Assembly (NCBI GenBank): GCA_017504945.1 | Contig: JAFVQJ010000002.1 | Coordinates: 1 to 64,000 of the forward strand | DNA: 64,000 nucleotides | Reading direction: 5' to 3' | Source of the DNA: Clostridia bacterium | GTDB taxonomy: Bacteria; Bacillota; Clostridia; Oscillospirales; RGIG5299 | In this document: positions 1 through 64,000 of the stretch, one piece after another | Layout of the letters: each line of letters begins with the position of its first letter | Position numbering within the stretch: position 1 is the first letter of the stretch | Position numbers and translations under genes: made by a program | Notes under the pieces: generated by a model | The model's database searches: none | What the model saw: the letters and a program-made list of their open reading frames with translations, nothing else | Told to the model about the DNA's origin: nothing

Positions 1-124
1 AAACGGCCGTTGGAATAATGCTCCCGATGATTTCGAGTTGACGTTATATCCCAAAATACCGATGTCCGGCGAATAATCCTGCGGACGGTCCTCCGGGGCT
101 GTCCGCTCTCTTTCTCATTGATAA

Positions 125-556
125 CCTATTGGGACAGACGAGCTCGGGCATATCGAGATGGTAAGCAGCATAGTTTATCAGCTTACTCGCGGCCTTACTC
201 CCGAGGAGATAAAGAAGAGCGGCTTCGACGCCTATTTTATCGAACATACGACGGGCATCTACCCCGTAGCCGCATCGGGCGAACCCTTCAACGCCGTGGG
301 CTTTCAGTCGACGGGCGACATCATTGCCGATCTTCACGAGGATATGGCGGCGGAGCAGAAGGCACGGAAAAGCTACGACAACCTTATAACGCTTATCGAC
401 GACCCCGACGTGCTTGACCCCCTTAAATACCTTCGCGAGCGCGAGATAGTGCATTTCCAGCGCTTCGGTGAGGCGCTTCGCGTAGTGCAGGACAACTTGA
501 ATCCCAAAAACTTCTACTACACAAACCCCTCCTTCCCGACAAAAAGGTTAGGATAG
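125..556 (+). CDS. cotJC: CotJC-like spore-coat manganese catalase family protein, 5' part disrupted
   Basis: The C-terminal ~140 residues match the CotJC / manganese-catalase family of spore coat proteins. Visible are the metal-ligand style segments ELGH just before the first Met (158), DLHEDMAAEQKAR, and REREIVHFQRFGE, with the family-typical DDPDV between them. In this frame the homology runs upstream past that Met (IGTDELGHIE) but meets a stop at 122-124. The expected N-terminal half (GGPDGEL-type segment and beyond) appears only as scraps in other frames near 80-110. So this is either a decayed gene or a badly assembled contig end; the sharp loss of homology near position 1 favours the latter. 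It is followed by a good terminator at 561. Confidence 0.75.
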   Translation, partial: PIGTDELGHIEMVSSIVYQLTRGLTPEEIKKSGFDAYFIEHTTGIYPVAASGEPFNAVGFQSTGDIIADLHEDMAAEQKARKSYDNLITLIDDPDVLDPLKYLREREIVHFQRFGEALRVVQDNLNPKNFYYTNPSFPTKRLG

Positions 557-560
557 TAAC

Positions 561-596
561 ATCTCCGCCCGAGAGGGCGGAGATCTTGTTTTTATA
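561..596 (+). terminator. Rho-independent terminator after cotJC
   Basis: A 10-bp stem (ATCTCCGCCC / GGGCGGAGAT) with a 4-nt loop is followed by a T-rich tail, 5 bp after the stop codon. Confidence 0.85.
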
Positions 597-597
597 A

Positions 598-630
598 AAC
601 GAGAACCACGCGACTGTCGCGTGGTTCAAA
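598..630 (-). terminator. Reverse-strand terminator for the GT-C-like gene
   Basis: The near-perfect inverted repeat 604-614 / 616-626 is followed, on the reverse strand, by CTCGTTTT. It lies between two convergent genes. Confidence 0.6.
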
Positions 631-662
631 AGAGGTCAACCGGGTGAAAAAAGTGAAAGCCT

Positions 663-2345
663 TTATAAAAGCTCCTTTAGCCATTGGTAATGCTCGGTAA
701 GAGCGGTAACGAGCAGGGTGTTATCGCCAAAGAGCGAGAAATACCACACCTCGAAGAGAATAAACACGATAATTACGGGAATTGCGAATTTAAGCGCCCT
801 TTTGCAATGAGTTTTGATCGAATCGAGGGTGAGGTCAAAGTCCGCAAGGCAGTAGAAGGCAATAACTCCGTAGACGATGATATACCACGGGAGCAGATAG
901 CGTGATTCCATCTTGGTAAGACATGAAACGGCTCCCGAAAGAATTATCGCAAGGGTGGGCGCAAGGCAGAAAAAGCCGTGCTTTGCCCGCTCCCTTTTGT
1001 TTTTCGTTACAAAATATTTGTAAATGCAGTAAAACACCGTAACGACGAATACAGAAAGAAGCAGATGCCCCGTAAAAAGCCTTGCGAAAAAGCCGCTCAC
1101 AAGGTCGGTAACGTAGGAGGTGTTGTAGGTTGCCGACATTCCGAGAAAGGCGCCGTTTATCCACGATTTAAGATACCAGTCGGGATGCTTAAGAACGTCG
1201 CTGAAATAATCTCCGTAGCTGAAAAGCTTCTGATATTCTGCGTGGGGAGTGTTGGGATAGATCGCGGCGTATATCTCGTGGGTGGGGAAATCCTTAACGT
1301 AGAAATCGACCTTTTGCATAGTTGAAAGACCGTGCGCGTTGAAGAGCAAAAGGGGATAATTTTTGTTTTCCGCCGCAATGGAGTAATACTGCGTTTGGAC
1401 CTCCCACGAGGGAAGGTTGAGATGCTTATGATTTATTGCGACCTGCGGAAGCATAACGAGAACAACGCCGAGAAGAAGCGCCGAAAGTTTAATTGCCTTT
1501 CGCAAGCCGTTGACTGTGATTCTAACGGCAATGTGCATTTTCTCCGCCTTTTCGGTGAGAAAACCGAAAAATCCGCGCGTTATGCCGAAAAAGGAGTGCT
1601 TTTCCCTTGTAAAAAGCAGCTTGAGAGCAGTGAGGGCGAGCATGGCGTAGAAAAAGATGAGATAGCTTTGGCGCAGATTGTAGGCAAGCGCCGCGCCCGC
1701 ACCGCAGAAAAATGCGGCAAAAAGACCGAGCCTTCCGTCATCGAGCTTTAAATATCCCGCAAGAGAGATGAAAATGAAGCAGATAGCAGGAATATCGGTC
1801 AAGGGATGGGCAAGGTCGCCGCCCCAGAAGGCAACGAAGAAAACGGAGAAGAACAAAACGGAAAAATAGTTGTATTTTTTCTTGAATATCCTGTTGAAAA
1901 CATAGGGTGCAAGGTAGACCAAAATTGCCGAAACGAAGATAGAATTGCAAAAATAGTAGGCGCAAACGGGGTCTTCAAAGCCGAAAAAGGCTCCGACCTT
2001 AATAAAAATGAAGACCATAAAGGATATTGAATAGCCTCTTGCGAAAGAGGTGAAATTTGCAAAGTCAAATTCCCCACCCTCGGGGACGAAATGGTAGGAG
2101 GAAAGCCAATAGCCGTAGGCGTCGCCCGTGAAATTCGGGGGCTTATTGGTAAATGCAACGAAATAGAGCGCGACGGCAAGAAGCACAAAGAAAACGAAGC
2201 GCAAGACTCCGTCAAAAAGCTTCTCTCCAGCCGTTTTTGCACAGAGAGGGCTTTGATTTTTGTCTTTAAAGATCGCCGAGAGCTTGCAGACAACACTGCC
2301 TGCAGACTCTGTTATTTTTTCGGTAAAGCCGCGAATATCGGGCAC
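663..2345 (-). CDS. Polytopic membrane protein, GT-C/GT39-like glycosyltransferase
   Basis: This 560-residue protein has a ~45-residue cytosolic N-terminus and then roughly a dozen hydrophobic segments. The first outer loop holds an acidic-aromatic motif (GDAYGYW), in the place where GT-C enzymes (ArnT, PMT, GT39 families) carry a catalytic Asp. A large loop around residues 300-400 and a short C-terminal outer segment also fit that fold. Inferred role: transfer of a sugar from a lipid-linked donor on the outer face of the membrane. The start is GTG with AAGGAGG seven bases upstream. A terminator-like hairpin separates it from the SGNH esterase gene upstream, so it may be its own unit. No acceptor or donor can be read from the context. 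Confidence 0.6.
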   Translation of the reverse strand: MPDIRGFTEKITESAGSVVCKLSAIFKDKNQSPLCAKTAGEKLFDGVLRFVFFVLLAVALYFVAFTNKPPNFTGDAYGYWLSSYHFVPEGGEFDFANFTSFARGYSISFMVFIFIKVGAFFGFEDPVCAYYFCNSIFVSAILVYLAPYVFNRIFKKKYNYFSVLFFSVFFVAFWGGDLAHPLTDIPAICFIFISLAGYLKLDDGRLGLFAAFFCGAGAALAYNLRQSYLIFFYAMLALTALKLLFTREKHSFFGITRGFFGFLTEKAEKMHIAVRITVNGLRKAIKLSALLLGVVLVMLPQVAINHKHLNLPSWEVQTQYYSIAAENKNYPLLLFNAHGLSTMQKVDFYVKDFPTHEIYAAIYPNTPHAEYQKLFSYGDYFSDVLKHPDWYLKSWINGAFLGMSATYNTSYVTDLVSGFFARLFTGHLLLSVFVVTVFYCIYKYFVTKNKRERAKHGFFCLAPTLAIILSGAVSCLTKMESRYLLPWYIIVYGVIAFYCLADFDLTLDSIKTHCKRALKFAIPVIIVFILFEVWYFSLFGDNTLLVTALTEHYQWLKELL

Positions 2346-2409
2346 AGGTAACGCCTCCTTGTGTTTTTTGCTTCAAAAAGAAGCAAATGCTTTGCAAAAA
2401 TGGCAAAAA

Positions 2410-2447
2410 AGCCCTTGGTTGCGCTTTTGGCAACCAAAGGGCTTATC
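2410..2447 (-). terminator. Terminator after the SGNH esterase gene
   Basis: A stem pairing AGCCCTTTGGTTGC with GCAACCAAGGGCT (one bulge) is followed on the reverse strand by TTTTTTGCC. In the forward direction it also runs into T-rich sequence, so it may act both ways. Confidence 0.7.
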
Positions 2448-2515
2448 TTTTCTTTTTTAAAAGACTGCAAGACTGAAACCGCATTTAAAAGGCTCATCGG
2501 TCTTACTCCTTTAAA

Positions 2516-3577
2516 TTATTTTACACCGAGCTCGGAAAGTGCTTTAAGCACCTTTATCGCCATTCTCGAAAAGCCGAGATCGTTGGGATGGCAGCCGTCG
2601 GTGGTGCAGCCGTCCTTGAAGCGACCGTCGAAGATATGCTTGCCGTCAACAAATGCGACCTTGTCGCCGCGCTCCTTGGCGATGCGGTAGGTATTCATAA
2701 TTATCTCGCGGCGGGCAAAGTCCTCCGAGTCATCGCCTCGGTAGTCGGGCTTTGAAAGAATTACTATGGGAAGAGAGGGGTTTTTCTCTCTCACTCTCTC
2801 ATAGCAGGCAAGATGGGTCTCTTTTAAAAAGTCAACGGTGGGACAGTTGTGGTCGTAATCGTAAACGAAGGCGGTGAGATCGAGGGTGTTTATGTAGTCC
2901 GCCATAATAAGCTCGCCCTGACAGCTTCCCGAAAATCCGAGGTTTACCATAGGCGCGTCGAGCTCGCGACAGACGATGGTGGGGTAGGCCGTGCCGGGAT
3001 GCGAGCAGCAGCCGCCCTGCGTGATCGAGGAGCCGTAGAAGCAAATGGGCTTTTCGTTTTTAAAGGGGGTGGGGGCAAGAAGTCTGCTTCCCTCCTTGAC
3101 GCCGACGGATATCGAAACCACCTCGGCGTAGGTGGGAAGATTTAAGGTTATCTCCTTGAGTCCGGGCTTTAGAGGTATTGTAACGACGTTTTCCTTTTCA
3201 TTTTCGGAGGGGATAATATTGGCGTAATATTTTTTGTTTTTGCCCTTGCCAACGTAAACGTCCATACCGGCAAGACCTATCATGGAGAAATGAGGGTAAG
3301 GATAGATCCCCGAAAGAGTCGATTTTACCGCGAGGGTATCGGAATCGGTCTTGAAGCGGATCATACCGCCCGTCGAGCAGACCTGCATATTTTTAACGCC
3401 CCAGAAAAGCTTGGGGTCCTCGGCAAGAGCGGTGGGAAGCCTTCTGTAATTTCCGTTTTTCTCTTTGTTTGGGAGCCCCGAAAAGTCAAACGGGGGCAAA
3501 TTTGGGTCGAAATATACTATTCCGTTTTCATTTGCTATCGGAACGGCAAAATTCTTATCTACGTCGGTAAGCTTCAT
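2516..3577 (-). CDS. SGNH/GDSL hydrolase with GxDLY-type N-terminal domain
   Basis: 353 residues, probably a cytosolic esterase or acylhydrolase because no signal peptide is present. Residues ~15-165 form a beta-rich domain containing GMDVYV (104-109), as in the GxDLY domain that precedes this SGNH subfamily. The catalytic domain begins at ICFYGSSITQGG, which puts the nucleophile at Ser184; the block-V motif TTDGCHPND places Asp327 and His330. GFSGSCQG carries the block-II glycine. The substrate is unknown; family members deacetylate carbohydrates or cleave small esters. It lies 17 bp downstream of the small lipoprotein gene and is probably cotranscribed with it. Confidence 0.82.
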   Translation of the reverse strand: MKLTDVDKNFAVPIANENGIVYFDPNLPPFDFSGLPNKEKNGNYRRLPTALAEDPKLFWGVKNMQVCSTGGMIRFKTDSDTLAVKSTLSGIYPYPHFSMIGLAGMDVYVGKGKNKKYYANIIPSENEKENVVTIPLKPGLKEITLNLPTYAEVVSISVGVKEGSRLLAPTPFKNEKPICFYGSSITQGGCCSHPGTAYPTIVCRELDAPMVNLGFSGSCQGELIMADYINTLDLTAFVYDYDHNCPTVDFLKETHLACYERVREKNPSLPIVILSKPDYRGDDSEDFARREIIMNTYRIAKERGDKVAFVDGKHIFDGRFKDGCTTDGCHPNDLGFSRMAIKVLKALSELGVK

Positions 3578-3594
3578 TGCAAAAACCTCTCTTA

Positions 3595-4032
3595 TTACTG
3601 CTTTTCAAAGGTGAAATTATACTCGCCCTCGTCATCGTCCCACTCAATAGTGAGCAAATAGAGGTTTTCGCCGACCGATACGATATCAACGCCGCCGGCG
3701 TCGGTAACGGTTATTTTAAGGATAAAGCTTCCGCTTACTTTTGTAACCTCGTTTTCCGAAACGGAAACGTCGGATATCGCGGGCTGTGCCCACGCGCCGT
3801 AGGTGTCAACGGGGGCATTGCCAAGAGTTTCCATCATAACGACGTTGTTCGTCTTGACGGCGTTTGCAAAGGCAGTTGCCTTTTCTTTTATCTCTTCGGA
3901 GAGGTCAAGCTCCGAGGCAGAGGAGCTCGGAACGCTTGATTCGGGCAGAGAGGAGGGATCCTCTCCGCCGCCGCAGGAGGCAAGCGAAAGTGCAAGGATC
4001 AGTGTGAGAAGCAAAATAACGTATTTTTTCAT
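3595..4032 (-). CDS. Small lipoprotein of unknown function
   Basis: 145 residues. The signal peptide ends in a lipobox (LASC, Cys20), followed by a Gly/Glu/Ser/Pro-rich tether. The rest is about 105 residues of mixed helix and strand, with a beta-strand pattern toward the C-terminus (GSFILKITVTDAGG, LYLLTIEWDDDEG). This size and pattern recall small NTF2-like or DUF4878-type secreted lipoproteins, but I cannot assign a family. It would be anchored on the outer face of the membrane. It sits between the C_GCAxxG_C_C gene and the SGNH gene with gaps of 12 and 17 bp. Confidence 0.75.
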   Translation of the reverse strand: MKKYVILLLTLILALSLASCGGGEDPSSLPESSVPSSSASELDLSEEIKEKATAFANAVKTNNVVMMETLGNAPVDTYGAWAQPAISDVSVSENEVTKVSGSFILKITVTDAGGVDIVSVGENLYLLTIEWDDDEGEYNFTFEKQ

Positions 4033-4044
4033 AAAAATTCTCCT

Positions 4045-4500
4045 TTATAATATCGAAAGCTCTTTTAAGAAAGCCTCCAGATTGTCGGCGGCGCATTTTA
4101 CAAGCTCGCCGCAGGGACGCTTTTTGTAATATTCAGAGCTTCGTGCCTCGGGCGCGATGCCCTTTTTGACCTCGATGCCCTCAAGAAGCTCGCGGCAGAT
4201 GATAGTGCCGTTTTCTTTCTTGAATCTGTCGGCAAGCTCGCGCACATTTGCATAGAGCGCCATTTTGCCCTCGCTGTCCTTCGGGTCGGTGTATTTTTGA
4301 GTGAGTCCGAGAATAATGAAGCTTCCCGAAACGGCGCCGCAGACCTCTCTCATTCTTCCCATACCGCCGCCGAAGGGAGCGGCGATCGCGGAAAGCGACT
4401 CCGACGGAATATCAACGATATCGGAAAATGCAAGAGCAACTGCCTGCGAGCAGGTATAGCCCTCTTCAAAATAGTTTTTGGCGATCTCTCCGCGCGTCAC
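4045..4500 (-). CDS. C_GCAxxG_C_C family redox protein
   Basis: 151 residues with the signature of the C_GCAxxG_C_C family: YTCSQAV near residue 17, the Gly-rich FGGGMGRMREVCGAVSG at ~44-60, IICRELL, and a C-terminal pair in RPCGELVKCAADN. These conserved cysteines and the glycine loop suggest a metal- or cluster-linked redox protein; the family is poorly characterised and often lies near membrane or redox genes. The start is GTG, two bases after the stop of the DUF4364 gene, with AGGAGGAG overlapping that gene's end. Translational coupling is likely. Confidence 0.85.
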   Translation of the reverse strand: MTRGEIAKNYFEEGYTCSQAVALAFSDIVDIPSESLSAIAAPFGGGMGRMREVCGAVSGSFIILGLTQKYTDPKDSEGKMALYANVRELADRFKKENGTIICRELLEGIEVKKGIAPEARSSEYYKKRPCGELVKCAADNLEAFLKELSIL

Positions 4501-4502
4501 AG

Positions 4503-5081
4503 TCAGTTCTCCTCCTTTTCAAAGCTCTTTGCGCTCTCGGTGAGAAAGCCCATAAAGCTCATATATACCTTCTCGGGATCGGCCTTGAAAAGACGGCAAA
4601 GCGCCTTTGCCTGCCCTATGCTCGGCATATAAAGGGTAGATTCGAATATCTTCATGCTCTCGTCGTTAAGACCGAGCTTTACCATATAGCCCATGGGGAC
4701 CTCTACGATATCAGCCGTTACCGACTCCTTGCGGATTATAGCCGCGAGGGTGTTGGCTGCGGAAACGTCCGCCTTGTCGCGTATCGACTTGGGAATGTGG
4801 CGCTCAAGCTGTGAGAGCGCCGAAAAGCCCTTTGCGGTGGGGCTGTAATAATCCTCGCCGTCAATATCGGTCTTATCCATAAGACCGTCCTTCACAAGCT
4901 CCTTTAAGCAGCCTGTCATATCGAAATAGTTGCAAAGCTCCTCATAACGAACCGTGTCGGTTATTTCGGTGAGAGTCATTGGACGGCGCACCGAAATGAA
5001 AATATAAAGAAGCAAAAGCTTTATCTGCTCGGGGTCGTTTAACGAGCCGAGGTTGAGATCCTCATCAAAAAATTTTTTCAT
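4503..5081 (-). CDS. DUF4364 family protein, putative winged-helix regulator
   Basis: 192 residues from the ATG at 5081, which has GAGGT eight bases upstream; a GTG start nine codons earlier is possible but lacks a ribosome site. Residues ~15-80 look like a winged helix (LTEITDTVRYEELCNYFDM, then LKELVKDGLMDK and a wing around DGEDYY). Residues ~95-150 form a second alpha/beta domain typical of DUF4364 (PF14277), a family restricted to clostridia. It is divergent from the ECF S-component gene and the spacer contains a 34-bp palindrome, so local DNA-binding control is a reasonable inference, not shown. Confidence 0.8.
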   Translation of the reverse strand: MKKFFDEDLNLGSLNDPEQIKLLLLYIFISVRRPMTLTEITDTVRYEELCNYFDMTGCLKELVKDGLMDKTDIDGEDYYSPTAKGFSALSQLERHIPKSIRDKADVSAANTLAAIIRKESVTADIVEVPMGYMVKLGLNDESMKIFESTLYMPSIGQAKALCRLFKADPEKVYMSFMGFLTESAKSFEKEEN

Positions 5082-5115
5082 AACATTACCTCGAAATATT
5101 GCAATCACTTTGAAA

Positions 5116-5149
5116 AAGTAGTAAAATAATAAAAATTATTTCACTACTT
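5116..5149. promoter_or_regulatory. 34-bp palindrome in the divergent DUF4364 / ECF spacer
   Basis: The arms at 5116-5130 and 5135-5149 are 15 bp with one mismatch around an AAAA centre (AAGTAGTAAAATAAT and its complement). There is no T-run on either side. It lies 35 bp from the DUF4364 start and 59 bp from the ECF start, where an operator would be expected. Confidence 0.6.
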
Positions 5150-5208
5150 AATAATACATTATTTTTTAAGATTTGTAAAGAGTATTAAGACAAAAAGGAG
5201 ATATAAAA

Positions 5209-5805
5209 ATGTCAAAAAGAAACAACGGTATCGGAAAAATGACGGCACTTGCCCTACTCGGCGCAATAGTAGTCGTGCTTCAGATAATCTGCACCTTTAT
5301 AAAGTTCGGCCCCTTCTCGATAACGCTCGCTCTCGTGCCCGTGGTCATCGGCGCGGCGATCTACGGCTGGAAGGTCGGCGCAGGGCTCGGATTTATCTTC
5401 TCGGCGGTCGTATTTATAAGCGGAATAATCGGCTGGGACGGCGGCTTTATCAATATGATGATGCAGTATAATCCGGTGGCAACCGTTCTTGTCTGCTTCG
5501 GCAAGGGAACTGCGGCGGGGCTCGTTGCGGGGCTTTTATACCGTCCCGTTTCCAAGGCAAACGACACCGTTGCGGCAATCGTTGCGGGCGCCGCGGCACC
5601 TATTGTAAACACCGGACTTTTTGCGGCAACGATGCTCACCGTTTTCTCGGGATTTCTCTCGCAAAACGCCACCGCGGGCGGCTATGCATCGCCCGTCGTA
5701 ATGCTCTTTACAGCGTGGATAGGAGTCAACTTTATCGTTGAATTCGCCACTAACCTCGTGCTCAGCTCGGTAACGGTAAAGATCGCTCGACTTTTTGCAA
5801 AATAA
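5209..5805 (+). CDS. ECF transporter S component (substrate-binding membrane subunit)
   Basis: 198 residues, five or six membrane segments, no ATPase signature. The N-terminal helix, the loop KFGPFSITLALVPVVIGAAI and the following Gly-rich helices match the ECF-type S components (PF12822 group) that capture vitamins or related micronutrients and join a shared AAT energising module. No such module is encoded here, so this would be a group-II ECF system. The vitamin cannot be told from sequence; no riboswitch is visible in the 127-bp upstream spacer. RBS AAAAAGGAG lies eight bases before the ATG. It is monocistronic, with a terminator right after it. Confidence 0.82.
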   Translation: MSKRNNGIGKMTALALLGAIVVVLQIICTFIKFGPFSITLALVPVVIGAAIYGWKVGAGLGFIFSAVVFISGIIGWDGGFINMMMQYNPVATVLVCFGKGTAAGLVAGLLYRPVSKANDTVAAIVAGAAAPIVNTGLFAATMLTVFSGFLSQNATAGGYASPVVMLFTAWIGVNFIVEFATNLVLSSVTVKIARLFAK

Positions 5806-5823
5806 ATTTTTGGAAAAATCAAT

Positions 5824-5860
5824 AAAAGCAGGGCAAAATCGCCCTGCTTTTATTTTTTTC
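5824..5860 (+). terminator. Terminator after the ECF S-component gene
   Basis: An 11-bp stem AAAAGCAGGGC / GCCCTGCTTTT is followed by TATTTTTTTC. Confidence 0.92.
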
Positions 5861-6157
5861 ATTTTCACTTTAAAATGCTTTTAAAGGCTCTGTTTTGACA
5901 AAAAAACGCCTGAATTTTCACATAACTTCCCATTGAAAACGAGGTGTAAAAATTGTAAAATGCTTGAAAACGGGCGGTTAAAAAAGAGTGAAAAAACCGA
6001 AAGTTTGTTGAAAATGACGAAAGCCACAGATTTAAAATGCAATTAAAATAACTTTAAAATTGATTTAAAATAGAAATCTTTTGGGTTAAGAAATTTCAAA
6101 AATGGCAAAAAACGGAAAAAACGGCAAAAAACGACCTTTTTGAAAAGCCCGAAAGGA
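5861..6157 (+). promoter_or_regulatory. AT-rich upstream region with four 11-bp-phased TTAAAAT repeats
   Basis: This ~300 bp stretch has no plausible gene. TTAAAAT occurs at 6033-6039, 6044-6050, 6055-6061 and 6066-6072, an exact 11-bp step, with a further copy at 5870. Nearer the promoter, A-tracts alternate with ACGG/ACGA (6113-6133). The pattern suggests intrinsically curved DNA or a tandem protein-binding array upstream of the large transport operon. Confidence 0.55.
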
Positions 6158-6185
6158 TTGACAAATCGCATAAAAGGTATATAAT
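6158..6185 (+). promoter_or_regulatory. Sigma-A promoter of the large transport operon
   Basis: TTGACA (6158-6163) and TATAAT (6180-6185) with a 16-bp spacer; both hexamers are consensus. The leader to the ATG at 6244 is about 50 nt. Confidence 0.85.
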
Positions 6186-6243
6186 TATAATACTGAAATT
6201 GTCGTTTCAGCGTCTATCATATTCCCTGAAAGGATTGAAGCAA

Positions 6244-9240
6244 ATGCAAACAAAGAGAAAGCTCTCAAGGCTTTTATCGGTTGTGTTGGCGGTATTTCTC
6301 GTATTACCGCTTGTTTTCGGTTGCTATGTAAACGCTGCCGAAAAGCTCTACGGGGCAGAAAACCCCTACACCGATGAGCTTATCAAAGAGCTTATGGACA
6401 TCCCCTTCTACTCGGTGTTGAAGAGGAGCTACGATAAGGCGGGCTACAGGGCTCCCTCCGATGCTCCCGAAAACACCATAGTCGTCACACCCGACACCAT
6501 TACCGGCGAGAACGGTGAAAAGGTAACTCTTTCAAACAGAGGCCCTGCCGACGACCAGAAAAACGCTTTTTACTGGACCTACGATAACAAGACCGTTACC
6601 TGGACCTTCGAGATCACCGAAGCCGGTCTTTATCAGTTTGCTCTTGATTACTATCTCGAGCCCGGTAAGGGTGCCGACCCCGTAAGAAAGCTCCTCATTG
6701 ACGGCGAGAAGCTCTACTACGAGGCAGATAACCACATCTTCTACCGCTACTTCGCCGATGAGAACGGCGACGATCGCGTTCTCAATACCGACGGCGATGA
6801 GATGCGTCCCCGCGCACTTGAGATAAACAAGTGGCGCAACGTTGATATAGTTGACTATTACGGCTTCTTCTCGATGCCCATAGCCATCTACTTCGGCGAG
6901 GGCACTCACACCGTCACCATGGAGTATTACTCGGGTGATATGGCAATCGGCGATCTTACCGTTTCTCCCATGGAAACGTTAAAGAGCTATGCCGATTACA
7001 AGGCTGCCCTTCAGGCTGACGGCCTCTACAAGCAGGCAACTACCATCGAGCCCATCACCTTTGAGGCTGAGTTCCACACCGAGAGAAACGGAAGCGCTAT
7101 CCGCCGCGAGGCAGACGGCGACCCCGCTTGCTCTCCTTATCAGTGGGATAAGAAGATACTCAACATAATCGGTGCAGGCACGTGGTATAAGGCAAACAAG
7201 GCTATCACCTGGTCCTTCAACGTCAAGGAGGCAGGCGTTTACAAGATAGCTCTCCGTCAGTTCCAGGCTTATAACGATAACATCTCTTCCTTCAGAAAGA
7301 TAGAGATAGACGGTGAGGTTCCCTTCGCTGAGTTTGCAGAGTACGAGTTTGAGTACAGCAGCAACAAGAGCTGGAAAAACTACACTCTCAGCATCGACGA
7401 CGAGGCAGTTTACTACTACTTCGACGAGGGCGAGCACACCATCACCATGACGGTAGTTATGGGCGATTATACCGAGCTTATCCAGTCTATCTACTACGAT
7501 ATGCAGCTCATGACCGACTTCATGAACGATATCCGTCAGATAACCGGTGCAAACCCCGACTATAACTACGACTACGGCTTCTACGACGGCGACGATAAGA
7601 GAGGCTTTAAGGCTAAATTCCAGATGATGAGCGACAGTATGGCGTGGAAATACGATTTCCTCGTTGAAAACTCCTCAACCGGAAAGATCCCCTCGATGGC
7701 TAACAGCTTTAAGTTCCTTAAGACCTCGTTTGACACCGCTATCAAGTACGAGTACCGCATTGCAAAGCTCTACGATACCGACTTCCTTAGCGCTCAGTCG
7801 AGCCTTTCGACCTACTACTCGCAGTTACAGTCACAGAATCTCGCGATAGACGACTTTACGATATATAACGACGGCTACAAGCTTCCCAAGAGAGAATCTA
7901 CCTTCTGGCAGAAGCTTTCCTCCTCAATTAAGAACTTCTTCCTCTCCTTTACCAAGGATTACGACAGCATTAAGGGCGTTCAGGGCGCAGCCCAGCCCGA
8001 GGAGATAGTTAAGGTATGGATCGCCCGCGGTATCGACTGGGCAGAGCTCTTTAAGGAGCTTGCCGATACCACCTTTACTCCCGAGTCGAAGATAGGCGTT
8101 CAGCTCTCCATTATGCCTGCCGGTCAGCTCACCGCAGGTGCTACCAACGCTCTTATGCTTGCAATAGCATCGGGCAAGAATATCCCCGACCTCTGCGTAT
8201 CCTCCGATATCGGTTCTCCCGCAGAGTTTGCGGTTCGTGAAGCGACCTACGACCTCTCCACCTTCGAGGACTTCGATATCGTTAGAGAGTGGTTCCTCGA
8301 CGTATGTATGAATCCTCTTACCTACAACGGCGGCGTTTACGGTCTTCCCGAAACGATGGACTTCAAGGTATTCTTCTACCGCACCGATATATTCGAGGAG
8401 CTCGGTCTTGAGGTTCCCGAAACGAGAGAAGATATATACAATTATATAATGCCTGCTCTTTACCGTCAGCAGATGACTGTGGGCATGGGCAGAGACGAGC
8501 TCACCTATATCCTTCAGCACGGCGGCAGCCTCTACACCGAGGACCTTCTTTATTCGGGTCTCGGCACTCCCGAGGCATACCTCGCAATGAAGGAACAGAC
8601 AGACCTCTTTACCAAATACGCTGTTCCCGTTCAGCAGGATTTCTACAACCGCTTCCGTACCGGTGAGACCCCCTGCGGTATCGGTACCTTCGCAACCTAC
8701 ATTCAGCTTAAGGCAGCGGCTCCCGAGCTTAACGGACGTTGGTCCATCGCTTTGCTTCCCGGACTTGAGAAGGTAAACACCGAAACCGGTGAGACCTACG
8801 TTGACCGCAGCCACAGCGGTTCTATCGCAACCGCATCCTTCGTTATGGCAACCACCGAAAAGCCGAACGAGTGCTGGGCACTTCTCAAATGGTGGATGAG
8901 CGAAGAAACTCAGACCGAATACGGCGTATCTATCGAGGGTATCGTCGGTGAAAGCGCAAGATGGAACTCGGCTAACCTCGAGTCCTTCGATAAGATGAAC
9001 TGGAACGTTGAGGACCTTCAGGTAATTCAGAAAACGAGAGAGTGGGTATATGAATATCCCTACATCCTCGGAAGCTACTTCACCACCCGTCATCTTACCA
9101 ACGCATACACCAAGGTCGTTATGAATCACGAAAACCTCAGAGACGCGCTTGAGTCTGCGGTAAGAGATATCAACCGCGAGCTTAAGATGAAGCACGAGGA
9201 ATACGGCTTCGGACATCTTTACGAAACGGAGGGAGTTTAA
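6244..9240 (+). CDS. Giant extracellular solute-binding protein with two N-terminal beta-sandwich domains
   Basis: 998 residues from the ATG at 6244 (AAAGGA ten bases upstream). After a signal peptide (~30 residues; a Cys in VFGC makes lipoprotein processing possible but the box is poor) come two related beta-sandwich modules at ~65-250 and ~265-435. Each carries the echo VTWTFEITEAGLYQF / ITWSFNVKEAGVYKI and GEGTHTVTMEYY / DEGEHTITMTVV, typical of carbohydrate-binding jelly rolls. A helical linker (~440-570) leads to a family-1 type solute-binding domain (~585-998), with the characteristic DLCVSSD, NGGVYGLPETMDF and SFVMATTEKPNECWALLKWW segments. Ordinary sugar-binding proteins have ~420 residues, so this one is more than doubled. 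It is the first gene of an operon with two permease pairs. Ligand unknown; probably a glycan. Confidence 0.85.
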   Translation: MQTKRKLSRLLSVVLAVFLVLPLVFGCYVNAAEKLYGAENPYTDELIKELMDIPFYSVLKRSYDKAGYRAPSDAPENTIVVTPDTITGENGEKVTLSNRGPADDQKNAFYWTYDNKTVTWTFEITEAGLYQFALDYYLEPGKGADPVRKLLIDGEKLYYEADNHIFYRYFADENGDDRVLNTDGDEMRPRALEINKWRNVDIVDYYGFFSMPIAIYFGEGTHTVTMEYYSGDMAIGDLTVSPMETLKSYADYKAALQADGLYKQATTIEPITFEAEFHTERNGSAIRREADGDPACSPYQWDKKILNIIGAGTWYKANKAITWSFNVKEAGVYKIALRQFQAYNDNISSFRKIEIDGEVPFAEFAEYEFEYSSNKSWKNYTLSIDDEAVYYYFDEGEHTITMTVVMGDYTELIQSIYYDMQLMTDFMNDIRQITGANPDYNYDYGFYDGDDKRGFKAKFQMMSDSMAWKYDFLVENSSTGKIPSMANSFKFLKTSFDTAIKYEYRIAKLYDTDFLSAQSSLSTYYSQLQSQNLAIDDFTIYNDGYKLPKRESTFWQKLSSSIKNFFLSFTKDYDSIKGVQGAAQPEEIVKVWIARGIDWAELFKELADTTFTPESKIGVQLSIMPAGQLTAGATNALMLAIASGKNIPDLCVSSDIGSPAEFAVREATYDLSTFEDFDIVREWFLDVCMNPLTYNGGVYGLPETMDFKVFFYRTDIFEELGLEVPETREDIYNYIMPALYRQQMTVGMGRDELTYILQHGGSLYTEDLLYSGLGTPEAYLAMKEQTDLFTKYAVPVQQDFYNRFRTGETPCGIGTFATYIQLKAAAPELNGRWSIALLPGLEKVNTETGETYVDRSHSGSIATASFVMATTEKPNECWALLKWWMSEETQTEYGVSIEGIVGESARWNSANLESFDKMNWNVEDLQVIQKTREWVYEYPYILGSYFTTRHLTNAYTKVVMNHENLRDALESAVRDINRELKMKHEEYGFGHLYETEGV

Positions 9241-10152
9241 TTGGCAGCATCACCTCTTGCAATGAAAAAACCGAAACACGGTCATCTTGAGAAGAACTGG
9301 GTAGGCCTTCTTTTCTTCCTTCCCTTCTTTATTCTTTTTGTAGTATTTACTATAGCTCCCGTTGTAGTTGCCATGGGTCTTTCCTTTACCAATTATAATA
9401 TGATACAGACCCCCGATTTCAGCGGCATTACCAACTACAAGCTTTTGTTCCTTGATGACGATATATTCATCCTCTCGCTCAAGAACACCTTCACCTTTGC
9501 GATAATCACCGGCCCCGTAGGCTATTTGATGTCCTTCGTTTCGGCATGGGTCATCAACAACCTCAAGTTTAAGACCGGATTCGCACTTGCATTCTATATA
9601 CCCTCAATTACGTCGGGCGTTGCGATGTCGGTTATTTGGCTCGTCGTTTTCTCTCCCGATAAATACGGTTACCTTAATAACTTCCTTATAAATATGGGAC
9701 TTATTTCGGAGCCTATCGCGTGGACGCAGGACCCCACTCAGCTTATGACGGTTATAGTTATTATCCAGATATGGATGAGTATGGGCGGCGGCTTCCTTGT
9801 ATTCCTTGCAGGTATTCAGAACCTCAACAGAGAGCTTCTTGAGTCCGGTAAGATAGACGGTATTAAGACCAAGTTCCAGGAGCTTCAGTACATTATCCTT
9901 CCCTCGATGAAGCCTCAGCTCCTTTACGGTGCTATCAACTCGGTCACCGGCGCACTCGGCGTTTACGATATCGCGGTTGCGGTTGCAGGCTTCCCCTCAC
10001 CGAACTACGCGGTACATACCATAGTTGCTCATCTTTACGACTACGCCTTCGTAAGATTCCAGATGGGCTACGCCTCGGCAATAGCAATCGTACTCTTCGC
10101 AATGACCTTTATTATAGGTAAGATCATTATGAGAGTACTCAGATCGGAATAA
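9241..10152 (+). CDS. ABC sugar transporter permease, MalF-type (pair 1)
   Basis: 303 residues, six membrane helices, binding-protein-dependent permease fold (PF00528). The cytoplasmic EAA-like loop reads ESGKIDGIKTKFQELQYI..LPSMKP, with the conserved Gly and LP. The start is TTG immediately after the stop of the binding-protein gene, with GGAGGG seven bases upstream; the next ATG (9262) would cut the N-terminus by seven residues. It would form a heterodimeric pore with the product of the gene at 10169. No ATPase lies in the operon, so a shared MsmX-like ATPase encoded elsewhere is presumed, as is known for many Bacillota sugar importers. Confidence 0.92.
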   Translation: MAASPLAMKKPKHGHLEKNWVGLLFFLPFFILFVVFTIAPVVVAMGLSFTNYNMIQTPDFSGITNYKLLFLDDDIFILSLKNTFTFAIITGPVGYLMSFVSAWVINNLKFKTGFALAFYIPSITSGVAMSVIWLVVFSPDKYGYLNNFLINMGLISEPIAWTQDPTQLMTVIVIIQIWMSMGGGFLVFLAGIQNLNRELLESGKIDGIKTKFQELQYIILPSMKPQLLYGAINSVTGALGVYDIAVAVAGFPSPNYAVHTIVAHLYDYAFVRFQMGYASAIAIVLFAMTFIIGKIIMRVLRSE

Positions 10153-10168
10153 GAAAGGAGGAGCAAAG

Positions 10169-11104
10169 TTGAATTACGAATCTACAAAGGTTATAGTAAA
10201 AGAACCTTTCAAAAAACGCGTTGTCGAAAAGATGAAGGATATACGCAGAGGATTCAGACATATCACTCCCGGCTGGGTAATGCTTTACGTATTTATGCTT
10301 TTGCTCGCCGCCTTCTGTCTTCTTCCCATCGTATATATGATATCGGCTTCCTTGAAGCCCTACGATGAGCTTTTCTACTTCCCTCCGAGATTCTTCGTTG
10401 AAAAGCCCACCTTCGACAACTTCACAAACCTTTTCTCCGCTCTTTCAAACTCCACCGTTCCCTTTACCCGTTATTTGTTTAACAGTATCGTAATCACGGT
10501 GGCGACCGTTACCGGCACCTGCCTCGTTTGCTCGATGGGCGCTTACGGTCTTTCAAAGTTTAAGATTCCGGGCGGAACCGCAATGTTCAACATAATCATT
10601 GCAACTCTTATGTTCTCCCCCTACGTAACGAGAATTCCTTCCTTCCTCGTAGTTTCAAACCTCGGACTACTGGACTCCTTCTTCGGAATAGTTATAGTTT
10701 CGGTCGGCGCATCGAGTAACTTCTTCCTTATGAAGCAGTTTATCGACCAGTATCCCTACGAGCTTATCGAGGCGGCGAGAATAGACGGCGCAGGCGAATT
10801 CAGAATTTTCTGGAAGATCGTTATGCCCGCTCAGAAGCCCGCACTTTCGGCACTTATAGTTTTCTCCTTCGTTGCATCGTGGAACGATTATTTCACTCCC
10901 CTTATATTCCTTTCAAAGCAGTCGATGAGAACTCTCCCCTTGGCACTTCAGAGCCTTGCGGGCGGTGCAGGTGCGGCAACTCTTGCAACTGCAGGTATCA
11001 CGGCGGCGGCGTCGCTTCTTATGACCCTCCCCGTTATAGTAATATTCGTTATAATGCAGCGTAAGGTTATTGAAACGATGACCTATGCGGGCATTAAGGG
11101 TTAA
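10169..11104 (+). CDS. ABC sugar transporter permease, MalG-type (pair 1)
   Basis: 311 residues, six membrane helices. The EAA loop is canonical (ELIEAARIDGAGEFRIFWKI..MPAQKP) and the C-terminus has the MalG-type ending (VIFVIMQRKVIETMTYAGIKG). The start is TTG preceded by AAAGGAGG. It is the partner of the MalF-type permease 16 bp upstream. In MalFGK systems the MalG-type subunit contacts the ATPase through the EAA loop, which is intact here. Confidence 0.93.
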   Translation: MNYESTKVIVKEPFKKRVVEKMKDIRRGFRHITPGWVMLYVFMLLLAAFCLLPIVYMISASLKPYDELFYFPPRFFVEKPTFDNFTNLFSALSNSTVPFTRYLFNSIVITVATVTGTCLVCSMGAYGLSKFKIPGGTAMFNIIIATLMFSPYVTRIPSFLVVSNLGLLDSFFGIVIVSVGASSNFFLMKQFIDQYPYELIEAARIDGAGEFRIFWKIVMPAQKPALSALIVFSFVASWNDYFTPLIFLSKQSMRTLPLALQSLAGGAGAATLATAGITAAASLLMTLPVIVIFVIMQRKVIETMTYAGIKG

Positions 11105-11117
11105 GGAGGTACTGAAA

Positions 11118-13481
11118 ATGAATAAAACAAAACGCATTGTCAGTGTTCTCCTCGCAGCGTTTATGCTCATAGCACTTCTTACCACGGGCGTCGGCGCTGC
11201 AAGCAACAGCTACATTCCCAACGGAACCGACGGCAAGACCTCGATTCCTACCACCTACAGCGTTGAAACCGTTATAATGGAGATCGAAGCCAAGCAGCAG
11301 TTTACCTATTATAAGGTAACCGGTAGCCACAAGGTAACCGACGACGAGGGCTTTACCTACGAGGTAAACGATTGGACCGAGATCACCGTTGACGTCGGCG
11401 ACATTATTGAAATGACCTCTCCCGAGGACCTTTTCATCGACAGTAAGGACAATATGTACGTTGCCGATACCAAAAACGGCAGAATCCTTAAGTTCAATCG
11501 CGAGATGGAGCTTCTCGGAATCTGGGGCGGCGCATTCTCCGATAACGAGAAGGTCGCAAAGAACGGTAAAAACGAAAAGAAGGTCATCGTTGAAAACGAA
11601 TTCGTAGGATTTTACGATCCCAAGGGCGTTTTCGTTGCGGATTTTGAAAACGATACCATCTACGTTGCCGATACCGGTAACAGAAGAATAGTTGCCTTGA
11701 ATCAGGATGGCTCCTTGGTAAGAATTTACGGAATACCTTCATCCGACCTTATCACCGACGACGATATCAAGAATAACTACTCTCCCGCTAAAATAGTTAA
11801 GACCAAGACCGGCTACCTCTACGTTGTTGTTAAGGAATCGGTTATGACTCTTGACGATAACAACGTTTTCCAGGGCTATTACGGTCAGTCGGCTGTTGCC
11901 TTCGACCTCGAGCTTGCCATCTACCGCGCGCTCGGCCTTCAGGAATACGTTGACAGAAAGGCAAAGACCTACGCAAGCTTCTATCTTAACATCAACCTCG
12001 GCAGCGACGGAATGATCTACGCCGTTACCCAGGATAACCTCGGCGGCGAGGTAAAGAAGCTCAACTCCGTAGGCGATAACATTTACAAAAACTACGGCGG
12101 TGTCGGTGGCGGAAGCATCTACGATTCACTCGTAGCAAGCTTCTTCTCAAACCAGACCAACCCCTTGGCACTCCTCTTTGCAAAGACCAACCTCCTCGGC
12201 GAGACCTTCTGGTTCGGCGAGCGTGTTAACGAGGACGGCCTTTACACCTTCCCCGTATTTGCAGATATCTGTGTTAATAACGACGGAATAGTAACCGTTT
12301 TGGAGAGAAACAACGGCAGACTTTATCAGTACGACGCAGAGGGCAACTGTCTCACCGTATTCGGCGGACTCGGCGCTTCGAAGGGTACCTTCGAATATCC
12401 CGAATCACTCGCTACCGACTCGGAGGGCAACATCTACGTTCTTGATAAAAACCTTAACTCCATTCAGATATTCAAGCCCACCGCATTTATAAAGCTCGTT
12501 CACAAGGCTGTTAAGCAGTATTCCGAGGGTCAGTACGACGCAGCGTCGGAGACCTGGAAAGAGGTTCTCAAAATGACCTCTACCTACGATATGGCTCACG
12601 TTGGCCTTGCAAAGACCGAGTTTAAGGACGGTAACTACGAGAACGCAATGAATCTTTACTATCTCGCACAGGACCGTGCAGGCTATTCGCAGGCATTTTC
12701 CGAGTGGCGTCGCGAGGCATTCAGAAACTACTTCCCCATCATTATAATAGCAATAGCCGTGATAGGCTTTGGCTGCTATTGGTTGGTAAGAGGTATTGCA
12801 AAGACTGCCGACCTCGCACTTTCCTTCTCCTCCGAGGAGGGCAGAAAGAAATGGTCGCCCAAAAAGAATCTTCAGGTGTTCGTGGGTACCATTCGCTCAC
12901 CCTTCAAGCTGTTTGACAGCGTAAAGGGTGCAAACGATAAGCTTATGTGGTGGCCTCCGATATTGGTATTCGCGCTTGTGGTCGTTGTAAGAATCGCTTA
13001 TATCTTCCTCGTTCACTATCCGCTTGCAGATATCGAGCCGAGAAATGCAAACATTCTTCTTGAAATAATCAAGATGCTCATAATGCCTATAACCTGGGCA
13101 GCTGCTTCCATAGCAGTTACCTCGATATGGGACGGCGAATCCAAATTCAAAGAGATATTCTACGCTACCGCAATGGCACAGGTGCCTTACATCTTTGTAA
13201 CCACCCTCCTCATTCCCTTGAGCCGCGTGCTTTGCCAGGAAGAGTTCGATATCTTCAGCTCACTCATTCAGATAGCAAGCTACTGGGTAATATTCCTTAT
13301 GCTCGGTTCGCTCAAGAGCCTTAACGACTATCCCGTAGGCAAGACCATTAAGGTTGCAATAGTTATCCTTATAATGATGGTCCTTATCTGGCTCGTTTGC
13401 ATACTCGGCATAACCCTTATCGGTCAGGTTATCAACTTCTTTGAGAGCATAGCTCTTGAAATACGAATGATGTTACTGTAA
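11118..13481 (+). CDS. NHL-repeat propeller / TPR / Yip1 membrane protein
   Basis: 787 residues from the ATG at 11118 (TAAGGAGGT upstream). Order: signal peptide (~27 residues, ends GVGA); beta-propeller of NHL-type repeats at ~85-470 (blade signatures such as DSKDNMYVADTKNGRILKF, FENDTIYVADTGNRRI, DSEGNIYVLDKNLNSIQIF); a TPR-like helical segment at ~475-540 (YSEGQYDAASETWKEVLK, FKDGNYENAMNLYYLA); one membrane helix; a ~60-residue cytosolic stretch; then a Yip1-type domain with about five helices (IRSPFKLFDSVK near its start). The propeller and TPR should face outside. In this operon it could be a scaffold for the importer. I know of no characterised protein with this order of domains. Confidence 0.82.
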   Translation: MNKTKRIVSVLLAAFMLIALLTTGVGAASNSYIPNGTDGKTSIPTTYSVETVIMEIEAKQQFTYYKVTGSHKVTDDEGFTYEVNDWTEITVDVGDIIEMTSPEDLFIDSKDNMYVADTKNGRILKFNREMELLGIWGGAFSDNEKVAKNGKNEKKVIVENEFVGFYDPKGVFVADFENDTIYVADTGNRRIVALNQDGSLVRIYGIPSSDLITDDDIKNNYSPAKIVKTKTGYLYVVVKESVMTLDDNNVFQGYYGQSAVAFDLELAIYRALGLQEYVDRKAKTYASFYLNINLGSDGMIYAVTQDNLGGEVKKLNSVGDNIYKNYGGVGGGSIYDSLVASFFSNQTNPLALLFAKTNLLGETFWFGERVNEDGLYTFPVFADICVNNDGIVTVLERNNGRLYQYDAEGNCLTVFGGLGASKGTFEYPESLATDSEGNIYVLDKNLNSIQIFKPTAFIKLVHKAVKQYSEGQYDAASETWKEVLKMTSTYDMAHVGLAKTEFKDGNYENAMNLYYLAQDRAGYSQAFSEWRREAFRNYFPIIIIAIAVIGFGCYWLVRGIAKTADLALSFSSEEGRKKWSPKKNLQVFVGTIRSPFKLFDSVKGANDKLMWWPPILVFALVVVVRIAYIFLVHYPLADIEPRNANILLEIIKMLIMPITWAAASIAVTSIWDGESKFKEIFYATAMAQVPYIFVTTLLIPLSRVLCQEEFDIFSSLIQIASYWVIFLMLGSLKSLNDYPVGKTIKVAIVILIMMVLIWLVCILGITLIGQVINFFESIALEIRMMLL

Positions 13482-13496
13482 AGGAGGCAATGAATA

Positions 13497-16400
13497 ATGA
13501 AATTTAAAAAGTTTATAGCTGCATTAGCGGCATTTGTAATGATCCTTCCCCTCTTCTCATTCATGGCCTCTGCCGACACCAAGGCTGACAAGGTCGTTTA
13601 CGACTTCCCCGCAGAGAGCCTTGCCGAGCTTGAGATCGACTTCGATAATCCCATAGCTACAAGCGGCAACCTCAAAATGTATTTCGTTCGCTTTGCAGGT
13701 CTTGCAAAGGAAACGCTCACCACGGCGGACGAGGTCATCGTTGACCGCCTTATCGGCATTAAAAATGCAGTTTTCGTTGAAGAGGTAGATCAGGTAAGAC
13801 CCTCCGGTCTTCGCGTAGGCGCTCTCGTTGTTGCCGAAAGCGGCATTTTGAGCGATCTCCAGAAGGCAAGCTTTAAGGAAGGCACTCTTATCACCGAGAT
13901 AGACGGCGCACCCATCACCTCCGTGGCAGACTACGTTGCGGCGATGGAAGCTAAAAAGCTTGGCGACAAGATAAAGATCTCCTACGTTCAGATAAAGGAT
14001 AACAACAACCTTACCGCCAACGAAACCCTTACCGACAAAGCACCCGATGCTACCAAAAACATCTTTATGCTCGAATATATGAAAGAGCATCTTAAAGATA
14101 CCGAGCTCGGTGTTGCTATCGGTGATCTCGTAATTCCCGAGGGTATGACCGAGGCGGAATTCAAAAAGCTTCTCAAGGTCGAGCCCGGCGCTATAATGAT
14201 AGGCGCGGATTACACCATTGAGATCAAAAAGGCAACCGGCTCGGCGATCATCGATCCCGCAACCGGAAAGGCACCCGAAACCAACAAGGTAAACGTCAAG
14301 GACGTTGCAATAAACACCAAGCAGGATTTCCTCGATCTCTACGAGCAGTTCCTTGAGGACTACGAGTATTATAAGAGTCTTCGCAAGGAAAAGAACACCG
14401 TAACCGTTAAGTTCACCTTCAAGTACATTTACTATCAAGAGCTTAACGCCAACGTTACCGCAGGCGTCCAGACCGACGCTCTCTTCGTTCTCGATTCGCA
14501 GAATGCAGAGGCACCTTATCTCTGGCGCTCGTCAGTTGACGAGACCGAGTATCAGCTCGATACCGATGCAGTCATCGACCGTTGGAAGGGCATGATGAGA
14601 TCTCTCGTTCTTCTCTATGCAGACCAGCTTCGCTCCGAATCGGCAACAGGTACCAAAACTACCTACGCCTCCGGCGACAGCGACAGATGCAAGACCTCCT
14701 ACACCGTTAAAAACGGCAAGCTTGTTTACAGCATGGACTTCACCGATGCGAAGATATCCTTCGATATCGAGCTCGGTCTTACAGACGGCACCTTCTACGC
14801 CAAGGTCCTTAACGACACCATCAGGGAATACGGCGAGGGCGAGACCGCCAAAAAGGTAATCGATATTGAGCTCTTACCCTTCTTCGGAGCGGTAAACAGC
14901 GTCAGAAACGGTTACTCCGTCGTTCCCGACGGCTCCGGCATGATGATAAACTTTGCAGAGAACGTTAACAGCATCTATGCAAAGGAATATGCATTCTCGG
15001 TAGGCGGCTCCGATATTCTCGATATGGATAAATATCTCAAGAATCAGAATCTTCTTGAAGATACCAACCTTCCCGTTTTCGGTATGGCAAACCTCGATAA
15101 GAAGGTAGCCTTCGTAGCATACTCGGCAACGGCTGACGCCGAGGCTTCGGTAATCACCTCTCCCGCAGGCTATGCGGTCGACCTTTACCGTTCTTCGCTC
15201 CGCTTCCGTTACCGCTACGTAACCGATATTCTCGCAACCAACATTACTGCGATAGGTAACTCCATTGACCGTACTCAGCAGAATTTGAACATCAAGAGAA
15301 TAGCGGGTAAGAAATACACTGTTGACAAAGCCTGCACGCAGGACCACGAGGTCCGCTACTCCTTCCTTTCGGGTGATGCGGCAAATTACAGCGGAATGGC
15401 TAACGCCTACCGCGACTACCTCGTAAAGACCGGCAACCTCGTTGACAATATAGCGGATAATGACGATCTTCCCATTATGATCGACTACTTTATGGCAACG
15501 TGGGAAAGTCAGATACTCTTTACCAAGATAGTTAAGATGACCTCATTTGCCGATGCAAAAGAGATCACCGAAGAGCTTTATAACAACGGCGTTACCAACA
15601 TCTACGCCAACTTCGTAGGCTACGTTAAGGGCGGCTACGGCAAAAACCCGAGGATATGGCCCATTGAAGGTGCAGTAGGCGGCGCAGGCGGCGCAAAAGC
15701 CTTTGCGGCTTTTGCAGATGCAAAGAATATTAAGACCTTCCTCTCGGTTGAGCCCATTATGGCCTCTCTTGAAAACGGCGGCTTCTCAACCAAGAACGAA
15801 ATCGTAAACTTCGGTAACTCGGTTGCGGTATCCGATAAGAAGGGCGATAAATACTTCCTCAACGCTCCCGCAGTTGTAAAGAAGCTCAACGCCTTTGCAA
15901 AGAATATTGATTCCATCGGCTTCAGCGGCGTTGCTCTCGAGACCATGGGCAACTTGCTCCTTCAGAACTACAAGGGCTCCACTCTCACCGAGACCAGAAC
16001 CGACACTATGAACCGTTGGGACGGCATACTCAAGACTATGGCGGAAAAGACCGATATGCTCGCAGTCGAGGGAAGCTCGCTTTATACCCTCAAATATTCC
16101 AACCATATAATTGAGATGCCCTCGAAATCATCGGAATATCATATAACCTATAAGTCTATCCCCTTCGTACAGCTCATAATCCACGGCTACGTTACCTATA
16201 CCGACGAGCCCATTAACCTCTTCTACGATCAGGATGTTCAGAGACTTAAGCTTGTTGAGTACGGCTGCATTCCTTATTATAAGATAACTAAGGAGCCCAC
16301 CGAAAACCTCAAGCTTTCCAACTACACCGACCTCTTCTCGTCGGAGTATGCACAGTGGAAGGATGACATCATTGCATTCTACGCTCTTTGCAACGAAAAG

Positions 16401-16562
16401 CTTGCAGACGTTTGGGATCAGCCGATGGTTTATCACGAAAATAACGGCACTACGGCGATAGTAAGATACGCAAACGGTAAAACGCTTGTTATCAACTACA
16501 CCGATGCCGCACTCGAGATCGAAGGCGTCACCGTTGGCGCATACGATTTCGAGGTTAAATGA
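13497..16562 (+). CDS. Secreted PDZ-like + DUF5696-type protein, putative glycoside hydrolase
   Basis: 1021 residues; signal peptide ends near residue 26 (SFMASA). A PDZ-like stretch at ~120-165 (FKEGTLITEIDGAPITSVAD, then GDKIKISYV) precedes a second small beta domain. A beta-sandwich from ~430 (the VVPDGSGMMI segment is typical of DUF5696) leads to a probable TIM barrel at ~650-960, with strand-end acidic residues in IMIDYFMATWES, TFLSVEPIMAS, SGVALETMGN and MLAVEGSS. A short beta domain closes the protein. DUF5696 is of unknown activity; fold and secretion suggest a glycan-active enzyme, which is inference. The RBS AAAGGAGG lies 16 bp after the Yip1 gene, so the two are cotranscribed. Confidence 0.78.
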   Translation: MKFKKFIAALAAFVMILPLFSFMASADTKADKVVYDFPAESLAELEIDFDNPIATSGNLKMYFVRFAGLAKETLTTADEVIVDRLIGIKNAVFVEEVDQVRPSGLRVGALVVAESGILSDLQKASFKEGTLITEIDGAPITSVADYVAAMEAKKLGDKIKISYVQIKDNNNLTANETLTDKAPDATKNIFMLEYMKEHLKDTELGVAIGDLVIPEGMTEAEFKKLLKVEPGAIMIGADYTIEIKKATGSAIIDPATGKAPETNKVNVKDVAINTKQDFLDLYEQFLEDYEYYKSLRKEKNTVTVKFTFKYIYYQELNANVTAGVQTDALFVLDSQNAEAPYLWRSSVDETEYQLDTDAVIDRWKGMMRSLVLLYADQLRSESATGTKTTYASGDSDRCKTSYTVKNGKLVYSMDFTDAKISFDIELGLTDGTFYAKVLNDTIREYGEGETAKKVIDIELLPFFGAVNSVRNGYSVVPDGSGMMINFAENVNSIYAKEYAFSVGGSDILDMDKYLKNQNLLEDTNLPVFGMANLDKKVAFVAYSATADAEASVITSPAGYAVDLYRSSLRFRYRYVTDILATNITAIGNSIDRTQQNLNIKRIAGKKYTVDKACTQDHEVRYSFLSGDAANYSGMANAYRDYLVKTGNLVDNIADNDDLPIMIDYFMATWESQILFTKIVKMTSFADAKEITEELYNNGVTNIYANFVGYVKGGYGKNPRIWPIEGAVGGAGGAKAFAAFADAKNIKTFLSVEPIMASLENGGFSTKNEIVNFGNSVAVSDKKGDKYFLNAPAVVKKLNAFAKNIDSIGFSGVALETMGNLLLQNYKGSTLTETRTDTMNRWDGILKTMAEKTDMLAVEGSSLYTLKYSNHIIEMPSKSSEYHITYKSIPFVQLIIHGYVTYTDEPINLFYDQDVQRLKLVEYGCIPYYKITKEPTENLKLSNYTDLFSSEYAQWKDDIIAFYALCNEKLADVWDQPMVYHENNGTTAIVRYANGKTLVINYTDAALEIEGVTVGAYDFEVK

Positions 16563-16579
16563 AAAGGGGTGAAGAAGAA

Positions 16580-17695
16580 TTGAATAACGAAGAGAATAAA
16601 AATCTTAACGAGGCGGAGAACATCGCTCCCGTTTCGGAAAAGGTAGAAAACAAAAAGGTTAAAGCTCCCAAGGCTCCCAAAGAACCCAAAGCTCCCAAAG
16701 CACCTAAGGCTCCCAAAGCCAAGAAAGAGCAAAAACCCTATAAAGACCCCTCTAAATTTACCGTATGGCTCAAGAGAAAAATAAATCTCGAAAGAAGAGC
16801 AGCGCTCGAAGGCTATTTCTTCACGTTGCCTCTCACTATCGGACTTCTCATCTTCTTTGCCTTCCCCCTTGGCCTTTCGCTTGTTTTGAGCTTATCTGAG
16901 CTTGAAAAAATGGTTGGCTTTGAAATGCACTGGGTAGGCTTAAAGAACTATACCGACGTATTGTTTAACGACGTAAGCTTTACCAAGGCGCTCAGTGAGG
17001 TATTCGCTGATACATTCATAAAAATACCTCTCATCATAGTTTTTTCGCTTCTTCTTGCAATAATAATAAGCAGAAACATAAAAGCAAAAGGCTTTTTCCG
17101 AGTCGTATTCTTCCTTCCCTTCATTTTGGGAACAGGCTACGTTCTCGAGCAGCTCTACTCACTCGGCGTTGTATCGCAGGCACTGTCACTCGACTCCTCG
17201 TCGTTGATACCGCCTTCGGTCATCGCCTACCTCGGCGTCGACTTCACCGCCATGGTAAACTCATTCCTTAAGATAATCGTTTCGGTTCTGTGGTCGTGCA
17301 GTGTTCAGATACTTATGTTCCTTTCGGGACTTCAGAGCATTTCACCCACCCTTTACGAGTCCGCCGGCGTTGACGGCGCAACCGAATGGGAAAAGTTCTG
17401 GAAGATAACCCTTCCCATGATAATGCCCATAATGGTCGTTAATATCATCTACTCGATATGCGACTCCTTCGTCAACGTTGAAAACGGAGTTCTCACTCTT
17501 ATTAAGAACCTCACCTACGGCTCAGGTCAATCGATGCCTCAGGCAGCGGCTATCTCTTGGATATACACACTCGTTATTATGATATTCGTAGGCATTGTCT
17601 TCCTCTTCCTTGGAAGAAGCTACGGAGCAGATACTACGAAAGGAGCGGATGAACGTGCAATCAGAAAAGCTAAAAAACGTCGCTACAACTGGTAA
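16580..17695 (+). CDS. ABC sugar transporter permease, MalF-type (pair 2), with Lys-Ala-Pro tail
   Basis: 371 residues from TTG at 16580 (AGGGGTG nine bases upstream); an ATG at 16559 overlapping the previous stop is the alternative. The first ~75 residues are cytosolic and unusual: an acidic start, then repeated KAPK / KEPK triplets ending in AKKEQKP. Six membrane helices follow, with the EAA loop ESAGVDGATEWEKFWKI..LPMIMP. It is a second, divergent MalF-type subunit paired with the gene at 17649. The basic low-complexity tail is absent from pair 1 and could bind phospholipid head groups, RNA or a partner. Confidence 0.88.
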   Translation: MNNEENKNLNEAENIAPVSEKVENKKVKAPKAPKEPKAPKAPKAPKAKKEQKPYKDPSKFTVWLKRKINLERRAALEGYFFTLPLTIGLLIFFAFPLGLSLVLSLSELEKMVGFEMHWVGLKNYTDVLFNDVSFTKALSEVFADTFIKIPLIIVFSLLLAIIISRNIKAKGFFRVVFFLPFILGTGYVLEQLYSLGVVSQALSLDSSSLIPPSVIAYLGVDFTAMVNSFLKIIVSVLWSCSVQILMFLSGLQSISPTLYESAGVDGATEWEKFWKITLPMIMPIMVVNIIYSICDSFVNVENGVLTLIKNLTYGSGQSMPQAAAISWIYTLVIMIFVGIVFLFLGRSYGADTTKGADERAIRKAKKRRYNW

Positions 17696-18686
17696 AAAGA
17701 AACTTTTTAACCGCGAACCCAAGCCGAAGAAGCCGCGTATGACGTGGGATGAATTTGTTGTAAACTTCAAACGCAAGGCAAAACAGCCTCGCTTCTGGGG
17801 ATCTGTTGCCCTTAATATAGGAATGTATATCCTTCTTATCGGCATTGCATTCATCTTCCTCTATCCCTTTATCTTTATGATAATAACCTCTCTCAAGAGT
17901 AACGCCGACCTTATCGACCCCACTATCGGCTGGATTCCGAGAAACCTTCGTTGGGAAAACTATTCGATGGCGTTCCAGATGATGAACTTTAAGGGCTATA
18001 TAGGTAACTCGTTGCTTATAACCGCAGTTTGCACCATCGGTCATCTTATTTCCTGCACCTTCGTTGGCTACGGTCTTGCGAGATTTAAGTTTAGAGGACG
18101 CGGAATTCTCTTCTTCCTCGTAATCTTGACCATTATCGTTCCCATTCAGGCAACGATAACCCCGAGCTACATCATGTTTGCTAACATCAAATGGCTCGAC
18201 ACCTTCTTACCCACCTTCGTTCCCTCTTTCCTCGGTCTCGGACTTAAGGGCGGTCTCTTCGTATTCCTTGCGAGAAACTTCCTCTTAAGCCTTCCCAAAG
18301 AGATGGAGGAGGCAGCAAGAATAGACGGTTGCGGCTTCCTCGGAATATTCTTCAGAATAGTTGTTCCGATAGTAAGACCCCTTCTTCTTGTTATCCTCGT
18401 TCTCTCGATTGTTTGGCATTGGAACGATTACTATGAGCCCTCGCTCTATTTCAAGCAGAATATGCAGCCTCTTTCGTCGGGCATCAAAGAGCTTATCACT
18501 CTTTCGAAGCTCACTCCCGAGGAAATGGAGCAAAGACTCGGCCGTCCCGTTACCGACGACGATATTATAAATACCGCAACGGTTATGGCGGGCAGCTTCA
18601 TTACTCTTACACCCCTTATCGTAATGTTTATGTTCTTACAGAAGCAGTTCGTTCAGTCTGTTGAAAGAACCGGTCTTGTAGAATAA
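17649..18686 (+). CDS. ABC sugar transporter permease, MalG-type (pair 2)
   Basis: 345 residues if the ATG at 17649 is used; a GTG at 17655 has better spacing from AAAGGAG. Either start overlaps the preceding permease gene by about 40-47 bp, implying coupled translation. A basic N-terminal region precedes six helices. The EAA loop is canonical (EMEEAARIDGCGFLGIFFRI..VPIVRP) and the C-terminus is MalG-like (FLQKQFVQSVERTGLVE). An insertion between the last helices (~residues 275-305, LSKLTPEEMEQRLGRPVTDDD) distinguishes it from the pair-1 subunit. Confidence 0.92.
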   Translation: MNVQSEKLKNVATTGKKKLFNREPKPKKPRMTWDEFVVNFKRKAKQPRFWGSVALNIGMYILLIGIAFIFLYPFIFMIITSLKSNADLIDPTIGWIPRNLRWENYSMAFQMMNFKGYIGNSLLITAVCTIGHLISCTFVGYGLARFKFRGRGILFFLVILTIIVPIQATITPSYIMFANIKWLDTFLPTFVPSFLGLGLKGGLFVFLARNFLLSLPKEMEEAARIDGCGFLGIFFRIVVPIVRPLLLVILVLSIVWHWNDYYEPSLYFKQNMQPLSSGIKELITLSKLTPEEMEQRLGRPVTDDDIINTATVMAGSFITLTPLIVMFMFLQKQFVQSVERTGLVE

Positions 18687-18693
18687 TAACCGA

Positions 18694-18724
18694 TCTCCGC
18701 CGACGTGTTACGCGTCGGCGGAGA
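18694..18724 (+). other. Strong intergenic hairpin without T-run before the amidohydrolase gene
   Basis: A 12-bp perfect stem TCTCCGCCGACG / CGTCGGCGGAGA with a 7-nt loop lies 8 bp after the permease stop. It is followed by AATCAAAT, so it is not a typical intrinsic terminator. It may protect the 3' end of the transport mRNA or set a ratio with the downstream gene. Confidence 0.7.
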
Positions 18725-18775
18725 AATCAAATACGATAGCAAAATAAGACAATAACAGAAGGAATGGTGTAAAAA

Positions 18776-19549
18776 ATGATAATAGACGCACACGCACACA
18801 TTGGAGAGATAACGGACTTCCTTTGCTTCGACCCCTCGGTTGAAAATCTCCTCAAGAGAATGGAAGAGCTTAACATCGACGTAGTTATCAACGCCGACTA
18901 TTACGGCCTTGAGGTGCCCGATTACGATCGCGGCATTGAAAAAAGCAAATATCTCTACAAGATATCAAATAAGAAAATAGTAAACTTCTTTAACTATAAC
19001 CCCAAGCATATGGAAAAATGCCTTGAGGTAATTGAAAAGTATCACGATGACCCTGCATTCGTGGGAATAAAGATTCATCCCTCAATGCACCACATCTTTG
19101 CAGACGACGAGAGCTACCGTCCCGTTTGGGAGATCGCAAAGAAATACGATCTTCCCATTATGTCGCACACATGGGCTCTCTCCGACTATAATCCCCGTCA
19201 GAAATTCGCAGTTCCCGGTCTCTTTGAGAAATATATCAAGGAGTATCCCGATGTCGATTTCATATTCGGTCATTCGGGCGGAAGAACCGAGGGCGTAAGA
19301 GAGGCGGCGGCTTTGGCTGCAAAATATGCAAACGCATACCTCGACATTGCCGGCGACCCGTTTGAGTACGGCGTCGTTGAGTACCTCGTAAACAACGGCG
19401 GTGAGGATAAGGTCATCTACGGAACCGACGTTTTCTGGTTCGACTTTTCCGCACAGCTCGGTATGGTGCTCGGCGCCAATATTTCCGACGAGGCAAAGGA
19501 AAAGATCTTTTCCAAAAACGCTCTTAAGGTATTTAAGAGATTGGCTTAA
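18776..19549 (+). CDS. Amidohydrolase (Amidohydro_2 family)
   Basis: 257 residues, cytosolic metal-dependent TIM-barrel hydrolase or decarboxylase-like enzyme of the amidohydrolase superfamily (PF04909 type). Metal ligands visible: DAHAHIG (His6, His8) at the first strand, KIHPSMH, MSHTW, FIFGHSGG and the terminal Asp in VIYGTDVFW. The substrate cannot be told. It follows the transport operon after a hairpin, with no new promoter that I can see, so it may process the imported compound. RBS GAAGGAATGG lies upstream of the ATG. Confidence 0.85.
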   Translation: MIIDAHAHIGEITDFLCFDPSVENLLKRMEELNIDVVINADYYGLEVPDYDRGIEKSKYLYKISNKKIVNFFNYNPKHMEKCLEVIEKYHDDPAFVGIKIHPSMHHIFADDESYRPVWEIAKKYDLPIMSHTWALSDYNPRQKFAVPGLFEKYIKEYPDVDFIFGHSGGRTEGVREAAALAAKYANAYLDIAGDPFEYGVVEYLVNNGGEDKVIYGTDVFWFDFSAQLGMVLGANISDEAKEKIFSKNALKVFKRLA

Positions 19550-19557
19550 AAAATGTA

Positions 19558-19587
19558 AACGGGCAGGTAAAACTGCCCGTTTTTTAT
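19558..19587 (+). terminator. Terminator after the amidohydrolase gene
   Basis: The stem AACGGGCAG / CTGCCCGTT with a 6-nt loop is followed by TTTTTATATTTG, ending the large operon. Confidence 0.92.
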
Positions 19588-19592
19588 ATTTG

Positions 19593-19621
19593 TTGACATA
19601 ATTTAAAAATTGTGCTATACT
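19593..19621 (+). promoter_or_regulatory. glmS promoter
   Basis: TTGACA (19593-19598) and TATACT (19616-19621) with a 17-bp spacer and an upstream TGTG extension. The predicted RNA start is close to 19629, just before the ribozyme leader. Confidence 0.88.
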
Positions 19622-19630
19622 ATATAACAA

Positions 19631-19834
19631 GTGAATGCAAAATTTAATTTATCAAGCGCCGGCTCCGCTCTTGCGGAGGACGAGGACGGGACTTATCGAA
19701 ATTTTCGGCGGATGGTCCTGCGGTTTGAGGCAATCGTCAGACAGAGGCAAAAACTTTCGCGAGAAAGCAACAGATCCTGCTGTCGCGCCTTTTGCATTCA
19801 CCTTAGCTTTGGGGCAAAGCCCCGCGGCAAGTGA
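19631..19834 (+). ncRNA. glmS ribozyme (glucosamine-6-phosphate-activated self-cleaving riboswitch)
   Basis: The conserved catalytic core is unmistakable: GCGCC at 19656-19660, the short P2-type hairpin CTCCGC..GCGGAG, then GACGAGGACGGG and TATCGAAATTTTCGGCGGATGG at 19679-19715. By homology, cleavage falls between A19655 and G19656. The 3' support helices include CTTTCGCGAGAAAG and, further on, a GGGGC/GCCCC hairpin at ~19811-19824. In Bacillota, glucosamine-6-phosphate acts as cofactor for cleavage and the cut mRNA is degraded by RNase J, giving feedback on glmS; an RNase J gene lies in this window. The leader 19631-19642 is exactly complementary to 19790-19801. Confidence 0.95.
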
Positions 19835-19911
19835 AGCACGCCTTTGAAAAACGCACTTTTCAAAGGCAGGCTTTGTTGTTCTTGCCTGAAAAAAGAAAGG
19901 TGGATTTTTTT

Positions 19912-21717
19912 ATGTGCGGAATTGTTGGTTACAGCGGAAAAAGAGATGCGGTGGGCTTGCTTACGTCGGGCCTTTCCAAGCTCGAATACAGAGGCTACGA
20001 CTCGGCAGGTATTGCCGTTTGCAAGGCTGACGGCACCGTTGAAATGGTAAAATCAAAGGGCAGGCTTGCCATTTTGGAGGAAAAGCTTGCCAATAAGGGA
20101 CTTTCGGGAAACGCGGGCATCGGTCATACCCGTTGGGCTACCCACGGCGAGCCCTCCGATGCAAATTCGCATCCCCACAGAAGCGGTAGAGTAACTCTTG
20201 TCCATAACGGCATTATTGAAAACTATATGCAGCTTAAGGAAGAGCTTATTGCAGAAGGCAAGGTATTTCTTTCCGATACCGACACCGAGGTTGTCGTTGC
20301 GCTTATAGACCGCTTTTATGAGGAGGATCCCATTGAAGCCATCTACAAGACTACGGCGGTAATTCGCGGCTCCTATGCTCTCGGCGTAATGTTTGACGAT
20401 ATCCCCAACACCATCTACGCCATAAGAAAGGATAGCCCCTTGGTCATCGGCGTAGGCAAGGACGAGGTAATAATTGCCTCCGATATTCCCGCATTTCTTT
20501 CGGAAACGAGAGATTACTATTTGCTTGACGAGGGCGAGCTTGCAATAGTGAGGGACGGCACCGTGTCGTTCTGCGATGCAACCCTTGCGGAGCACAAAAA
20601 GGAGCTTCTCACTGCCTCGTGGGACGTTGAGGCGGCAGAAAAGGGCGGATATCCCCACTTTATGCTCAAGGAGATGCACGAGCAGCCCAAGACTCTTAAG
20701 GATACGGTATTCCCCCGTATCGACGAGGCGGGAAATATCCTTAAAAACGAGCTTAAGGACACCTCTTATATAAAGCGCATACATATCGTCGGCTGCGGCA
20801 GCGCAATGCACGCGGGACTTTTGGGTAAGGCGTTTATTGAAAAATATGCGCGCGTGCCCGTTTCGGTTGAAATAGCTTCGGAATTCCGCTATGCAAACCC
20901 CGTTCTCGGCGAGGGCGACGTTATCGTGCTTATCTCGCAGTCGGGCGAAACGGCAGACAGCCTTGCCGTTATAAAGCTTGCAAAGGAGCTAAATATTCCC
21001 ACTGTCGGCATAGTAAACGTCGTGGGCTCTTCAATAGCAAGAGCGGCAGACACCGTTATTTACACCAACGCAGGCCCTGAAATTGCGGTTGCCACCACCA
21101 AGGCGTACACCGCACAGGTATCTGTGCTTTATCTTCTCGGTCTTCGCCTCGCGGCAGACAGAGGCACTATCGGCACCGCCGATTACAACGCCATAGTTGA
21201 GGCGCTAAAGCTTCTTCCCGAGGCGGCAAAAAAGGTGCTTGAAAACGAGGAGCATTACAAGGAGCTTGCAAAGGAATATTTCGAGGCGAGAGATATGTTC
21301 TTCATCGGCAGAGGACAGGACAGCGCTCTTTGCTGTGAGGGCTCCTTAAAGCTTAAGGAGATATCTTATATGCACTCCGAGGCGTATGCCGCAGGCGAGC
21401 TTAAGCACGGCACTATCTCGCTTATAAGCGAGGGCGTTCCGGTCGTTGCGGTTGCCACCACCGAGGCAATGTTTGAAAAGACGGTAAGCAATATCAAGGA
21501 GGTTACCTCCAGAGGAGCGGACGTTATCTTCGTAACCCAGTTTGACGACGTCGGCGGCTTCTATAAGGATAAGATCGCTCTTCCTGCAATTCACGAGGCG
21601 ATAATGCCTATTCTTGCAATAATTCCGCTTCAGCTTTTTGCATATTACGTTTCAATAGAACGCGGATGCGACGTTGATAAGCCCAGAAATCTCGCAAAAT
21701 CGGTAACTGTTGAATAA
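19912..21717 (+). CDS. glmS: Glutamine-fructose-6-phosphate aminotransferase
   Basis: 601 residues. It makes glucosamine-6-phosphate from fructose-6-phosphate and glutamine, the first step to UDP-GlcNAc for peptidoglycan. The start at 19912 is fixed by the required N-terminal catalytic cysteine (MCGIVGYSG, Cys2 after Met removal) although the frame is open further upstream. Glutaminase domain ~1-235 (GHTRWATHG, TLVHNGIIEN), two SIS domains ~280-420 and ~455-590 (CGSAMHAG, SQSGETADS, and the C-terminal KPRNLAKSVTVE). RBS GAAAGGTGG. Controlled by the ribozyme in its leader. Confidence 0.98.
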   Translation: MCGIVGYSGKRDAVGLLTSGLSKLEYRGYDSAGIAVCKADGTVEMVKSKGRLAILEEKLANKGLSGNAGIGHTRWATHGEPSDANSHPHRSGRVTLVHNGIIENYMQLKEELIAEGKVFLSDTDTEVVVALIDRFYEEDPIEAIYKTTAVIRGSYALGVMFDDIPNTIYAIRKDSPLVIGVGKDEVIIASDIPAFLSETRDYYLLDEGELAIVRDGTVSFCDATLAEHKKELLTASWDVEAAEKGGYPHFMLKEMHEQPKTLKDTVFPRIDEAGNILKNELKDTSYIKRIHIVGCGSAMHAGLLGKAFIEKYARVPVSVEIASEFRYANPVLGEGDVIVLISQSGETADSLAVIKLAKELNIPTVGIVNVVGSSIARAADTVIYTNAGPEIAVATTKAYTAQVSVLYLLGLRLAADRGTIGTADYNAIVEALKLLPEAAKKVLENEEHYKELAKEYFEARDMFFIGRGQDSALCCEGSLKLKEISYMHSEAYAAGELKHGTISLISEGVPVVAVATTEAMFEKTVSNIKEVTSRGADVIFVTQFDDVGGFYKDKIALPAIHEAIMPILAIIPLQLFAYYVSIERGCDVDKPRNLAKSVTVE

Positions 21718-21720
21718 AAG

Positions 21721-21752
21721 AAAAATCCCGCTTTCAAAAGCGGGATTTTTTA
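21721..21752. terminator. Bidirectional terminator between glmS and the membrane protein gene
   Basis: The stem ATCCCGCTTT / AAGCGGGAT is flanked by A- and T-runs, so it can serve both convergent genes. Confidence 0.92.
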
Positions 21753-21760
21753 TTTTTGAT

Positions 21761-22621
21761 TTACGCCTTCTTCTTTTTAAAAAGGGCGGAAACAAAATAA
21801 GAAAGCAAGATTGCCAAAATCGGCAAGACGGTAAACGCTACCATAAAGAAGCCGTCGTGATTTACCTTTGCAAATATGGAAAGACCGATGGCGATAGTTT
21901 GTATCGGTGAAATTATTGCAAGCGAAACGGCAAGCGGCTTTTTATTTATAAAAAACCAAACCGTAATTGAGATAACGGTGATCAAAATCGCGCCCGCGGC
22001 GGCAAACGTCGCCAAAGCCTCACTGACGGTGGGCCTTTCGGGTAAAACGGTTATAAATCTTATAACGGAGCCTGCAAGCGAAGCGGCAGACAGCGCCGAA
22101 AATACGATTATCGAAAGGGTGCACGGCTTTCTTTGAAGCTTGAATTCATATCCGTAAATGCCGCGGTAAACAAGAAGCTGAACGAGAGAAATAAGGAGAT
22201 ACCACACGGATAGCATTAACAGCCCACCGAAAAGAAGGGTAATCAAGCCCGAGCCAAGCTCTGCCCAGACTTCCGGCGGACCAAACAATCCGCCCGTTGC
22301 ATTTTCGTCAATATGCAGAGAAGACTGATAAAAAGCCCAGAAGACTACGGTGATCACGTTTAAAAGCGTCGCGATAATATAAACCCACTCGGTTTTTCTG
22401 CTTTTTTGCATCGTGGCGAGAAAAACGGGAGCAAAGAAGGAGCCGACGCTGAAAAACAACATTGCGAGTAGAGTGGCAATCATTGCAATAAGCAACTTGC
22501 CCGGATCGAAATTATTGAGAACGAAAATTGATATGCCGACATAAACGGGCAAACCTGTCCATAAAATAAGAGAAATCACCGTTACGGCGACAGCCGCGCC
22601 TTTTTTGTTACCTGTGTTCAT
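21761..22621 (-). CDS. Polytopic membrane protein of unknown function
   Basis: 286 residues with about seven or eight hydrophobic segments, short loops and a Lys-rich C-terminus (ALFKKKKA). One outer loop (~residues 105-125) is acidic and Gly/Pro-rich. No transporter, enzyme or receptor signature is recognised. It has its own consensus promoter and shares a terminator with glmS, so it is expressed alone. The RBS GGAAGTG precedes the ATG. Confidence 0.75.
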   Translation of the reverse strand: MNTGNKKGAAVAVTVISLILWTGLPVYVGISIFVLNNFDPGKLLIAMIATLLAMLFFSVGSFFAPVFLATMQKSRKTEWVYIIATLLNVITVVFWAFYQSSLHIDENATGGLFGPPEVWAELGSGLITLLFGGLLMLSVWYLLISLVQLLVYRGIYGYEFKLQRKPCTLSIIVFSALSAASLAGSVIRFITVLPERPTVSEALATFAAAGAILITVISITVWFFINKKPLAVSLAIISPIQTIAIGLSIFAKVNHDGFFMVAFTVLPILAILLSYFVSALFKKKKA

Positions 22622-22650
22622 AATATCACTTCCTTTATTGATGTAATTTC

Positions 22651-22679
22651 ATTATACATAATTCGAGCAATATTGTCAA
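22651..22679 (-). promoter_or_regulatory. Promoter of the 21761 membrane protein gene
   Basis: On the reverse strand, TTGACA (22674-22679) and TATAAT (22651-22656) with a 17-bp spacer; both hexamers are perfect. Confidence 0.88.
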
Positions 22680-22748
22680 GAAATCAGAGGGCAGATTGTT
22701 ATTTGTTTAACAAACTTTTAAAAAATGCACGTTTTTTGACGATTTTGC

Positions 22749-22777
22749 TTGACAAATAACATTTAATCGGTTATACT
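22749..22777 (+). promoter_or_regulatory. Promoter of the orphan solute-binding lipoprotein gene
   Basis: TTGACA (22749-22754) and TATACT (22772-22777), spacer 17 bp. It is divergent from the promoter at 22651-22679 with 69 bp between them. Confidence 0.85.
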
Positions 22778-22816
22778 TTAAACACAAACCAAAAGTGTAT
22801 GAAAGGACCGATCAAA

Positions 22817-24478
22817 ATGAAAAAAGCAATAGCGGTATTTTTCGCAGTGTTGATGCTTTTATCGTCTCTTGCAATGCTCTCTGCTTGCGGCGGCGAGAAG
22901 GTAACGGTCGGAGAGGGCCCTTTGGGTGCCTATACTCCCGCAATAACCGTTTCCTATGCAAGACCTTATTGGGCATCTGACGAGGCAAATCTTACCAAAA
23001 TGGGCTGGAGCCTTACCGAAAACGGCTGGTTCGACATTATCAAGGAGCAGCTCGGCGTTAAAATAAGAGTCGAGTGGTCGCTTAACGACTACGGACTTTA
23101 CGTTGAGCGCTTGAGCAATGCGATTCTTGAGGGCTCTATTCCCAATATCGTCGATATCAGCGCAGGCGAGGGCGCATATCTCTCACTTCAGGCTCTCCAT
23201 GCAAACGATATCGTCGCACCGCTTGACGACGTTATGGAGCAGTATATGTCGGAGGCGGCAAAGGAGCTTTACGCACTCGCGGGTCCCGAGATATTCTACC
23301 CCGCAACCTTCGACGGCAAGACCTACGCTATCTGTCAGGTAGCGGCAGGCGAGGGTACTGCAAAGACCTTTTACTATATCCGTCAGGACTGGCTCGACAA
23401 CTTAAACCTTCAGACTCCCTCCAATTACAGCGAGCTTGAGGCGGTAATCGAGGCATTTGCCAAAAACGACCCCGACGGTAACGGTGAGGACGATACCTTC
23501 GGTATGACGGTAAACTCCATTCAGTCCACCGAGCTCGATGCTTATTTCAACGGCTACGGAGCCTACCCGAACATCTGGGTAGAGGACGATAACGGAAAGC
23601 TTTACTACGGCGCTATCGGCGACGAGATGAGAAAGCCTCTTGACAGACTTTCCCATATGATAAAGTCCGGTTGGGTAGATTACGCTCCCTCTTCGGGCGC
23701 AAATATTTCGGGCGATTTTATGACCGGCAAGACGGGTATCGTTATCGGTCAGACAAACTCGATACTCACCCTCACAAACCTCTATAAGAGAAATCCCGAT
23801 GCAAAGATAGCGGTCGTTCCCGCCTTCACCGAGGACGGTGAGACTGCGGCGGTCGTTGCAGGCACCAACTCGTACAGATATTACGTTGCAAGTAAGGAAT
23901 TCAAATATCCCGAGGTCCTCATTAAGCTCAACAACTTTATGCTTCATATGACCGACCTTGCTTCAAACGATATGGATCTTTACCATCAGTATTTCACCAT
24001 TGAGGACGGCTCTGTTCACGCCTACAACTACGCTCCCGTCGTTCAGGAGGACTATCCCTCAAGAAACTACAACAACGCGGTGCTCGTTGAAGAGGCACTC
24101 ATTGCAAACGACAGAGATATGCTCGATACTCAGCTTCAGCTTATGCTCTACGACTGGGTAAAGGAATATGAGGAAAACGGCAGAGAAAGCTATCGCGGAT
24201 ACGCTCTCCTTTACGGAATAAACGGCGTTCAGAAGCTTCAGGGTCTTTTCTTTGAAAACGATCTCTACGTTCAGAACAAGTTCGTTTCCGTTCCCACCGC
24301 CACGATGGCTACCCATCAGGTAGATCTCGACACCATTGAGATAAGCGGTCTGGGACAGATACTCGTAGGCGAGCAGCCCCTTGATTATTTCGACGTATTC
24401 GTTACCGAATGGAAGAACATCGGCGGCGACGACGTTACCCGCGAGGTAAACGAGTGGTATCAGAGCATTAACGGCTGA
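22817..24478 (+). CDS. Orphan solute-binding lipoprotein (LplA/YtcQ-like family 1)
   Basis: 553 residues from the ATG at 22817 (AAAGGA upstream). The signal peptide ends in the lipobox LSAC (Cys24). The mature part matches the large (500+ residue) family-1 oligosaccharide-binding lipoproteins: FYYIRQDWLDNL, a calcium-type loop NDPDGNGEDDTFGM near residue 220, and TGIVIGQTNS. Such proteins usually sit beside two permease genes, but here the gene stands alone between its own promoter and terminator. It may feed a permease pair encoded elsewhere, perhaps one of the two pairs at 9241-18686, which have only one binding protein between them. That link is inference. Confidence 0.88.
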   Translation: MKKAIAVFFAVLMLLSSLAMLSACGGEKVTVGEGPLGAYTPAITVSYARPYWASDEANLTKMGWSLTENGWFDIIKEQLGVKIRVEWSLNDYGLYVERLSNAILEGSIPNIVDISAGEGAYLSLQALHANDIVAPLDDVMEQYMSEAAKELYALAGPEIFYPATFDGKTYAICQVAAGEGTAKTFYYIRQDWLDNLNLQTPSNYSELEAVIEAFAKNDPDGNGEDDTFGMTVNSIQSTELDAYFNGYGAYPNIWVEDDNGKLYYGAIGDEMRKPLDRLSHMIKSGWVDYAPSSGANISGDFMTGKTGIVIGQTNSILTLTNLYKRNPDAKIAVVPAFTEDGETAAVVAGTNSYRYYVASKEFKYPEVLIKLNNFMLHMTDLASNDMDLYHQYFTIEDGSVHAYNYAPVVQEDYPSRNYNNAVLVEEALIANDRDMLDTQLQLMLYDWVKEYEENGRESYRGYALLYGINGVQKLQGLFFENDLYVQNKFVSVPTATMATHQVDLDTIEISGLGQILVGEQPLDYFDVFVTEWKNIGGDDVTREVNEWYQSING

Positions 24479-24496
24479 TAAATAAATACAAATATA

Positions 24497-24527
24497 AAAC
24501 CTCCGCAAAAGCGGAGGTTTTTAGTTT
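24497..24527. terminator. Bidirectional terminator between the binding protein and the ABC permease gene
   Basis: The stem AACCTCCGC / GCGGAGGTT with an AAAA loop has T-runs on both strands. Confidence 0.9.
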
Positions 24528-26241
24528 ATAGTGGCATATAAAGTGCGTTGATTGAAATAGCGGATAGCTTGCCGTTAACCATATGAAGATACATAGATTC
24601 GCCGCCAATAAGCTTATAATAGTAGATAATGGTTCCCCAACCCACGTCGCCTTGGGCTTTTCCTATTGCCGAAACGATTTCTTCGTAGGTCATGCCTGCC
24701 TTGAGTGCTTCGAGTGCCTCTCTTTTTGAGGGGAGGTCAAGCATGGGACGCTTTGGGTCAAAGCGCTCCGTGTCGTAAATAATTTCGTCACGCTCAATGG
24801 CAAGAAGGGCCGTTGTAAGCGAAGAATCCGAAACCCTGTAATATCTTGTTACTGTTTTACCGTTTTCCAAATGGTAGGTTATTTTAACGTGATAGCTTAA
24901 ATTGAAATTGGAATAGTAGGAGAAACGGATATAGGGGATTTTTTCTTCTGCTGCAAGTTTGTGGAATTTTAAAAGCTTTGAAATTTCTTCGTTCGTGTAA
25001 AGGGTAACTGCAAAGGAGTCTTTGCCGACTGAGGAAACCTCTGCTTTTACAACTTCATTTAACTCAGGACGGTAAGAGGAAAAACCAAAAAATCCAAAAA
25101 ACATTGAAGCGATAATTGCAAAGATAACCAAAACAGAAATAACGGGAGCTTTAAAGCCTTTCCAAAACTTATAAATAGAGGCGCTGCAAAGTCCGTAAAG
25201 CAAAAAATAAAAAATGAAAAATGCGGCTGTAAAAATTAACAAACGAATAAAGTGGTTTGTTTCAATCAGAAGCAATACAGAAGCAAGCGCAAACGAAATT
25301 ATAACGGAAAAGGCTATCGAAAGAGGCTTGCAGGCATTTGGCTTTTCGGCTATCTCGGCGTTCCTTTTGCAAAAGGCAAAAAGTGCGGCAAAAAAGGCTG
25401 CAATACCTATGGCAAAAAGGAGCAAAACCAACCAAAGATCAACCGAATGTACCGGGATTGGGGGATTGGAAGACGAATAGGAAAAACCAAATTGCGCAAA
25501 TTCGATAAAGTCGTTTGCAAACACCGTGAGAAGTGAATAACGTGCAGTAATCAGTAAAAAGTCGCTTACGGTTAAAAAGTTGATCGAAAAACCGAAAATA
25601 TCAGGTGAGTGGCTTAGATTTGCGCCGCTTAAATATACTACTGTTATATTGTTGAGGGCAAAAAACAGAGCTAAGGTGGAAACGGTTAAAAATATGCCGA
25701 ATGAAAAAAACTCGGTTTTGCGTCCAACGATAGCGGCAACAAGCACAGAAACGGAATAGACTGCAAAGGTCATGGAAACCATTGCGGCGGTAATTTCAAG
25801 GCTGTCACTCCATATAGTCGGGTCGGGCTTTGAAATTATAACTACTTTTAAAACGGTTGCTGACATTGCAATAATTATCGGCAAAACAAGTGATAAAAGA
25901 CCGTAAAGATAGCGGGAGATAAAAAGCGCGGATCTTTTGCCGCCGGTTATGAGCATTGCGGTCTGGTGTCTTTTGTTAAAGAGGAAAGAAAACGAACAAG
26001 CTGCTGTAATTAAAGCAAGTATAACAAAAACGAAGGGAAAAAGCGCGGCAATCTGATCGTTATAAAGATCAAATGGCCCCGGAGTTGTTATGTTTTCAAT
26101 AAAGCGGGGTGTACGGTTTGTTATAGGAATCAAAAAGGTCATTACCAGTAAATTCAAAATAGGTATCCACCAAAGCGTTTTTGCGTTTTCCAAAATACCG
26201 GTGCGGTCAAATCTTTTATGAGAAGATATTGCAAACTTCAT
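24526..26241 (-). CDS. ABC-2-type permease with a BamE/SmpA-like C-terminal domain
   Basis: 571 residues. The N-terminal half has six membrane segments with the usual ABC-2 arrangement (large loops after helices 1 and 2, FNKRHQTAMLITGGKRSALFISR between helices 2 and 3). A second hydrophobic group near 265-375 is followed by an outer beta-rich domain. The last ~70 residues (~503-571) read like a BamE/SmpA fold: ALEALKAGMTYEEIVSAIGK, a YYY strand, and LHMVNGKLSAI. Its ATG overlaps the end of the ATPase gene by 26 bp. Inferred role: membrane part of a YtrA-controlled exporter, possibly sensing or exporting cell-envelope-active compounds. Confidence 0.78.
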   Translation of the reverse strand: MKFAISSHKRFDRTGILENAKTLWWIPILNLLVMTFLIPITNRTPRFIENITTPGPFDLYNDQIAALFPFVFVILALITAACSFSFLFNKRHQTAMLITGGKRSALFISRYLYGLLSLVLPIIIAMSATVLKVVIISKPDPTIWSDSLEITAAMVSMTFAVYSVSVLVAAIVGRKTEFFSFGIFLTVSTLALFFALNNITVVYLSGANLSHSPDIFGFSINFLTVSDFLLITARYSLLTVFANDFIEFAQFGFSYSSSNPPIPVHSVDLWLVLLLFAIGIAAFFAALFAFCKRNAEIAEKPNACKPLSIAFSVIISFALASVLLLIETNHFIRLLIFTAAFFIFYFLLYGLCSASIYKFWKGFKAPVISVLVIFAIIASMFFGFFGFSSYRPELNEVVKAEVSSVGKDSFAVTLYTNEEISKLLKFHKLAAEEKIPYIRFSYYSNFNLSYHVKITYHLENGKTVTRYYRVSDSSLTTALLAIERDEIIYDTERFDPKRPMLDLPSKREALEALKAGMTYEEIVSAIGKAQGDVGWGTIIYYYKLIGGESMYLHMVNGKLSAISINALYMPL

Positions 26242-27130
26242 TTTTATCCTCCTCCGTTTCGTATTTGAAAATTTCGCTTAAGGTAAGAGATGATGCCTCG
26301 AAAAGCAGTATTTCGGCGTGAGCCGAAAGTGTTTTTTCGATTTTATCTCTGCTTTCGTTGCTGTCAAAGGAAAGAACGTTGCCGATAACGCTTAGGTTTT
26401 TGCAGTTTATACCGAGAGTATAATTTTCGGCGGGCGCGGTAGAAAAGCCAATGCTGTAACGGAAAACGGAATTTTTAAGGGCGAAGATCTCGTCGCTGTA
26501 AAGCAGACGTCTGCCACTTAAAACACCCACCGTGTCGCATATCCTCTCGACCTCGTAAAGATCGTGCGATGAGATCATAACGGTAAAGCCCGTTTCCATA
26601 ACGTATTCGTTTAAAAGATCTCTCACGGTAATGCGCGCCGCGGGGTCGATACCGTCGAATATCTCGTCAAGCAAAATATATTCCGCTTTTGAGGAAAGAG
26701 CAAGAATAAGAAACGCCTTTTTCCTCATTCCCTTTGACAGATCTGAAATTCGGGTAAACGGCTTTAAGCCAAAAAGTGAAACGAGCCTGTCAAAAGCCTT
26801 ATCGCTCCAGTTTGGATAGACGCATTTGTAAAATTCTTTCATTCCGTTCAGGGTTGAATGACGAATAAAATAAGGGTCGTCGGTGAGATAGAAGCATCTT
26901 TGCTTGAAATAGGGATTGTCAAAAACGGGCTGCTCATCTTCGCCGCACGATACCGTTACTTCGCCGCTGTCGGCGCGGTAAAGTCCCGAAATAATATTCA
27001 AAAGGGTGGTTTTTCCTGCACCGTTTAAGCCAATAAGTCCGTAAACGGTGCCGTCGGCTATTTCAAGGCTGATATTTTCCAAGACCTTAAGATCATCAAA
27101 CGATTTTGAAACAGATTTTATCTTTATCAT
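26216..27130 (-). CDS. ABC transporter ATP-binding protein (YtrB/CcmA-like)
   Basis: 304 residues from the ATG at 27130 (AAAGGAG upstream; the frame is open further but lacks a better site). Walker A GLNGAGKTT near residue 36, a signature-type segment DLSKGMRKKAFLILAL, Walker B YILLDEIFDGIDP and the switch His in MISSHDLYEVE. The signature is LSKGM rather than LSGGQ, as in exporter ATPases of the CcmA/YtrB group. The ~90-residue C-terminal part is a regulatory domain. It is coupled to the GntR gene (ATGA overlap) and to the permease gene. Confidence 0.93.
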   Translation of the reverse strand: MIKIKSVSKSFDDLKVLENISLEIADGTVYGLIGLNGAGKTTLLNIISGLYRADSGEVTVSCGEDEQPVFDNPYFKQRCFYLTDDPYFIRHSTLNGMKEFYKCVYPNWSDKAFDRLVSLFGLKPFTRISDLSKGMRKKAFLILALSSKAEYILLDEIFDGIDPAARITVRDLLNEYVMETGFTVMISSHDLYEVERICDTVGVLSGRRLLYSDEIFALKNSVFRYSIGFSTAPAENYTLGINCKNLSVIGNVLSFDSNESRDKIEKTLSAHAEILLFEASSLTLSEIFKYETEEDKNEVCNIFS

Positions 27131-27501
27131 TTTAATTCTCCTTTCAAACAGGCTTTCTTTACCGTTTCGATTATCTCTTCCTCTGTCATACCGTAGGAGA
27201 GAGCCGCCAATACGGCGCAAGACAGGTCGTTTTGCGCTTTTGAAATTACTGCGGGGTTTCGGTAGGCTGTGGCGGAAAGGTAGCTGCCGCTTCCAACCAC
27301 GGTTGTAATTACTCCGTCTGCTTCAAGCTCGGAAAAAACTTTTTTCACGGTGTTTATATTAAGATGAAGCTCCGAGGACAAAACGCGTAAGGACGGAAGT
27401 TTATCGCCTTCCTTCAAAACGCCCGCCGAAACAAGCGCTAATATCTGGCGCTTTATCTGCTCGTATATAGGCGTTTGTGACGAGTGGTCAATTATAAACA
27501 A
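27127..27501 (-). CDS. GntR-family transcriptional repressor, YtrA subfamily
   Basis: 124 residues from TTG at 27501, which has AAAGGAGG nine bases upstream. The winged helix spans ~5-75 (PIYEQIKRQIL, GDKLPSLRVLSSELHLNINTVKK, GVITTVVGSGSYL), followed by a short helical dimerisation tail of about 45 residues, the hallmark of YtrA-type regulators that control ABC operons. It is the first gene of the operon, its stop overlaps the ATPase start, and a 27-bp palindrome lies in its leader, so autorepression relieved by a cell-envelope stress or ligand is likely, by analogy with Bacillus ytr. Confidence 0.93.
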   Translation of the reverse strand: MFIIDHSSQTPIYEQIKRQILALVSAGVLKEGDKLPSLRVLSSELHLNINTVKKVFSELEADGVITTVVGSGSYLSATAYRNPAVISKAQNDLSCAVLAALSYGMTEEEIIETVKKACLKGELK

Positions 27502-27520
27502 CAGCGCCCTCCTCCTTTCA

Positions 27521-27547
27521 AAGTGTGCTATCTCTGATATCACACTT
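27521..27547. promoter_or_regulatory. Palindromic operator of the GntR/ABC operon
   Basis: Outer arms AAGTGTG / CACACTT and inner TATC / GATA form a near-perfect 27-bp palindrome directly downstream of the -10 hexamer, where a bound repressor would block initiation. The GTGT..ACAC character fits YtrA-type GntR operators. Confidence 0.78.
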
Positions 27548-27576
27548 ATTATAACATAAACTGATTGTGTTGTCAA
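27548..27576 (-). promoter_or_regulatory. Promoter of the GntR/ABC operon
   Basis: Reverse strand: TTGACA (27571-27576) and TATAAT (27548-27553), 17-bp spacer. Confidence 0.88.
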
Positions 27577-27596
27577 TATATTTTTTGAGAAAAATA

Positions 27597-27628
27597 AAAG
27601 CAGGCAAAAATATTTTTGCCTGCTTTTA
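27597..27628 (-). terminator. Terminator after gpmI
   Basis: The stem AAAAGCAGGCAAAAA / TTTTTGCCTGCTTTT is followed on the reverse strand by TATTTTTC. It closes the pgk-tpiA-gpmI operon. Confidence 0.9.
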
Positions 27629-27647
27629 TCTATATTTATATCTATCT

Positions 27648-29165
27648 TTATTCCTTTGAAATAAGGCTTTCGCCGTCCATTACCGAGGGCTTGTCGATCG
27701 AGAGGATCTCAAGCACGGTGGGGGCGATGTCGGCAAGTCTGCCGGTTTCCTTCAATTTGCAGGGGTAGTTTACCACAGAGAAGGGAACTACGTTGGTGGT
27801 GTGAGCGGTGAAGGGCGAAACTCCGTCGGGCTCGAGCATCTTTTCGGCGTTGCCGTGGTCTGCGGTGATTACCATAATGCCGTCGACCGACTTAACTGCC
27901 TCGTAGACCTTCTGCACGCACTCGTCAACTGCGATAACAGCCTTTTCAGCTGCCTCGTAGACGCCGGTGTGACCGACCATATCGCAGTTTGCGAAGTTGA
28001 TAACGATGAAATCGTAGCTTCTCGCAGTGATCTTTTCGCAAACGGTATCGCATACCTCGTAGGCGCTCATTTCGGGCTTTAAGTCGTAGGTCGCAACGTC
28101 GGGAGAATCTATAAGTATTCTGTCCTCGCCGCTGTAAATGGTCTCAACGCCGCCGTTTAAGAAGAAGGTAACGTGAGCGTATTTGGTGTATTCTGCGATG
28201 CGAAGCTGGGTAAGACCGTGCTGACTTACAATAGCGCCCAAGGGGAGATCGAGAGATTGGGGCTTGTAGGCTATCTCAACGTTCGGCATAGTGGCGTCGT
28301 ACTGCGTCATGCAAACGTAGTAGAGATCAAGCTGCTTTGCTCTTTCAAAGCCGTCGAAGCGGGGATCGACGAAGGCGCGGGTTATCTCTCTTGCGCGGTC
28401 GGGACGGAAGTTAAAGAAGATCACCGAGTCGCCGTTTTTAACGGTCGCGTTCTCCTCACACACGGTGGGGACGATAAACTCGTCGGTAATATCGTTCTTG
28501 TAGCTTTCGCGGCAAACGTCTGCGGCGGAAGCCTTTATGCCCTCGCCAAAGACCATTGCATCGTAAACTCTCTTAACGCGCTCGAAACGCTTTTCGCGGT
28601 CCATAGCGTAATATCTGCCCGAGATGGTGGCGATCTTGCCGATATTCTTCTCGGCAGTTACCTTTATAAGCTCGTCAACGTAATTCTCGCCCGAGGTGGG
28701 AGGAACGTCACGTCCGTCCATAAAGCAGTGGATATATACCTTCTCAAGACCCTGCTTTTTTGCAAAATCAAGAAGACCGTAAAGGTGGGTGTTGTGGGAG
28801 TGAACGCCGCCGTCGGACAAAAGTCCCATAACGTGAAGGGCAGAGCCGTTCCTTTTGCAGTTTTCGGCAGCGCCCAAAAATGCGGGATTTTCAAAGAAAT
28901 CGCCGTCTTTGATAGACTTTGATATTCTCGTAAGCTCCTGATAAACTATTCTGCCTGCGCCGATGTTGGTGTGTCCTACCTCGCTGTTGCCCATCTGACC
29001 CTCGGGAAGACCTACGTCCATACCCGAAGCGTGTATCTGCGTGGTGGGATTGCTTTTGAATATTTTATCGATATTGGGGGTGGTCTTTGCATTTATGGCG
29101 TTGCCCTTGCCTTCGGGCGCAATGCCGAAGCCGTCGAGTATCGTGAGAACCAATGGTCTTTTCAT
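27648..29165 (-). CDS. gpmI: 2,3-bisphosphoglycerate-independent phosphoglycerate mutase
   Basis: 505 residues, usual length for the family. It interconverts 3- and 2-phosphoglycerate using two manganese ions and a phosphoserine intermediate. Metal and catalytic sites are in place: Asp11 in LTILDGFG, Ser61 in MGNSEVGH, and the C-terminal ITADHGNAE with the following HTTNVVPF. The alkaline-phosphatase-like core is split by the phosphotransferase insertion (~75-310). Third gene of the pgk-tpiA-gpmI cluster; gap to tpiA 39 bp. Confidence 0.97.
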   Translation of the reverse strand: MKRPLVLTILDGFGIAPEGKGNAINAKTTPNIDKIFKSNPTTQIHASGMDVGLPEGQMGNSEVGHTNIGAGRIVYQELTRISKSIKDGDFFENPAFLGAAENCKRNGSALHVMGLLSDGGVHSHNTHLYGLLDFAKKQGLEKVYIHCFMDGRDVPPTSGENYVDELIKVTAEKNIGKIATISGRYYAMDREKRFERVKRVYDAMVFGEGIKASAADVCRESYKNDITDEFIVPTVCEENATVKNGDSVIFFNFRPDRAREITRAFVDPRFDGFERAKQLDLYYVCMTQYDATMPNVEIAYKPQSLDLPLGAIVSQHGLTQLRIAEYTKYAHVTFFLNGGVETIYSGEDRILIDSPDVATYDLKPEMSAYEVCDTVCEKITARSYDFIVINFANCDMVGHTGVYEAAEKAVIAVDECVQKVYEAVKSVDGIMVITADHGNAEKMLEPDGVSPFTAHTTNVVPFSVVNYPCKLKETGRLADIAPTVLEILSIDKPSVMDGESLISKE

Positions 29166-29204
29166 TTTATCTGATTTGATCCTTTCAGTAACTGATATTA
29201 CAGC

Positions 29205-29960
29205 TTATTTTGCAGCTGCGGCAACGATTATTGAGAAGTCTGCGCTCTTTAAGGAGGCTCCGCCGATAAGTCCGCCGTCAACGTTGGGCTTTGAGAGAAG
29301 CTCTTCGGCGTTTTTGGCGTTCATAGAGCCACCGTACTGGATAACTACCTTGTTTGCAACTGCCTTGCCGTAGAGAGAAGCAATGCAGGAGCGGATAACG
29401 CCGCAAGCCTCGTCAGCCTGCTCGCTCGTTGCGGTCTTGCCGGTGCCGATCGCCCAAACGGGCTCGTATGCAACGATTATGCCTTTTGCCTCGTCAGCCG
29501 AAACGCCCTTGAAGGCGATCTTTATCTGACGGCGAAGCACCTCTGCGGTGATATCGTCCTCTCTCTCGGAGAGAAGCTCGCCTACGCAGACGATGGGCTT
29601 TAAGCCCGCTGCCAAAGCGGCTTTTATCTTGAGGTTAACGGTCTCGTCGGTCTCGTTGAAATACTGACGTCTTTCGGAGTGGCCGATGATTACGTATTCA
29701 ACGCCGAGGTTAACAAGCATATCTGCCGATATCTCGCCGGTGAATGCGCCCGATTTTTCAAAGTGAAGGTTCTGTGCGCCGATCTTTATGTTGGTGCGCT
29801 TTGCAGCCTTGACTGCGGCGGTGAGATCGGTGAAGGGAACGCACGCGATAACGGTGCATTTTGCGCCTTTAACGAGGGGAGCAAGCTCCTTTAAGAAGCT
29901 GTCTGCCTCGGAGGCGGTCTTATTCATTTTCCAGTTTCCTGCAATAACGGTCTTTCTCAT
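29205..29960 (-). CDS. tpiA: Triosephosphate isomerase
   Basis: 251 residues from the ATG at 29960, which gives the family start MRKTVIAGNWKMN; the frame is open 15 codons further but without support. Catalytic residues Asn9 and Lys11, His94 in IIGHSERR, Glu166 in VAYEPVWAIGTG, and the phosphate loop QYGGSMNAKNAEEL are all present. It interconverts dihydroxyacetone phosphate and glyceraldehyde-3-phosphate. A hairpin lies in the gap to pgk. Confidence 0.97.
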   Translation of the reverse strand: MRKTVIAGNWKMNKTASEADSFLKELAPLVKGAKCTVIACVPFTDLTAAVKAAKRTNIKIGAQNLHFEKSGAFTGEISADMLVNLGVEYVIIGHSERRQYFNETDETVNLKIKAALAAGLKPIVCVGELLSEREDDITAEVLRRQIKIAFKGVSADEAKGIIVAYEPVWAIGTGKTATSEQADEACGVIRSCIASLYGKAVANKVVIQYGGSMNAKNAEELLSKPNVDGGLIGGASLKSADFSIIVAAAAK

Positions 29961-29991
29961 TGTATAAATACCTTTCTGTCTTTTTACGCGC

Positions 29992-30020
29992 CTTCTGCTT
30001 GCCAAAAAAGCAAGCAGAAG
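29992..30020 (-). other. Intercistronic hairpin between pgk and tpiA
   Basis: A perfect 11-bp stem CTTCTGCTTGC / GCAAGCAGAAG with a 7-nt loop. On the coding (reverse) strand no T-run follows, so it is more likely an mRNA stability or processing element than a terminator. Confidence 0.6.
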
Positions 30021-30049
30021 CGGTAATTTTTATTTTGTTTTCTTTAAGC

Positions 30050-31237
30050 TTATTTGTCGTTTAAGCAAGCGATGCCGGGAAGCTCAAGACCCTCGAGGAA
30101 TTCGAGAGATGCGCCGCCGCCGGTGGAGATGTGAGTCATCTTGTCTGCAAAGCCGAGCTTCTGAACTGCCGCTGCGGAGTCGCCGCCGCCGATGATGGAG
30201 ATAGCGCCGCTCTCTGCAACTGCCTTTGCAACGGAAATGGTGCCGTTTGCGAAGTTTGCCCACTCGCTAACGCCCATGGGTCCGTTCCATACTACCGTGC
30301 CTGCGCCGAGAATAGCGTCGGAAAAGATCTTGGAGGTCTTGGGACCGATGTCAAGACCCATCCAGCCGTCGGGGATCTCGTCGGAATTGATTACCTTGAA
30401 TTCGGAGTTCTCGTTGTATTCGGTTGCAACTACGTTGTCAACGGGAATAAGGAAGTTTACGCCCTTTTCCTTTGCCTTGTCCATAAGACCCTTTGCAAGC
30501 TCGATCTTATCCTCCTCGCAAAGAGAAGTGCCGATGTGGTGACCGAGAGATTTAAGGAAGGTGTAAGCCATACCGCCGCCTACGATGAGGGTGTCTACCT
30601 TTTCGAGAAGGTTGGTGATAACGCCTATCTTATCGCTTACCTTTGCGCCGCCGAGGATCGCAACGAAGGGACGCTTGGGATCGTTAAGAGCGTCGCCCAT
30701 GATCTTGATCTCCTTCTGAATGAGGTAGCCGCAAACTGCGGGAAGATAATCTGCAACGCCTGCGGTTGAGGAGTGCGCTCTGTGAGCGGTGCCGAATGCG
30801 TCGTTAACGTAGATTTCTGCAAGAGAAGCCAAAGCCTTTGAAAATTCGGGATCGTTCTTTTCCTCTTCCTTGTGGAAACGGACGTTTTCAATAAGCATAA
30901 CGTCGCCGTCCTTCAAAGCGGCTGCCTTTGCCTTTGCATCGTCGCCTATAACGTCGGCTGCAAGAGCGACCTCTTTACCCAAAAGCTCGGAAAGACGTGC
31001 CGCAACGGGTGCAAGAGAATACTTCATATTGAATTCGCCCTTCGGTCTGCCCATGTGGGAGCAGAGAATGAGCTTCGCGCCGTTGTCGGAGAGATATTTG
31101 ATGGTGGGAAGAGCCTCGACGATTCTCTTATCGTCGGTGATAACGCCGTCCTTAAGAGGAACGTTGAAATCGCAGCGTGCAAGGACCTTTTTGCCCTTAA
31201 CTTCAATGTCTTCTACTGTTTTCTTGTTGTAATTCAT
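30050..31237 (-). CDS. pgk: Phosphoglycerate kinase
   Basis: 395 residues. It transfers phosphate from 1,3-bisphosphoglycerate to ADP. N-terminal substrate domain with [10 protein letters not shown] and [11 protein letters not shown]; nucleotide domain with [26 protein letters not shown] and [10 protein letters not shown]-terminal hinge [13 protein letters not shown]. First gene of a pgk-tpiA-gpmI cluster; gapA, often adjacent in Bacillota, is not in the window. A modest promoter (TTGATT, 17 bp, TATAAG on the reverse strand) lies ~40 bp upstream, and RBS AAAGGAG precedes the ATG. Confidence 0.98.
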
Positions 31238-31278
31238 TGTTATTACTCCTTTTTATATACCTTATATAAAATAAATTA

Positions 31279-31770
31279 TTACCAATCAAATTGAGTAAGC
31301 TCGCCCTTTTCAAGAAGTCCCTCGTAATCTCTCTGGCGAAGCGCCTCGTAAAGAACTATCGCAACGGAGTTTGAAAGATTTAAACTCCGAAGAGTGTTTC
31401 TCATGGGAATTCGGAGAGTGTTATCGGGATTATCCTTTAAAAGCTCCTCGGGAAGTCCCTTCGTTTCTTTACCGAAGATTATATAGAAATCGTCGGGGTA
31501 AACGACATCGGAATGAGTTTTTCTTCCCTTGGTTGAGAGGAAAAATCGGGGCTTTCCTTTTGTTTTTTCGAGAAAATCGGAAAGGGAGTCGTAATAGGTT
31601 ATATCGAGCTTGTCCCAATAATCAAGACCGGCGCGCTTTAATTTTTTATCGTCTATCTCAAAGCCCATCGGCTTTACGAGATGGAGCCTTGCGCCGGTGC
31701 AGGCACAGCTTCGCGCAATGTTGCCCGTATTTTGCGGTATCTCGGGCTCGACCAAAACGATGTTTATCAT
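31279..31770 (-). CDS. trmL: tRNA (cytidine/uridine-34 2'-O)-methyltransferase
   Basis: 163 residues, the short SPOUT enzyme TrmL without an extra RNA-binding domain. Knot motifs: PEIPQNTGNIARSCACTG, FYIIFGKETKGLPEELL and LRIPMRNTLRSLNLSNSVAIVLYE. It methylates the ribose at the wobble position of certain leucine tRNAs using S-adenosylmethionine. Its ATG overlaps the glycyl-tRNA synthetase stop (TGATG), so the two are translationally coupled, a tidy tRNA-related pair. Confidence 0.95.
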   Translation of the reverse strand: MINIVLVEPEIPQNTGNIARSCACTGARLHLVKPMGFEIDDKKLKRAGLDYWDKLDITYYDSLSDFLEKTKGKPRFFLSTKGRKTHSDVVYPDDFYIIFGKETKGLPEELLKDNPDNTLRIPMRNTLRSLNLSNSVAIVLYEALRQRDYEGLLEKGELTQFDW

Positions 31771-33149
31771 CAGAACGCGATCTTTTCCTCAATGTAAGCT
31801 TTAAGCTCGGAAACGGGAATTCTTACCTGCTCCATGCTGTCGCGGTCACGGACGGTAACTGCGCCGTCTGTTTCGGTGTCGAAGTCGACGGTGATGCAGA
31901 AGGGAGTTCCTATCTCGTCCTGACGGCGATAACGCTTACCGATAGAGCCTGCCTCGTCGTATTCAACGTTGAAATGCTTTGCAAGGTCTGCATAGATCGC
32001 GGTTGCCTGCTCGGAGAGCTTTTTGGAAAGGGGAAGGATCGCTGCCTTAACGGGAGCAAGTGCGGGATTGAAGCGCAAAACGGTTCTTACGTCGTTCTTT
32101 TCGGCGTCGATAACCTCTTCGTCGTAGGCGTCGCACAAAACTGCCAAAACGCTTCTCTCAACACCCAAAGAGGGCTCGATTACGTAGGGGACGTAGCGCT
32201 CGTTGGTCTCGGGATCGAAATAGGTCATATCCTTGCCCGAATGGTTCTGGTGCTGGGTAAGGTCGTAGTCGGTTCTGTCGGCAACGCCCCAGAGCTCGCC
32301 CCAGCCGAAGGGGAAGAGGAACTCAAAGTCGGTGGTTGCCTTGGAGTAGAAGCAAAGCTCATCCTTATCGTGATCGCGAAGGCGCAAATTCTCCTCCTTA
32401 AGACCGATGGCAAGAAGCCAATCGCGGCAGAAGCCTCTCCAGTAATCAAACCACTCGAGATCGGTGCCGGGCTTGCAGAAGAATTCAAGCTCCATCTGCT
32501 CAAACTCGCGCACGCGGAAAATGAAGTTTCCGGGAGTTATCTCGTTTCTGAAGGATTTACCTATCTGACCGATGCCGAAGGGGATCTTCTTTCTCGAGGT
32601 CCTCTGAACGTTCTGGAAGTTTACGAAGATACCCTGTGCCGTTTCGGGACGGAGATATATCTCGTTTCTGTTATCCTCGGTAACGCCCTGGAAGGTCTTG
32701 AACATAAGGTTGAATTTTCTTATGTCGGTGAAGTTGCTCTTGCCGCAGTCGGGACAAACTATATTGTTATCCTTTATATACTGAAGCATCTGCTCGTTGG
32801 ACCAGCCTGCACACATAACGCCGGTATCCTCGATGAGCTTATCGGCTCTGTGACGTGAATGACACTCCTTACAGTCCATAAGAGGATCGGAGAAGCCGCC
32901 GACGTGACCCGATGCCACCCAGGTCTCGGGATTCATAAGAATAGCGCAGTCAAGTCCGACGTTTAAGGGGGATTCCTGAACGAACTTCTTCCACCACGCC
33001 TTTTTGATGTTGTTTTTAAGCTCAACGCCCAAAGGACCGTAGTCCCAGGTGTTTGCAAGGCCGCCGTATATCTCGGAGCCTGCGTAGATAAGACCTCTGC
33101 CCTTGCAAAGAGCAACTATCTTTTCCATTTTCTTTTCGGTGTTTAACAT
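31770..33149 (-). CDS. glyQS: Glycyl-tRNA synthetase, single-chain alpha2 type
   Basis: 459 residues, the homodimeric class IIa enzyme. N-terminal [25 protein letters not shown], motif 2 region [25 protein letters not shown], motif 3 [13 protein letters not shown], and a C-terminal anticodon-binding domain (~365-459). A zinc-type cysteine set ([14 protein letters not shown]) lies at ~95-155. A consensus promoter ~60 bp upstream leaves too short a leader for a T-box, so regulation by uncharged tRNA is not evident here. Confidence 0.97.
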
Positions 33150-33208
33150 TGTGTTCTCTCCATATCTAAATGATGATAATAATATATATCTATTAAGTAC
33201 CGCATAAT

Positions 33209-33237
33209 ATAATAGAGATAAATGGCGGTTTTGTCAA
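33209..33237 (-). promoter_or_regulatory. Promoter of glyQS-trmL
   Basis: Reverse strand: TTGACA (33232-33237) and TATTAT (33209-33214), 17-bp spacer; leader ~50 nt. Confidence 0.82.
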
Positions 33238-33305
33238 GCGGTTTTGCAAAAAAACCGCAAATTTTTAACGAAATTTTTATAAAAAGCGGCTCAATTTGCA
33301 AAAAA

Positions 33306-34049
33306 TCACTGTTTTGAAGCCCAAGACTCGTAGGTGACTATCGGCTCTCTCTTGTGCCGGCTTCTTCTGTGGTAGCGCTCGATGACCTCGAGATCGCGCG
33401 CATCGCACTCGCCCTTTAACAGATAAGAGTCTATCGCGGCGTAGGTAACGCCCATCTCCTGTTCGTCGGTCTGCCCCTCGAAAAGTCCCGCCGAGGGGGC
33501 TTTTTTGATTATCGACTCGGGCGCGCCGAGGTACTCCAGAAATTCATATACCTCGCATACGGCAAGGTCGGAAATGGGGTTGAAATCGTAGGCGCCGTCG
33601 CCCCATTTGGTGTAGTAGCCCATATGTATCTCGCTTCTGTTGTCGGTTCCGGCAACGAGGTAGCCCTTCGACTGACCTATCGCGTAAAGCGCCGTCATAC
33701 GAAGGCGGGGCGCGATATTGACGTTTGCCTCCTTGGTGACCTCACATATTGAGGAGATCGCGGCAAGCTCTGCCCTTTTGGCTTCGGTGAGGTCGATAAC
33801 GGCGGTCGCGATGTTAAATTTTTCAGCAACCTCTCTGCCGTCGTCGGCGTCAATCGTGAAGTTTCTCTTCGATTCGCAGGGCATAATAACGCCCAGAACG
33901 TTTTCGGTGGCTTTTTTGCAAAGAATGCCCACGAGGGCGCTGTCCTTACCGCCGCTGTTTCCGAAAACTATTCCCTTCGCGCCCGTTTTGGCAAGAAGGT
34001 CTTTAATAAAAGCTACTCTCTTTTCGGTTTCCTTTGCATAATCTCTCAC
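33306..34049 (-). CDS. nadE: Ammonia-dependent NAD+ synthetase
   Basis: 247 residues. The last step of NAD synthesis, amidating deamido-NAD. P-loop SGGKDS at residues 32-37 of an N-type ATP pyrophosphatase fold; substrate region VAGTDNRSEIHMGYYTKWGDG; FEGQTDEQEMGV and the C-terminal RRSRHKREPI. There is no glutaminase domain, so it uses free ammonia. The start is GTG (CGGAG upstream). It has its own promoter at 34104-34132. Confidence 0.96.
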   Translation of the reverse strand: MRDYAKETEKRVAFIKDLLAKTGAKGIVFGNSGGKDSALVGILCKKATENVLGVIMPCESKRNFTIDADDGREVAEKFNIATAVIDLTEAKRAELAAISSICEVTKEANVNIAPRLRMTALYAIGQSKGYLVAGTDNRSEIHMGYYTKWGDGAYDFNPISDLAVCEVYEFLEYLGAPESIIKKAPSAGLFEGQTDEQEMGVTYAAIDSYLLKGECDARDLEVIERYHRRSRHKREPIVTYESWASKQ

Positions 34050-34103
34050 AAAAAATCAACTCCGTAACGTTTTTTGAAAAATGCTGTTTGCGCATACATC
34101 AAT

Positions 34104-34132
34104 ATTTTACCATAAAAGAGGTGTTTAGGCAA
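34104..34132 (-). promoter_or_regulatory. Promoter of nadE
   Basis: Reverse strand: TTGCCT (34127-34132), 17 bp, TAAAAT (34104-34109), with a TATGG extension before the -10. Confidence 0.65.
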
Positions 34133-34169
34133 TATTTTTCGGAAAAATAGGAGTTTTTTAAAAAAAGAC

Positions 34170-34198
34170 TTGCAAAATTTAAAATTATGTGGTATAGT
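34170..34198 (+). promoter_or_regulatory. Promoter of rpmG-secE-nusG
   Basis: TTGCAA (34170-34175), 17 bp, TATAGT (34193-34198) with the extended -10 TATGTGG. Leader ~80 nt. Confidence 0.8.
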
Positions 34199-34283
34199 AT
34201 CAATACCTATCTTTTCGGATGGTTATTTTTTTGATCGCAAATTACGAAAAGTATCAGGGAGGCTCAGATTAGGAGGTGCCGAC

Positions 34284-34433
34284 ATGAGAGTTAAAATCAC
34301 ATTGGCTTGCACCGAGTGCAAGCAGAGAAACTTCGACACGATGAAGAACAAGAAAAACACACCCGACAGAGTGGAGCTCAACAAGTATTGCCGCTTCTGC
34401 AAGAAACACACCCTTCATCGCGAAACGAAGTAA
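34284..34433 (+). CDS. rpmG: 50S ribosomal protein L33 (zinc-binding form)
   Basis: 49 residues from the ATG at 34284 (AGGAGGTG six bases upstream). Both CxxC pairs are kept (CTEC near residue 9 and CRFC near residue 36), so this is the zinc-containing C+ form. The order rpmG-secE-nusG is standard in Bacillota. Confidence 0.97.
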
Positions 34434-34445
34434 GGAGGAAAGCAA

Positions 34446-34685
34446 ATGGCAGATAAAAATGCTACCGCAAAGAAACCCAATATCTTTGTGAGAATGAAAA
34501 ACTATTTCAAGGAACTTTTCTCCGAGATCAAGAAGATTACATGGCCCACACCCAAGCAGATTCTCAAAAACAGCGTAATCGTTCTCGTAGCGGTTGTGGT
34601 ATCCGCAGTTGTTCTTGGCGGACTCAACTGGTTGCTTGCATGGCTCTACGGTGAGCTCATCATTTTGCTGCAGGCAATATTTTAA
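34446..34685 (+). CDS. secE: Protein translocase subunit SecE
   Basis: 79 residues. An amphipathic segment FKELFSEIKKITWPTPKQ is followed by one transmembrane helix, the minimal Gram-positive SecE. It clamps SecY in the Sec translocon. It lies 12 bp after rpmG with AAGGAGGAA as RBS. Confidence 0.97.
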   Translation: MADKNATAKKPNIFVRMKNYFKELFSEIKKITWPTPKQILKNSVIVLVAVVVSAVVLGGLNWLLAWLYGELIILLQAIF

Positions 34686-34715
34686 GAGCGTCAGCGCAAG
34701 ACTGGAGTTTGTATA

Positions 34716-35240
34716 ATGGATGGAGCATTATGGTATGTAATCCATACCTATTCGGGTTATGAAAACAAGGTAAAAGGAAGCCTTGAAAAGTTCGTCGAGA
34801 GCAAAAAGCTCGACGGCGCGATCTGCGACGTTCGCGTTCCCACCGAAACGGTAGTTGAGACCAAGGAAAACGGAGACCGCAAGGAAACCGAGCACAAGCT
34901 CTTTCCCGGCTACGTTCTCGTTAAAATGGTGCTCACTCCCGAAAGCTGGTATCTGGTTCGCAACATTCGCGGAGTTACGGGCTTTGTAGGCCCCAATTCA
35001 CGTCCCGTTCCGCTTACCGAAAAGGAAATTCAGGCAATGGGCGTTGAGAAGATGGTAGTAAGCGTAAGCTACGCCGTCGGCGACGAGGTCAAGGTGCTCA
35101 CCGGTCCTCTCGAGGGATTCGTGGGTGTAGTTGACACTCTCGATATCGATAACGATTTCGTTAAGGTAATCGTTTCGATGTTCGGAAGAGAAACTCCCGT
35201 AGACCTTAAGCTCGGCGAGGTCGCCGCCATCGAAAAATAA
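34716..35240 (+). CDS. nusG: Transcription termination/antitermination factor NusG
   Basis: 174 residues. NGN domain (WYVIHTYSGYENKVKGSLEK, FPGYVLVKM, RNIRGVTGFVG) and a C-terminal KOW domain (GDEVKVLTGPLEGFVG). It binds RNA polymerase and couples it to the ribosome or to pause control. Only a weak ribosome site (CTGGAG) precedes the ATG. Confidence 0.98.
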   Translation: MDGALWYVIHTYSGYENKVKGSLEKFVESKKLDGAICDVRVPTETVVETKENGDRKETEHKLFPGYVLVKMVLTPESWYLVRNIRGVTGFVGPNSRPVPLTEKEIQAMGVEKMVVSVSYAVGDEVKVLTGPLEGFVGVVDTLDIDNDFVKVIVSMFGRETPVDLKLGEVAAIEK

Positions 35241-35295
35241 TCGTGTTATTAAGGCGAGCAATCGCATTAATGATCCGGAAGCGGATGCTTCCGCA

Positions 35296-35338
35296 GTGGG
35301 AGAGAGGTAAAATTTTAATGCCTTTCGCCGTTTACCAC
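35296..35338 (+). promoter_or_regulatory. Possible ribosomal protein L1 binding site in the rplK leader
   Basis: GTGGGAGAGAG..GTAAA pairs across a loop with TTTACCAC, leaving an asymmetric purine-rich bulge as in known L1 mRNA sites (GTGGGAG..CCAC). It lies just before the rplK RBS. Confidence 0.5.
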
Positions 35339-35365
35339 ACTTGAATATCTAAGGAGGTGTTATTC

Positions 35366-35791
35366 ATGGCACAGAAAATCGTGGGATACATTAAACTTCA
35401 GATCCCCGCAGGAAAAGCCACTCCCGCACCGCCCGTTGGACCTGCACTCGGCCAGCACGGTGTAAACATTATGGCATTCACAAAGGAATTTAACGAAAGG
35501 ACCAAGAACGACGTAGGTTTTATCATCCCCGTCGTCATCACAGTATATGCCGACCGTTCCTTCTCCTTCGTAACCAAAACTCCGCCCGTATCAGAGCTTA
35601 TTAAAAAAGCCTGCAACATTCAGAGCGGCTCCGGCGTACCTAACAAGACTAAGGTCGCCTCACTCACCAAGGCTCAGATCGAAGAAATCGCAAAGACCAA
35701 AATGCCCGACCTTACTGCTGCAAGCCTCGAAACGGCTATGAGCATGATCGCCGGCACGGCGAGAAGCATGGGTGTAACGGTTAAAGACTAA
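35366..35791 (+). CDS. rplK: 50S ribosomal protein L11
   Basis: 141 residues from the ATG at 35366 ([20 protein letters not shown]), with AAGGAGGTG upstream; an in-frame ATG three codons earlier is less well placed. Thiostrepton-region proline pattern [17 protein letters not shown] is present, and the C-terminal domain ends in GTARSMGV. Part of the GTPase-associated centre. Confidence 0.98.
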
Positions 35792-35809
35792 TCTTCGCAT
35801 CCCGTGCAC

Positions 35810-35835
35810 GTGGGAGGATTTATCCGAAAAACCAC
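35810..35835 (+). promoter_or_regulatory. Second possible L1 binding site between rplK and rplA
   Basis: GTGGGAGGAT..ATCC..CCAC can form a bulged helix like the site before rplK. L1 is known to repress translation of its own operon from such sites. Confidence 0.5.
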
Positions 35836-35856
35836 TAATTTAGGAGAAAGAAAGAC

Positions 35857-36552
35857 ATGAAACGAGGAAAGAATTATCAGGACAGCGCAAAGCTTATCGA
35901 AAAAGCTAAGCTTTACGAGCCCGCAGAGGGCATTGCGCTTGCCGTTCAAACAGCAAAAGCTAAATTTGATGAAACACTCGAAGTCCACGTAAGACTCGGT
36001 GTTGACTCCCGTCATGCCGATCAGCAGGTAAGAGGCACCATCGTGCTTCCTCACGGAACCGGCAAGACTGTAAAGGTTCTTGTATTTGCAAAAGGCGATA
36101 AGGCTAAAGAAGCTATGGAAGCCGGAGCAGACTTTGTTGGAGCAGAAGAGCTCGTAGCAAAGGTACAGAACGAAAACTGGTTCGATTACGACGTAGTCGT
36201 TGCAACTCCCGATATGATGGGCGTTGTAGGTAGACTCGGTAAAGTATTCGGCCCCAAGGGCTTAATGCCTAACCCCAAGACCGGCACCGTTACTATGGAC
36301 GTTGCCCGTGCTCTTAAAGAGATCAAGGCAGGTAAGATCGAGTACCGTCTTGACAAGACCAATATCATCCACTGCCCCATCGGCAAGGCTTCCTTCGGCG
36401 CAGAGAAGTTGAACGACAACTTCAACGCACTTATGGGCGCTATAATCAAAGCAAAGCCTGCCGCTGCAAAAGGCCAGTATATTAAGAGCTGTGTTGTAGC
36501 AGCTACCATGGGCCCCGGCATAAAGCTTGCAACCGGCAAGCTCGGTAACTAA
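35857..36552 (+). CDS. rplA: 50S ribosomal protein L1
   Basis: 231 residues, two-domain L1 stalk protein ([40 protein letters not shown]-terminal MGPGIKL). It is followed at once by a terminator; rplJ and rplL, which usually come next, are absent from this locus. Confidence 0.98.
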
Positions 36553-36563
36553 CCGAAAATTTT

Positions 36564-36596
36564 AAAGCACCCGAAAATTCGGGTGCTTTATTTTTT
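36564..36596 (+). terminator. Terminator after rplA
   Basis: The stem AAAGCACCCGAA / TTCGGGTGCTTT is followed by ATTTTTTG. Confidence 0.92.
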
Positions 36597-36609
36597 GTCA
36601 TCAAAAACA

Positions 36610-36636
36610 AAAAGCCACCTATAAAGGTGGCTTTTA
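36610..36636 (-). terminator. Terminator after rpsU
   Basis: The stem AAAAGCCACCT / AGGTGGCTTTT is followed on the reverse strand by TTGTTTTTG. Confidence 0.88.
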
Positions 36637-36647
36637 TTTATAAATTC

Positions 36648-36824
36648 TTATTTGAATTTACGCTTTCTTGCAGCTTCGGACTTCTTCTTTCTCTTCACGC
36701 TGGGTTTTTCGTAGTGTTCCCTTTTGCGAAGTTCGGAAAGAGTACCGTCTTTCGAGCAAGATCTCTTAAAACGGCGCAATGCGCTGTCTAAAGATTCTTT
36801 ATCTTTGAGATGTATTTCTGCCAT
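36648..36824 (-). CDS. rpsU: 30S ribosomal protein S21
   Basis: 58 residues on the reverse strand, starting [20 protein letters not shown] and ending in the basic tail [15 protein letters not shown], the classic bS21 pattern. AAGGAGGGG lies upstream of the ATG at 36824. It has its own promoter and terminator and is divergent from hrcA. Confidence 0.96.
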
Positions 36825-36890
36825 GTCTGGTTCCCCTCCTTCCGAGATTTAAGAAAACAAAAAATTTTTCTCATACGAGATACACCGACA

Positions 36891-36919
36891 ATTATACATT
36901 TATATAATCAAAATGTCAA
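36891..36919 (-). promoter_or_regulatory. Promoter of rpsU
   Basis: Reverse strand: TTGACA (36914-36919), 17 bp, TATAAT (36891-36896). Confidence 0.88.
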
Positions 36920-37034
36920 GTAAAAATTAAAAAAAAGAGTAAAAAAGGCTCAAAATCGTCAAAAAACAGATGCCAAAAGAGCAAAACTGTGCAGGATACA
37001 CAAAAATTTAATATTTCGTTCACTAATATTTTTC

Positions 37035-37063
37035 TTGACAAATCGTCAAAATAGTTATATATT
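37035..37063 (+). promoter_or_regulatory. Promoter of the hrcA-grpE-dnaK-dnaJ operon
   Basis: TTGACA (37035-37040), 17 bp, TATATT (37058-37063). The start of transcription would fall at the left edge of CIRCE. Confidence 0.88.
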
Positions 37064-37070
37064 ATATGCG

Positions 37071-37097
37071 TTAGCACTCGACGAGTGCGAGTGCCAA
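37071..37097 (+). promoter_or_regulatory. CIRCE operator (HrcA binding site)
   Basis: TTAGCACTC, nine bases, GAGTGCCAA: one mismatch to the canonical inverted repeat. HrcA binds here and represses the class I heat-shock operon. Confidence 0.96.
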
Positions 37098-37114
37098 AAT
37101 CGGAGGTGAACGGC

Positions 37115-38173
37115 TTGGAGCTTTCTGAAAGAAAAAAGCGCTTGCTCAAAACGGTAATAGAACAGTATATCGCAACGGGTGAGCCTGTCGGCTCGAAGAA
37201 TGTTCAGGCGGTCTTTCCCGAGGAGCTTTCCTCGGCGACGATAAGAAACGAGATGTCGGAGCTTTCCGAAATGGGCTTTCTCACACAGCCGCATACCTCG
37301 GCGGGAAGAGTTCCGTCGGTTGAGGGCTACCGCTACTTTTTGCGAAACCTTATGCTGCCCGACGTTTTGAAAAGCGACGAGAAAAAGAAGATCGACACGA
37401 TGGTCAGAGAGCTTACCACCGATATGTCGTCCCTTCCGAAGCGCTTTGCCACGGCGGCAAGCGAGCTTACGGGCTGCACGGCGGTGAACGTAACGCCGGT
37501 AAAGACGGCGCCTATCTCGCACTTCGAGGCAGTCGCGGCGGCTAAAAACCTCACGGCGCTTCTTGCGGTAAACTCGGCGGGAACGGTCAAGACCAAGATA
37601 GTTATGAACCTTTCCGATATATCTGCCGAGAGCGCGGCGGTCTTTACGAGAATTCTGAATACTCATCTTTCGCTCTCATCTCCCGAGGAGATACGTCCCG
37701 AGATGTATATCACGGTTGAGAAAGAGGTAAGAAAATACTGCCCCGAGATGATGATAATGATGCCCGCCGTAAAGGAAGCGGTAAAGGAGCTTATGGGCTA
37801 CGATATAAGCGTCGGCGGAGAAACGAAGATATTTTCATATCCCGAATTTTCCGACGTATCGAAGGCAAAGGCTTTCTTAAATCTTCTTAACGAGGAAGAA
37901 AAAATAACGCGCCTTGCGCTCGATCTGCCCGACGGAATAAATATTGATATAGTAACAAACAGCGCACTTTTGCCGCCCGAGGGAATGAGCGTTATCTCAA
38001 CGGCATATAAAGTAGGAGAGCTTACGAGCGTGCTTTGCGTTTTCGGCCCCAAGCGAATGAACTACGCCGACATCAAGCCGAAGCTCGGCTATTTTACAAA
38101 CGCGGTGAATGATATGATAACGAGATCGTTTTTCGAGGAAAACGGCTCGGAACAGAAAAAGCTTGAAATGTAG
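37115..38173 (+). CDS. hrcA: Heat-inducible transcription repressor HrcA
   Basis: 352 residues from TTG at 37115 (GGAGG eight bases upstream), giving the family start MELSERKKRLLK; the frame is open upstream through the operator but that start would overlap CIRCE. Winged helix ~1-75 (EPVGSKNV, SSATIRNEMSELSEMGFL), then a GAF-like domain and the C-terminal dimerisation region (GPKRMNYADI). It represses this operon via CIRCE; GroESL recycles it in known systems. Confidence 0.97.
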   Translation: MELSERKKRLLKTVIEQYIATGEPVGSKNVQAVFPEELSSATIRNEMSELSEMGFLTQPHTSAGRVPSVEGYRYFLRNLMLPDVLKSDEKKKIDTMVRELTTDMSSLPKRFATAASELTGCTAVNVTPVKTAPISHFEAVAAAKNLTALLAVNSAGTVKTKIVMNLSDISAESAAVFTRILNTHLSLSSPEEIRPEMYITVEKEVRKYCPEMMIMMPAVKEAVKELMGYDISVGGETKIFSYPEFSDVSKAKAFLNLLNEEEKITRLALDLPDGINIDIVTNSALLPPEGMSVISTAYKVGELTSVLCVFGPKRMNYADIKPKLGYFTNAVNDMITRSFFEENGSEQKKLEM

Positions 38174-38182
38174 GAGAGTAAA

Positions 38183-38689
38183 ATGGACGAAGAAAAGGTA
38201 ACAAACGAGGAAATAAACGAAAAAAAGCCCGAAAAGCCCAAAAGGAAAAAGACGAGCAAGGAAGCGGAATATCTGCTTGAGCTTGCCGCGAGGGACGAAA
38301 AGTATTTAAGGCTTTTGGCGGAGTACGATAACTACAAAAAGCGCACCGTTAAGGAGCGCGACGCTATCGAGCTTTCGGCAAAGGCAACCACGATGTCGGC
38401 AATACTTCCCCTTGCCGATAATATCGAAAGAGCAATAAACAGCAAGGGCGACGCCGAAAGCATAAAAGCCGGTATAGAAATGGCTCTTAAAATGTTTTTC
38501 GACGAGCTTGTAAAGCAGGGCCTTGAGGAAATACCCACCGATATCCCCTTCAACCCCGAGCTCCACAACGCGATAATGCACGTTGAGGACGAAAGCTGCG
38601 GCGAGGGCGAGATAGTTCAGGTCTTTCAGAAGGGCTACCGCCTCAAAGATAAGGTAATTCGTTACGCAATGGTCAAGGTTGCGAACTGA
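38183..38689 (+). CDS. grpE: Nucleotide exchange factor GrpE
   Basis: 168 residues. A charged, Lys/Glu-rich N-terminus is followed by the long coiled coil (LLELAARDEKYLRLLAEYDN) and the beta domain ending in VFQKGYRLKDKVIRYAMVKV. It speeds ADP release from DnaK. Confidence 0.97.
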   Translation: MDEEKVTNEEINEKKPEKPKRKKTSKEAEYLLELAARDEKYLRLLAEYDNYKKRTVKERDAIELSAKATTMSAILPLADNIERAINSKGDAESIKAGIEMALKMFFDELVKQGLEEIPTDIPFNPELHNAIMHVEDESCGEGEIVQVFQKGYRLKDKVIRYAMVKVAN

Positions 38690-38713
38690 ATAAATAAATA
38701 ATAATTCATTTAA

Positions 38714-40558
<1,845 letters not shown>

Positions 40559-40570
40559 AAACGAACTGCA

Positions 40571-40597
40571 TACTGTCGGAGATCTTCTCCGACAGTA
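40571..40597 (+). other. Intercistronic hairpin between dnaK and dnaJ
   Basis: A 12-bp stem TACTGTCGGAGA / TCTCCGACAGTA without a T-run. Probably an RNA processing or stability element, or a weak barrier that lowers dnaJ expression relative to dnaK. Confidence 0.65.
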
Positions 40598-40613
40598 TTG
40601 CGCGAGGTAGACT

Positions 40614-41741
40614 ATGGCAGAAAAAAGAGATTATTACGAGGTGCTCGGTCTTTCAAAGGGAGCATCTGCCGACGAAATAAAGAAGGCTTACCGCTCGCTC
40701 GCAAAAAAATACCACCCCGACTTAAACCCCGGCAACGCCGAGGCGGAGGTAAAATTCAAGGAGGTAAACGAGGCCTACGAGGTGCTCTCCGACGACACCA
40801 AGAAGGCAAAGTACGACCAGTTCGGCCACGCAGGCGTCGATCCCTCCTACGGTGCGGGTGCAGGCGGCGGATACGGAGGCTACGGCGATTTCAACGTTGA
40901 TTTCGGCGATATCTTCTCAAGCTTTTTCGGCGGCGGCGGAAGAAGGCAAAACCCCAACGCCCCCGAGCGCGGCGAGGACCTTCGTTATAACGTGATACTT
41001 AACGTGCGCGAGGCGGCGCTCGGCTGTAAAAAGACGGTGGAATATACCCGCCGTGAAAAATGCTCCGAGTGCGGCGGAAGCGGCGCGAAAAAGGGAACCT
41101 CACCCGAGACCTGCTCGGCGTGCGGCGGAAGCGGTCAGGTAAGACGTCAGCAGAACACAATGTTCGGCGCATTCCAGACCGTTACCACCTGTAACGTCTG
41201 CGGCGGCACGGGCAGAGTTATAAAGACCCCCTGCGACAGCTGCAGAGGCTCGGGCAGAATGAGCAAAAAGATAGTCCGAGAGGTAGATATTCCCGCAGGC
41301 ATAGATAACGGTCAGACTCTTCGCGTTGAGCGTCAGGGCAATTCGGGACTCAGAGGCGGCATTGAGGGCGACCTGCTCATCACCGTTTCGGTGGGAAGAG
41401 ATTCCTTCTTTAACCGCGACGGCAACGATATAATCTGCACCTTGCCCATAACCTTTATAGATGCGGCGCTCGGCGTTACCGTTGACGTTCCGATAATCGA
41501 CGGCGGAAGCGAAAAGCTCAATATCCCCGAGGGAACGCAAAACGGCACGGTGCTGCGAATGAAAGGCAAGGGCGCGGTGATTTTGGGCAGCAGCCGCAGA
41601 GGAGATCAGCTCGTAAATATCATAGTTGAAACGCCAAAGAGCCTTAACTCGAAGCAGAAGGCAATACTTAAGGAGTTCGACGCCATCACCTCCGATAAAA
41701 ACTACGAAAAGCAAAAGAGCTTTCATAAGCACAGAAAATAA
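40614..41741 (+). CDS. dnaJ: Chaperone DnaJ (type I Hsp40)
   Basis: 375 residues with all type I parts: J domain (HPD in [10 protein letters not shown]), Gly/Phe-rich stretch ([14 protein letters not shown]), four CxxCxGxG zinc motifs ([32 protein letters not shown]) and C-terminal beta domains. It stimulates DnaK ATPase. Last gene of the heat-shock operon. Confidence 0.98.
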
Positions 41742-41747
41742 AAGAAG

Positions 41748-41778
41748 ATCAGACTCCAAGCGGAGTCTGATTTTTTTG
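41748..41778 (+). terminator. Terminator of the heat-shock operon
   Basis: The stem ATCAGACTCC / GGAGTCTGAT with a 4-nt loop is followed by TTTTTTT. Confidence 0.93.
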
Positions 41779-41820
41779 CTTTGTATTTAAATATTTACAA
41801 ATAAATAATTTCAAAAGCTA

Positions 41821-41849
41821 TTTAAAAAGGCGAAAAAATATAGTATAAT
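41821..41849 (+). promoter_or_regulatory. Possible promoter of the HAD/radical SAM gene group
   Basis: TATAAT (41844-41849) is perfect but the -35 (TTTAAA, 17 bp upstream) is poor. The leader to the ATG is ~33 nt. Confidence 0.5.
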
Positions 41850-41882
41850 ATTATATAACTATGTCTATTTGGAGAAAACACT

Positions 41883-42707
41883 ATGCGATTTGACAATATC
41901 CTGCTTCTTTCAGATCTCGACGGCACCTTTTTAAACGACGAGGTAAAGCCCGTTAAAGCGAATATCGATGCGGTAAACCGCTTCGCCCAAAACGGAGGAC
42001 TTTTTTCCGTTGCCTCGGGCAGACCGCCGCAGTCGGCTCTTCGTTATATCTCGGAGTGCAAGGTAAATTTTCCCGCGGTAACCTATAACGGTGCAATGGT
42101 CTACGATTTTGAAAAGAAGCAGCCCGTTATGTCGCTCATGCCCTCCGATGAGGCGCGAAAAATAGCCTACGACGTCTATCTTCGCTATGCCGATAAGGTG
42201 GGCTTTCTTGCCTACTACGAAAACGATCTCGTTACAATAAAGGCAAACGAATACAGTCTCGTTATGAAGCCGTTTGAGGCTCTTAACTTCAAGGAGATAA
42301 CCGATTATTCTCTTTTCCCGAACGGAATCTACAAATATCTTTACGTTGCACAGCCCGAAACGATAAAGGAGATGCTTGCCGTTTTCGAATCGGAGTATGC
42401 CGGCAGACTTCGCTTTACAAGTGCGGGCAAAAACTTCATTGAGCTTTTAGCCCCAGGTGCAGATAAGGGCTCGATGATGGAAAAGCTCGTCAAAAGCCGT
42501 CCCGACGTAAAGACGGTGATCGCAATAGGCGATTATTACAACGACCTTTGCATTTTGGAAAAGGCTGATATAAAGGTCGCGGTAAAGGGCGCTCCGAAGG
42601 AGCTTCTCGATATTGCCGACTACGTTACAAAAAAGACCAACAACGAGGGCGCGGTGGCAGACCTTATTGACAATCTGGAGGAGATATTAAGTGGAAAAGC
42701 TCGATAA
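41883..42707 (+). CDS. HAD-superfamily phosphatase, Cof type
   Basis: 274 residues. HAD motif I LLSDLDGTFL (nucleophile Asp near residue 11, acid/base Asp two on), motif II SVASGRPP, motif III Lys in the GADKGSMMEKL region, and motif IV IGDYYNDLCILEKA. The C2B cap (~85-195) marks the Cof/YidA group of cytosolic sugar-phosphate or flavin/pyridoxal-phosphate phosphatases. The real substrate is unknown. It overlaps the radical SAM gene by 17 bp. Confidence 0.92.
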   Translation: MRFDNILLLSDLDGTFLNDEVKPVKANIDAVNRFAQNGGLFSVASGRPPQSALRYISECKVNFPAVTYNGAMVYDFEKKQPVMSLMPSDEARKIAYDVYLRYADKVGFLAYYENDLVTIKANEYSLVMKPFEALNFKEITDYSLFPNGIYKYLYVAQPETIKEMLAVFESEYAGRLRFTSAGKNFIELLAPGADKGSMMEKLVKSRPDVKTVIAIGDYYNDLCILEKADIKVAVKGAPKELLDIADYVTKKTNNEGAVADLIDNLEEILSGKAR

Positions 42708-44523
42708 AATATTGGCTTCCGTTCAAAAGCCCGCAAGATATACGGGCGGCGAGTTCGGCGAGGTTATAAAGGATATAAACGGCGTTGACGTCCGCTTTGC
42801 CTTCTGCTTTCCCGACAGCTACGATATAGGTATGAGCCATCTCGGAATGAAGCTGCTTTATTCCCTCATAAACGCAAGGGAGGACAGTTACTGCGAGCGC
42901 GTTTTCGCGCCTTCCTTGGAAATGGCGGAAAAGATGAGAGAGGCAGGTCTTTCGCTCTTCTCTCTCGAAACGAAGTCGCCTCTTCGCGATTTCGATATAG
43001 TCGGCTTTACCCTTCAGTATGAGCTTTCGTTTACCAACATTTTATATATGCTCGACCTTGCGGGAATACCGTTTTACTCAAAGGAACGCGACGAAAGCTG
43101 TCCGCTTGTCGTGGGCGGCGGTCCCTGCGCGGTAAACGCCGAGCCTATCGCAGATTTCTTCGACCTCTTTATGATAGGCGACGGCGAGGAGGTCATGAAC
43201 GAGCTTATCGACCTTTATAAGAGCTGTAAGCTTTCGGGCTTTAACAAAAGGGAATTTTTAATAAAGGCGGCGGGAATTGAGGGCGTTTACGTCCCCTCGC
43301 TTTACGAAATAAGCTATAACGACGACGGTACCGTGGCTGAAATAAAGGCTACAAACGGCGCGCCGAAAAGGGTAAAAAGAAGAATTTTAAAGGATTTTTC
43401 GGGAGCCTTTTATCCCGACAGCTTCGTGGTGCCCTATTCCGAAACGGTGCACGACAGAGCCTGCATTGAGGTAATGCGCGGCTGTATGCGCGGCTGCAGA
43501 TTCTGTCAGGCGGGATATATCTACCGTCCGCTTCGCGAGAGAAGCGCAAAGAGGAATAACGCGCTTGCAAGAGAGCTCGTTAAGAAAACGGGCTATGAGG
43601 AAATGTCGCTTCTCTCCCTTTCAACGAGCGACTACTCCGAGCTTGAGCCGCTTTTGGATAATCTCTACTCTTGGACCGACGAGGAAAAGACCTCGATATC
43701 GCTCCCGTCGCTCCGAGTTGACAGCTTTACGAGCAAGATAAGAGATAAGATAACCGGCGTTAAAAAATCGGGACTTACCTTTGCGCCCGAGGCGGGCACT
43801 CAAAGGCTTCGCGACGTTATAAACAAAAACGTAACGGAGGAGGAGCTACGCCGCACGGCAGATATTGCATTTTCGGGCGGCTACACCTCATTAAAGCTCT
43901 ACTTTATGATGGGACTTCCCACCGAGGAGCTTTCCGATCTTGCGGGAATAATCTCCCTTGCGGGCGAGATAGTCGACCTCTTTTACAAAAACCCCAACAG
44001 GCAAAAGGGCAGAAGTCTTGCCCTTTCGGCATCGGTCTCCTGCTTCGTCCCGAAGCCATTTACCCCGTTCCAGTGGGAGCCGCAGGACAGCGTAGAGGAG
44101 CTTATTGAAAAGCAAAGGTATTTAAGAGAGCTTCCCCGCTCGAAGAAGATATCGGTTTCCACCCATAAGCCCTACGTTTCGGCAATAGAGGGCGTTTTCG
44201 CAAGAGGCGACAGACGTCTTGCAAGGGTAATCGAGAGAGCCTACAAAAACGGAGCCGTCTTTGACAGCTGGGACGAGTATTTCTCTTACGACCGCTGGAT
44301 AGAGGCACTCAAGGCAGAGGGTCTTACGGCGGAGTTTTACGCAAACAGAAGAAGAGATTTTGACGAAATTATGCCGTGGGACGTTATCGACGCCTGCATT
44401 TCAAAGGAATTTTTAATAAGAGAAGCCAAGGCGGCGCACGAGGGAAAAACCTCGCCCAACTGCCGCGAAAAATGTATGGCTTGCGGTGCAGGCTGTAAAA
44501 ACGGAAGGGTGGGAGAGCTGTGA
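42691..44523 (+). CDS. Radical SAM protein, TIGR03960 family (B12-binding-like N-domain)
   Basis: 610 residues from GTG at 42691 (TGGAGGAG upstream). A cobalamin-binding-like Rossmann domain (~1-200) lacks an evident DxHxxG signature. The radical SAM core has CMRGCRFCQAG near residue 268, giving CxxxCxxC for the 4Fe-4S cluster. C-terminal cysteines (CREKCMACGAGC) may bind a second metal centre. It is always paired with the TIGR03936 protein, which follows with a GTGA overlap. The pair is widespread in clostridia; a tRNA or translation role has been guessed from context but I know of no established reaction. Confidence 0.93.
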   Translation: MEKLDKILASVQKPARYTGGEFGEVIKDINGVDVRFAFCFPDSYDIGMSHLGMKLLYSLINAREDSYCERVFAPSLEMAEKMREAGLSLFSLETKSPLRDFDIVGFTLQYELSFTNILYMLDLAGIPFYSKERDESCPLVVGGGPCAVNAEPIADFFDLFMIGDGEEVMNELIDLYKSCKLSGFNKREFLIKAAGIEGVYVPSLYEISYNDDGTVAEIKATNGAPKRVKRRILKDFSGAFYPDSFVVPYSETVHDRACIEVMRGCMRGCRFCQAGYIYRPLRERSAKRNNALARELVKKTGYEEMSLLSLSTSDYSELEPLLDNLYSWTDEEKTSISLPSLRVDSFTSKIRDKITGVKKSGLTFAPEAGTQRLRDVINKNVTEEELRRTADIAFSGGYTSLKLYFMMGLPTEELSDLAGIISLAGEIVDLFYKNPNRQKGRSLALSASVSCFVPKPFTPFQWEPQDSVEELIEKQRYLRELPRSKKISVSTHKPYVSAIEGVFARGDRRLARVIERAYKNGAVFDSWDEYFSYDRWIEALKAEGLTAEFYANRRRDFDEIMPWDVIDACISKEFLIREAKAAHEGKTSPNCREKCMACGAGCKNGRVGEL

Positions 44524-45173
44524 AGCAGGACGCGATAAAGATAAGAATAACCTTTCGCAAAACGGCAGCGGTGAGATACGTTTCTCATCTCGATATGATG
44601 CGCGCCTTCAAAAGAGCGCTTCGCAGAAGCGGTCTTCCCATAGTCTACACCGAGGGCTTTAACGTCCATCCCGTTATGATATTCACCCCTCCTCTTTCGG
44701 TTGGATATTTGAGCGAGTGCGAGCTTCTTGACATAGGTCTTACGAAGGACGTTCCCTTAAAGGATATACTTTCGGCGCTTTGCCGCTCACTTCCCGAGGG
44801 CTTTATGGCAACCGAGGTAAAATATGCGAAAAACAAGATATCCGATATTTACACCTCCGTCTACGAGATTGCATCGCCCGAGCTTTTGGGCAAAAAGGAG
44901 GCATTTTTGAGCTTTGCCGCTGAAAAGGAGATAATAATTTCAAGGTCCACCAAGGGCGGAGAAAAGACAGTAGATTGTGCTCCTTTTATTAAAAACGCCG
45001 CCTTCGAGGAGGACGGCAAAACGGCAAAAATAACACTCACTCTTCCCTCGAATAACGATATTTCGGTAAATCCGAGGCTGGTAATCGAGGAGTTTATGAG
45101 AAGAGAGGGAGTAGCGGCGTCGCCCGACTACAAGAGAATTGCGCTTCTTGACAAAAACGGCAATTCTTTTTAA
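44520..45173 (+). CDS. TIGR03936 radical SAM-linked protein (DUF2344)
   Basis: 217 residues; starts at GTG overlapping the previous stop. Family signatures: RYVSHLDMMRAFKRALRRSGLP, YTEGFNVHP and PPLSVGYLSECELLDI. Function unknown; it forms an obligate genomic pair with the preceding radical SAM protein, and they are fused in some genomes. No cofactor-binding cysteines are seen, so it is likely a partner or substrate-binding protein. Confidence 0.94.
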   Translation: MKQDAIKIRITFRKTAAVRYVSHLDMMRAFKRALRRSGLPIVYTEGFNVHPVMIFTPPLSVGYLSECELLDIGLTKDVPLKDILSALCRSLPEGFMATEVKYAKNKISDIYTSVYEIASPELLGKKEAFLSFAAEKEIIISRSTKGGEKTVDCAPFIKNAAFEEDGKTAKITLTLPSNNDISVNPRLVIEEFMRREGVAASPDYKRIALLDKNGNSF

Positions 45174-45218
45174 CTAACATCGGCATAAAATAATATAAAC
45201 GGTAAAGGAGACTCTGAA

Positions 45219-45587
45219 ATGAACAACGATTTTATAAACGACGTAGCCGATAAGGCAAAATGCGCGGCGGAATACGCGGGTAAAAAGGTCGGAGTGGCTG
45301 TTGATTTCGCAAAGCTCAAAATAAAGGTATTGGAAATTAAAAACGCCATTGAAAAGACGTATATTGAAATAGGAAAGCTTTCCTACGGCGGCGAGAAAAA
45401 GGGCGTTGACAACAGCGAAAAGATAGCCTCACGGCATGCAAGGCTCGACGAGCTTTTCAAGGAGCTTCACGGGCTTGAAGCGGATATTGCCTCTGTAAAG
45501 GGTAAGGATGTCTGCGCGCGTTGCGGCAAGGCAAACGCAGATAATGCAAGCTATTGCAGCGGCTGCGGAGCCGATCTCAAGGGCTAA
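45219..45587 (+). CDS. Small protein with C-terminal zinc ribbon
   Basis: 122 residues. Residues 1-95 are predicted helical with coiled-coil heptads (an amphipathic AEYAGKKVGVAVDFAKLKIKV segment and the LDELFKELHGLEADI helix). The last 28 residues form a rubredoxin-like zinc ribbon (CARCGKANADNASYCSGCG). This plan is common in small clostridial proteins of unknown role. It lies between the radical SAM pair and DUF951; an AAGGAGA site precedes the ATG. Confidence 0.85.
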   Translation: MNNDFINDVADKAKCAAEYAGKKVGVAVDFAKLKIKVLEIKNAIEKTYIEIGKLSYGGEKKGVDNSEKIASRHARLDELFKELHGLEADIASVKGKDVCARCGKANADNASYCSGCGADLKG

Positions 45588-45621
45588 AAGGAAAAAGGAA
45601 GTAAAAAAGGAGGTGCGGAAA

Positions 45622-45828
45622 ATGGATATTAAGGTAGGCGACGTGGTGGAGATGAAAAAGAAGCATCCCTGCGGCGCAAAGACCATGAAGGTGCTTCGCG
45701 TGGGGCTTGACTATCGCCTTGAATGCGAGGGCTGCGGCAAGATAATATTCGCTCCGCGCCGTCTTATAGAGAAAAACATTAAAAAAACGGTGATTGCCGC
45801 GCCGAATGAGGACGGTGCAAACAAATGA
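45622..45828 (+). CDS. DUF951 family protein
   Basis: 68 residues from the ATG at 45622 (AGGAGGTG upstream); the frame is open to 45508 but that part overlaps the zinc-ribbon gene. Family pattern: [21 protein letters not shown] then [14 protein letters not shown], with cysteines that could bind a metal. It is a small OB/SH3-like protein of unknown function, usually encoded near translation or chromosome-maintenance genes. Its stop overlaps the prfA start (ATGA). Confidence 0.92.
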
Positions 45829-46889
45829 CAGATAAGCTTAACGCCGTTTCGAAGAAGTTCGAGGCGCTTGAGGCGCGCCTTGCCTCCTCCGATGCGGTAA
45901 GCGATATGAACGAATATAAGCGTCTTATGAAGGAGCATAAGGAGCTTTTGCCCGTTTACGAAAAATACTCCGAGTATAAAAGAGTGGAAGCCTCGCTTTC
46001 CGAGGCACGTGAGATACTCTCGATGGGCGACAGCGAGCTTAAGGAGCTTGCCGAGGCTGAAATAGAGGAGTCGGAGGAAAAGCTGAAGGTTATAGAGGAG
46101 GAGCTTAAGATCCTTCTTTTGCCCAAGGACGCAAACGACGATAAAAGCGTTATCGTTGAGATACGCGGCGGTGCGGGCGGAGAGGAAGCGGCTCTTTTTG
46201 CCGCCTCGCTTTACAGAATGTATTCGATGTACAGCGAATCGAAGGGCTTTAAAACAGAGATAATAAACTCAAACGAAACGGAGCTCGGCGGCTATAAGGA
46301 GATATCCTTTATGATAGACGGCGTAGGCGCGTTTTCAAGGCTCAAGTTTGAAAGCGGCGTCCACCGCGTTCAGCGTGTTCCCGACACCGAGAGCGGCGGA
46401 AGGATACACACCTCAACGGTAACCGTTGCGGTTCTTCCCGAGGCGGAGGAGATAGAGTTTGAAATAAACCCCGCCGATTTACAGATAGATACCTACAGAG
46501 CGTCGGGCGCAGGCGGTCAGCACGTTAACAAGACCGAATCGGCAATAAGAATAACCCATATTCCCACCGGCACGGTGGTCGAGTGTCAGGACGAGAGAAG
46601 TCAGCACAAAAACAGAGAAAAGGCACTTCGCGTGCTTCGCTCGAAGATATGCGAGAGAATGCAAAGCGAGGCTGACGCCGAGATAGCCGCCACAAGAAAA
46701 AATCAGGTAGGCACCGGCGACAGAAGCGAGAGAATAAGGACCTATAACTTCCCGCAGGGAAGAGTTACAGACCACAGAATAGGTCTTACGATATATAAGC
46801 TCGAGGCGTTTTTGAACGGCGCGCTCGACGAGATGATAGACGCGCTTATCACAGCCGACAGGCTTGAAAAGCTGAAGGAAGAGGCATAA
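45825..46889 (+). CDS. prfA: Peptide chain release factor 1
   Basis: 354 residues. GGQ at 230-232 (peptidyl-tRNA hydrolysis) and the PxT stop-codon tripeptide in [13 protein letters not shown]. Reads UAA and UAG. Coupled to DUF951. No prmC (the GGQ methylase gene often next door) follows; instead the Sua5-CoaE fusion gene comes two bases later. Confidence 0.98.
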
Positions 46890-46891
46890 TA

Positions 46892-48496
46892 TTGGAAACA
46901 CGGCATTTTCTTTTGCAAAACGCAACGAAAACCGAATATGAAAATGCAATAAATGAGATCGCGCTTATTTTAAAAAGCGGCGGTCTTGTTGCCGTGCCAA
47001 CCGAAACTGTCTACGGACTTGCCGCCTCGGCACTTTGCGAGGACGCTGTAAAAAATATATTCACGGTAAAGGGCAGACCGCAGGATAACCCCCTTATCGT
47101 CCACGTGGCATCTCCCTGCGACATGGAAAAATACGCCGCCTCGGTGCCGCCTCTTGCAAAAAAGGCAATAGAGGCGTTTATGCCCGGTCCCTTTACGGCA
47201 ATATTGCCCAAAAAGAGCGTTATTCCCTCTGTTACCACGGCGGGAATGGACTCGGTGGCGATACGTTGCCCCTCTCACAAGATAATGCACGATATAATAG
47301 ACCGATTGGGCGAGCCTATTGCGGCGCCCTCGGCAAACCTCTCGGGAAAGCCCTCCCCCACCGATTTTTCCCATTGCGTAAACGACCTTGAGGGAAGAGT
47401 CGAGGGAATCGTTGACGGAGGTGCCTCCGAGGTGGGCGTCGAATCTACGGTAGTCTCCTTCCTCACCGAAAAGGCGGTAATATGCCGCCCCGGCGCAGTT
47501 ACCTTTGAAATGCTGTGCGACGTATTGGGAAAGGATAACGTAACCGACGTTTCCGACGAAAAGACAGATAAGCCCATCTCCCCCGGCATGAAATACCGCC
47601 ACTATTCTCCCTCGGTGCCGCTTTACACCGTGTCGGGCGAAGGCGCGGCGGACTATATAAAGCAAAGAGCGCAAAACGAAAAGGGTATTGGCTTTATCGG
47701 CTTTAGCGAAAGCAAGAGCGAGGGCGCTCGATTTTTCGATTTCGGCTCGGTGAAAAAGCCGAGAGAGCAGCTTGCAAGGCTTTTTGCAATTCTTCGCGAG
47801 GCAGATAACGAAAAGGAAAGCCTTTCGTTGCTTCTTTGCGAGCGTCCCGATAAAAAGGGCGAGGGAAGTGCGGCGCTGAACCGTCTTTCAAGAGCGGCTT
47901 CTCACAAAAATATTGAAATTCCCGTAAAAATGCCAAAGATTATTGCAATAACGGGCAAAAGCGGCTCGGGTAAAAGCTCGGTAGGCTCATTGGCGGCCAA
48001 AGAGCTTGATTTTGGTTATATCGACTGCGACAGAGTGGCAAACGAGGTCATCTGGAGCTTTGCACCCCTTACCGAGAGAATAAAAGAGGAATTTGAGGTA
48101 AACGGCAGAAGCGAGCTTTCGAAAAAGGTGTTTGCAAATAAGGATCTGCTCTTGCGGCTCAATTTCCTTTCTCTTCCCGTTGTTATCTCGGAGATAGACA
48201 GGCTGATATTCGAGCTTGTCAAAAGCGGCAAAAGAGGCGTTATAGTTGACGGCGCAACCGTCATCGAAAGCGGATTTTCGCGCCGCGCCGATAAGACCGT
48301 TTTCATAAAAGCGGATAAGGATACCGCCATTTCACGTATAATGAAGCGCGACGGCATTGAAAAAGATGCGGCGCTTGCCCGAATAAACGCCCAAAAGCTC
48401 GATGGCTTTTACGGCGAGGCGTCGGACGTTACAGTTGAAAATAACGGCGCTGTTTCCGATGCGGTTGCCGCTCTTATCGCGGAGATAGGGCTATGA
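46892..48496 (+). CDS. Sua5/YwlC threonylcarbamoyl-AMP synthase fused to dephospho-CoA kinase
   Basis: 534 residues starting with TTG at 46892 (GAAGGAAGAGG upstream). Residues ~10-210 form the YrdC-type domain (KSGGLVAVPTETVYGLAA, KGRPQDNPLIVHV, SANLSGKPSPT) and ~235-325 the Sua5 C-terminal domain after the linker SPGMKYRHYSP. Residues ~348-534 are a complete CoaE: P-loop ITGKSGSGKSSV, CDRVANEV, and the lid RIMKRDG. So one protein should make threonylcarbamoyl-AMP for tRNA t6A and phosphorylate dephospho-CoA in the last step of CoA synthesis. No stop or frameshift separates them, and the downstream gene overlaps the end. I know these as separate genes. Confidence 0.93.
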   Translation: METRHFLLQNATKTEYENAINEIALILKSGGLVAVPTETVYGLAASALCEDAVKNIFTVKGRPQDNPLIVHVASPCDMEKYAASVPPLAKKAIEAFMPGPFTAILPKKSVIPSVTTAGMDSVAIRCPSHKIMHDIIDRLGEPIAAPSANLSGKPSPTDFSHCVNDLEGRVEGIVDGGASEVGVESTVVSFLTEKAVICRPGAVTFEMLCDVLGKDNVTDVSDEKTDKPISPGMKYRHYSPSVPLYTVSGEGAADYIKQRAQNEKGIGFIGFSESKSEGARFFDFGSVKKPREQLARLFAILREADNEKESLSLLLCERPDKKGEGSAALNRLSRAASHKNIEIPVKMPKIIAITGKSGSGKSSVGSLAAKELDFGYIDCDRVANEVIWSFAPLTERIKEEFEVNGRSELSKKVFANKDLLLRLNFLSLPVVISEIDRLIFELVKSGKRGVIVDGATVIESGFSRRADKTVFIKADKDTAISRIMKRDGIEKDAALARINAQKLDGFYGEASDVTVENNGAVSDAVAALIAEIGL

Positions 48497-49071
48497 AAAA
48501 GGGCAAAAAACGGATAAGGAAAAGAGCGGGCGGTATATCGTTTTTTGCGGCGCTCATTACCGCGGTGTTTTTGCTTTTTCTCCTTTGGCCAAGGATCTTT
48601 CACGAGGCGCAAAAGCTTTCGCATCCCCTTAAATATTACGAAACGGTAATGAAATACTCGAAGGAATTCGAGGTATCCCCCGAGCTTGTCTTTGCGGTTA
48701 TAAAATGCGAAAGCGGCTTTAACGACCGCGCCGTTTCGAAGGCGGGCGCAAAGGGGCTTATGCAGATAACCGACTCGACTGCCACGTGGATAGCCCTGAA
48801 GCTCGGCGAGAAGGATTACGATATCTGGAACGCCGACACGAATATTCGCTTCGGCGTCTGGCTCCTTTCTTATAATTTGAAGGATTTCGGAAAAAATGAG
48901 GCCATCGCCGCCTACAACGCGGGGCGCGAGAGGGTAAAGGAATGGCTTTCCGATAAGGCGCTTTCAAAAGACGGCGTAACTCTCGATGCAATTCCCTATC
49001 CCGAGACCGAAAACTACGTTAAAAAGGTGCGAAAAAGCGCAGATAATTATAAAAAACTATATTTTTCATAG
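48493..49071 (+). CDS. Membrane-anchored lytic transglycosylase (SLT domain)
   Basis: 192 residues. A basic N-terminus and one membrane helix (~15-33) anchor an extracellular SLT domain. Catalytic Glu73 in VIKCESGFN, then GLMQIT and AYNAG, the three lysozyme-like motifs of family 1 transglycosylases. It cleaves peptidoglycan glycan strands. The start overlaps the stop of the Sua5-CoaE gene (ATGA). Confidence 0.95.
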   Translation: MKKGKKRIRKRAGGISFFAALITAVFLLFLLWPRIFHEAQKLSHPLKYYETVMKYSKEFEVSPELVFAVIKCESGFNDRAVSKAGAKGLMQITDSTATWIALKLGEKDYDIWNADTNIRFGVWLLSYNLKDFGKNEAIAAYNAGRERVKEWLSDKALSKDGVTLDAIPYPETENYVKKVRKSADNYKKLYFS

Positions 49072-49085
49072 AGAGGAAAATCAAA

Positions 49086-50489
49086 ATGGAAGAAAAGACC
49101 ACCGGCGAATTGCTTTGCGAAAGGGTTATGAAAAAATCAAAGAGCGTTTACGACACGGCAGACGAAAAAACTCTTTGCGAGATAAATGCCTTTGCAAGCG
49201 AATATATGTCATTTAACGACGCTTCAAAGACCGAGCGCGAGGCGGTAACCTTTGCGGTGGAGGCTGCCAAGGCGGCGGGATATACCGAATTTGACCGCAA
49301 GAAAAAATACGGCGCGGGCGATAAGATCTACGAGATAAACAGAAACAGCTCGATAATTCTTGCCCATATAGGCAAAAAGGATCTCGAGGAGGGCATAAAC
49401 CTCACCGCCGCGCATATAGACTGCCCCCGAATCGACTTAAAGCAAAATCCCGTTTATGAAAACAGCGGACTTTGCTATTTCAAAACTCACTATTACGGCG
49501 GTATCAAAAAATATCAGTGGACCGCTATGCCCCTTTCGCTTCACGGCGTTATCGTGAGAAAGGACGGCGAAAAGGTAACCGTTAAAATAGGCGAGGATGC
49601 GGGCGATCCCTTATTTACCATCACCGACCTGCTTCCCCACCTTGCGAGAAATCAGATGACGAAAACTCTTGCCGAGGCTTTTACGGGCGAGGACTTAAAC
49701 GTTCTTGTCGGCTCGGTTCCTTTTAAGGACGATAAGGCTTCGGAGAAGGTAAAGCTCAATATCCTTTCGATACTTTTCGAAAAATACGGCATAACGGAGG
49801 AGGATTTCGTTTCGGCAGAGCTTGCAATGGTGCCTGCGCAGAAGTGCTGTGATATCGGCTTCGACAGAGCGCTTATCGGCGGCTACGGTCACGACGACCG
49901 CTCCAACTCCTTTGCCGCTCTTCGCGCCCTTCTCGATATTAAGGAAACTCCCGAAAAGACCGCCGTGGTAATACTTACCGACAAAGAGGAGATAGGCTCC
50001 ACCGGCAACACCGGTCTTCAGGCGGCTTATTTTGAGAATTTCATCAAATCCATCTGTCGCGCACACGGCAAGGACGAGGTAATTTGCTTTAAAAATTCAA
50101 AATGCCTCTCGGCAGACGTTGCCGTTTGTCTTGACCCCAATTTCCCCGACGTCGTTGAGGCGGCAAACTGCGGAAAGCTCCATTACGGCGGCGTTATGGC
50201 AAAATATACCGGCGCAAGAGGCAAGTCCGACACCTCCGACGCCTCCGCTGAAACGGTTGCATATTTCAGAAGGATTTTCGATGAAAACAACGTAAGCTGG
50301 CAGACGGGCGAGCTCGGAAAGACAGATATGGGCGGTGGCGGTACCGTCGCGCAGTACCTTGCTCACCTCGATATCGACGTAGTCGATTTCGGCGTTGGCG
50401 TTCTTTCGATGCACGCACCCTTCGAGGTCATCTCAAAGGCAGACCTTTATATGACCTATAAGGCGTTTGAAGCCTTCTATAAAAACTGA
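49086..50489 (+). CDS. apeB: M18 family aminopeptidase
   Basis: 467 residues. Zinc aminopeptidase removing N-terminal acidic or other residues from peptides in the cytosol. Metal and catalytic motifs: AHIDCPRIDL, GYGHDDRSNS, LTDKEEIGSTG and the C-terminal LSMHAPFEV His. The family's interdigitating domain sits at ~110-260. It lies 14 bp after the transglycosylase gene and ends with a strong terminator that is one copy of the 35-bp repeat. Confidence 0.94.
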   Translation: MEEKTTGELLCERVMKKSKSVYDTADEKTLCEINAFASEYMSFNDASKTEREAVTFAVEAAKAAGYTEFDRKKKYGAGDKIYEINRNSSIILAHIGKKDLEEGINLTAAHIDCPRIDLKQNPVYENSGLCYFKTHYYGGIKKYQWTAMPLSLHGVIVRKDGEKVTVKIGEDAGDPLFTITDLLPHLARNQMTKTLAEAFTGEDLNVLVGSVPFKDDKASEKVKLNILSILFEKYGITEEDFVSAELAMVPAQKCCDIGFDRALIGGYGHDDRSNSFAALRALLDIKETPEKTAVVILTDKEEIGSTGNTGLQAAYFENFIKSICRAHGKDEVICFKNSKCLSADVAVCLDPNFPDVVEAANCGKLHYGGVMAKYTGARGKSDTSDASAETVAYFRRIFDENNVSWQTGELGKTDMGGGGTVAQYLAHLDIDVVDFGVGVLSMHAPFEVISKADLYMTYKAFEAFYKN

Positions 50490-50491
50490 AA

Positions 50492-50526
50492 AAATCCCCG
50501 CCTCTTTCGAGGCGGGGATTTCGTTT
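50492..50526 (+). terminator. Terminator after apeB
   Basis: The stem AATCCCCGCCTC / GAGGCGGGGATT with a TTTC loop is followed by TCGTTTATTT. Confidence 0.88.
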
Positions 50527-50530
50527 ATTT
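50496..50530 (+). repeat. 35-bp direct repeat, left copy
   Basis: Identical over 35 bp to 53759-53793. It contains the whole terminator hairpin and its tail. The two copies bracket the AT-rich two-gene islet. Confidence 0.92.
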
Positions 50531-50594
50531 GCACAAAGCAAAAGGGCGGATTTTATGCATAATGCCGAAATGTTTGCCTGCCGATATAAATTTA

Positions 50595-50623
50595 TTGACG
50601 GGCGGTAGGTAGTATGGTACAAT
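50595..50623 (+). promoter_or_regulatory. Promoter of the islet operon
   Basis: TTGACG (50595-50600), 17 bp, TACAAT (50618-50623) with TATGG before the -10. Confidence 0.75.
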
Positions 50624-50636
50624 GGAAATGGAGAAA

Positions 50637-50691
50637 TCTTCCTCAAATTTTCGAAAGGGGTGAGTCCAATGGTGCATTTGTAAGAGGAAGA
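50637..50691 (+). promoter_or_regulatory. Leader stem enclosing a 4-codon upstream ORF
   Basis: TCTTCCTC (50637-50644) can pair with GAGGAAGA (50684-50691), with an inner AAAT/ATTT pairing. Inside is AAAGGGG and, eight bases later, ATG GTG CAT TTG TAA (50669-50683). Whether this is translated is unknown. Confidence 0.35.
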
Positions 50692-50733
50692 ATCAACCGT
50701 CACAAAATTTAATAATTAAAAGGAGTAATAGAA

Positions 50734-52737
50734 ATGACGTATTTGAAAAAATCATTGGCTCTGCTTACGGTAATAACGTTACTGTTTGTATCCCTCTTTT
50801 CCTTTTCAACAGTTTCCGCAGAGGAAATAACCGCAGATGAAAATATCGGCGGTCTGATACCAATTACCCCAATAACTCCTCCCGGCGAGGACGATGAACC
50901 CGACCTGCCAAATAACCTTCCCGAAACAGACCCGATAGAGGACGGCGCGGTCTACAGAATAAAGAATTTGCAAACGGGCAGATATTTAACGTTGGAACCA
51001 AACGCCAACGGAGTTTACGATGCAACGTTAAATAATATCGGCACGGCAAATTATAACGGCTCCTCGGCGCAGGAATTTAGAATAGAAGATAATTTCGGAA
51101 CGTATTATATAAGAGCAATAAAGAGCAGTAACGGAACGAACAGACTCGTTGACGTTTACAGCTCAAATATTAACCAGATAGTTGACGGTGCAAACGTGCA
51201 TCTGCACCCTCCGGGTGACGAAAATTCAAGCCAATGGCTGATAGAATATAATTCTACACTCGGAAGCTACGTAATAAAAATAGCTTGTAAGCCGAATCTT
51301 GCAATAACCGATGTAAGCGGAGATGCAAAAATAAATACTTTTCCAAAGACAGAGCCAGAGCCTGAGGCAGCGCTCGTGCAATATTGGATATTTGAGCGTG
51401 TTACGGAAAGCGTTTCTAATATAATTTCCGGCGAAAAATACAGAATAAAAGACCTGAACAGCGGATTGTATTTATCGGTATCCGGAAATGATGCTGATCT
51501 TTCCAACGTTGAGCTTGCAACGGGGAACATTTCTTTGTTAAATCAGCAATTCAGAATTGTTTACGACGAAGCAAACGAAATGTATTATATCAAAGCTATG
51601 ATGAGTTCCAATGGAACTAACCGAGTTTTGGATATTTACAGCAACCCCAATTCGCTTCCCGTAGATGGCAGAAACGTACATATTTACGTAATTGAATTGT
51701 TTGAAAATTATAATTCCTGCGGTTGGCAGATCAAAAAGCTTGGCACAGATGAGAACGGAAACGAAATAGTAAAAATAGTTTCCGACTATAACAATAGCCT
51801 TGCACTTACCGCCGCAAACGGTGGAACAACAGCAGGAACAAACGTTCGGGTAAATACCTATACAAACTACGACCACCAAAGATGGGTGATTGAAAAGGTA
51901 GTTACTGTAAGAACCGTTAATATTACATATCAAGGTGATAATAAAATTAAAGTAGGTAATACAGCGGTAGAATCGGATGAAACGTTGCAATTATCCATAA
52001 ATCAATACGGTTTGACTACGAGTGATTTTGAATGGAGGTCAAGTCGCGAGGCTGTTGCCGATGTTAATAATAACGGTGTAGTTGACGGAAAAGCAGAAGG
52101 TGCGGCAACTATAACAGCAACTTGCACTGTTAACGGAATTTATTATGTTGGTACTGTGGATGTTAATGTTTTCAGATCAATTGCAGATTTGCAATCCATA
52201 TTTCCGGATAGAAAATATTGGAATCATATTGCTGATTCAAATGGAAATCCTTTGCCAAATAATAATCCTGATGGAGTAACGGATTTTCCGTGTTTACATC
52301 ATCATTTGCCGTGTGAATGCGGGGGGGATTGTGATTGTTCAGAACTTTATGGAACTTGTGGTTGCTCTTGTAGTTTGACTACAGGTTCATGCGGTTGTAA
52401 TTCTTACGGAAACGGAATTCAATGCCTTGCATTTGTAAACAAAGTTGCAAATAAAATATTTGGTTATGGAGCATATACAAACCTGACGAATTCTGTTAAT
52501 GACCTTAAATGGGAAAAAATAACAACAACCAATATTCCGACAAACATTAAGCCTGGTGATATTATACGCTATGGTGGTCATTCTATTATGATAGTGTCTA
52601 TTGATAATGCACAACAAAAATATACCGTTGTAGATTGTAATAGTGATAATCATTGTATTATTAGATGGAGAACTGTAAGCATTAGCAAAATTACAAATGT
52701 CAAATATATCTATTCTGCTCCATTTGCATGGGAATAA
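50734..52737 (+). CDS. Secreted ricin-lectin / Ig-like / Cys-rich cysteine peptidase
   Basis: 667 residues. Signal peptide (~28 residues, ends TVSA); two ricin-B-type lectin domains (~65-225 and ~230-390), each with the echo YIRAIKSSNGTNR / YIKAMMSSNGTNR and a QxW-type ending (QRWVIEKV); a Big2-like Ig domain (~395-480); a linker; a cluster of ten cysteines with HHH at ~527-562; then an NlpC/P60- or CHAP-like domain with probable Cys in GIQCLAFVNK, His in RYGGHSIMIV and a third residue in VVDCNSDNHC. It is likely a glycan-targeted peptidoglycan or protein hydrolase. Base composition turns clearly AT-rich from ~51900 on, unlike the neighbours. RBS AAAAGGAG. Confidence 0.78.
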   Translation: MTYLKKSLALLTVITLLFVSLFSFSTVSAEEITADENIGGLIPITPITPPGEDDEPDLPNNLPETDPIEDGAVYRIKNLQTGRYLTLEPNANGVYDATLNNIGTANYNGSSAQEFRIEDNFGTYYIRAIKSSNGTNRLVDVYSSNINQIVDGANVHLHPPGDENSSQWLIEYNSTLGSYVIKIACKPNLAITDVSGDAKINTFPKTEPEPEAALVQYWIFERVTESVSNIISGEKYRIKDLNSGLYLSVSGNDADLSNVELATGNISLLNQQFRIVYDEANEMYYIKAMMSSNGTNRVLDIYSNPNSLPVDGRNVHIYVIELFENYNSCGWQIKKLGTDENGNEIVKIVSDYNNSLALTAANGGTTAGTNVRVNTYTNYDHQRWVIEKVVTVRTVNITYQGDNKIKVGNTAVESDETLQLSINQYGLTTSDFEWRSSREAVADVNNNGVVDGKAEGAATITATCTVNGIYYVGTVDVNVFRSIADLQSIFPDRKYWNHIADSNGNPLPNNNPDGVTDFPCLHHHLPCECGGDCDCSELYGTCGCSCSLTTGSCGCNSYGNGIQCLAFVNKVANKIFGYGAYTNLTNSVNDLKWEKITTTNIPTNIKPGDIIRYGGHSIMIVSIDNAQQKYTVVDCNSDNHCIIRWRTVSISKITNVKYIYSAPFAWE

Positions 52738-52750
52738 GGAGGAAAACACC

Positions 52751-53749
52751 ATGAAAAAATTACTTACGTTGCTTACCGCGCTTATTTTGCTTTTCGGAAT
52801 GGCCGCCTGCACGGTAACGGAAAATAATTCAAGTGAACCTCCTGCAAGCTCTGTTGTTACGCCGAGCAATCTCCCCTTCGTTCCCGAAACGAATATGGGA
52901 GGATTCGGAAGAAGCGTTTGGGCAAAAGCTCCCGTTGTTTGGGAAAACGAAAAAATATATTATATGCGTAATCAAAAAGCTATTTTTTCGACTACGAGTA
53001 TTGAGAAAATATACGGAATTGATACGGGTTATATCGGTAGTTTGGTTTTATATGACGGATATCTCTATTTCATTGAGGAAAGCACCGAAGATTACAACTA
53101 TATAGTAAAGATAAAAACAGACGGAAGCGACAAGACAGTTTTGTATAAAACAGGGGCGGAATTATCGGAGTTGTTTATCTATGAGGGCTATTTATATTAT
53201 AAATTCTCCGGCGGTACCGGTTATGTCCGTTATAGAATTAAGCTTGACGGAAGCGAACCGGAAGAAAAAACCAACGATTTTTCCCCGTTGGGAAACGGTT
53301 GGATATATAAGCCCGGAAAGATTAACCCCGATTTCACCAGGGGGCCGGGCCAGTTTATCTGTGGGGACGAGGTATTTAAAGAGGAAGACGTTTGGCACGG
53401 AGAATACGGAAATGGATATATCTCTTTTAAAGAAAATATTTTTTACTATGACGCGGAATTGAATCAATTTGTTTTTTACAGCATAAGAAACACGGAAAAC
53501 AAAACGTTCGTATCCTTGCCGGTTGCGCCGAGCTCATCGCGTAATAATATCTTTATCAGCAACTGGATCTTCTATACAAACGAAAACGAAGAGCTTTGTA
53601 AGATAGATATAGAGGGTAACGGCTATGAGGTGATAGCAAAAAATGTTCAACAATTTGAGGTCTGCGGCGAATGGATATTGTATTATACAACCGATAACGA
53701 CGTGGGACTTGTCAAATATGACGGCACCGAAAATAAGATAATTCAGTAA
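52751..53749 (+). CDS. Lipoprotein with DUF5050-like beta-propeller repeats
   Basis: 332 residues from the ATG at 52751 (AAGGAGGAAA upstream). Signal peptide with lipobox MAAC (Cys ~21) and a Ser/Pro-rich tether. The body has propeller-like repeats of the DUF5050 kind: KIYYMRNQ, LVLYDGYLYFIEE, KIKTDGSDKTVLY, FIYEGYLYYKF, RIKLDGSEPEE. Such proteins sit on the outer face of the membrane; ligand unknown. It follows the lectin-peptidase gene by 13 bp and lies wholly within the islet bracketed by the 35-bp repeat, so the two proteins probably act together. Confidence 0.82.
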   Translation: MKKLLTLLTALILLFGMAACTVTENNSSEPPASSVVTPSNLPFVPETNMGGFGRSVWAKAPVVWENEKIYYMRNQKAIFSTTSIEKIYGIDTGYIGSLVLYDGYLYFIEESTEDYNYIVKIKTDGSDKTVLYKTGAELSELFIYEGYLYYKFSGGTGYVRYRIKLDGSEPEEKTNDFSPLGNGWIYKPGKINPDFTRGPGQFICGDEVFKEEDVWHGEYGNGYISFKENIFYYDAELNQFVFYSIRNTENKTFVSLPVAPSSSRNNIFISNWIFYTNENEELCKIDIEGNGYEVIAKNVQQFEVCGEWILYYTTDNDVGLVKYDGTENKIIQ

Positions 53750-53754
53750 AATAA

Positions 53755-53795
53755 ACACCCCCGCCTCTTTCGAGGCGGGGATTTCGTTTATTTCC
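53755..53795. terminator. Terminator after the islet genes and the convergent small-protein operon
   Basis: Same hairpin as after apeB, CCCCGCCTC / GAGGCGGGG. It is flanked by A-rich and T-rich sequence and can serve both strands. Confidence 0.82.
53759..53793 (+). repeat. 35-bp direct repeat, right copy
   Basis: Identical to 50496-50530, 3263 bp away in the same orientation. It overlaps the last codons of the reverse gene at 53788. Confidence 0.92.
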
Positions 53796-54132
53796 CCAAA
53801 ATTATGTAGAGCAGTGCGAGAAGCAGCTCGTTATCGGTGTTGTCCTTTAAAAGCATAAAGGCAACGGCGTATAAAAGCAGATCGCTTGTGTCGCTTGCTC
53901 CGAAAATTCCCGAAAGCAACGAGCCTATCGGGCTGCGCTCTCTCGCGGGCGGCGGCGCGTCCTCCTTTTTCCTTGCCGCCTGCTCGTCGGATATCTGCAT
54001 ATACTCCGAAACGGGAGTGTGATAAAGCTGCTTATCACGCTCGGAAAGAGGCAGACCGCTGTCGGCCTCCTTGCTTATTCTCTTTGCTTCCTCTATTGCC
54101 CTTTGCATAAGCTCCGAAATGTCGTCTGCCAT
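53788..54132 (-). CDS. Small protein of unknown function with hydrophobic C-terminus
   Basis: 114 residues. Residues 1-70 are charged (SELMQRAIEEAKRISKEAD, then an RKKEDAPPPARERSP linker). The last 40 are hydrophobic (LLLYAVAFMLLKDNTDNELLLALLYIIL) and could form one or two membrane-associated helices. I do not recognise the family. It is third in a reverse group of three small genes, with a 4-bp gap to the next, so they probably form one operon. Its final codons lie in the repeat, so the C-terminus may have been altered when the islet arrived. Confidence 0.7.
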   Translation of the reverse strand: MADDISELMQRAIEEAKRISKEADSGLPLSERDKQLYHTPVSEYMQISDEQAARKKEDAPPPARERSPIGSLLSGIFGASDTSDLLLYAVAFMLLKDNTDNELLLALLYIILGK

Positions 54133-54136
54133 AGCG

Positions 54137-54520
54137 TCACCCTCTTTTTCCGAAAAGCTTTTCGGGAGTTATTCCGAGCGCCGATGCCACCTTGAAGATG
54201 CGAAGCATTCTTATGGCACCGTCAACACGGCCCTGCCGCTCGGGCGAGATATACGGCTTTAACGAATTTAAAAGAGATATCTTGCCCGTATCTACCGAAT
54301 TGAAGCTCGAAAAAAGCGAGCTTGCGGTGAGAAGAAACGACGGGTCGAGCCCTGAAAAGAGCGAAGCCATATCGGAAAGCCCCGAGAGATCGGGAACGCT
54401 TTCCTCTTTTTTCTCCTGCTTTTCGCTCTCGCCCGAAAGCTCTGCCGCAATTCCTTTAAGCATCTCTACGCTTTTTGGGTCGGAAAGCAACGAGGAAAGC
54501 ATTTCGTTAATATCGTCCAA
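54137..54520 (-). CDS. Small helical protein of unknown function
   Basis: 127 residues if started at TTG 54520, which lies nine bases after AAAGGAG; a TTG seven codons upstream overlaps that site. It is all-helical, with an acidic middle (GESEKQEKKEESV) and a conserved-looking C-terminal segment, LLNSLKPYISPERQGRVDGA followed by IRMLRIFKVASALG. This KPYxSxxRQxxxDxAIxML pattern occurs in other small clostridial proteins of unknown role. Cotranscribed with its neighbours. Confidence 0.7.
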   Translation of the reverse strand: MDDINEMLSSLLSDPKSVEMLKGIAAELSGESEKQEKKEESVPDLSGLSDMASLFSGLDPSFLLTASSLFSSFNSVDTGKISLLNSLKPYISPERQGRVDGAIRMLRIFKVASALGITPEKLFGKRG

Positions 54521-54570
54521 ACGGCATCGCTCCTTTGACAAACGCTGAATTTAGGTATATAATATTACCG

Positions 54571-54840
54571 TTACCTTTTGGTGAGAAAGCTTTTTAATAT
54601 CTGCTTTGCCTTGGGATTTGAAAGTATGACCTTTAAAAGCTCGGGGTTTTTAACAAGGGCGGCGACCTTTTGCTTGTCGGCGTCGGAGAGCCGCAGGTTG
54701 AAGCTCTGCTTAAAGGAGTCGTTTTTCATCATTTGGGAGATATCGAAATCGCTTCCGAGCGCCTCCTTTATTACCTCGGATGCCTTGTTAACCTTGTCGG
54801 GTGAGCTGCTTTGAAGATCGTCGAAGAAGTTGTCCGACAT
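54571..54840 (-). CDS. Small helical protein of unknown function
   Basis: 89 residues from the ATG at 54840; a GTG four codons earlier is possible. Predicted helices: DKVNKASEVIKEAL, DISQMMKNDSFKQSF, SDADKQKVAALVKNPELLKV, ILSNPKAKQILKSFL. The repeated NPELL / NPKAK turns resemble short helical repeats. First gene of the three-gene reverse group and divergent from the YfcE-like gene with only 33 bp between starts, so its promoter must overlap that gene. Confidence 0.7.
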   Translation of the reverse strand: MSDNFFDDLQSSSPDKVNKASEVIKEALGSDFDISQMMKNDSFKQSFNLRLSDADKQKVAALVKNPELLKVILSNPKAKQILKSFLTKR

Positions 54841-54873
54841 AAAATCACTCACTTTACTTTATTTTTGAAGGGG

Positions 54874-55332
54874 ATGACAGCTCTGAAAATAGTTGTTTTT
54901 TCCGACAGCCACGGCAACAGCTCGCAAATGGTAAACGCCGTTTACGATGAAAAGCCCGACGCCGTTATCCACTTGGGCGACGGCTGCCGCGACTGCGACG
55001 CTCTGTCATTTTTTGAAATACCTATTTACAAGGTATGCGGCAATAACGATTTCTGTGCAGAAAACAGAGAAAATATTTTAACGTTTTCGGGGAAAAAGCT
55101 GTTTTTTACCCACGGACATTATTATAACGTAAGAAGCTCTCCCTCGGCGCTTATCGAAAGGGCGATGTCGCTCGGAGCCGACGCGGTGCTTTTCGGACAC
55201 ACTCATACGCCGCTTTCGGAGAATACCGGAAGGATAACGGTTTTGAATCCCGGCACGGTCGGCTATAAGGGAAGCTACGGCGTGATAGAAATTGAGAACG
55301 GAAAAATTAAGACCGATATAAAAACGGTTTAA
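54874..55332 (+). CDS. YfcE/MJ0936-like metallophosphoesterase
   Basis: 152 residues as annotated. Small binuclear-metal phosphodiesterase: VFSDSHGN (Asp, His), LGDGCRDCD, GNND, FTHGHYYNV and GHTHTP, the five metal motifs in order. The start is uncertain: the ATG at 54874 touches the only ribosome site (GAAGGGG), while the CTG at 54883 lies nine bases from it and would give the family-typical start (M)KIVVFSDSHGN. The substrate is unknown; relatives act on cyclic or bis-phosphodiesters in vitro. Confidence 0.9.
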   Translation: MTALKIVVFSDSHGNSSQMVNAVYDEKPDAVIHLGDGCRDCDALSFFEIPIYKVCGNNDFCAENRENILTFSGKKLFFTHGHYYNVRSSPSALIERAMSLGADAVLFGHTHTPLSENTGRITVLNPGTVGYKGSYGVIEIENGKIKTDIKTV

Positions 55333-55344
55333 GGAGAAATAATT

Positions 55345-55533
55345 ATGGCAAAGGAAAAAAGATTTATAAAGATTCACGAGGAAAGCAGCTTCACCACGGG
55401 CAAGACGGTGCTGGTTGACAGAGAAACGGGCGTTCACTATCTCTACGTTTCGTCGGGCTACGGCGGCGGACTCACTCCGCTTCTCGATTCCGACGGCAAG
55501 CCGATAATCAAAAAGGAATATGAGCTAAACTGA
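55345..55533 (+). CDS. DUF6440 family protein
   Basis: 62 residues. Pattern FIKIHEESSFTTGKTVLVDR, ETGVHYLY, GYGGGLTPLLDSDGKP matches DUF6440, a small beta-rich protein of unknown function common in clostridia and their phages. It lies 12 bp after the YfcE-like gene with AAGGAGA as RBS and is followed by a terminator. Confidence 0.85.
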   Translation: MAKEKRFIKIHEESSFTTGKTVLVDRETGVHYLYVSSGYGGGLTPLLDSDGKPIIKKEYELN

Positions 55534-55539
55534 AAAATT

Positions 55540-55570
55540 CCCCGCCTCAAACGAGGCGGGGGTGTTGTTT
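55540..55570 (+). terminator. Terminator after the DUF6440 gene
   Basis: The stem CCCCGCCTC / GAGGCGGGG with an AAAC loop is followed by GTGTTGTTTG. It resembles the 35-bp repeat hairpin but differs in loop and tail. Confidence 0.75.
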
Positions 55571-55589
55571 GCAGCACCGCGTAAGGTGT

Positions 55590-55690
55590 TCAGCCTATTT
55601 TTACGGCGGTCACCGTGCCGGCGTTTACGAGCAGATTCCACGCGAAAAGATAGGTGCCGCCGCTGTGTAAATTTGGTATAAACCGTATAT
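55590..55690 (-). pseudogene. Remnant of a BclA-like spore-surface gene
   Basis: On the reverse strand this encodes SGGTYLFAWNLLV joined directly to AGTVTAVKI and a stop, i.e. an internal block and the extreme C-terminus of the protein encoded at 57658-58275 with ~70 residues missing between. Upstream the frame breaks (VYT in one frame, then SGG in another). 40 bp (55627-55666) are identical to 57944-57983. The rest of the 55571-55870 spacer shows nothing else I can identify. Confidence 0.85.
55627..55666 (-). repeat. 40-bp repeat shared with the intact BclA-like gene
   Basis: Exact copy of 57944-57983 in the same orientation; it marks the remnant as a recent paralogue or a gene-conversion product. 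Confidence 0.9.
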
Positions 55691-55870
55691 CTTACACATA
55701 TGTCACTATCGCGTGGGGCTTTTAAAATTACCGTTTCTTCGGGCATTTTCGCCTCAAAACAGACGGTTTTCCAAAAAAACACGCCCTCAAATCAATATAT
55801 TTCCACGATTCCTTGCCAAACACGGTTTAAATGCGAAGCCGGCTGTTCCCTAAACGGGCAAAATCAACCG

Positions 55871-55899
55871 TTGACAAGTCGGAGCATATGCCTTATAAT
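55871..55899 (+). promoter_or_regulatory. Promoter of the lactate permease gene
   Basis: TTGACA (55871-55876), 17 bp, TATAAT (55894-55899); both hexamers are perfect. Leader ~25 nt. Confidence 0.92.
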
Positions 55900-55930
55900 C
55901 TAACCATCTTAACAGAAAAAGGAAAAACAT

Positions 55931-57601
55931 ATGGAGCATTTGTTTTATGCGCTGATTGCATTTTTGCCAATTCTCGTTACCATTTTGCTGATGACGGTGT
56001 TTAACTGGCCCGCCAAAAAGGCTTTGCCGCTTGCCTGGGCTATGTATGTCCTTATAGGGCTTTTCGTTTGGAAGATCGACATATTGACCGTAACCGCGCA
56101 AACGCTTGCCGGATTTTTGAATTCGCTCGACGCCACTCTTGTAATTTTCGGCGCGATACTCGTTATGAACACCTTGAAAAAATCCGGTGCAATGAATACA
56201 ATAAATTCCGGTTTTTCCTCGGTTTCCTCCGACAAAAGAATTCAGGCAATTATAATCGGCTTTATGTTCGGCTCCTTTATCGAAGGTGCCGCAGGCTACG
56301 GTACCCCCGCGGCATTGGCAGGCCCATTGCTCGTAAGCCTTGGCTTTCCCACCATCGCCGCTGCTACCGTTGCCCTCATCTTTGACAGCGCAGCCGTTTC
56401 CTTCGGCGCGGTAGGAACTCCCGTCATTGCCTCTATGACGCAGTTAAACCAAACGCTTGTTAACAGCGGAATAGATCCTGACGCCTATCAGGCGGAGCTT
56501 ACCTTATGGTCTGCAATTCCTCACGTCTTTTTCGCCGTATTCCTTCCCTTTGTGGGAATAGCAATTCTCACAAAATTCTACGGAAAGGAAAGATCCTTCA
56601 GGCCTGCTTTTGAGGTCTTGCCCTTCGCGCTGTTTGCAGGACTTTGCTTTACAATCCCCTATCTGTTGATCGCTCTTTTCCTCGGTCCGGAATTCCCCTC
56701 ACTGTTCGGCGCCGTTATCGGTCTGGTAATTACCGTTGTTGCCGCAAAGCGCGGATTTTTGGTGCCGAAGAAAAAATGGGATTTCCCCGACGTTTCGGAA
56801 TGGCAGGAAAGCTGGAAGCCGAGAACGCTTAGCATTCCCGAAAACGAGAGCGGAAAGAAAATGTCGCTTATAAGAGCGTGGCTCCCCTACGTAATAATAG
56901 CCCTCATTCTGATAGTGACAAGGATCGACGCCCTCGGAATCAAATCTATCCTTTCCGATAAGCTTGTTTTACCAATTACCGATATTCTCGGCGTGAAGGG
57001 CGCCTCATACCTTTTCAAGCCGGCTTATCTTCCCGGAATAATCCCCTTTGCCTTGGTTGCGTTACTGACTATACCGATACATAAAATGAACAAACAGCAG
57101 GTCAAGGAGGCCTGGACCGATTCCCTTAAGCAAATATCAAGCGCTGCCATTGCCATTGCCTTCGGCGTTGCGCTCGTGCAGATCATGAGAAATTCCGCAA
57201 CCGAGTCGCTTCCCGGAATGATGACGGTAATGGCAAACCTTCTTTCGGATATTGCGGGCAAGGCCTACGTTGTTATCGCACCCTTTATAGGCGTTCTCGG
57301 AGCGTTTATATCAGGTTCAAACACCGTTTCAAACATACTTTTCACCAATTTGCAATACGATACGGCGCTCAATCTCGGTCTTTCCACCATTTCAATAGTT
57401 GCACTCCAGATAGTCGGCGGCGCAATAGGAAATATAACCTGCATAAACAACGTCGTAGCCGCTTGCGCAACAGTGGGGACAACCGGCTCGGAGGGAAAAA
57501 TAATCAAGACCAACATTCTGCCTATGATAATTTACACGGTTGCCGCATTGCTGGCGGTCTTGATCCTGAATTATATTTTCGGGCTTACGCCAAGCATGTA
57601 A
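55931..57601 (+). CDS. lctP: L-lactate permease (LctP/LldP family)
   Basis: 556 residues, about 13 membrane helices. Family motifs: the Gly-rich [21 protein letters not shown] near residue 115, [15 protein letters not shown], and the C-terminal [12 protein letters not shown]. It carries lactate with protons across the membrane, or in fermenters exports it. The protein starts with a Met ten bases after AAAAGG. Monocistronic. An L-lactate dehydrogenase gene lies 4.5 kb downstream, consistent with lactate metabolism. Confidence 0.96.
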
Positions 57602-57622
57602 TCAAAGATATATAGGCAGGAA

Positions 57623-57660
57623 AAATCCTCGGTGAATATTCACCGAGGATTTTGTTTTTA
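57623..57660. terminator. Terminator between lctP and the BclA-like gene
   Basis: The stem AATCCTCGGTGAA / TTCACCGAGGATT with a TAT loop, followed by TTGTTTTTA on the forward strand; A-rich on the other side, so it may serve both. Confidence 0.9.
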
Positions 57661-58275
57661 AGAGATCTTCACGGCGGTTACCGTGCCGGCAAAGGAGGGC
57701 GTTGCAGTCGCTCCCGCGGCGGCAACGAGAGTTACGGTGTCACCCGAACGGTTATAGAGCGCAAAGGTCGAGCCTGCCTCCGCTTTAACGAGAGCAAAGC
57801 CGGTAAGACTCTCGGCGGCGGGAAACGCCTCCGTTCCTATCGAGGAGGAAACGGCTCCCGAGGTGGCGTAAACCGTGCCGCCGCCTCCGTTTTCAAGAGT
57901 GATGACGGTGGAGCGCACCGAGTCGGTTACCGTCCCGCCGCTCACGAGCAGATTCCACGCGAAAAGATAGGTGCCGCCGCTGTTTACCGTGTAAACGCCG
58001 TTCGTCGCGTTGTAGCTTATCTCTCCGCCGGAAACGGCCTGCTGTCCCACCAATATCGGCGCGTTGCTCAGGGCGGTGGTCGAAGCGGCATTCTGATTAA
58101 AAATGCCTATATCTCCGTTTTTGCAGCCGCATCCTCCTGTCATCGCAGTCACCGAAGAGGGATACGCCGCGGCAGGAGAAGCAAAGGGCAGATTGGTAGC
58201 AGTCGGAGCAACAAAGCTTGCGCACGAGGGATAATAATTGAAAATATTACTAAGATCGTAACGTCTGCAGCTCAT
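57658..58275 (-). CDS. BclA-like spore surface (exosporium) protein without collagen repeats
   Basis: 205 residues. An N-terminal ~45-residue region rich in Ser/Ala/Pro/Tyr is followed by a short Cys/Gly motif (GGCGCKNGDIG) and a ~135-residue C-terminal domain. That domain has the beta-strand pattern of the TNF/C1q-like BclA C-terminus (NGVYTVNSGGTYLFAWNL, STFALYNRSGDTVTLVAAAG, and the final GTVTAVKIS). It lacks the Gly-X-Y collagen region of true BclA. It likely forms trimers on the spore surface. A sigma-K-like promoter lies upstream. A partial copy remains at 55590-55690. Confidence 0.8.
   Translation of the reverse strand: MSCRRYDLSNIFNYYPSCASFVAPTATNLPFASPAAAYPSSVTAMTGGCGCKNGDIGIFNQNAASTTALSNAPILVGQQAVSGGEISYNATNGVYTVNSGGTYLFAWNLLVSGGTVTDSVRSTVITLENGGGGTVYATSGAVSSSIGTEAFPAAESLTGFALVKAEAGSTFALYNRSGDTVTLVAAAGATATPSFAGTVTAVKIS
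57944..57983 (-). repeat. 40-bp repeat, copy within the intact BclA-like gene
   Basis: Identical to 55627-55666; encodes the strand SGGTYLFAWNLLV. Confidence 0.9.
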
Positions 58276-58325
58276 TTTAAACCATCCTTTTTATTATTGT
58301 GAGAAACGAAGGTCCTCACGGTTTC

Positions 58326-58351
58326 ATTATATGCGCAAATCAAAAAAGTGT
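58326..58351 (-). promoter_or_regulatory. Possible sigma-K-type promoter of the BclA-like gene
   Basis: On the reverse strand AC, 16 bp, then CATATAATG fits the late mother-cell form AC-N16-CATANNNTA except at the last base. A TATAAT is embedded, so sigma-A use is not excluded, but no matching -35 is seen. Confidence 0.45.
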
Positions 58352-58371
58352 TACCATTTGCAAGATTGCTA

Positions 58372-58400
58372 TTGCATAAAACGAAAATTCGTGGTAAAAT
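58372..58400 (+). promoter_or_regulatory. Promoter of the transaldolase gene
   Basis: TTGCAT (58372-58377), 17 bp, TAAAAT (58395-58400) with CGTGG before the -10. Confidence 0.72.
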
Positions 58401-58453
58401 ATTACACGGTAAATTATTTTTTTACAAATATAAAATAAAGGAGCAAAAAAACA

Positions 58454-59101
58454 ATGAAAATCTTCATTGACAGCGCTAATATCGCCGACATCCGTGCCGC
58501 ATACGATATGGGCGCTATCTCCGGTGTAACCACCAACCCCTCGATAATCTCGAGAGAAAACAGAAAGTTCGACGATATCATTGCCGACGTTACCGAAATT
58601 ATGGTCGACGGCCCCATCTTCGCAGAGGTTCTCAGCCTCGACGCAGAGGGTATGATCGAGGAAGGCAAGAAGCTTGCCGCGATCAACAAGAATATCGTTG
58701 TTAAGATCCCCATGATCCCCGAGGGCTTAAAGGCTGTTAAGGCTCTTTCTTCTCTTGGAATCAACGTTTGCGTAACCGTTATCTTCTCCGCACCTCAGGC
58801 AATTCTTGCCGCAAATGCAGGCGCAAGATACGTTGCACCCTTCGTAGGCCGTCTTGACGACATCGGCGAAAACGGTCTTGATCTCGCTCAGGAGATCAGA
58901 GATATCTTCGACGCACAGGGCATCGACACCATGATCGTTGCCGCATCGGTAAGACATCCCGTTCACGTTGTTGAGCTCGCAAAAATGGGCGTTGACATCG
59001 CAACCATGCCCTTCAAGGTAATTATGCAGATGGCTAAAAATCCCAACACCGAGGGCGCTGTTAAGAAGTTCCTCGAGGACTGGGAAAAGGTCCCGAAATA
59101 A
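58454..59101 (+). CDS. fsa: Fructose-6-phosphate aldolase / small transaldolase
   Basis: 215 residues, the short TalC/FSA family. Schiff-base Lys84 in [11 protein letters not shown]; start [14 protein letters not shown] and VTTNPSIIS are diagnostic; PFVGRLDD near residue 135. In clostridia such enzymes work as transaldolase in the non-oxidative pentose phosphate route; FSA activity is the alternative, and the sequence alone does not decide. Monocistronic with its own promoter and terminator. Confidence 0.94.
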
Positions 59102-59119
59102 GCTGACGCGCAAAAAATC

Positions 59120-59158
59120 AAGCCTCTCCGAGAGATCGGAGAGGCTTTTGTCTTTTTT
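59120..59158 (+). terminator. Terminator after the transaldolase gene
   Basis: The stem AAGCCTCTCCGA / TCGGAGAGGCTT with a GAGA loop is followed by TTGTCTTTTTTT. Confidence 0.92.
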
Positions 59159-59175
59159 TGACGAAGAAAAAAAGT

Positions 59176-59203
59176 TTGACAACTGCCGTTTTTGTGGTAT
59201 AAT
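59176..59203 (+). promoter_or_regulatory. Promoter of the RNase J gene
   Basis: TTGACA (59176-59181), 16 bp, TATAAT (59198-59203) with a TGTGG extension. The leader is long, ~125 nt. Confidence 0.9.
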
Positions 59204-59262
59204 AAAGATAACGGAAAAGTATTTTTCCACGAGATCGTTTAAAAAAATAGCAGAAATTTCAA

Positions 59263-59291
59263 GTAAAAGTAGGGTACTTTTACATTTTTTC
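59263..59291 (+). terminator. Terminator-like hairpin inside the RNase J leader
   Basis: A perfect 9-bp stem GTAAAAGTA / TACTTTTAC with a GGG loop is followed by ATTTTTTCG, within the 5' leader and 45 bp before the start codon. It may act as an attenuator or 5' stabiliser; the stem is AT-rich, so its strength as a terminator is doubtful. Confidence 0.5.
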
Positions 59292-59336
59292 GTTTGTTCG
59301 TTTTTCTGCAAAAAATGTTTATGAAAGGAAGATTTG

Positions 59337-61340
59337 ATGGCTAAAAAAGAAAAAAACGGTATCACGGAAGTTAAGGGCGCAAAGACCAAAAAGAGATATT
59401 TTTACCGCAAGGGAAATGAAAAGAAAAGATCGCAGCTTGCAATAGAGGAGCTTGAGGCAGAGCTCGTTTCGGGAGTAATGCCCGCCGAAAAGCCTGCCGA
59501 CAAAAAGGGCAAAAAGAAGCAAAAATCGGCGTCGAAGGCCGAAAAAACAGTTAAAAAAGCTGCGCCCGCAAAGAAAAAGGAAGAGAAAAAGGTCGCGCCG
59601 AAAAAGGAGAAAAAGGAAGCTCCAAAAAAGGCAGAAGGGGCTGTGAAGGAGGTAAAGAAAATGCCGAAGATCGCAGTGAGCGAAAATGCGAAGCTCAAGA
59701 TAATCCCCTTGGGCGGACTTGGCGAAATAGGCAAGAATATCACCCTTCTCGAATATGAGAACGAGATAGTAATAATCGACTGCGGACTTGCATTTCCCGA
59801 TGAGGATATGCCCGGCATCGACCTCGTTATTCCCGATATAACCTATCTTGTCAAAAACAAGGATAAGATACACGGAATACTGCTTACCCACGGTCACGAG
59901 GACCATATCGGCGCTCTCCCCTACGTGCTTCGCGAGTTAAACGTCCCCGTTTACGGCACGAGGCTCACCCTTGGCATAGTTGAGGAAAAATTAAAGGAAT
60001 TCAAGCTCAATTCAAGCGCAATGCTTATCGAGGTGCCTATCGGAGGAACGGTAAAGCTCGGCTCGTTTGAGGCGGAGCTGGTTCGCACCAACCACTCCAT
60101 TGCCGACTCGGTGGCGCTGGCTATCCGCACACCTGCGGGTCTGGTTTTACACACGGGCGATTTCAAGCTCGATATCACTCCCATTCAGGGCGAGATGATG
60201 GACCTTACGAGGCTCGGAGAGCTTGGCAGAGAGGGCGTGCTTGCCCTTCTTTCAGACTCCACCAACGTCGAGCGCGCAGGCTTTGCAATGAGTGAGAGAA
60301 AGGTAGGCGGCTCGCTTGATGCCACCTTCGCAAAGGCGTCCCGCAAGAGAATAATAGTTACCACCTTTGCCTCTAACGTCGCCCGCGTTCAGCAGGTAAT
60401 AGACGTTGCCGTCCGCTACGGCAGGAAGGTTGCGGTGGTGGGCAGAAGCATGGAAAACATTATAAACGTTGCCATGCGCCTCGGATATATGTTTATCCCC
60501 GCAAATACTATAATATCTATCGACAGCATCTCGAATTATCCCCCCGAAAAGCTGGTAATAATCACCACCGGCTCGCAGGGCGAGCCTATGTCGGGACTTT
60601 ACAGAATGGCGTTTTCAGAGCACAGAAAGGTCGAGATAACATATAACGACCTTATCGTAATGTCATCTTCCGCAATTCCCGGCAACGAAAAGCTTATAAC
60701 CAAGGTGATAAACGAGCTTTTCAAATCGGGCGCAGAGGTCGCCTACGATTCGAGCGACGAGCTTCACGTTTCGGGCCATGCCTGTCAGGAGGAGCTTAAG
60801 CTCATGATGGCGCTTACAAAGCCCAAGATATTTATCCCCGTTCACGGCGAATACCGCCACTTAAAGAAGCACGCCGAGCTTGCAAAGTCGATGGGTGTTA
60901 ACGTTCAGAATATATTTATTCTTGAAAACGGAAGCACCCTCGAAATATCGCAAAAAGGCGGCAAGCTGCAGCAGAGCGTACCGTCGGGCAGAGTTCTCGT
61001 TGACGGACTCGGTGTGGGCGACGTGGGCAACGTCGTTCTTCGCGACAGAATGCATCTCGCGCAGGACGGGCTTCTGGTCGTCGTCTGTGCGGTTGACAGC
61101 TCCTCCAATCTCGTTTCGGGTCCCGATATTATCTCGCGCGGCTTCGTTTACGTTAAGGAGTCGGACGAGCTTATGAACGGCATAAAGGCTGTTGCATATA
61201 AGGCGCTTACCCCGTATTTCAACTCCTACGGAGTGGATTGGCAGTCGATGAAAAACGATCTCAAGGACTCCATTTCCGCCTATCTTTTTGAAAAGACGAA
61301 GCGTCGTCCGATGATACTTCCCGTAATTACAGAGGTTTAA
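59337..61340 (+). CDS. rnj: Ribonuclease J with a Lys/Ala-rich N-terminal extension
   Basis: 667 residues from the ATG at 59337 (AAAGGAAG six bases upstream). Residues ~1-115 are a low-complexity Lys/Ala/Glu extension (PAKKKEEKKVAPKKEKK), absent from the ~555-residue Bacillus enzymes. The core starts near KIIPLGGLGEIGKN: metallo-beta-lactamase motif LTHGHEDHIG (~185), beta-CASP (SDSTNVERAGF, TTGSQGEP), and the final metal His region (HVSGHACQEELK, PVHGEYRHLKKH), plus a C-terminal domain. It is a dual 5' exonuclease and endonuclease of mRNA decay, and in Bacillus it degrades glmS mRNA after ribozyme cleavage. Confidence 0.96.
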   Translation: MAKKEKNGITEVKGAKTKKRYFYRKGNEKKRSQLAIEELEAELVSGVMPAEKPADKKGKKKQKSASKAEKTVKKAAPAKKKEEKKVAPKKEKKEAPKKAEGAVKEVKKMPKIAVSENAKLKIIPLGGLGEIGKNITLLEYENEIVIIDCGLAFPDEDMPGIDLVIPDITYLVKNKDKIHGILLTHGHEDHIGALPYVLRELNVPVYGTRLTLGIVEEKLKEFKLNSSAMLIEVPIGGTVKLGSFEAELVRTNHSIADSVALAIRTPAGLVLHTGDFKLDITPIQGEMMDLTRLGELGREGVLALLSDSTNVERAGFAMSERKVGGSLDATFAKASRKRIIVTTFASNVARVQQVIDVAVRYGRKVAVVGRSMENIINVAMRLGYMFIPANTIISIDSISNYPPEKLVIITTGSQGEPMSGLYRMAFSEHRKVEITYNDLIVMSSSAIPGNEKLITKVINELFKSGAEVAYDSSDELHVSGHACQEELKLMMALTKPKIFIPVHGEYRHLKKHAELAKSMGVNVQNIFILENGSTLEISQKGGKLQQSVPSGRVLVDGLGVGDVGNVVLRDRMHLAQDGLLVVVCAVDSSSNLVSGPDIISRGFVYVKESDELMNGIKAVAYKALTPYFNSYGVDWQSMKNDLKDSISAYLFEKTKRRPMILPVITEV

Positions 61341-61344
61341 AGCT

Positions 61345-61376
61345 AAAGAGCTTGGATTTTTCCAAGCTCTTTTGTT
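61345..61376 (+). terminator. Terminator after the RNase J gene
   Basis: The stem AAAGAGCTTGGA / TCCAAGCTCTTT with a TTTT loop is followed by TGTTTGTTTTG. Confidence 0.92.
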
Positions 61377-61383
61377 TGTTTTG

Positions 61384-61583
61384 TCCGCTTACGTAAGGGG
61401 CGCCTCTTCCCGCTCAAGCCGCGGTGGCTCCCCTTTTCTCAAAGATGAGAAAAGGGGGAAAAGAATCTTTTTTAAGGGGAAGTTTCCCCTATGCTCGCGA
61501 GAATAAATAATCACAAGCCGCCTTACGCTTAAGCGAAATGCAAACGTCGCTTCGCTCCCTTTGCTATTTCTTATGCGTAAGGC
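61384..61583. repeat. Intergenic repeat-like element with three hairpins
   Basis: No gene is credible here. Hairpin 1 (61430-61457): CCCCTTTTCTC / GAGAAAAGGGG. Hairpin 2 (61475-61490): AGGGGAA / TTCCCCT. Hairpin 3 (61520-61583): outer arms GCCTTACGC / GCGTAAGGC with GAAAT/ATTTC and GCAAA/TTTGC nested inside. The dense palindromes and the CCGCGGTGGCTCCCC-type start resemble dispersed intergenic elements of gut clostridia. The rest, 61584-61863, is AT-rich and shows only unstructured sequence. Confidence 0.6.
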
Positions 61584-61863
61584 AAGAACGCACAAAACCA
61601 AAGGCTTTCGCCTCGCTCGCATCTACCCCTCTTTTGCTATGTTCCCGACAGAAATGCAAGGTTTCAAAAGGGCGGTAGTCCTTTGCAGTCTTAACGGCAA
61701 AACTCTGACAGCTTCTATGAAAAACAGACAGACGCGGAAAAAATATACCATAAATATATCTCAAAATATATACGGTTGATATCAAACAAAGTAAAAAGAG
61801 AAAAAGGTAAAAATTTCTGCCCTATATATTATATAATTTGTTAATATTTTCACGAATAGATGA

Positions 61864-61892
61864 TTGCAAAATGTAGAAATTTGTGGTACAAT
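61864..61892 (+). promoter_or_regulatory. Promoter of ldh
   Basis: TTGCAA (61864-61869), 17 bp, TACAAT (61887-61892) with TTGTGG before the -10. Confidence 0.8.
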
Positions 61893-62110
61893 ATATTGGG
61901 TAAAGTTATAATTCCCCAAATATGCGCTTTTGCGCATCATACCGCAAAAAAAGCAATCTTATTTTCCACTGCTTTCACCGCCGTAAGAGCTGTGTTTATC
62001 GGTGGAAATGTTTACGCTCGGGAAAGGTTTTTAAATGGGTAGTTTTAAAAGCGGGTCCTGCGTTGTAAATGTTTTTCGGGCGGCAAAATATATAAAAAGA
62101 AGGGCAAAAA
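61893..62110 (+). other. Long leader of ldh
   Basis: The predicted 5' leader is ~210 nt. It contains the hairpin ATGCGC-TTTT-GCGCAT (61922-61937) and a CACCG..CGGTG pairing around 61976-62006. No riboswitch class is recognised and no T-run follows the stems. Its length alone suggests a regulatory role. Confidence 0.45.
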
Positions 62111-63052
62111 ATGAACAAGATCACCATCATAGGAGCGGGAAGCGTCGGCGCTACCGTTGCCTACACACTCGCGATCCAGGGGGTCGCTTCCGAAATCGTA
62201 CTTATCGATATCAACAAGGAGAAGGCGTTCGGCGAGGCGCTCGATATCTATCAGGGCACGCCCTACAGCCACTCCTGTCTCGTATCAGAGGGCGATTACG
62301 CTGACGCCGCAGGCTCCGATATCGTAGTCGTAACCTCGGGCGTTGCAAGAAAGCCCGGTCAGTCAAGACTTGATCTTGCACAGACCAACGTTAACATAAT
62401 CAAATCCATCGCGCCGCAGATAGTAAAGCATGCGCCCGATGCGATATACGTTATCGTAAGCAATCCCGTTGACGTTCTCACCTATGCGTTTTGTAAATAC
62501 TCGGGTCTTCCCGAGAAGCAGATAATCGGCTCGGGTACCATTCTCGATACCTCGCGCTTGCGCGCCTATCTCTCGGAATTTTACGAGATGAATCAGGTAA
62601 ACGTCCACGCTTACGTTTTGGGTGAGCACGGCGATTCATCCTTCGTTCCGTGGTCGCTTGCCAATATCTCGAATATTCCGATAGACATTTATCCCTGGGC
62701 ACTTGCCGACGATACCAATTTCCCCGTTCTCGATAAGGCTGCGGCTTTAGAGCACGTTAAGAAATCGGGCGGCAAGGTAATTCAGAGCAAGGGCGCTACC
62801 TACTACGCCGTTTCGATGTCGGTCTGCCATATATGCAAATGCATACTCACCGGTATCGACACCGCCCTTACCGTTTCCACCATGCTCCACGGCGAATACG
62901 GAATCGACGACGTTTGCTTAAGCCTTCTTAACATAGTCGGTAAAAAAGGCGTAAGCAGTAAGATAATCCTTCCCCTTACTCCCGACGAGGTCGAGGCACT
63001 CAAGGCAAGCGCCAAGAACCTTAAAGACGTTATCAACAGCATTGAATTCTAA
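62111..63052 (+). CDS. ldh: L-lactate dehydrogenase
   Basis: 313 residues. Reduces pyruvate to L-lactate with NADH. Rossmann IIGAGSVGATVAY, SNPVDVLTY, GSGTILDTSR (Arg149) and the catalytic His173 in GEHGDS. The specificity loop reads VARKPGQSRLDL, with Arg80 at the position that is Gln in textbook LDHs and Arg in malate dehydrogenases; other features (SNPVDV, GSGTILD) are LDH-like. No Bacillus-type extra domain. Preceded by a long leader; fumC follows 43 bp later with no terminator. Confidence 0.93.
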   Translation: MNKITIIGAGSVGATVAYTLAIQGVASEIVLIDINKEKAFGEALDIYQGTPYSHSCLVSEGDYADAAGSDIVVVTSGVARKPGQSRLDLAQTNVNIIKSIAPQIVKHAPDAIYVIVSNPVDVLTYAFCKYSGLPEKQIIGSGTILDTSRLRAYLSEFYEMNQVNVHAYVLGEHGDSSFVPWSLANISNIPIDIYPWALADDTNFPVLDKAAALEHVKKSGGKVIQSKGATYYAVSMSVCHICKCILTGIDTALTVSTMLHGEYGIDDVCLSLLNIVGKKGVSSKIILPLTPDEVEALKASAKNLKDVINSIEF

Positions 63053-63095
63053 TGCTTGATCAAATAATTTATAATCTTTGAAAGGAAATCAGATT

Positions 63096-64000
63096 ATGGA
63101 ATATCGTATTGAACATGACTCTATGGGTGAAATGAAGGTCCCTGCCGACAAGCTTTGGGCGGCGCAGACTCAGAGAAGCCGCGAAAACTTCGAAATAGGC
63201 GTCGGCATTGAAACGATGCCTGCCGAGATAATTCACGCCTTCGGAATCCTCAAAAAGGCTGCGGCTGTTGCAAACAACGGATTGAAGCCCGAAAAGATGA
63301 CCGACGAAAAGCTCGAGGGCATCAAAAAGGCTTGCGACGAGGTAATTGCAGGACTTCTTAACGACAACTTCCCCCTCGTAGTATGGCAGACCGGCTCGGG
63401 AACCCAGTCTAATATGAACACCAACGAGGTCATTGCAAACAGAGGAAACCAGATACTCGGCAAAAAGCTCCTCCATCCCAACGACGACGTTAATATGAGC
63501 CAGTCCTCAAACGATACCTTCCCCACCGCAATGCATATCGCAGCGGTTCTGATCATCGAAAATAAGCTCATTCCCGCCGCAAAGACTCTTATCGACACCT
63601 TCAAGCGTCTTGAAGAGGAGAACGAGGGAATAGTAAAGAGCGGAAGAACGCATCTTCAGGATGCAACTCCCATCAAGTTCAGTCAGGAGATAAGCGGCTG
63701 GCGTTCAAGCCTTGAAAAGGACGTTGAGCTTCTCTCTTATGCAGTAAAGCCCCTTTACGAGCTTGCGCTCGGCGGCACCGCGGTAGGTACCGGTCTTAAT
63801 ACTCCCAAGGGATTTTCCGAGGCTGTTGCGGCTGAGGTAGCGAATATCACCGGCAAGCCCTTTATCACCGCGGCAAACAAATTCCACGCCCTTACCTCTA
63901 AGGACGAGCTTGTATTTGCACACGGCGCCATCAAGGCACTTGCCTGCGATATGATGAAGATAGCAAACGACGTGCGTTGGCTCGCATCCGGTCCCAGAGA
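63096..64000 (+). CDS. fumC: Class II fumarate hydratase, truncated by the window end
   Basis: The first 301 residues are present and open to the window edge. Signatures: QTGSGTQSNMNTNEV (~107-121), SSNDTFPTAMH and GRTHLQDATP. The C-terminal signature GSSIMPGKVNP would lie just beyond the edge. It interconverts fumarate and malate, oxygen-stable, without an iron-sulfur cluster. RBS AAAGGAAA lies upstream of the ATG at 63096. Likely cotranscribed with ldh. Confidence 0.95.
   Translation, partial: MEYRIEHDSMGEMKVPADKLWAAQTQRSRENFEIGVGIETMPAEIIHAFGILKKAAAVANNGLKPEKMTDEKLEGIKKACDEVIAGLLNDNFPLVVWQTGSGTQSNMNTNEVIANRGNQILGKKLLHPNDDVNMSQSSNDTFPTAMHIAAVLIIENKLIPAAKTLIDTFKRLEEENEGIVKSGRTHLQDATPIKFSQEISGWRSSLEKDVELLSYAVKPLYELALGGTAVGTGLNTPKGFSEAVAAEVANITGKPFITAANKFHALTSKDELVFAHGAIKALACDMMKIANDVRWLASGPR

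Follow-up and report, generated by a model that had tools for sequence, protein, structure and literature searches.

The unit at positions 6244–19549 of the 64,000-nt window (the whole stretch of Clostridia bacterium DNA that was analysed) comprises eight open reading frames, all present and all on the plus strand, which encode in order a giant solute-binding protein (SBP1), permease pair 1 (A1 and B1), an NHL-TPR-Yip1 membrane protein, a secreted DUF5696 protein, permease pair 2 (A2 and B2) and an amidohydrolase. The first-pass annotation had placed a single promoter ahead of this ordered set, and the signals agree with it: a TTGACA-16-TATAAT promoter matching the consensus at 12 of 12 positions (6158–6185, plus strand) and an intrinsic terminator with a 10-bp stem and a U-tract (19557–19582, plus strand) bracket one unit. 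The promoter is preceded by an upstream terminator at 5821–5854, and the unit downstream of the closing terminator is separate, with its own promoter at 19593 and a glmS ribozyme at 19644–19793. Directly 3′ of the −10 box lies the palindrome CTGAAA-N6-TTTCAG (6193–6210, no strand assigned), a candidate operator, which is the sole genome-wide match in the sister species G024 and one of two such sites in the window genome. Promoter and adjacent palindrome are kept at the same place in G024 despite a different upstream gene there.

The overlap within permease pair 2 is real and conserved, measuring 47 bp between the B2 start (ATG 17649) and the A2 stop (17695). The ATGA at 16559 likewise exists in the DNA and opens the A2 reading frame. 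Pair 2 probably does not begin there, however: in the sister species the gene opens at a TTG 17 nt past the stop, whose counterpart in the window is TTG 16580. For the NHL-TPR-Yip1 gene, ATG 11118, which follows the Shine-Dalgarno sequence AAGGAGG, replaces a candidate start at 11085. Permease B2 and the amidohydrolase are separated by an 89-bp gap holding a very stable hairpin with a 13-bp stem (18694–18724, plus strand; −27.5 kcal/mol, z −5.4, no U-tract), possibly a processing or attenuation point.

SBP1 (6244–9240, plus strand; SBP_bac_1, E 2e-13 in a whole-genome scan) provides the SBP_bac_1-type binding protein of a CUT1 importer. It consists of an N-terminal signal or anchor helix, two β-sandwiches at residues ~75–245 and ~270–405, the second of which is CBM35-like, a helical stalk at 409–530 and a CUT1-type binding domain. 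Its AlphaFold model has a mean pLDDT of 84, with oligosaccharide-binding proteins as Foldseek neighbors, and profile comparison matched Lin1841 (E 5e-32), part of 5x7g and many sugar-binding proteins. The proteins of solved structure that come closest to the binding domain include the β-1,2-glucooligosaccharide-binding protein Lin1841 (5ysb) and a cycloisomaltooligosaccharide-binding protein (9xf5), although both are ~400-aa chains that lack the N-terminal domains of SBP1. Since identity to these two proteins is only ~18–20%, their ligands are not transferable, and as the nearest solved relatives bind different ligands, no substrate is claimed.

All four permeases contain a BPD_transp_1 domain (Pfam E 1e-6 to 3e-15) and an EAA coupling loop, giving two such permeases per CUT1 importer. 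In importer 1 these are A1 (9241–10152, E 2e-10, loop ESGKIDG...P) and B1 (10169–11104, E 3e-15, loop EAARIDGAG...P), and in importer 2 A2 (16580–17695, E 1e-6, loop ESAGVDGA...P) and B2 (17649–18686, E 1e-14, loop EEAARIDGCG...P), all on the plus strand. They are the only sugar-type permeases among the seven BPD_transp_1 matches in the window assembly, which is 86% complete. A family search of this same 86%-complete assembly found no MalK/MsmX-type ATPase; one is encoded in the sister species genome, and an OB_MalK ATPase occurs in 69 of 72 genomes carrying the cassette versus 56 of 75 non-carriers. MsmX-type ATPases common to several CUT1 importers are established in Firmicutes (PMC7658222, PMC8579813). 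The favored assignment is a shared-ATPase oligosaccharide importer. The uptake function originally suggested has good support in the four CUT1 permeases with their EAA loops, in the sugar-type binding protein and in the MalK/MsmX-type ATPases of those 69 carriers. Like MalEFG-type CUT1 importers that share an MsmX/MsmK ATPase (PMC7658222, PMC8579813), the cassette combines an SBP_bac_1 protein with two EAA-loop BPD_transp_1 permeases, has no ATPase gene in the operon and lies in glycan-enzyme neighborhoods. Unlike them, it holds two permease pairs in one fixed set, its binding protein is giant with two extra β-sandwich domains, and NHL-TPR-Yip1 and DUF5696 are obligate partners.

The NHL-TPR-Yip1 protein (11118–13481, plus strand) comprises a signal peptide, an extracytoplasmic NHL propeller, a TPR region, one transmembrane helix and a Yip1 domain, with transmembrane segments at 535–553 and 614–765. 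The NHL match (E 9e-16) and the Yip1 match (E 1e-7) both lie above the Pfam cut-off, the latter at 32.3 bits against a gathering score of 28.6 and with a multi-span region at 614–765, and the TPR match is weak. In many relatives the gene is split into an NHL-TPR part (~500 aa) and an adjoining Yip1 part (~210 aa).

The DUF5696 protein (13497–16562, plus strand; PF18952, E 5e-134) adopts the β-domain plus TIM-barrel fold of GH129, GH101 and GH36 enzymes. Foldseek matched it to 5opq (E 5e-28, probability 1.00) and 5wzn (E 1e-24), and a sequence profile also matched 5opq, a GH129 3,6-anhydro-D-galactosidase, at E 1e-10. It shares with the GH129 (NagBb, ZgGH129) and GH101 glycosidases an N-terminal β-domain followed by a TIM barrel, but differs from them in its ~13% identity, in its tie to a transport cassette and in the catalytic site: no conserved carboxylate pair was found among 129 DUF5696 sequences, with columns assigned by sequence and strand order rather than superposition. 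PF11308 (GH129) had no match in 249 genomes of the phylum, and as the controls gave none either, this negative is uninformative. The protein might function as an exo- or endo-glycosidase of the GH129/GH101 clan and free the imported sugar at the surface, a tentative account that is compatible with our preferred explanation below and that we rate as possible while leaning against it. The whole-fold and profile matches speak for it, as does family-wide conservation of D824 (87%), R834 (99%) and N861 (87%). Against it, the column taken as the nucleophile holds Asp in only 29% of sequences, the barrel pocket has no second conserved acid among the 129 sequences under the same column placement, and the window copy has lost conserved pocket residues (SD 823–824 to QN, N861 to S), so the initial proposal that this protein trims a polymer keeps its glycosidase fold but not a conserved catalytic pair. 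The PDZ element once regarded as defining is dropped: the PDZ_2-like segment in 13497–16562 is sub-threshold (5e-4, 20.8 bits versus a cut-off of 27), and the match is comparably weak in the same-genus locus L032 and absent from four other DUF5696 proteins, making it genus-specific.

The cassette is conserved far beyond the window. The order SBP1-A1-B1-NHL-Yip1-DUF5696-A2-B2 was found in all 36 untruncated loci among 40 sampled from ~25 families of the window's order and in ~60 loci of other Bacillota, including Paenibacillus, Bacillus, Lachnospiraceae and Oscillospiraceae, while seven further loci, Halanaerobiales included, carry a permuted form. Identity of the non-permease parts between relatives is only 20–40%. 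Among 147 genomes of the window's order, DUF5696 occurs in 72, NHL-Yip1 in 70 and both in 70, so that NHL-Yip1 accompanies DUF5696 in 70 of 72 genomes and is found in 0 of 75 others (p 3e-40, without phylogenetic correction). Conserved order and co-occurrence rule out chance co-location. Judged from this pattern, the seven genes ahead of the amidohydrolase form a real system; relatives were examined for scattering of the genes, which were instead co-located, and this gives strong support to the earlier idea that the parts are kept together as one system. The amidohydrolase (18776–19549, plus strand; Amidohydro_2, E 2e-28), previously counted as a part, is by its distribution a genus-level accessory outside the conserved set, present in same-genus L032 and missing from nearly all other cassettes. 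Neighboring operon genes in relatives encode regulators and glycan enzymes (GH26, GH30, GH43, GH127, GH38, GH4, GH95, GH125, GH130 and CBM65).

Within the cassette, two halves can be distinguished. Pairwise-distance matrices of the eight parts correlate at 0.71–0.95, the tightest co-evolving block being NHL, Yip1, DUF5696, A2 and B2 (0.86–0.95), and rearrangement breakpoints divide SBP1-A1-B1 from this block. The halves are separable, since at least eight loci hold the second block without SBP1-A1-B1 in the stretch examined. SBP1 was nonetheless present in 10 of 10 genomes searched, including four with such a lone second block, and in these four it lies elsewhere in the genome. In most relatives outside the window's order, a second, ordinary binding protein (SBP2) adjoins the cassette, whereas the window locus and those of most of its order lack it. 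Comparison of these loci identifies a set of two complete importers as the canonical cassette and the single-SBP locus as a reduced form, which revises the first-pass view of one binding protein for two pores. An orphan SBP_bac_1 protein (G000:C18) was considered as the missing SBP2 and rejected, having no similarity to SBP2 sequences.

Taking these observations together, we consider it somewhat probable that two CUT1-type ABC importers form one conserved cell-surface oligosaccharide import machine. Membrane-tethered SBP1, which bears two carbohydrate-binding-like domains and a helical stalk, would capture a glycan chain and feed pore A1/B1, while the DUF5696 protein would bind the same glycan and probably cleave it in some lineages. 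Pore A2/B2 would import a related or shorter product, served by a dedicated SBP2 in most of the distant relatives. In the window lineage, it may draw on SBP1 together with pore 1, rely on a protein from another locus or need none. Because of the co-evolution and breakpoint positions, NHL-TPR-Yip1, whose Yip1 anchor holds propeller and TPR on the outer side of the membrane, would most likely link DUF5696 to pore 2, and a MalK/MsmX-type ATPase encoded elsewhere would power both pores.

The same breakpoints and co-evolution, together with the two complete importers of canonical cassettes and the loci with a lone second block, would also suit a simpler arrangement, in which a pair of ordinary CUT1 importers, each handling a different part of the same polysaccharide, is co-transcribed for regulatory convenience, NHL-Yip1 and DUF5696 serve importer 2 only and no physical dual-pore machine exists. 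We regard this as rather unlikely, given that the halves stay adjacent in one order in most genomes despite large divergence, that SBP1 persists even where the second block stands apart, and that importer 2 of the window lineage has no binding protein yet retains both permeases. This last feature, shared by most of the window's order, could instead indicate that NHL-Yip1, DUF5696 and A2-B2 form a surface sensor or gating module, an ABC-like pair reporting extracellular glycan rather than a second importer; the replaced pocket residues of the window DUF5696 protein and a propeller and TPR typical of interaction modules would fit such a role. However, the intact EAA loops of A2 and B2 and the dedicated SBP2 of most distant relatives point to transport, and no response element is encoded at the window locus, making a sensor improbable.

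In Bacteroidota, SusCD systems and their polysaccharide utilization loci use a fixed multi-gene set to capture glycans at the surface, in some cases perhaps cleave them, and import them. The resemblance of our import cassette to them is one of analogy only, as it consists of ABC importers without an outer membrane, TonB porin or SusD. More speculatively, and in our judgment doubtfully, it could represent a new type of machine for glycan capture in Gram-positive bacteria and a functional SusCD analogue in Bacillota, with two pores sharing one ATPase and physically organized, as the first-pass annotation had suggested for Yip1 and the propeller, by NHL-TPR-Yip1 together with a GH129-like DUF5696 receptor or enzyme, one giant binding protein feeding both pores in the window lineage.

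As a system the cassette appears undescribed in the open literature: searches found no DUF5696 in 5.39 million open-access papers, nothing relevant on Yip1 with ABC transporters or with binding proteins and glycoside hydrolases, and no description of the combination, consistent with the original remark that no system of this composition had been described. Half the genomes sampled from the window's order contain it, and a scan in which a single genome represented each species found at least 570 stretches carrying it, including cultured Paenibacillus and Bacillus, which makes it directly testable. If the proposed function is correct, the cassette would be a major unrecognized glycan import route for Firmicutes of the gut and of soil. 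DUF5696 and one family of bacterial Yip1 proteins would then have functions assigned, and the cassette would show how ABC importers can pair.

A single transcription unit on the + strand runs from promoter to terminator (6158-19582) and encodes a giant solute-binding protein (SBP1), a first permease pair (A1 and B1), an NHL-TPR-Yip1 protein, a DUF5696 protein, a second permease pair (A2 and B2), and finally an amidohydrolase, a set of eight genes whose families match those in the first-pass annotation, although the start codons of two had to be corrected. A perfect sigma-70 promoter (6158-6185, + strand) sits after an upstream terminator (5821-5854) and before the first gene, and a closing terminator (19557-19582, + strand) follows the last; directly past it, the next unit starts from a promoter of its own, with a glmS ribozyme in front of glmS (RF00234, 19644-19793, 75 bits), the sole Rfam match in the window. 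A very stable hairpin with a 13-bp stem and no U-tract (18694-18724, z −5.4) separates the amidohydrolase gene from B2. Immediately downstream of the −10 box, the palindrome CTGAAA-N6/7-TTTCAG (6193-6210), also present at the same-genus locus L032, is nearly unique in the window and sister genomes, with a second site in the former at G000:C28:3955-3974, and is a candidate operator for some regulator. Promoter and palindrome are kept in the sister species, where the upstream gene is different. Elsewhere in the window, one gene (46892-48496) joins threonylcarbamoyl-AMP synthase (Sua5/YrdC and Sua5_C) to dephospho-CoA kinase (CoaE), an unusual-looking pairing.

The cassette is one conserved system. 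Pfam DUF5696, used as bait in 147 genomes of the window's order, matched 74 (72 strongly), and among the 40 loci fetched from the order, all 36 uncut by a contig end carried the order SBP1-A1-B1-NHL-TPR-Yip1-DUF5696-A2-B2, with NHL-TPR-Yip1 as one gene or two, bearing out the earlier proposal that the parts are kept together. The suggested co-occurrence search agreed: NHL-Yip1 was found in 70 genomes, all among the 72 DUF5696 carriers, and in none of the remaining 75, an association whose p-value ignores phylogeny, with ~25 families involved. Phylum-wide, DUF5696 was patchier, matching 46 of 398 sampled genomes (39 above the family cut-off). With NHL-TPR-Yip1 as bait in named genomes, the best 80 of at least 570 relatives came from Paenibacillus, Bacillus, Halanaerobiales, Lachnospiraceae, Oscillospiraceae, Ruminococcus and others, accompanied by DUF5696 wherever the contig ran on. 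Locus counts are approximate because a handful of loci turned up under both baits (L076 = L163, L056 = L100).

Gene order was permuted in seven loci (for example L084, L085, L169 and L149), mostly with breakpoints between SBP1-A1-B1 and NHL-Yip1-DUF5696-A2-B2; L149, with A2-B2 ahead of SBP1, is the exception. Pairwise distance matrices from 61 loci correlated most highly within NHL-Yip1-DUF5696-A2-B2 (0.86-0.95), followed by SBP1-A1-B1 (0.80-0.85), with 0.71-0.85 across the blocks. Given these correlations and breakpoints, DUF5696 and NHL-Yip1 are most likely the partners of pair 2. At least eight loci had the NHL-Yip1-DUF5696-A2-B2 block without SBP1-A1-B1 inside the fetched stretch, and SBP1 was present elsewhere in all four such genomes searched.

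Most loci outside the window's order also had, beside the cassette, an ordinary SBP_bac_1-like protein (SBP2), encoded downstream of B2, upstream of SBP1 (Paenibacillus) or, in permuted loci, upstream of NHL. The fuller cassette therefore comprises two CUT1 importers, each complete, together with NHL-Yip1 and DUF5696. SBP2 was present at just 4 of 40 loci in the window's order, to which many named loci lacking it may belong, being close to it in sequence. Besides SBP1, the only SBP_bac_1 protein in the window genome is a 554-aa orphan (L152:6515-8179, G000:C18), which showed no resemblance to SBP2 on comparison and had no permease genes beside it in the fetched stretch; some near-complete small genomes of the order (G072, G076) likewise hold only one besides SBP1. 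The sister genome has several SBP_bac_1 proteins of similar size to the orphan.

Because all four permeases contain EAA loops, each pair is expected to couple to an ATPase. No ATPase gene lies inside the operon, and no OB_MalK match was found in the window assembly, which is 86% complete; the sister species and 69 of 72 carrier genomes have one, and ATPase sharing among CUT1 importers is established (PMC7658222, PMC8579813).

The AlphaFold model of SBP1 (mean pLDDT 84) comprises two beta-sandwich domains, a stalk of four helices and a binding domain of CUT1 type, and its nearest solved proteins are oligosaccharide binders. A lipobox-like motif occurred near the start in only 12 of 102 SBP1 sequences with uncurated start codons, a rarity suggesting that an N-terminal helix may anchor many of them. 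The DUF5696 model (mean pLDDT 66, confident from ~residue 610) resembles GH129 and GH101 enzymes, which its sequence profile also matches. Across 129 sequences, D824, R834 and N861 were conserved and no conserved carboxylate pair was found; the window protein deviates (N824, S861). We infer that DUF5696 may trim glycans or only bind them, and that Yip1 and the propeller may provide physical organisation. A large protein of the window (50734-52737) that has ricin-B lectin and Big_2 domains is possibly another glycan-binding surface protein.

CUT1 import is already known as a kind; the composition of the cassette and its conservation are shown here. No description of this composition was found in the open literature, with most subscription journals outside coverage, and it appears undescribed there. 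Glycan import would be its role, a reading well supported by knowledge of the protein families. Among the cassette's operon neighbours in relatives are GH26, GH30, GH43, GH127, GH38, GH4, GH95, GH125, GH130 and CBM65 genes, and the 7.5-Mb genome of Bacillus sp. FJAT-28004 (G547, source of L097) has ten strong SBP1 matches, which suggests cassette expansion. Together, this variety of neighbours and the ten SBP1 copies point to a general device for importing glycans, diversified across many substrates.
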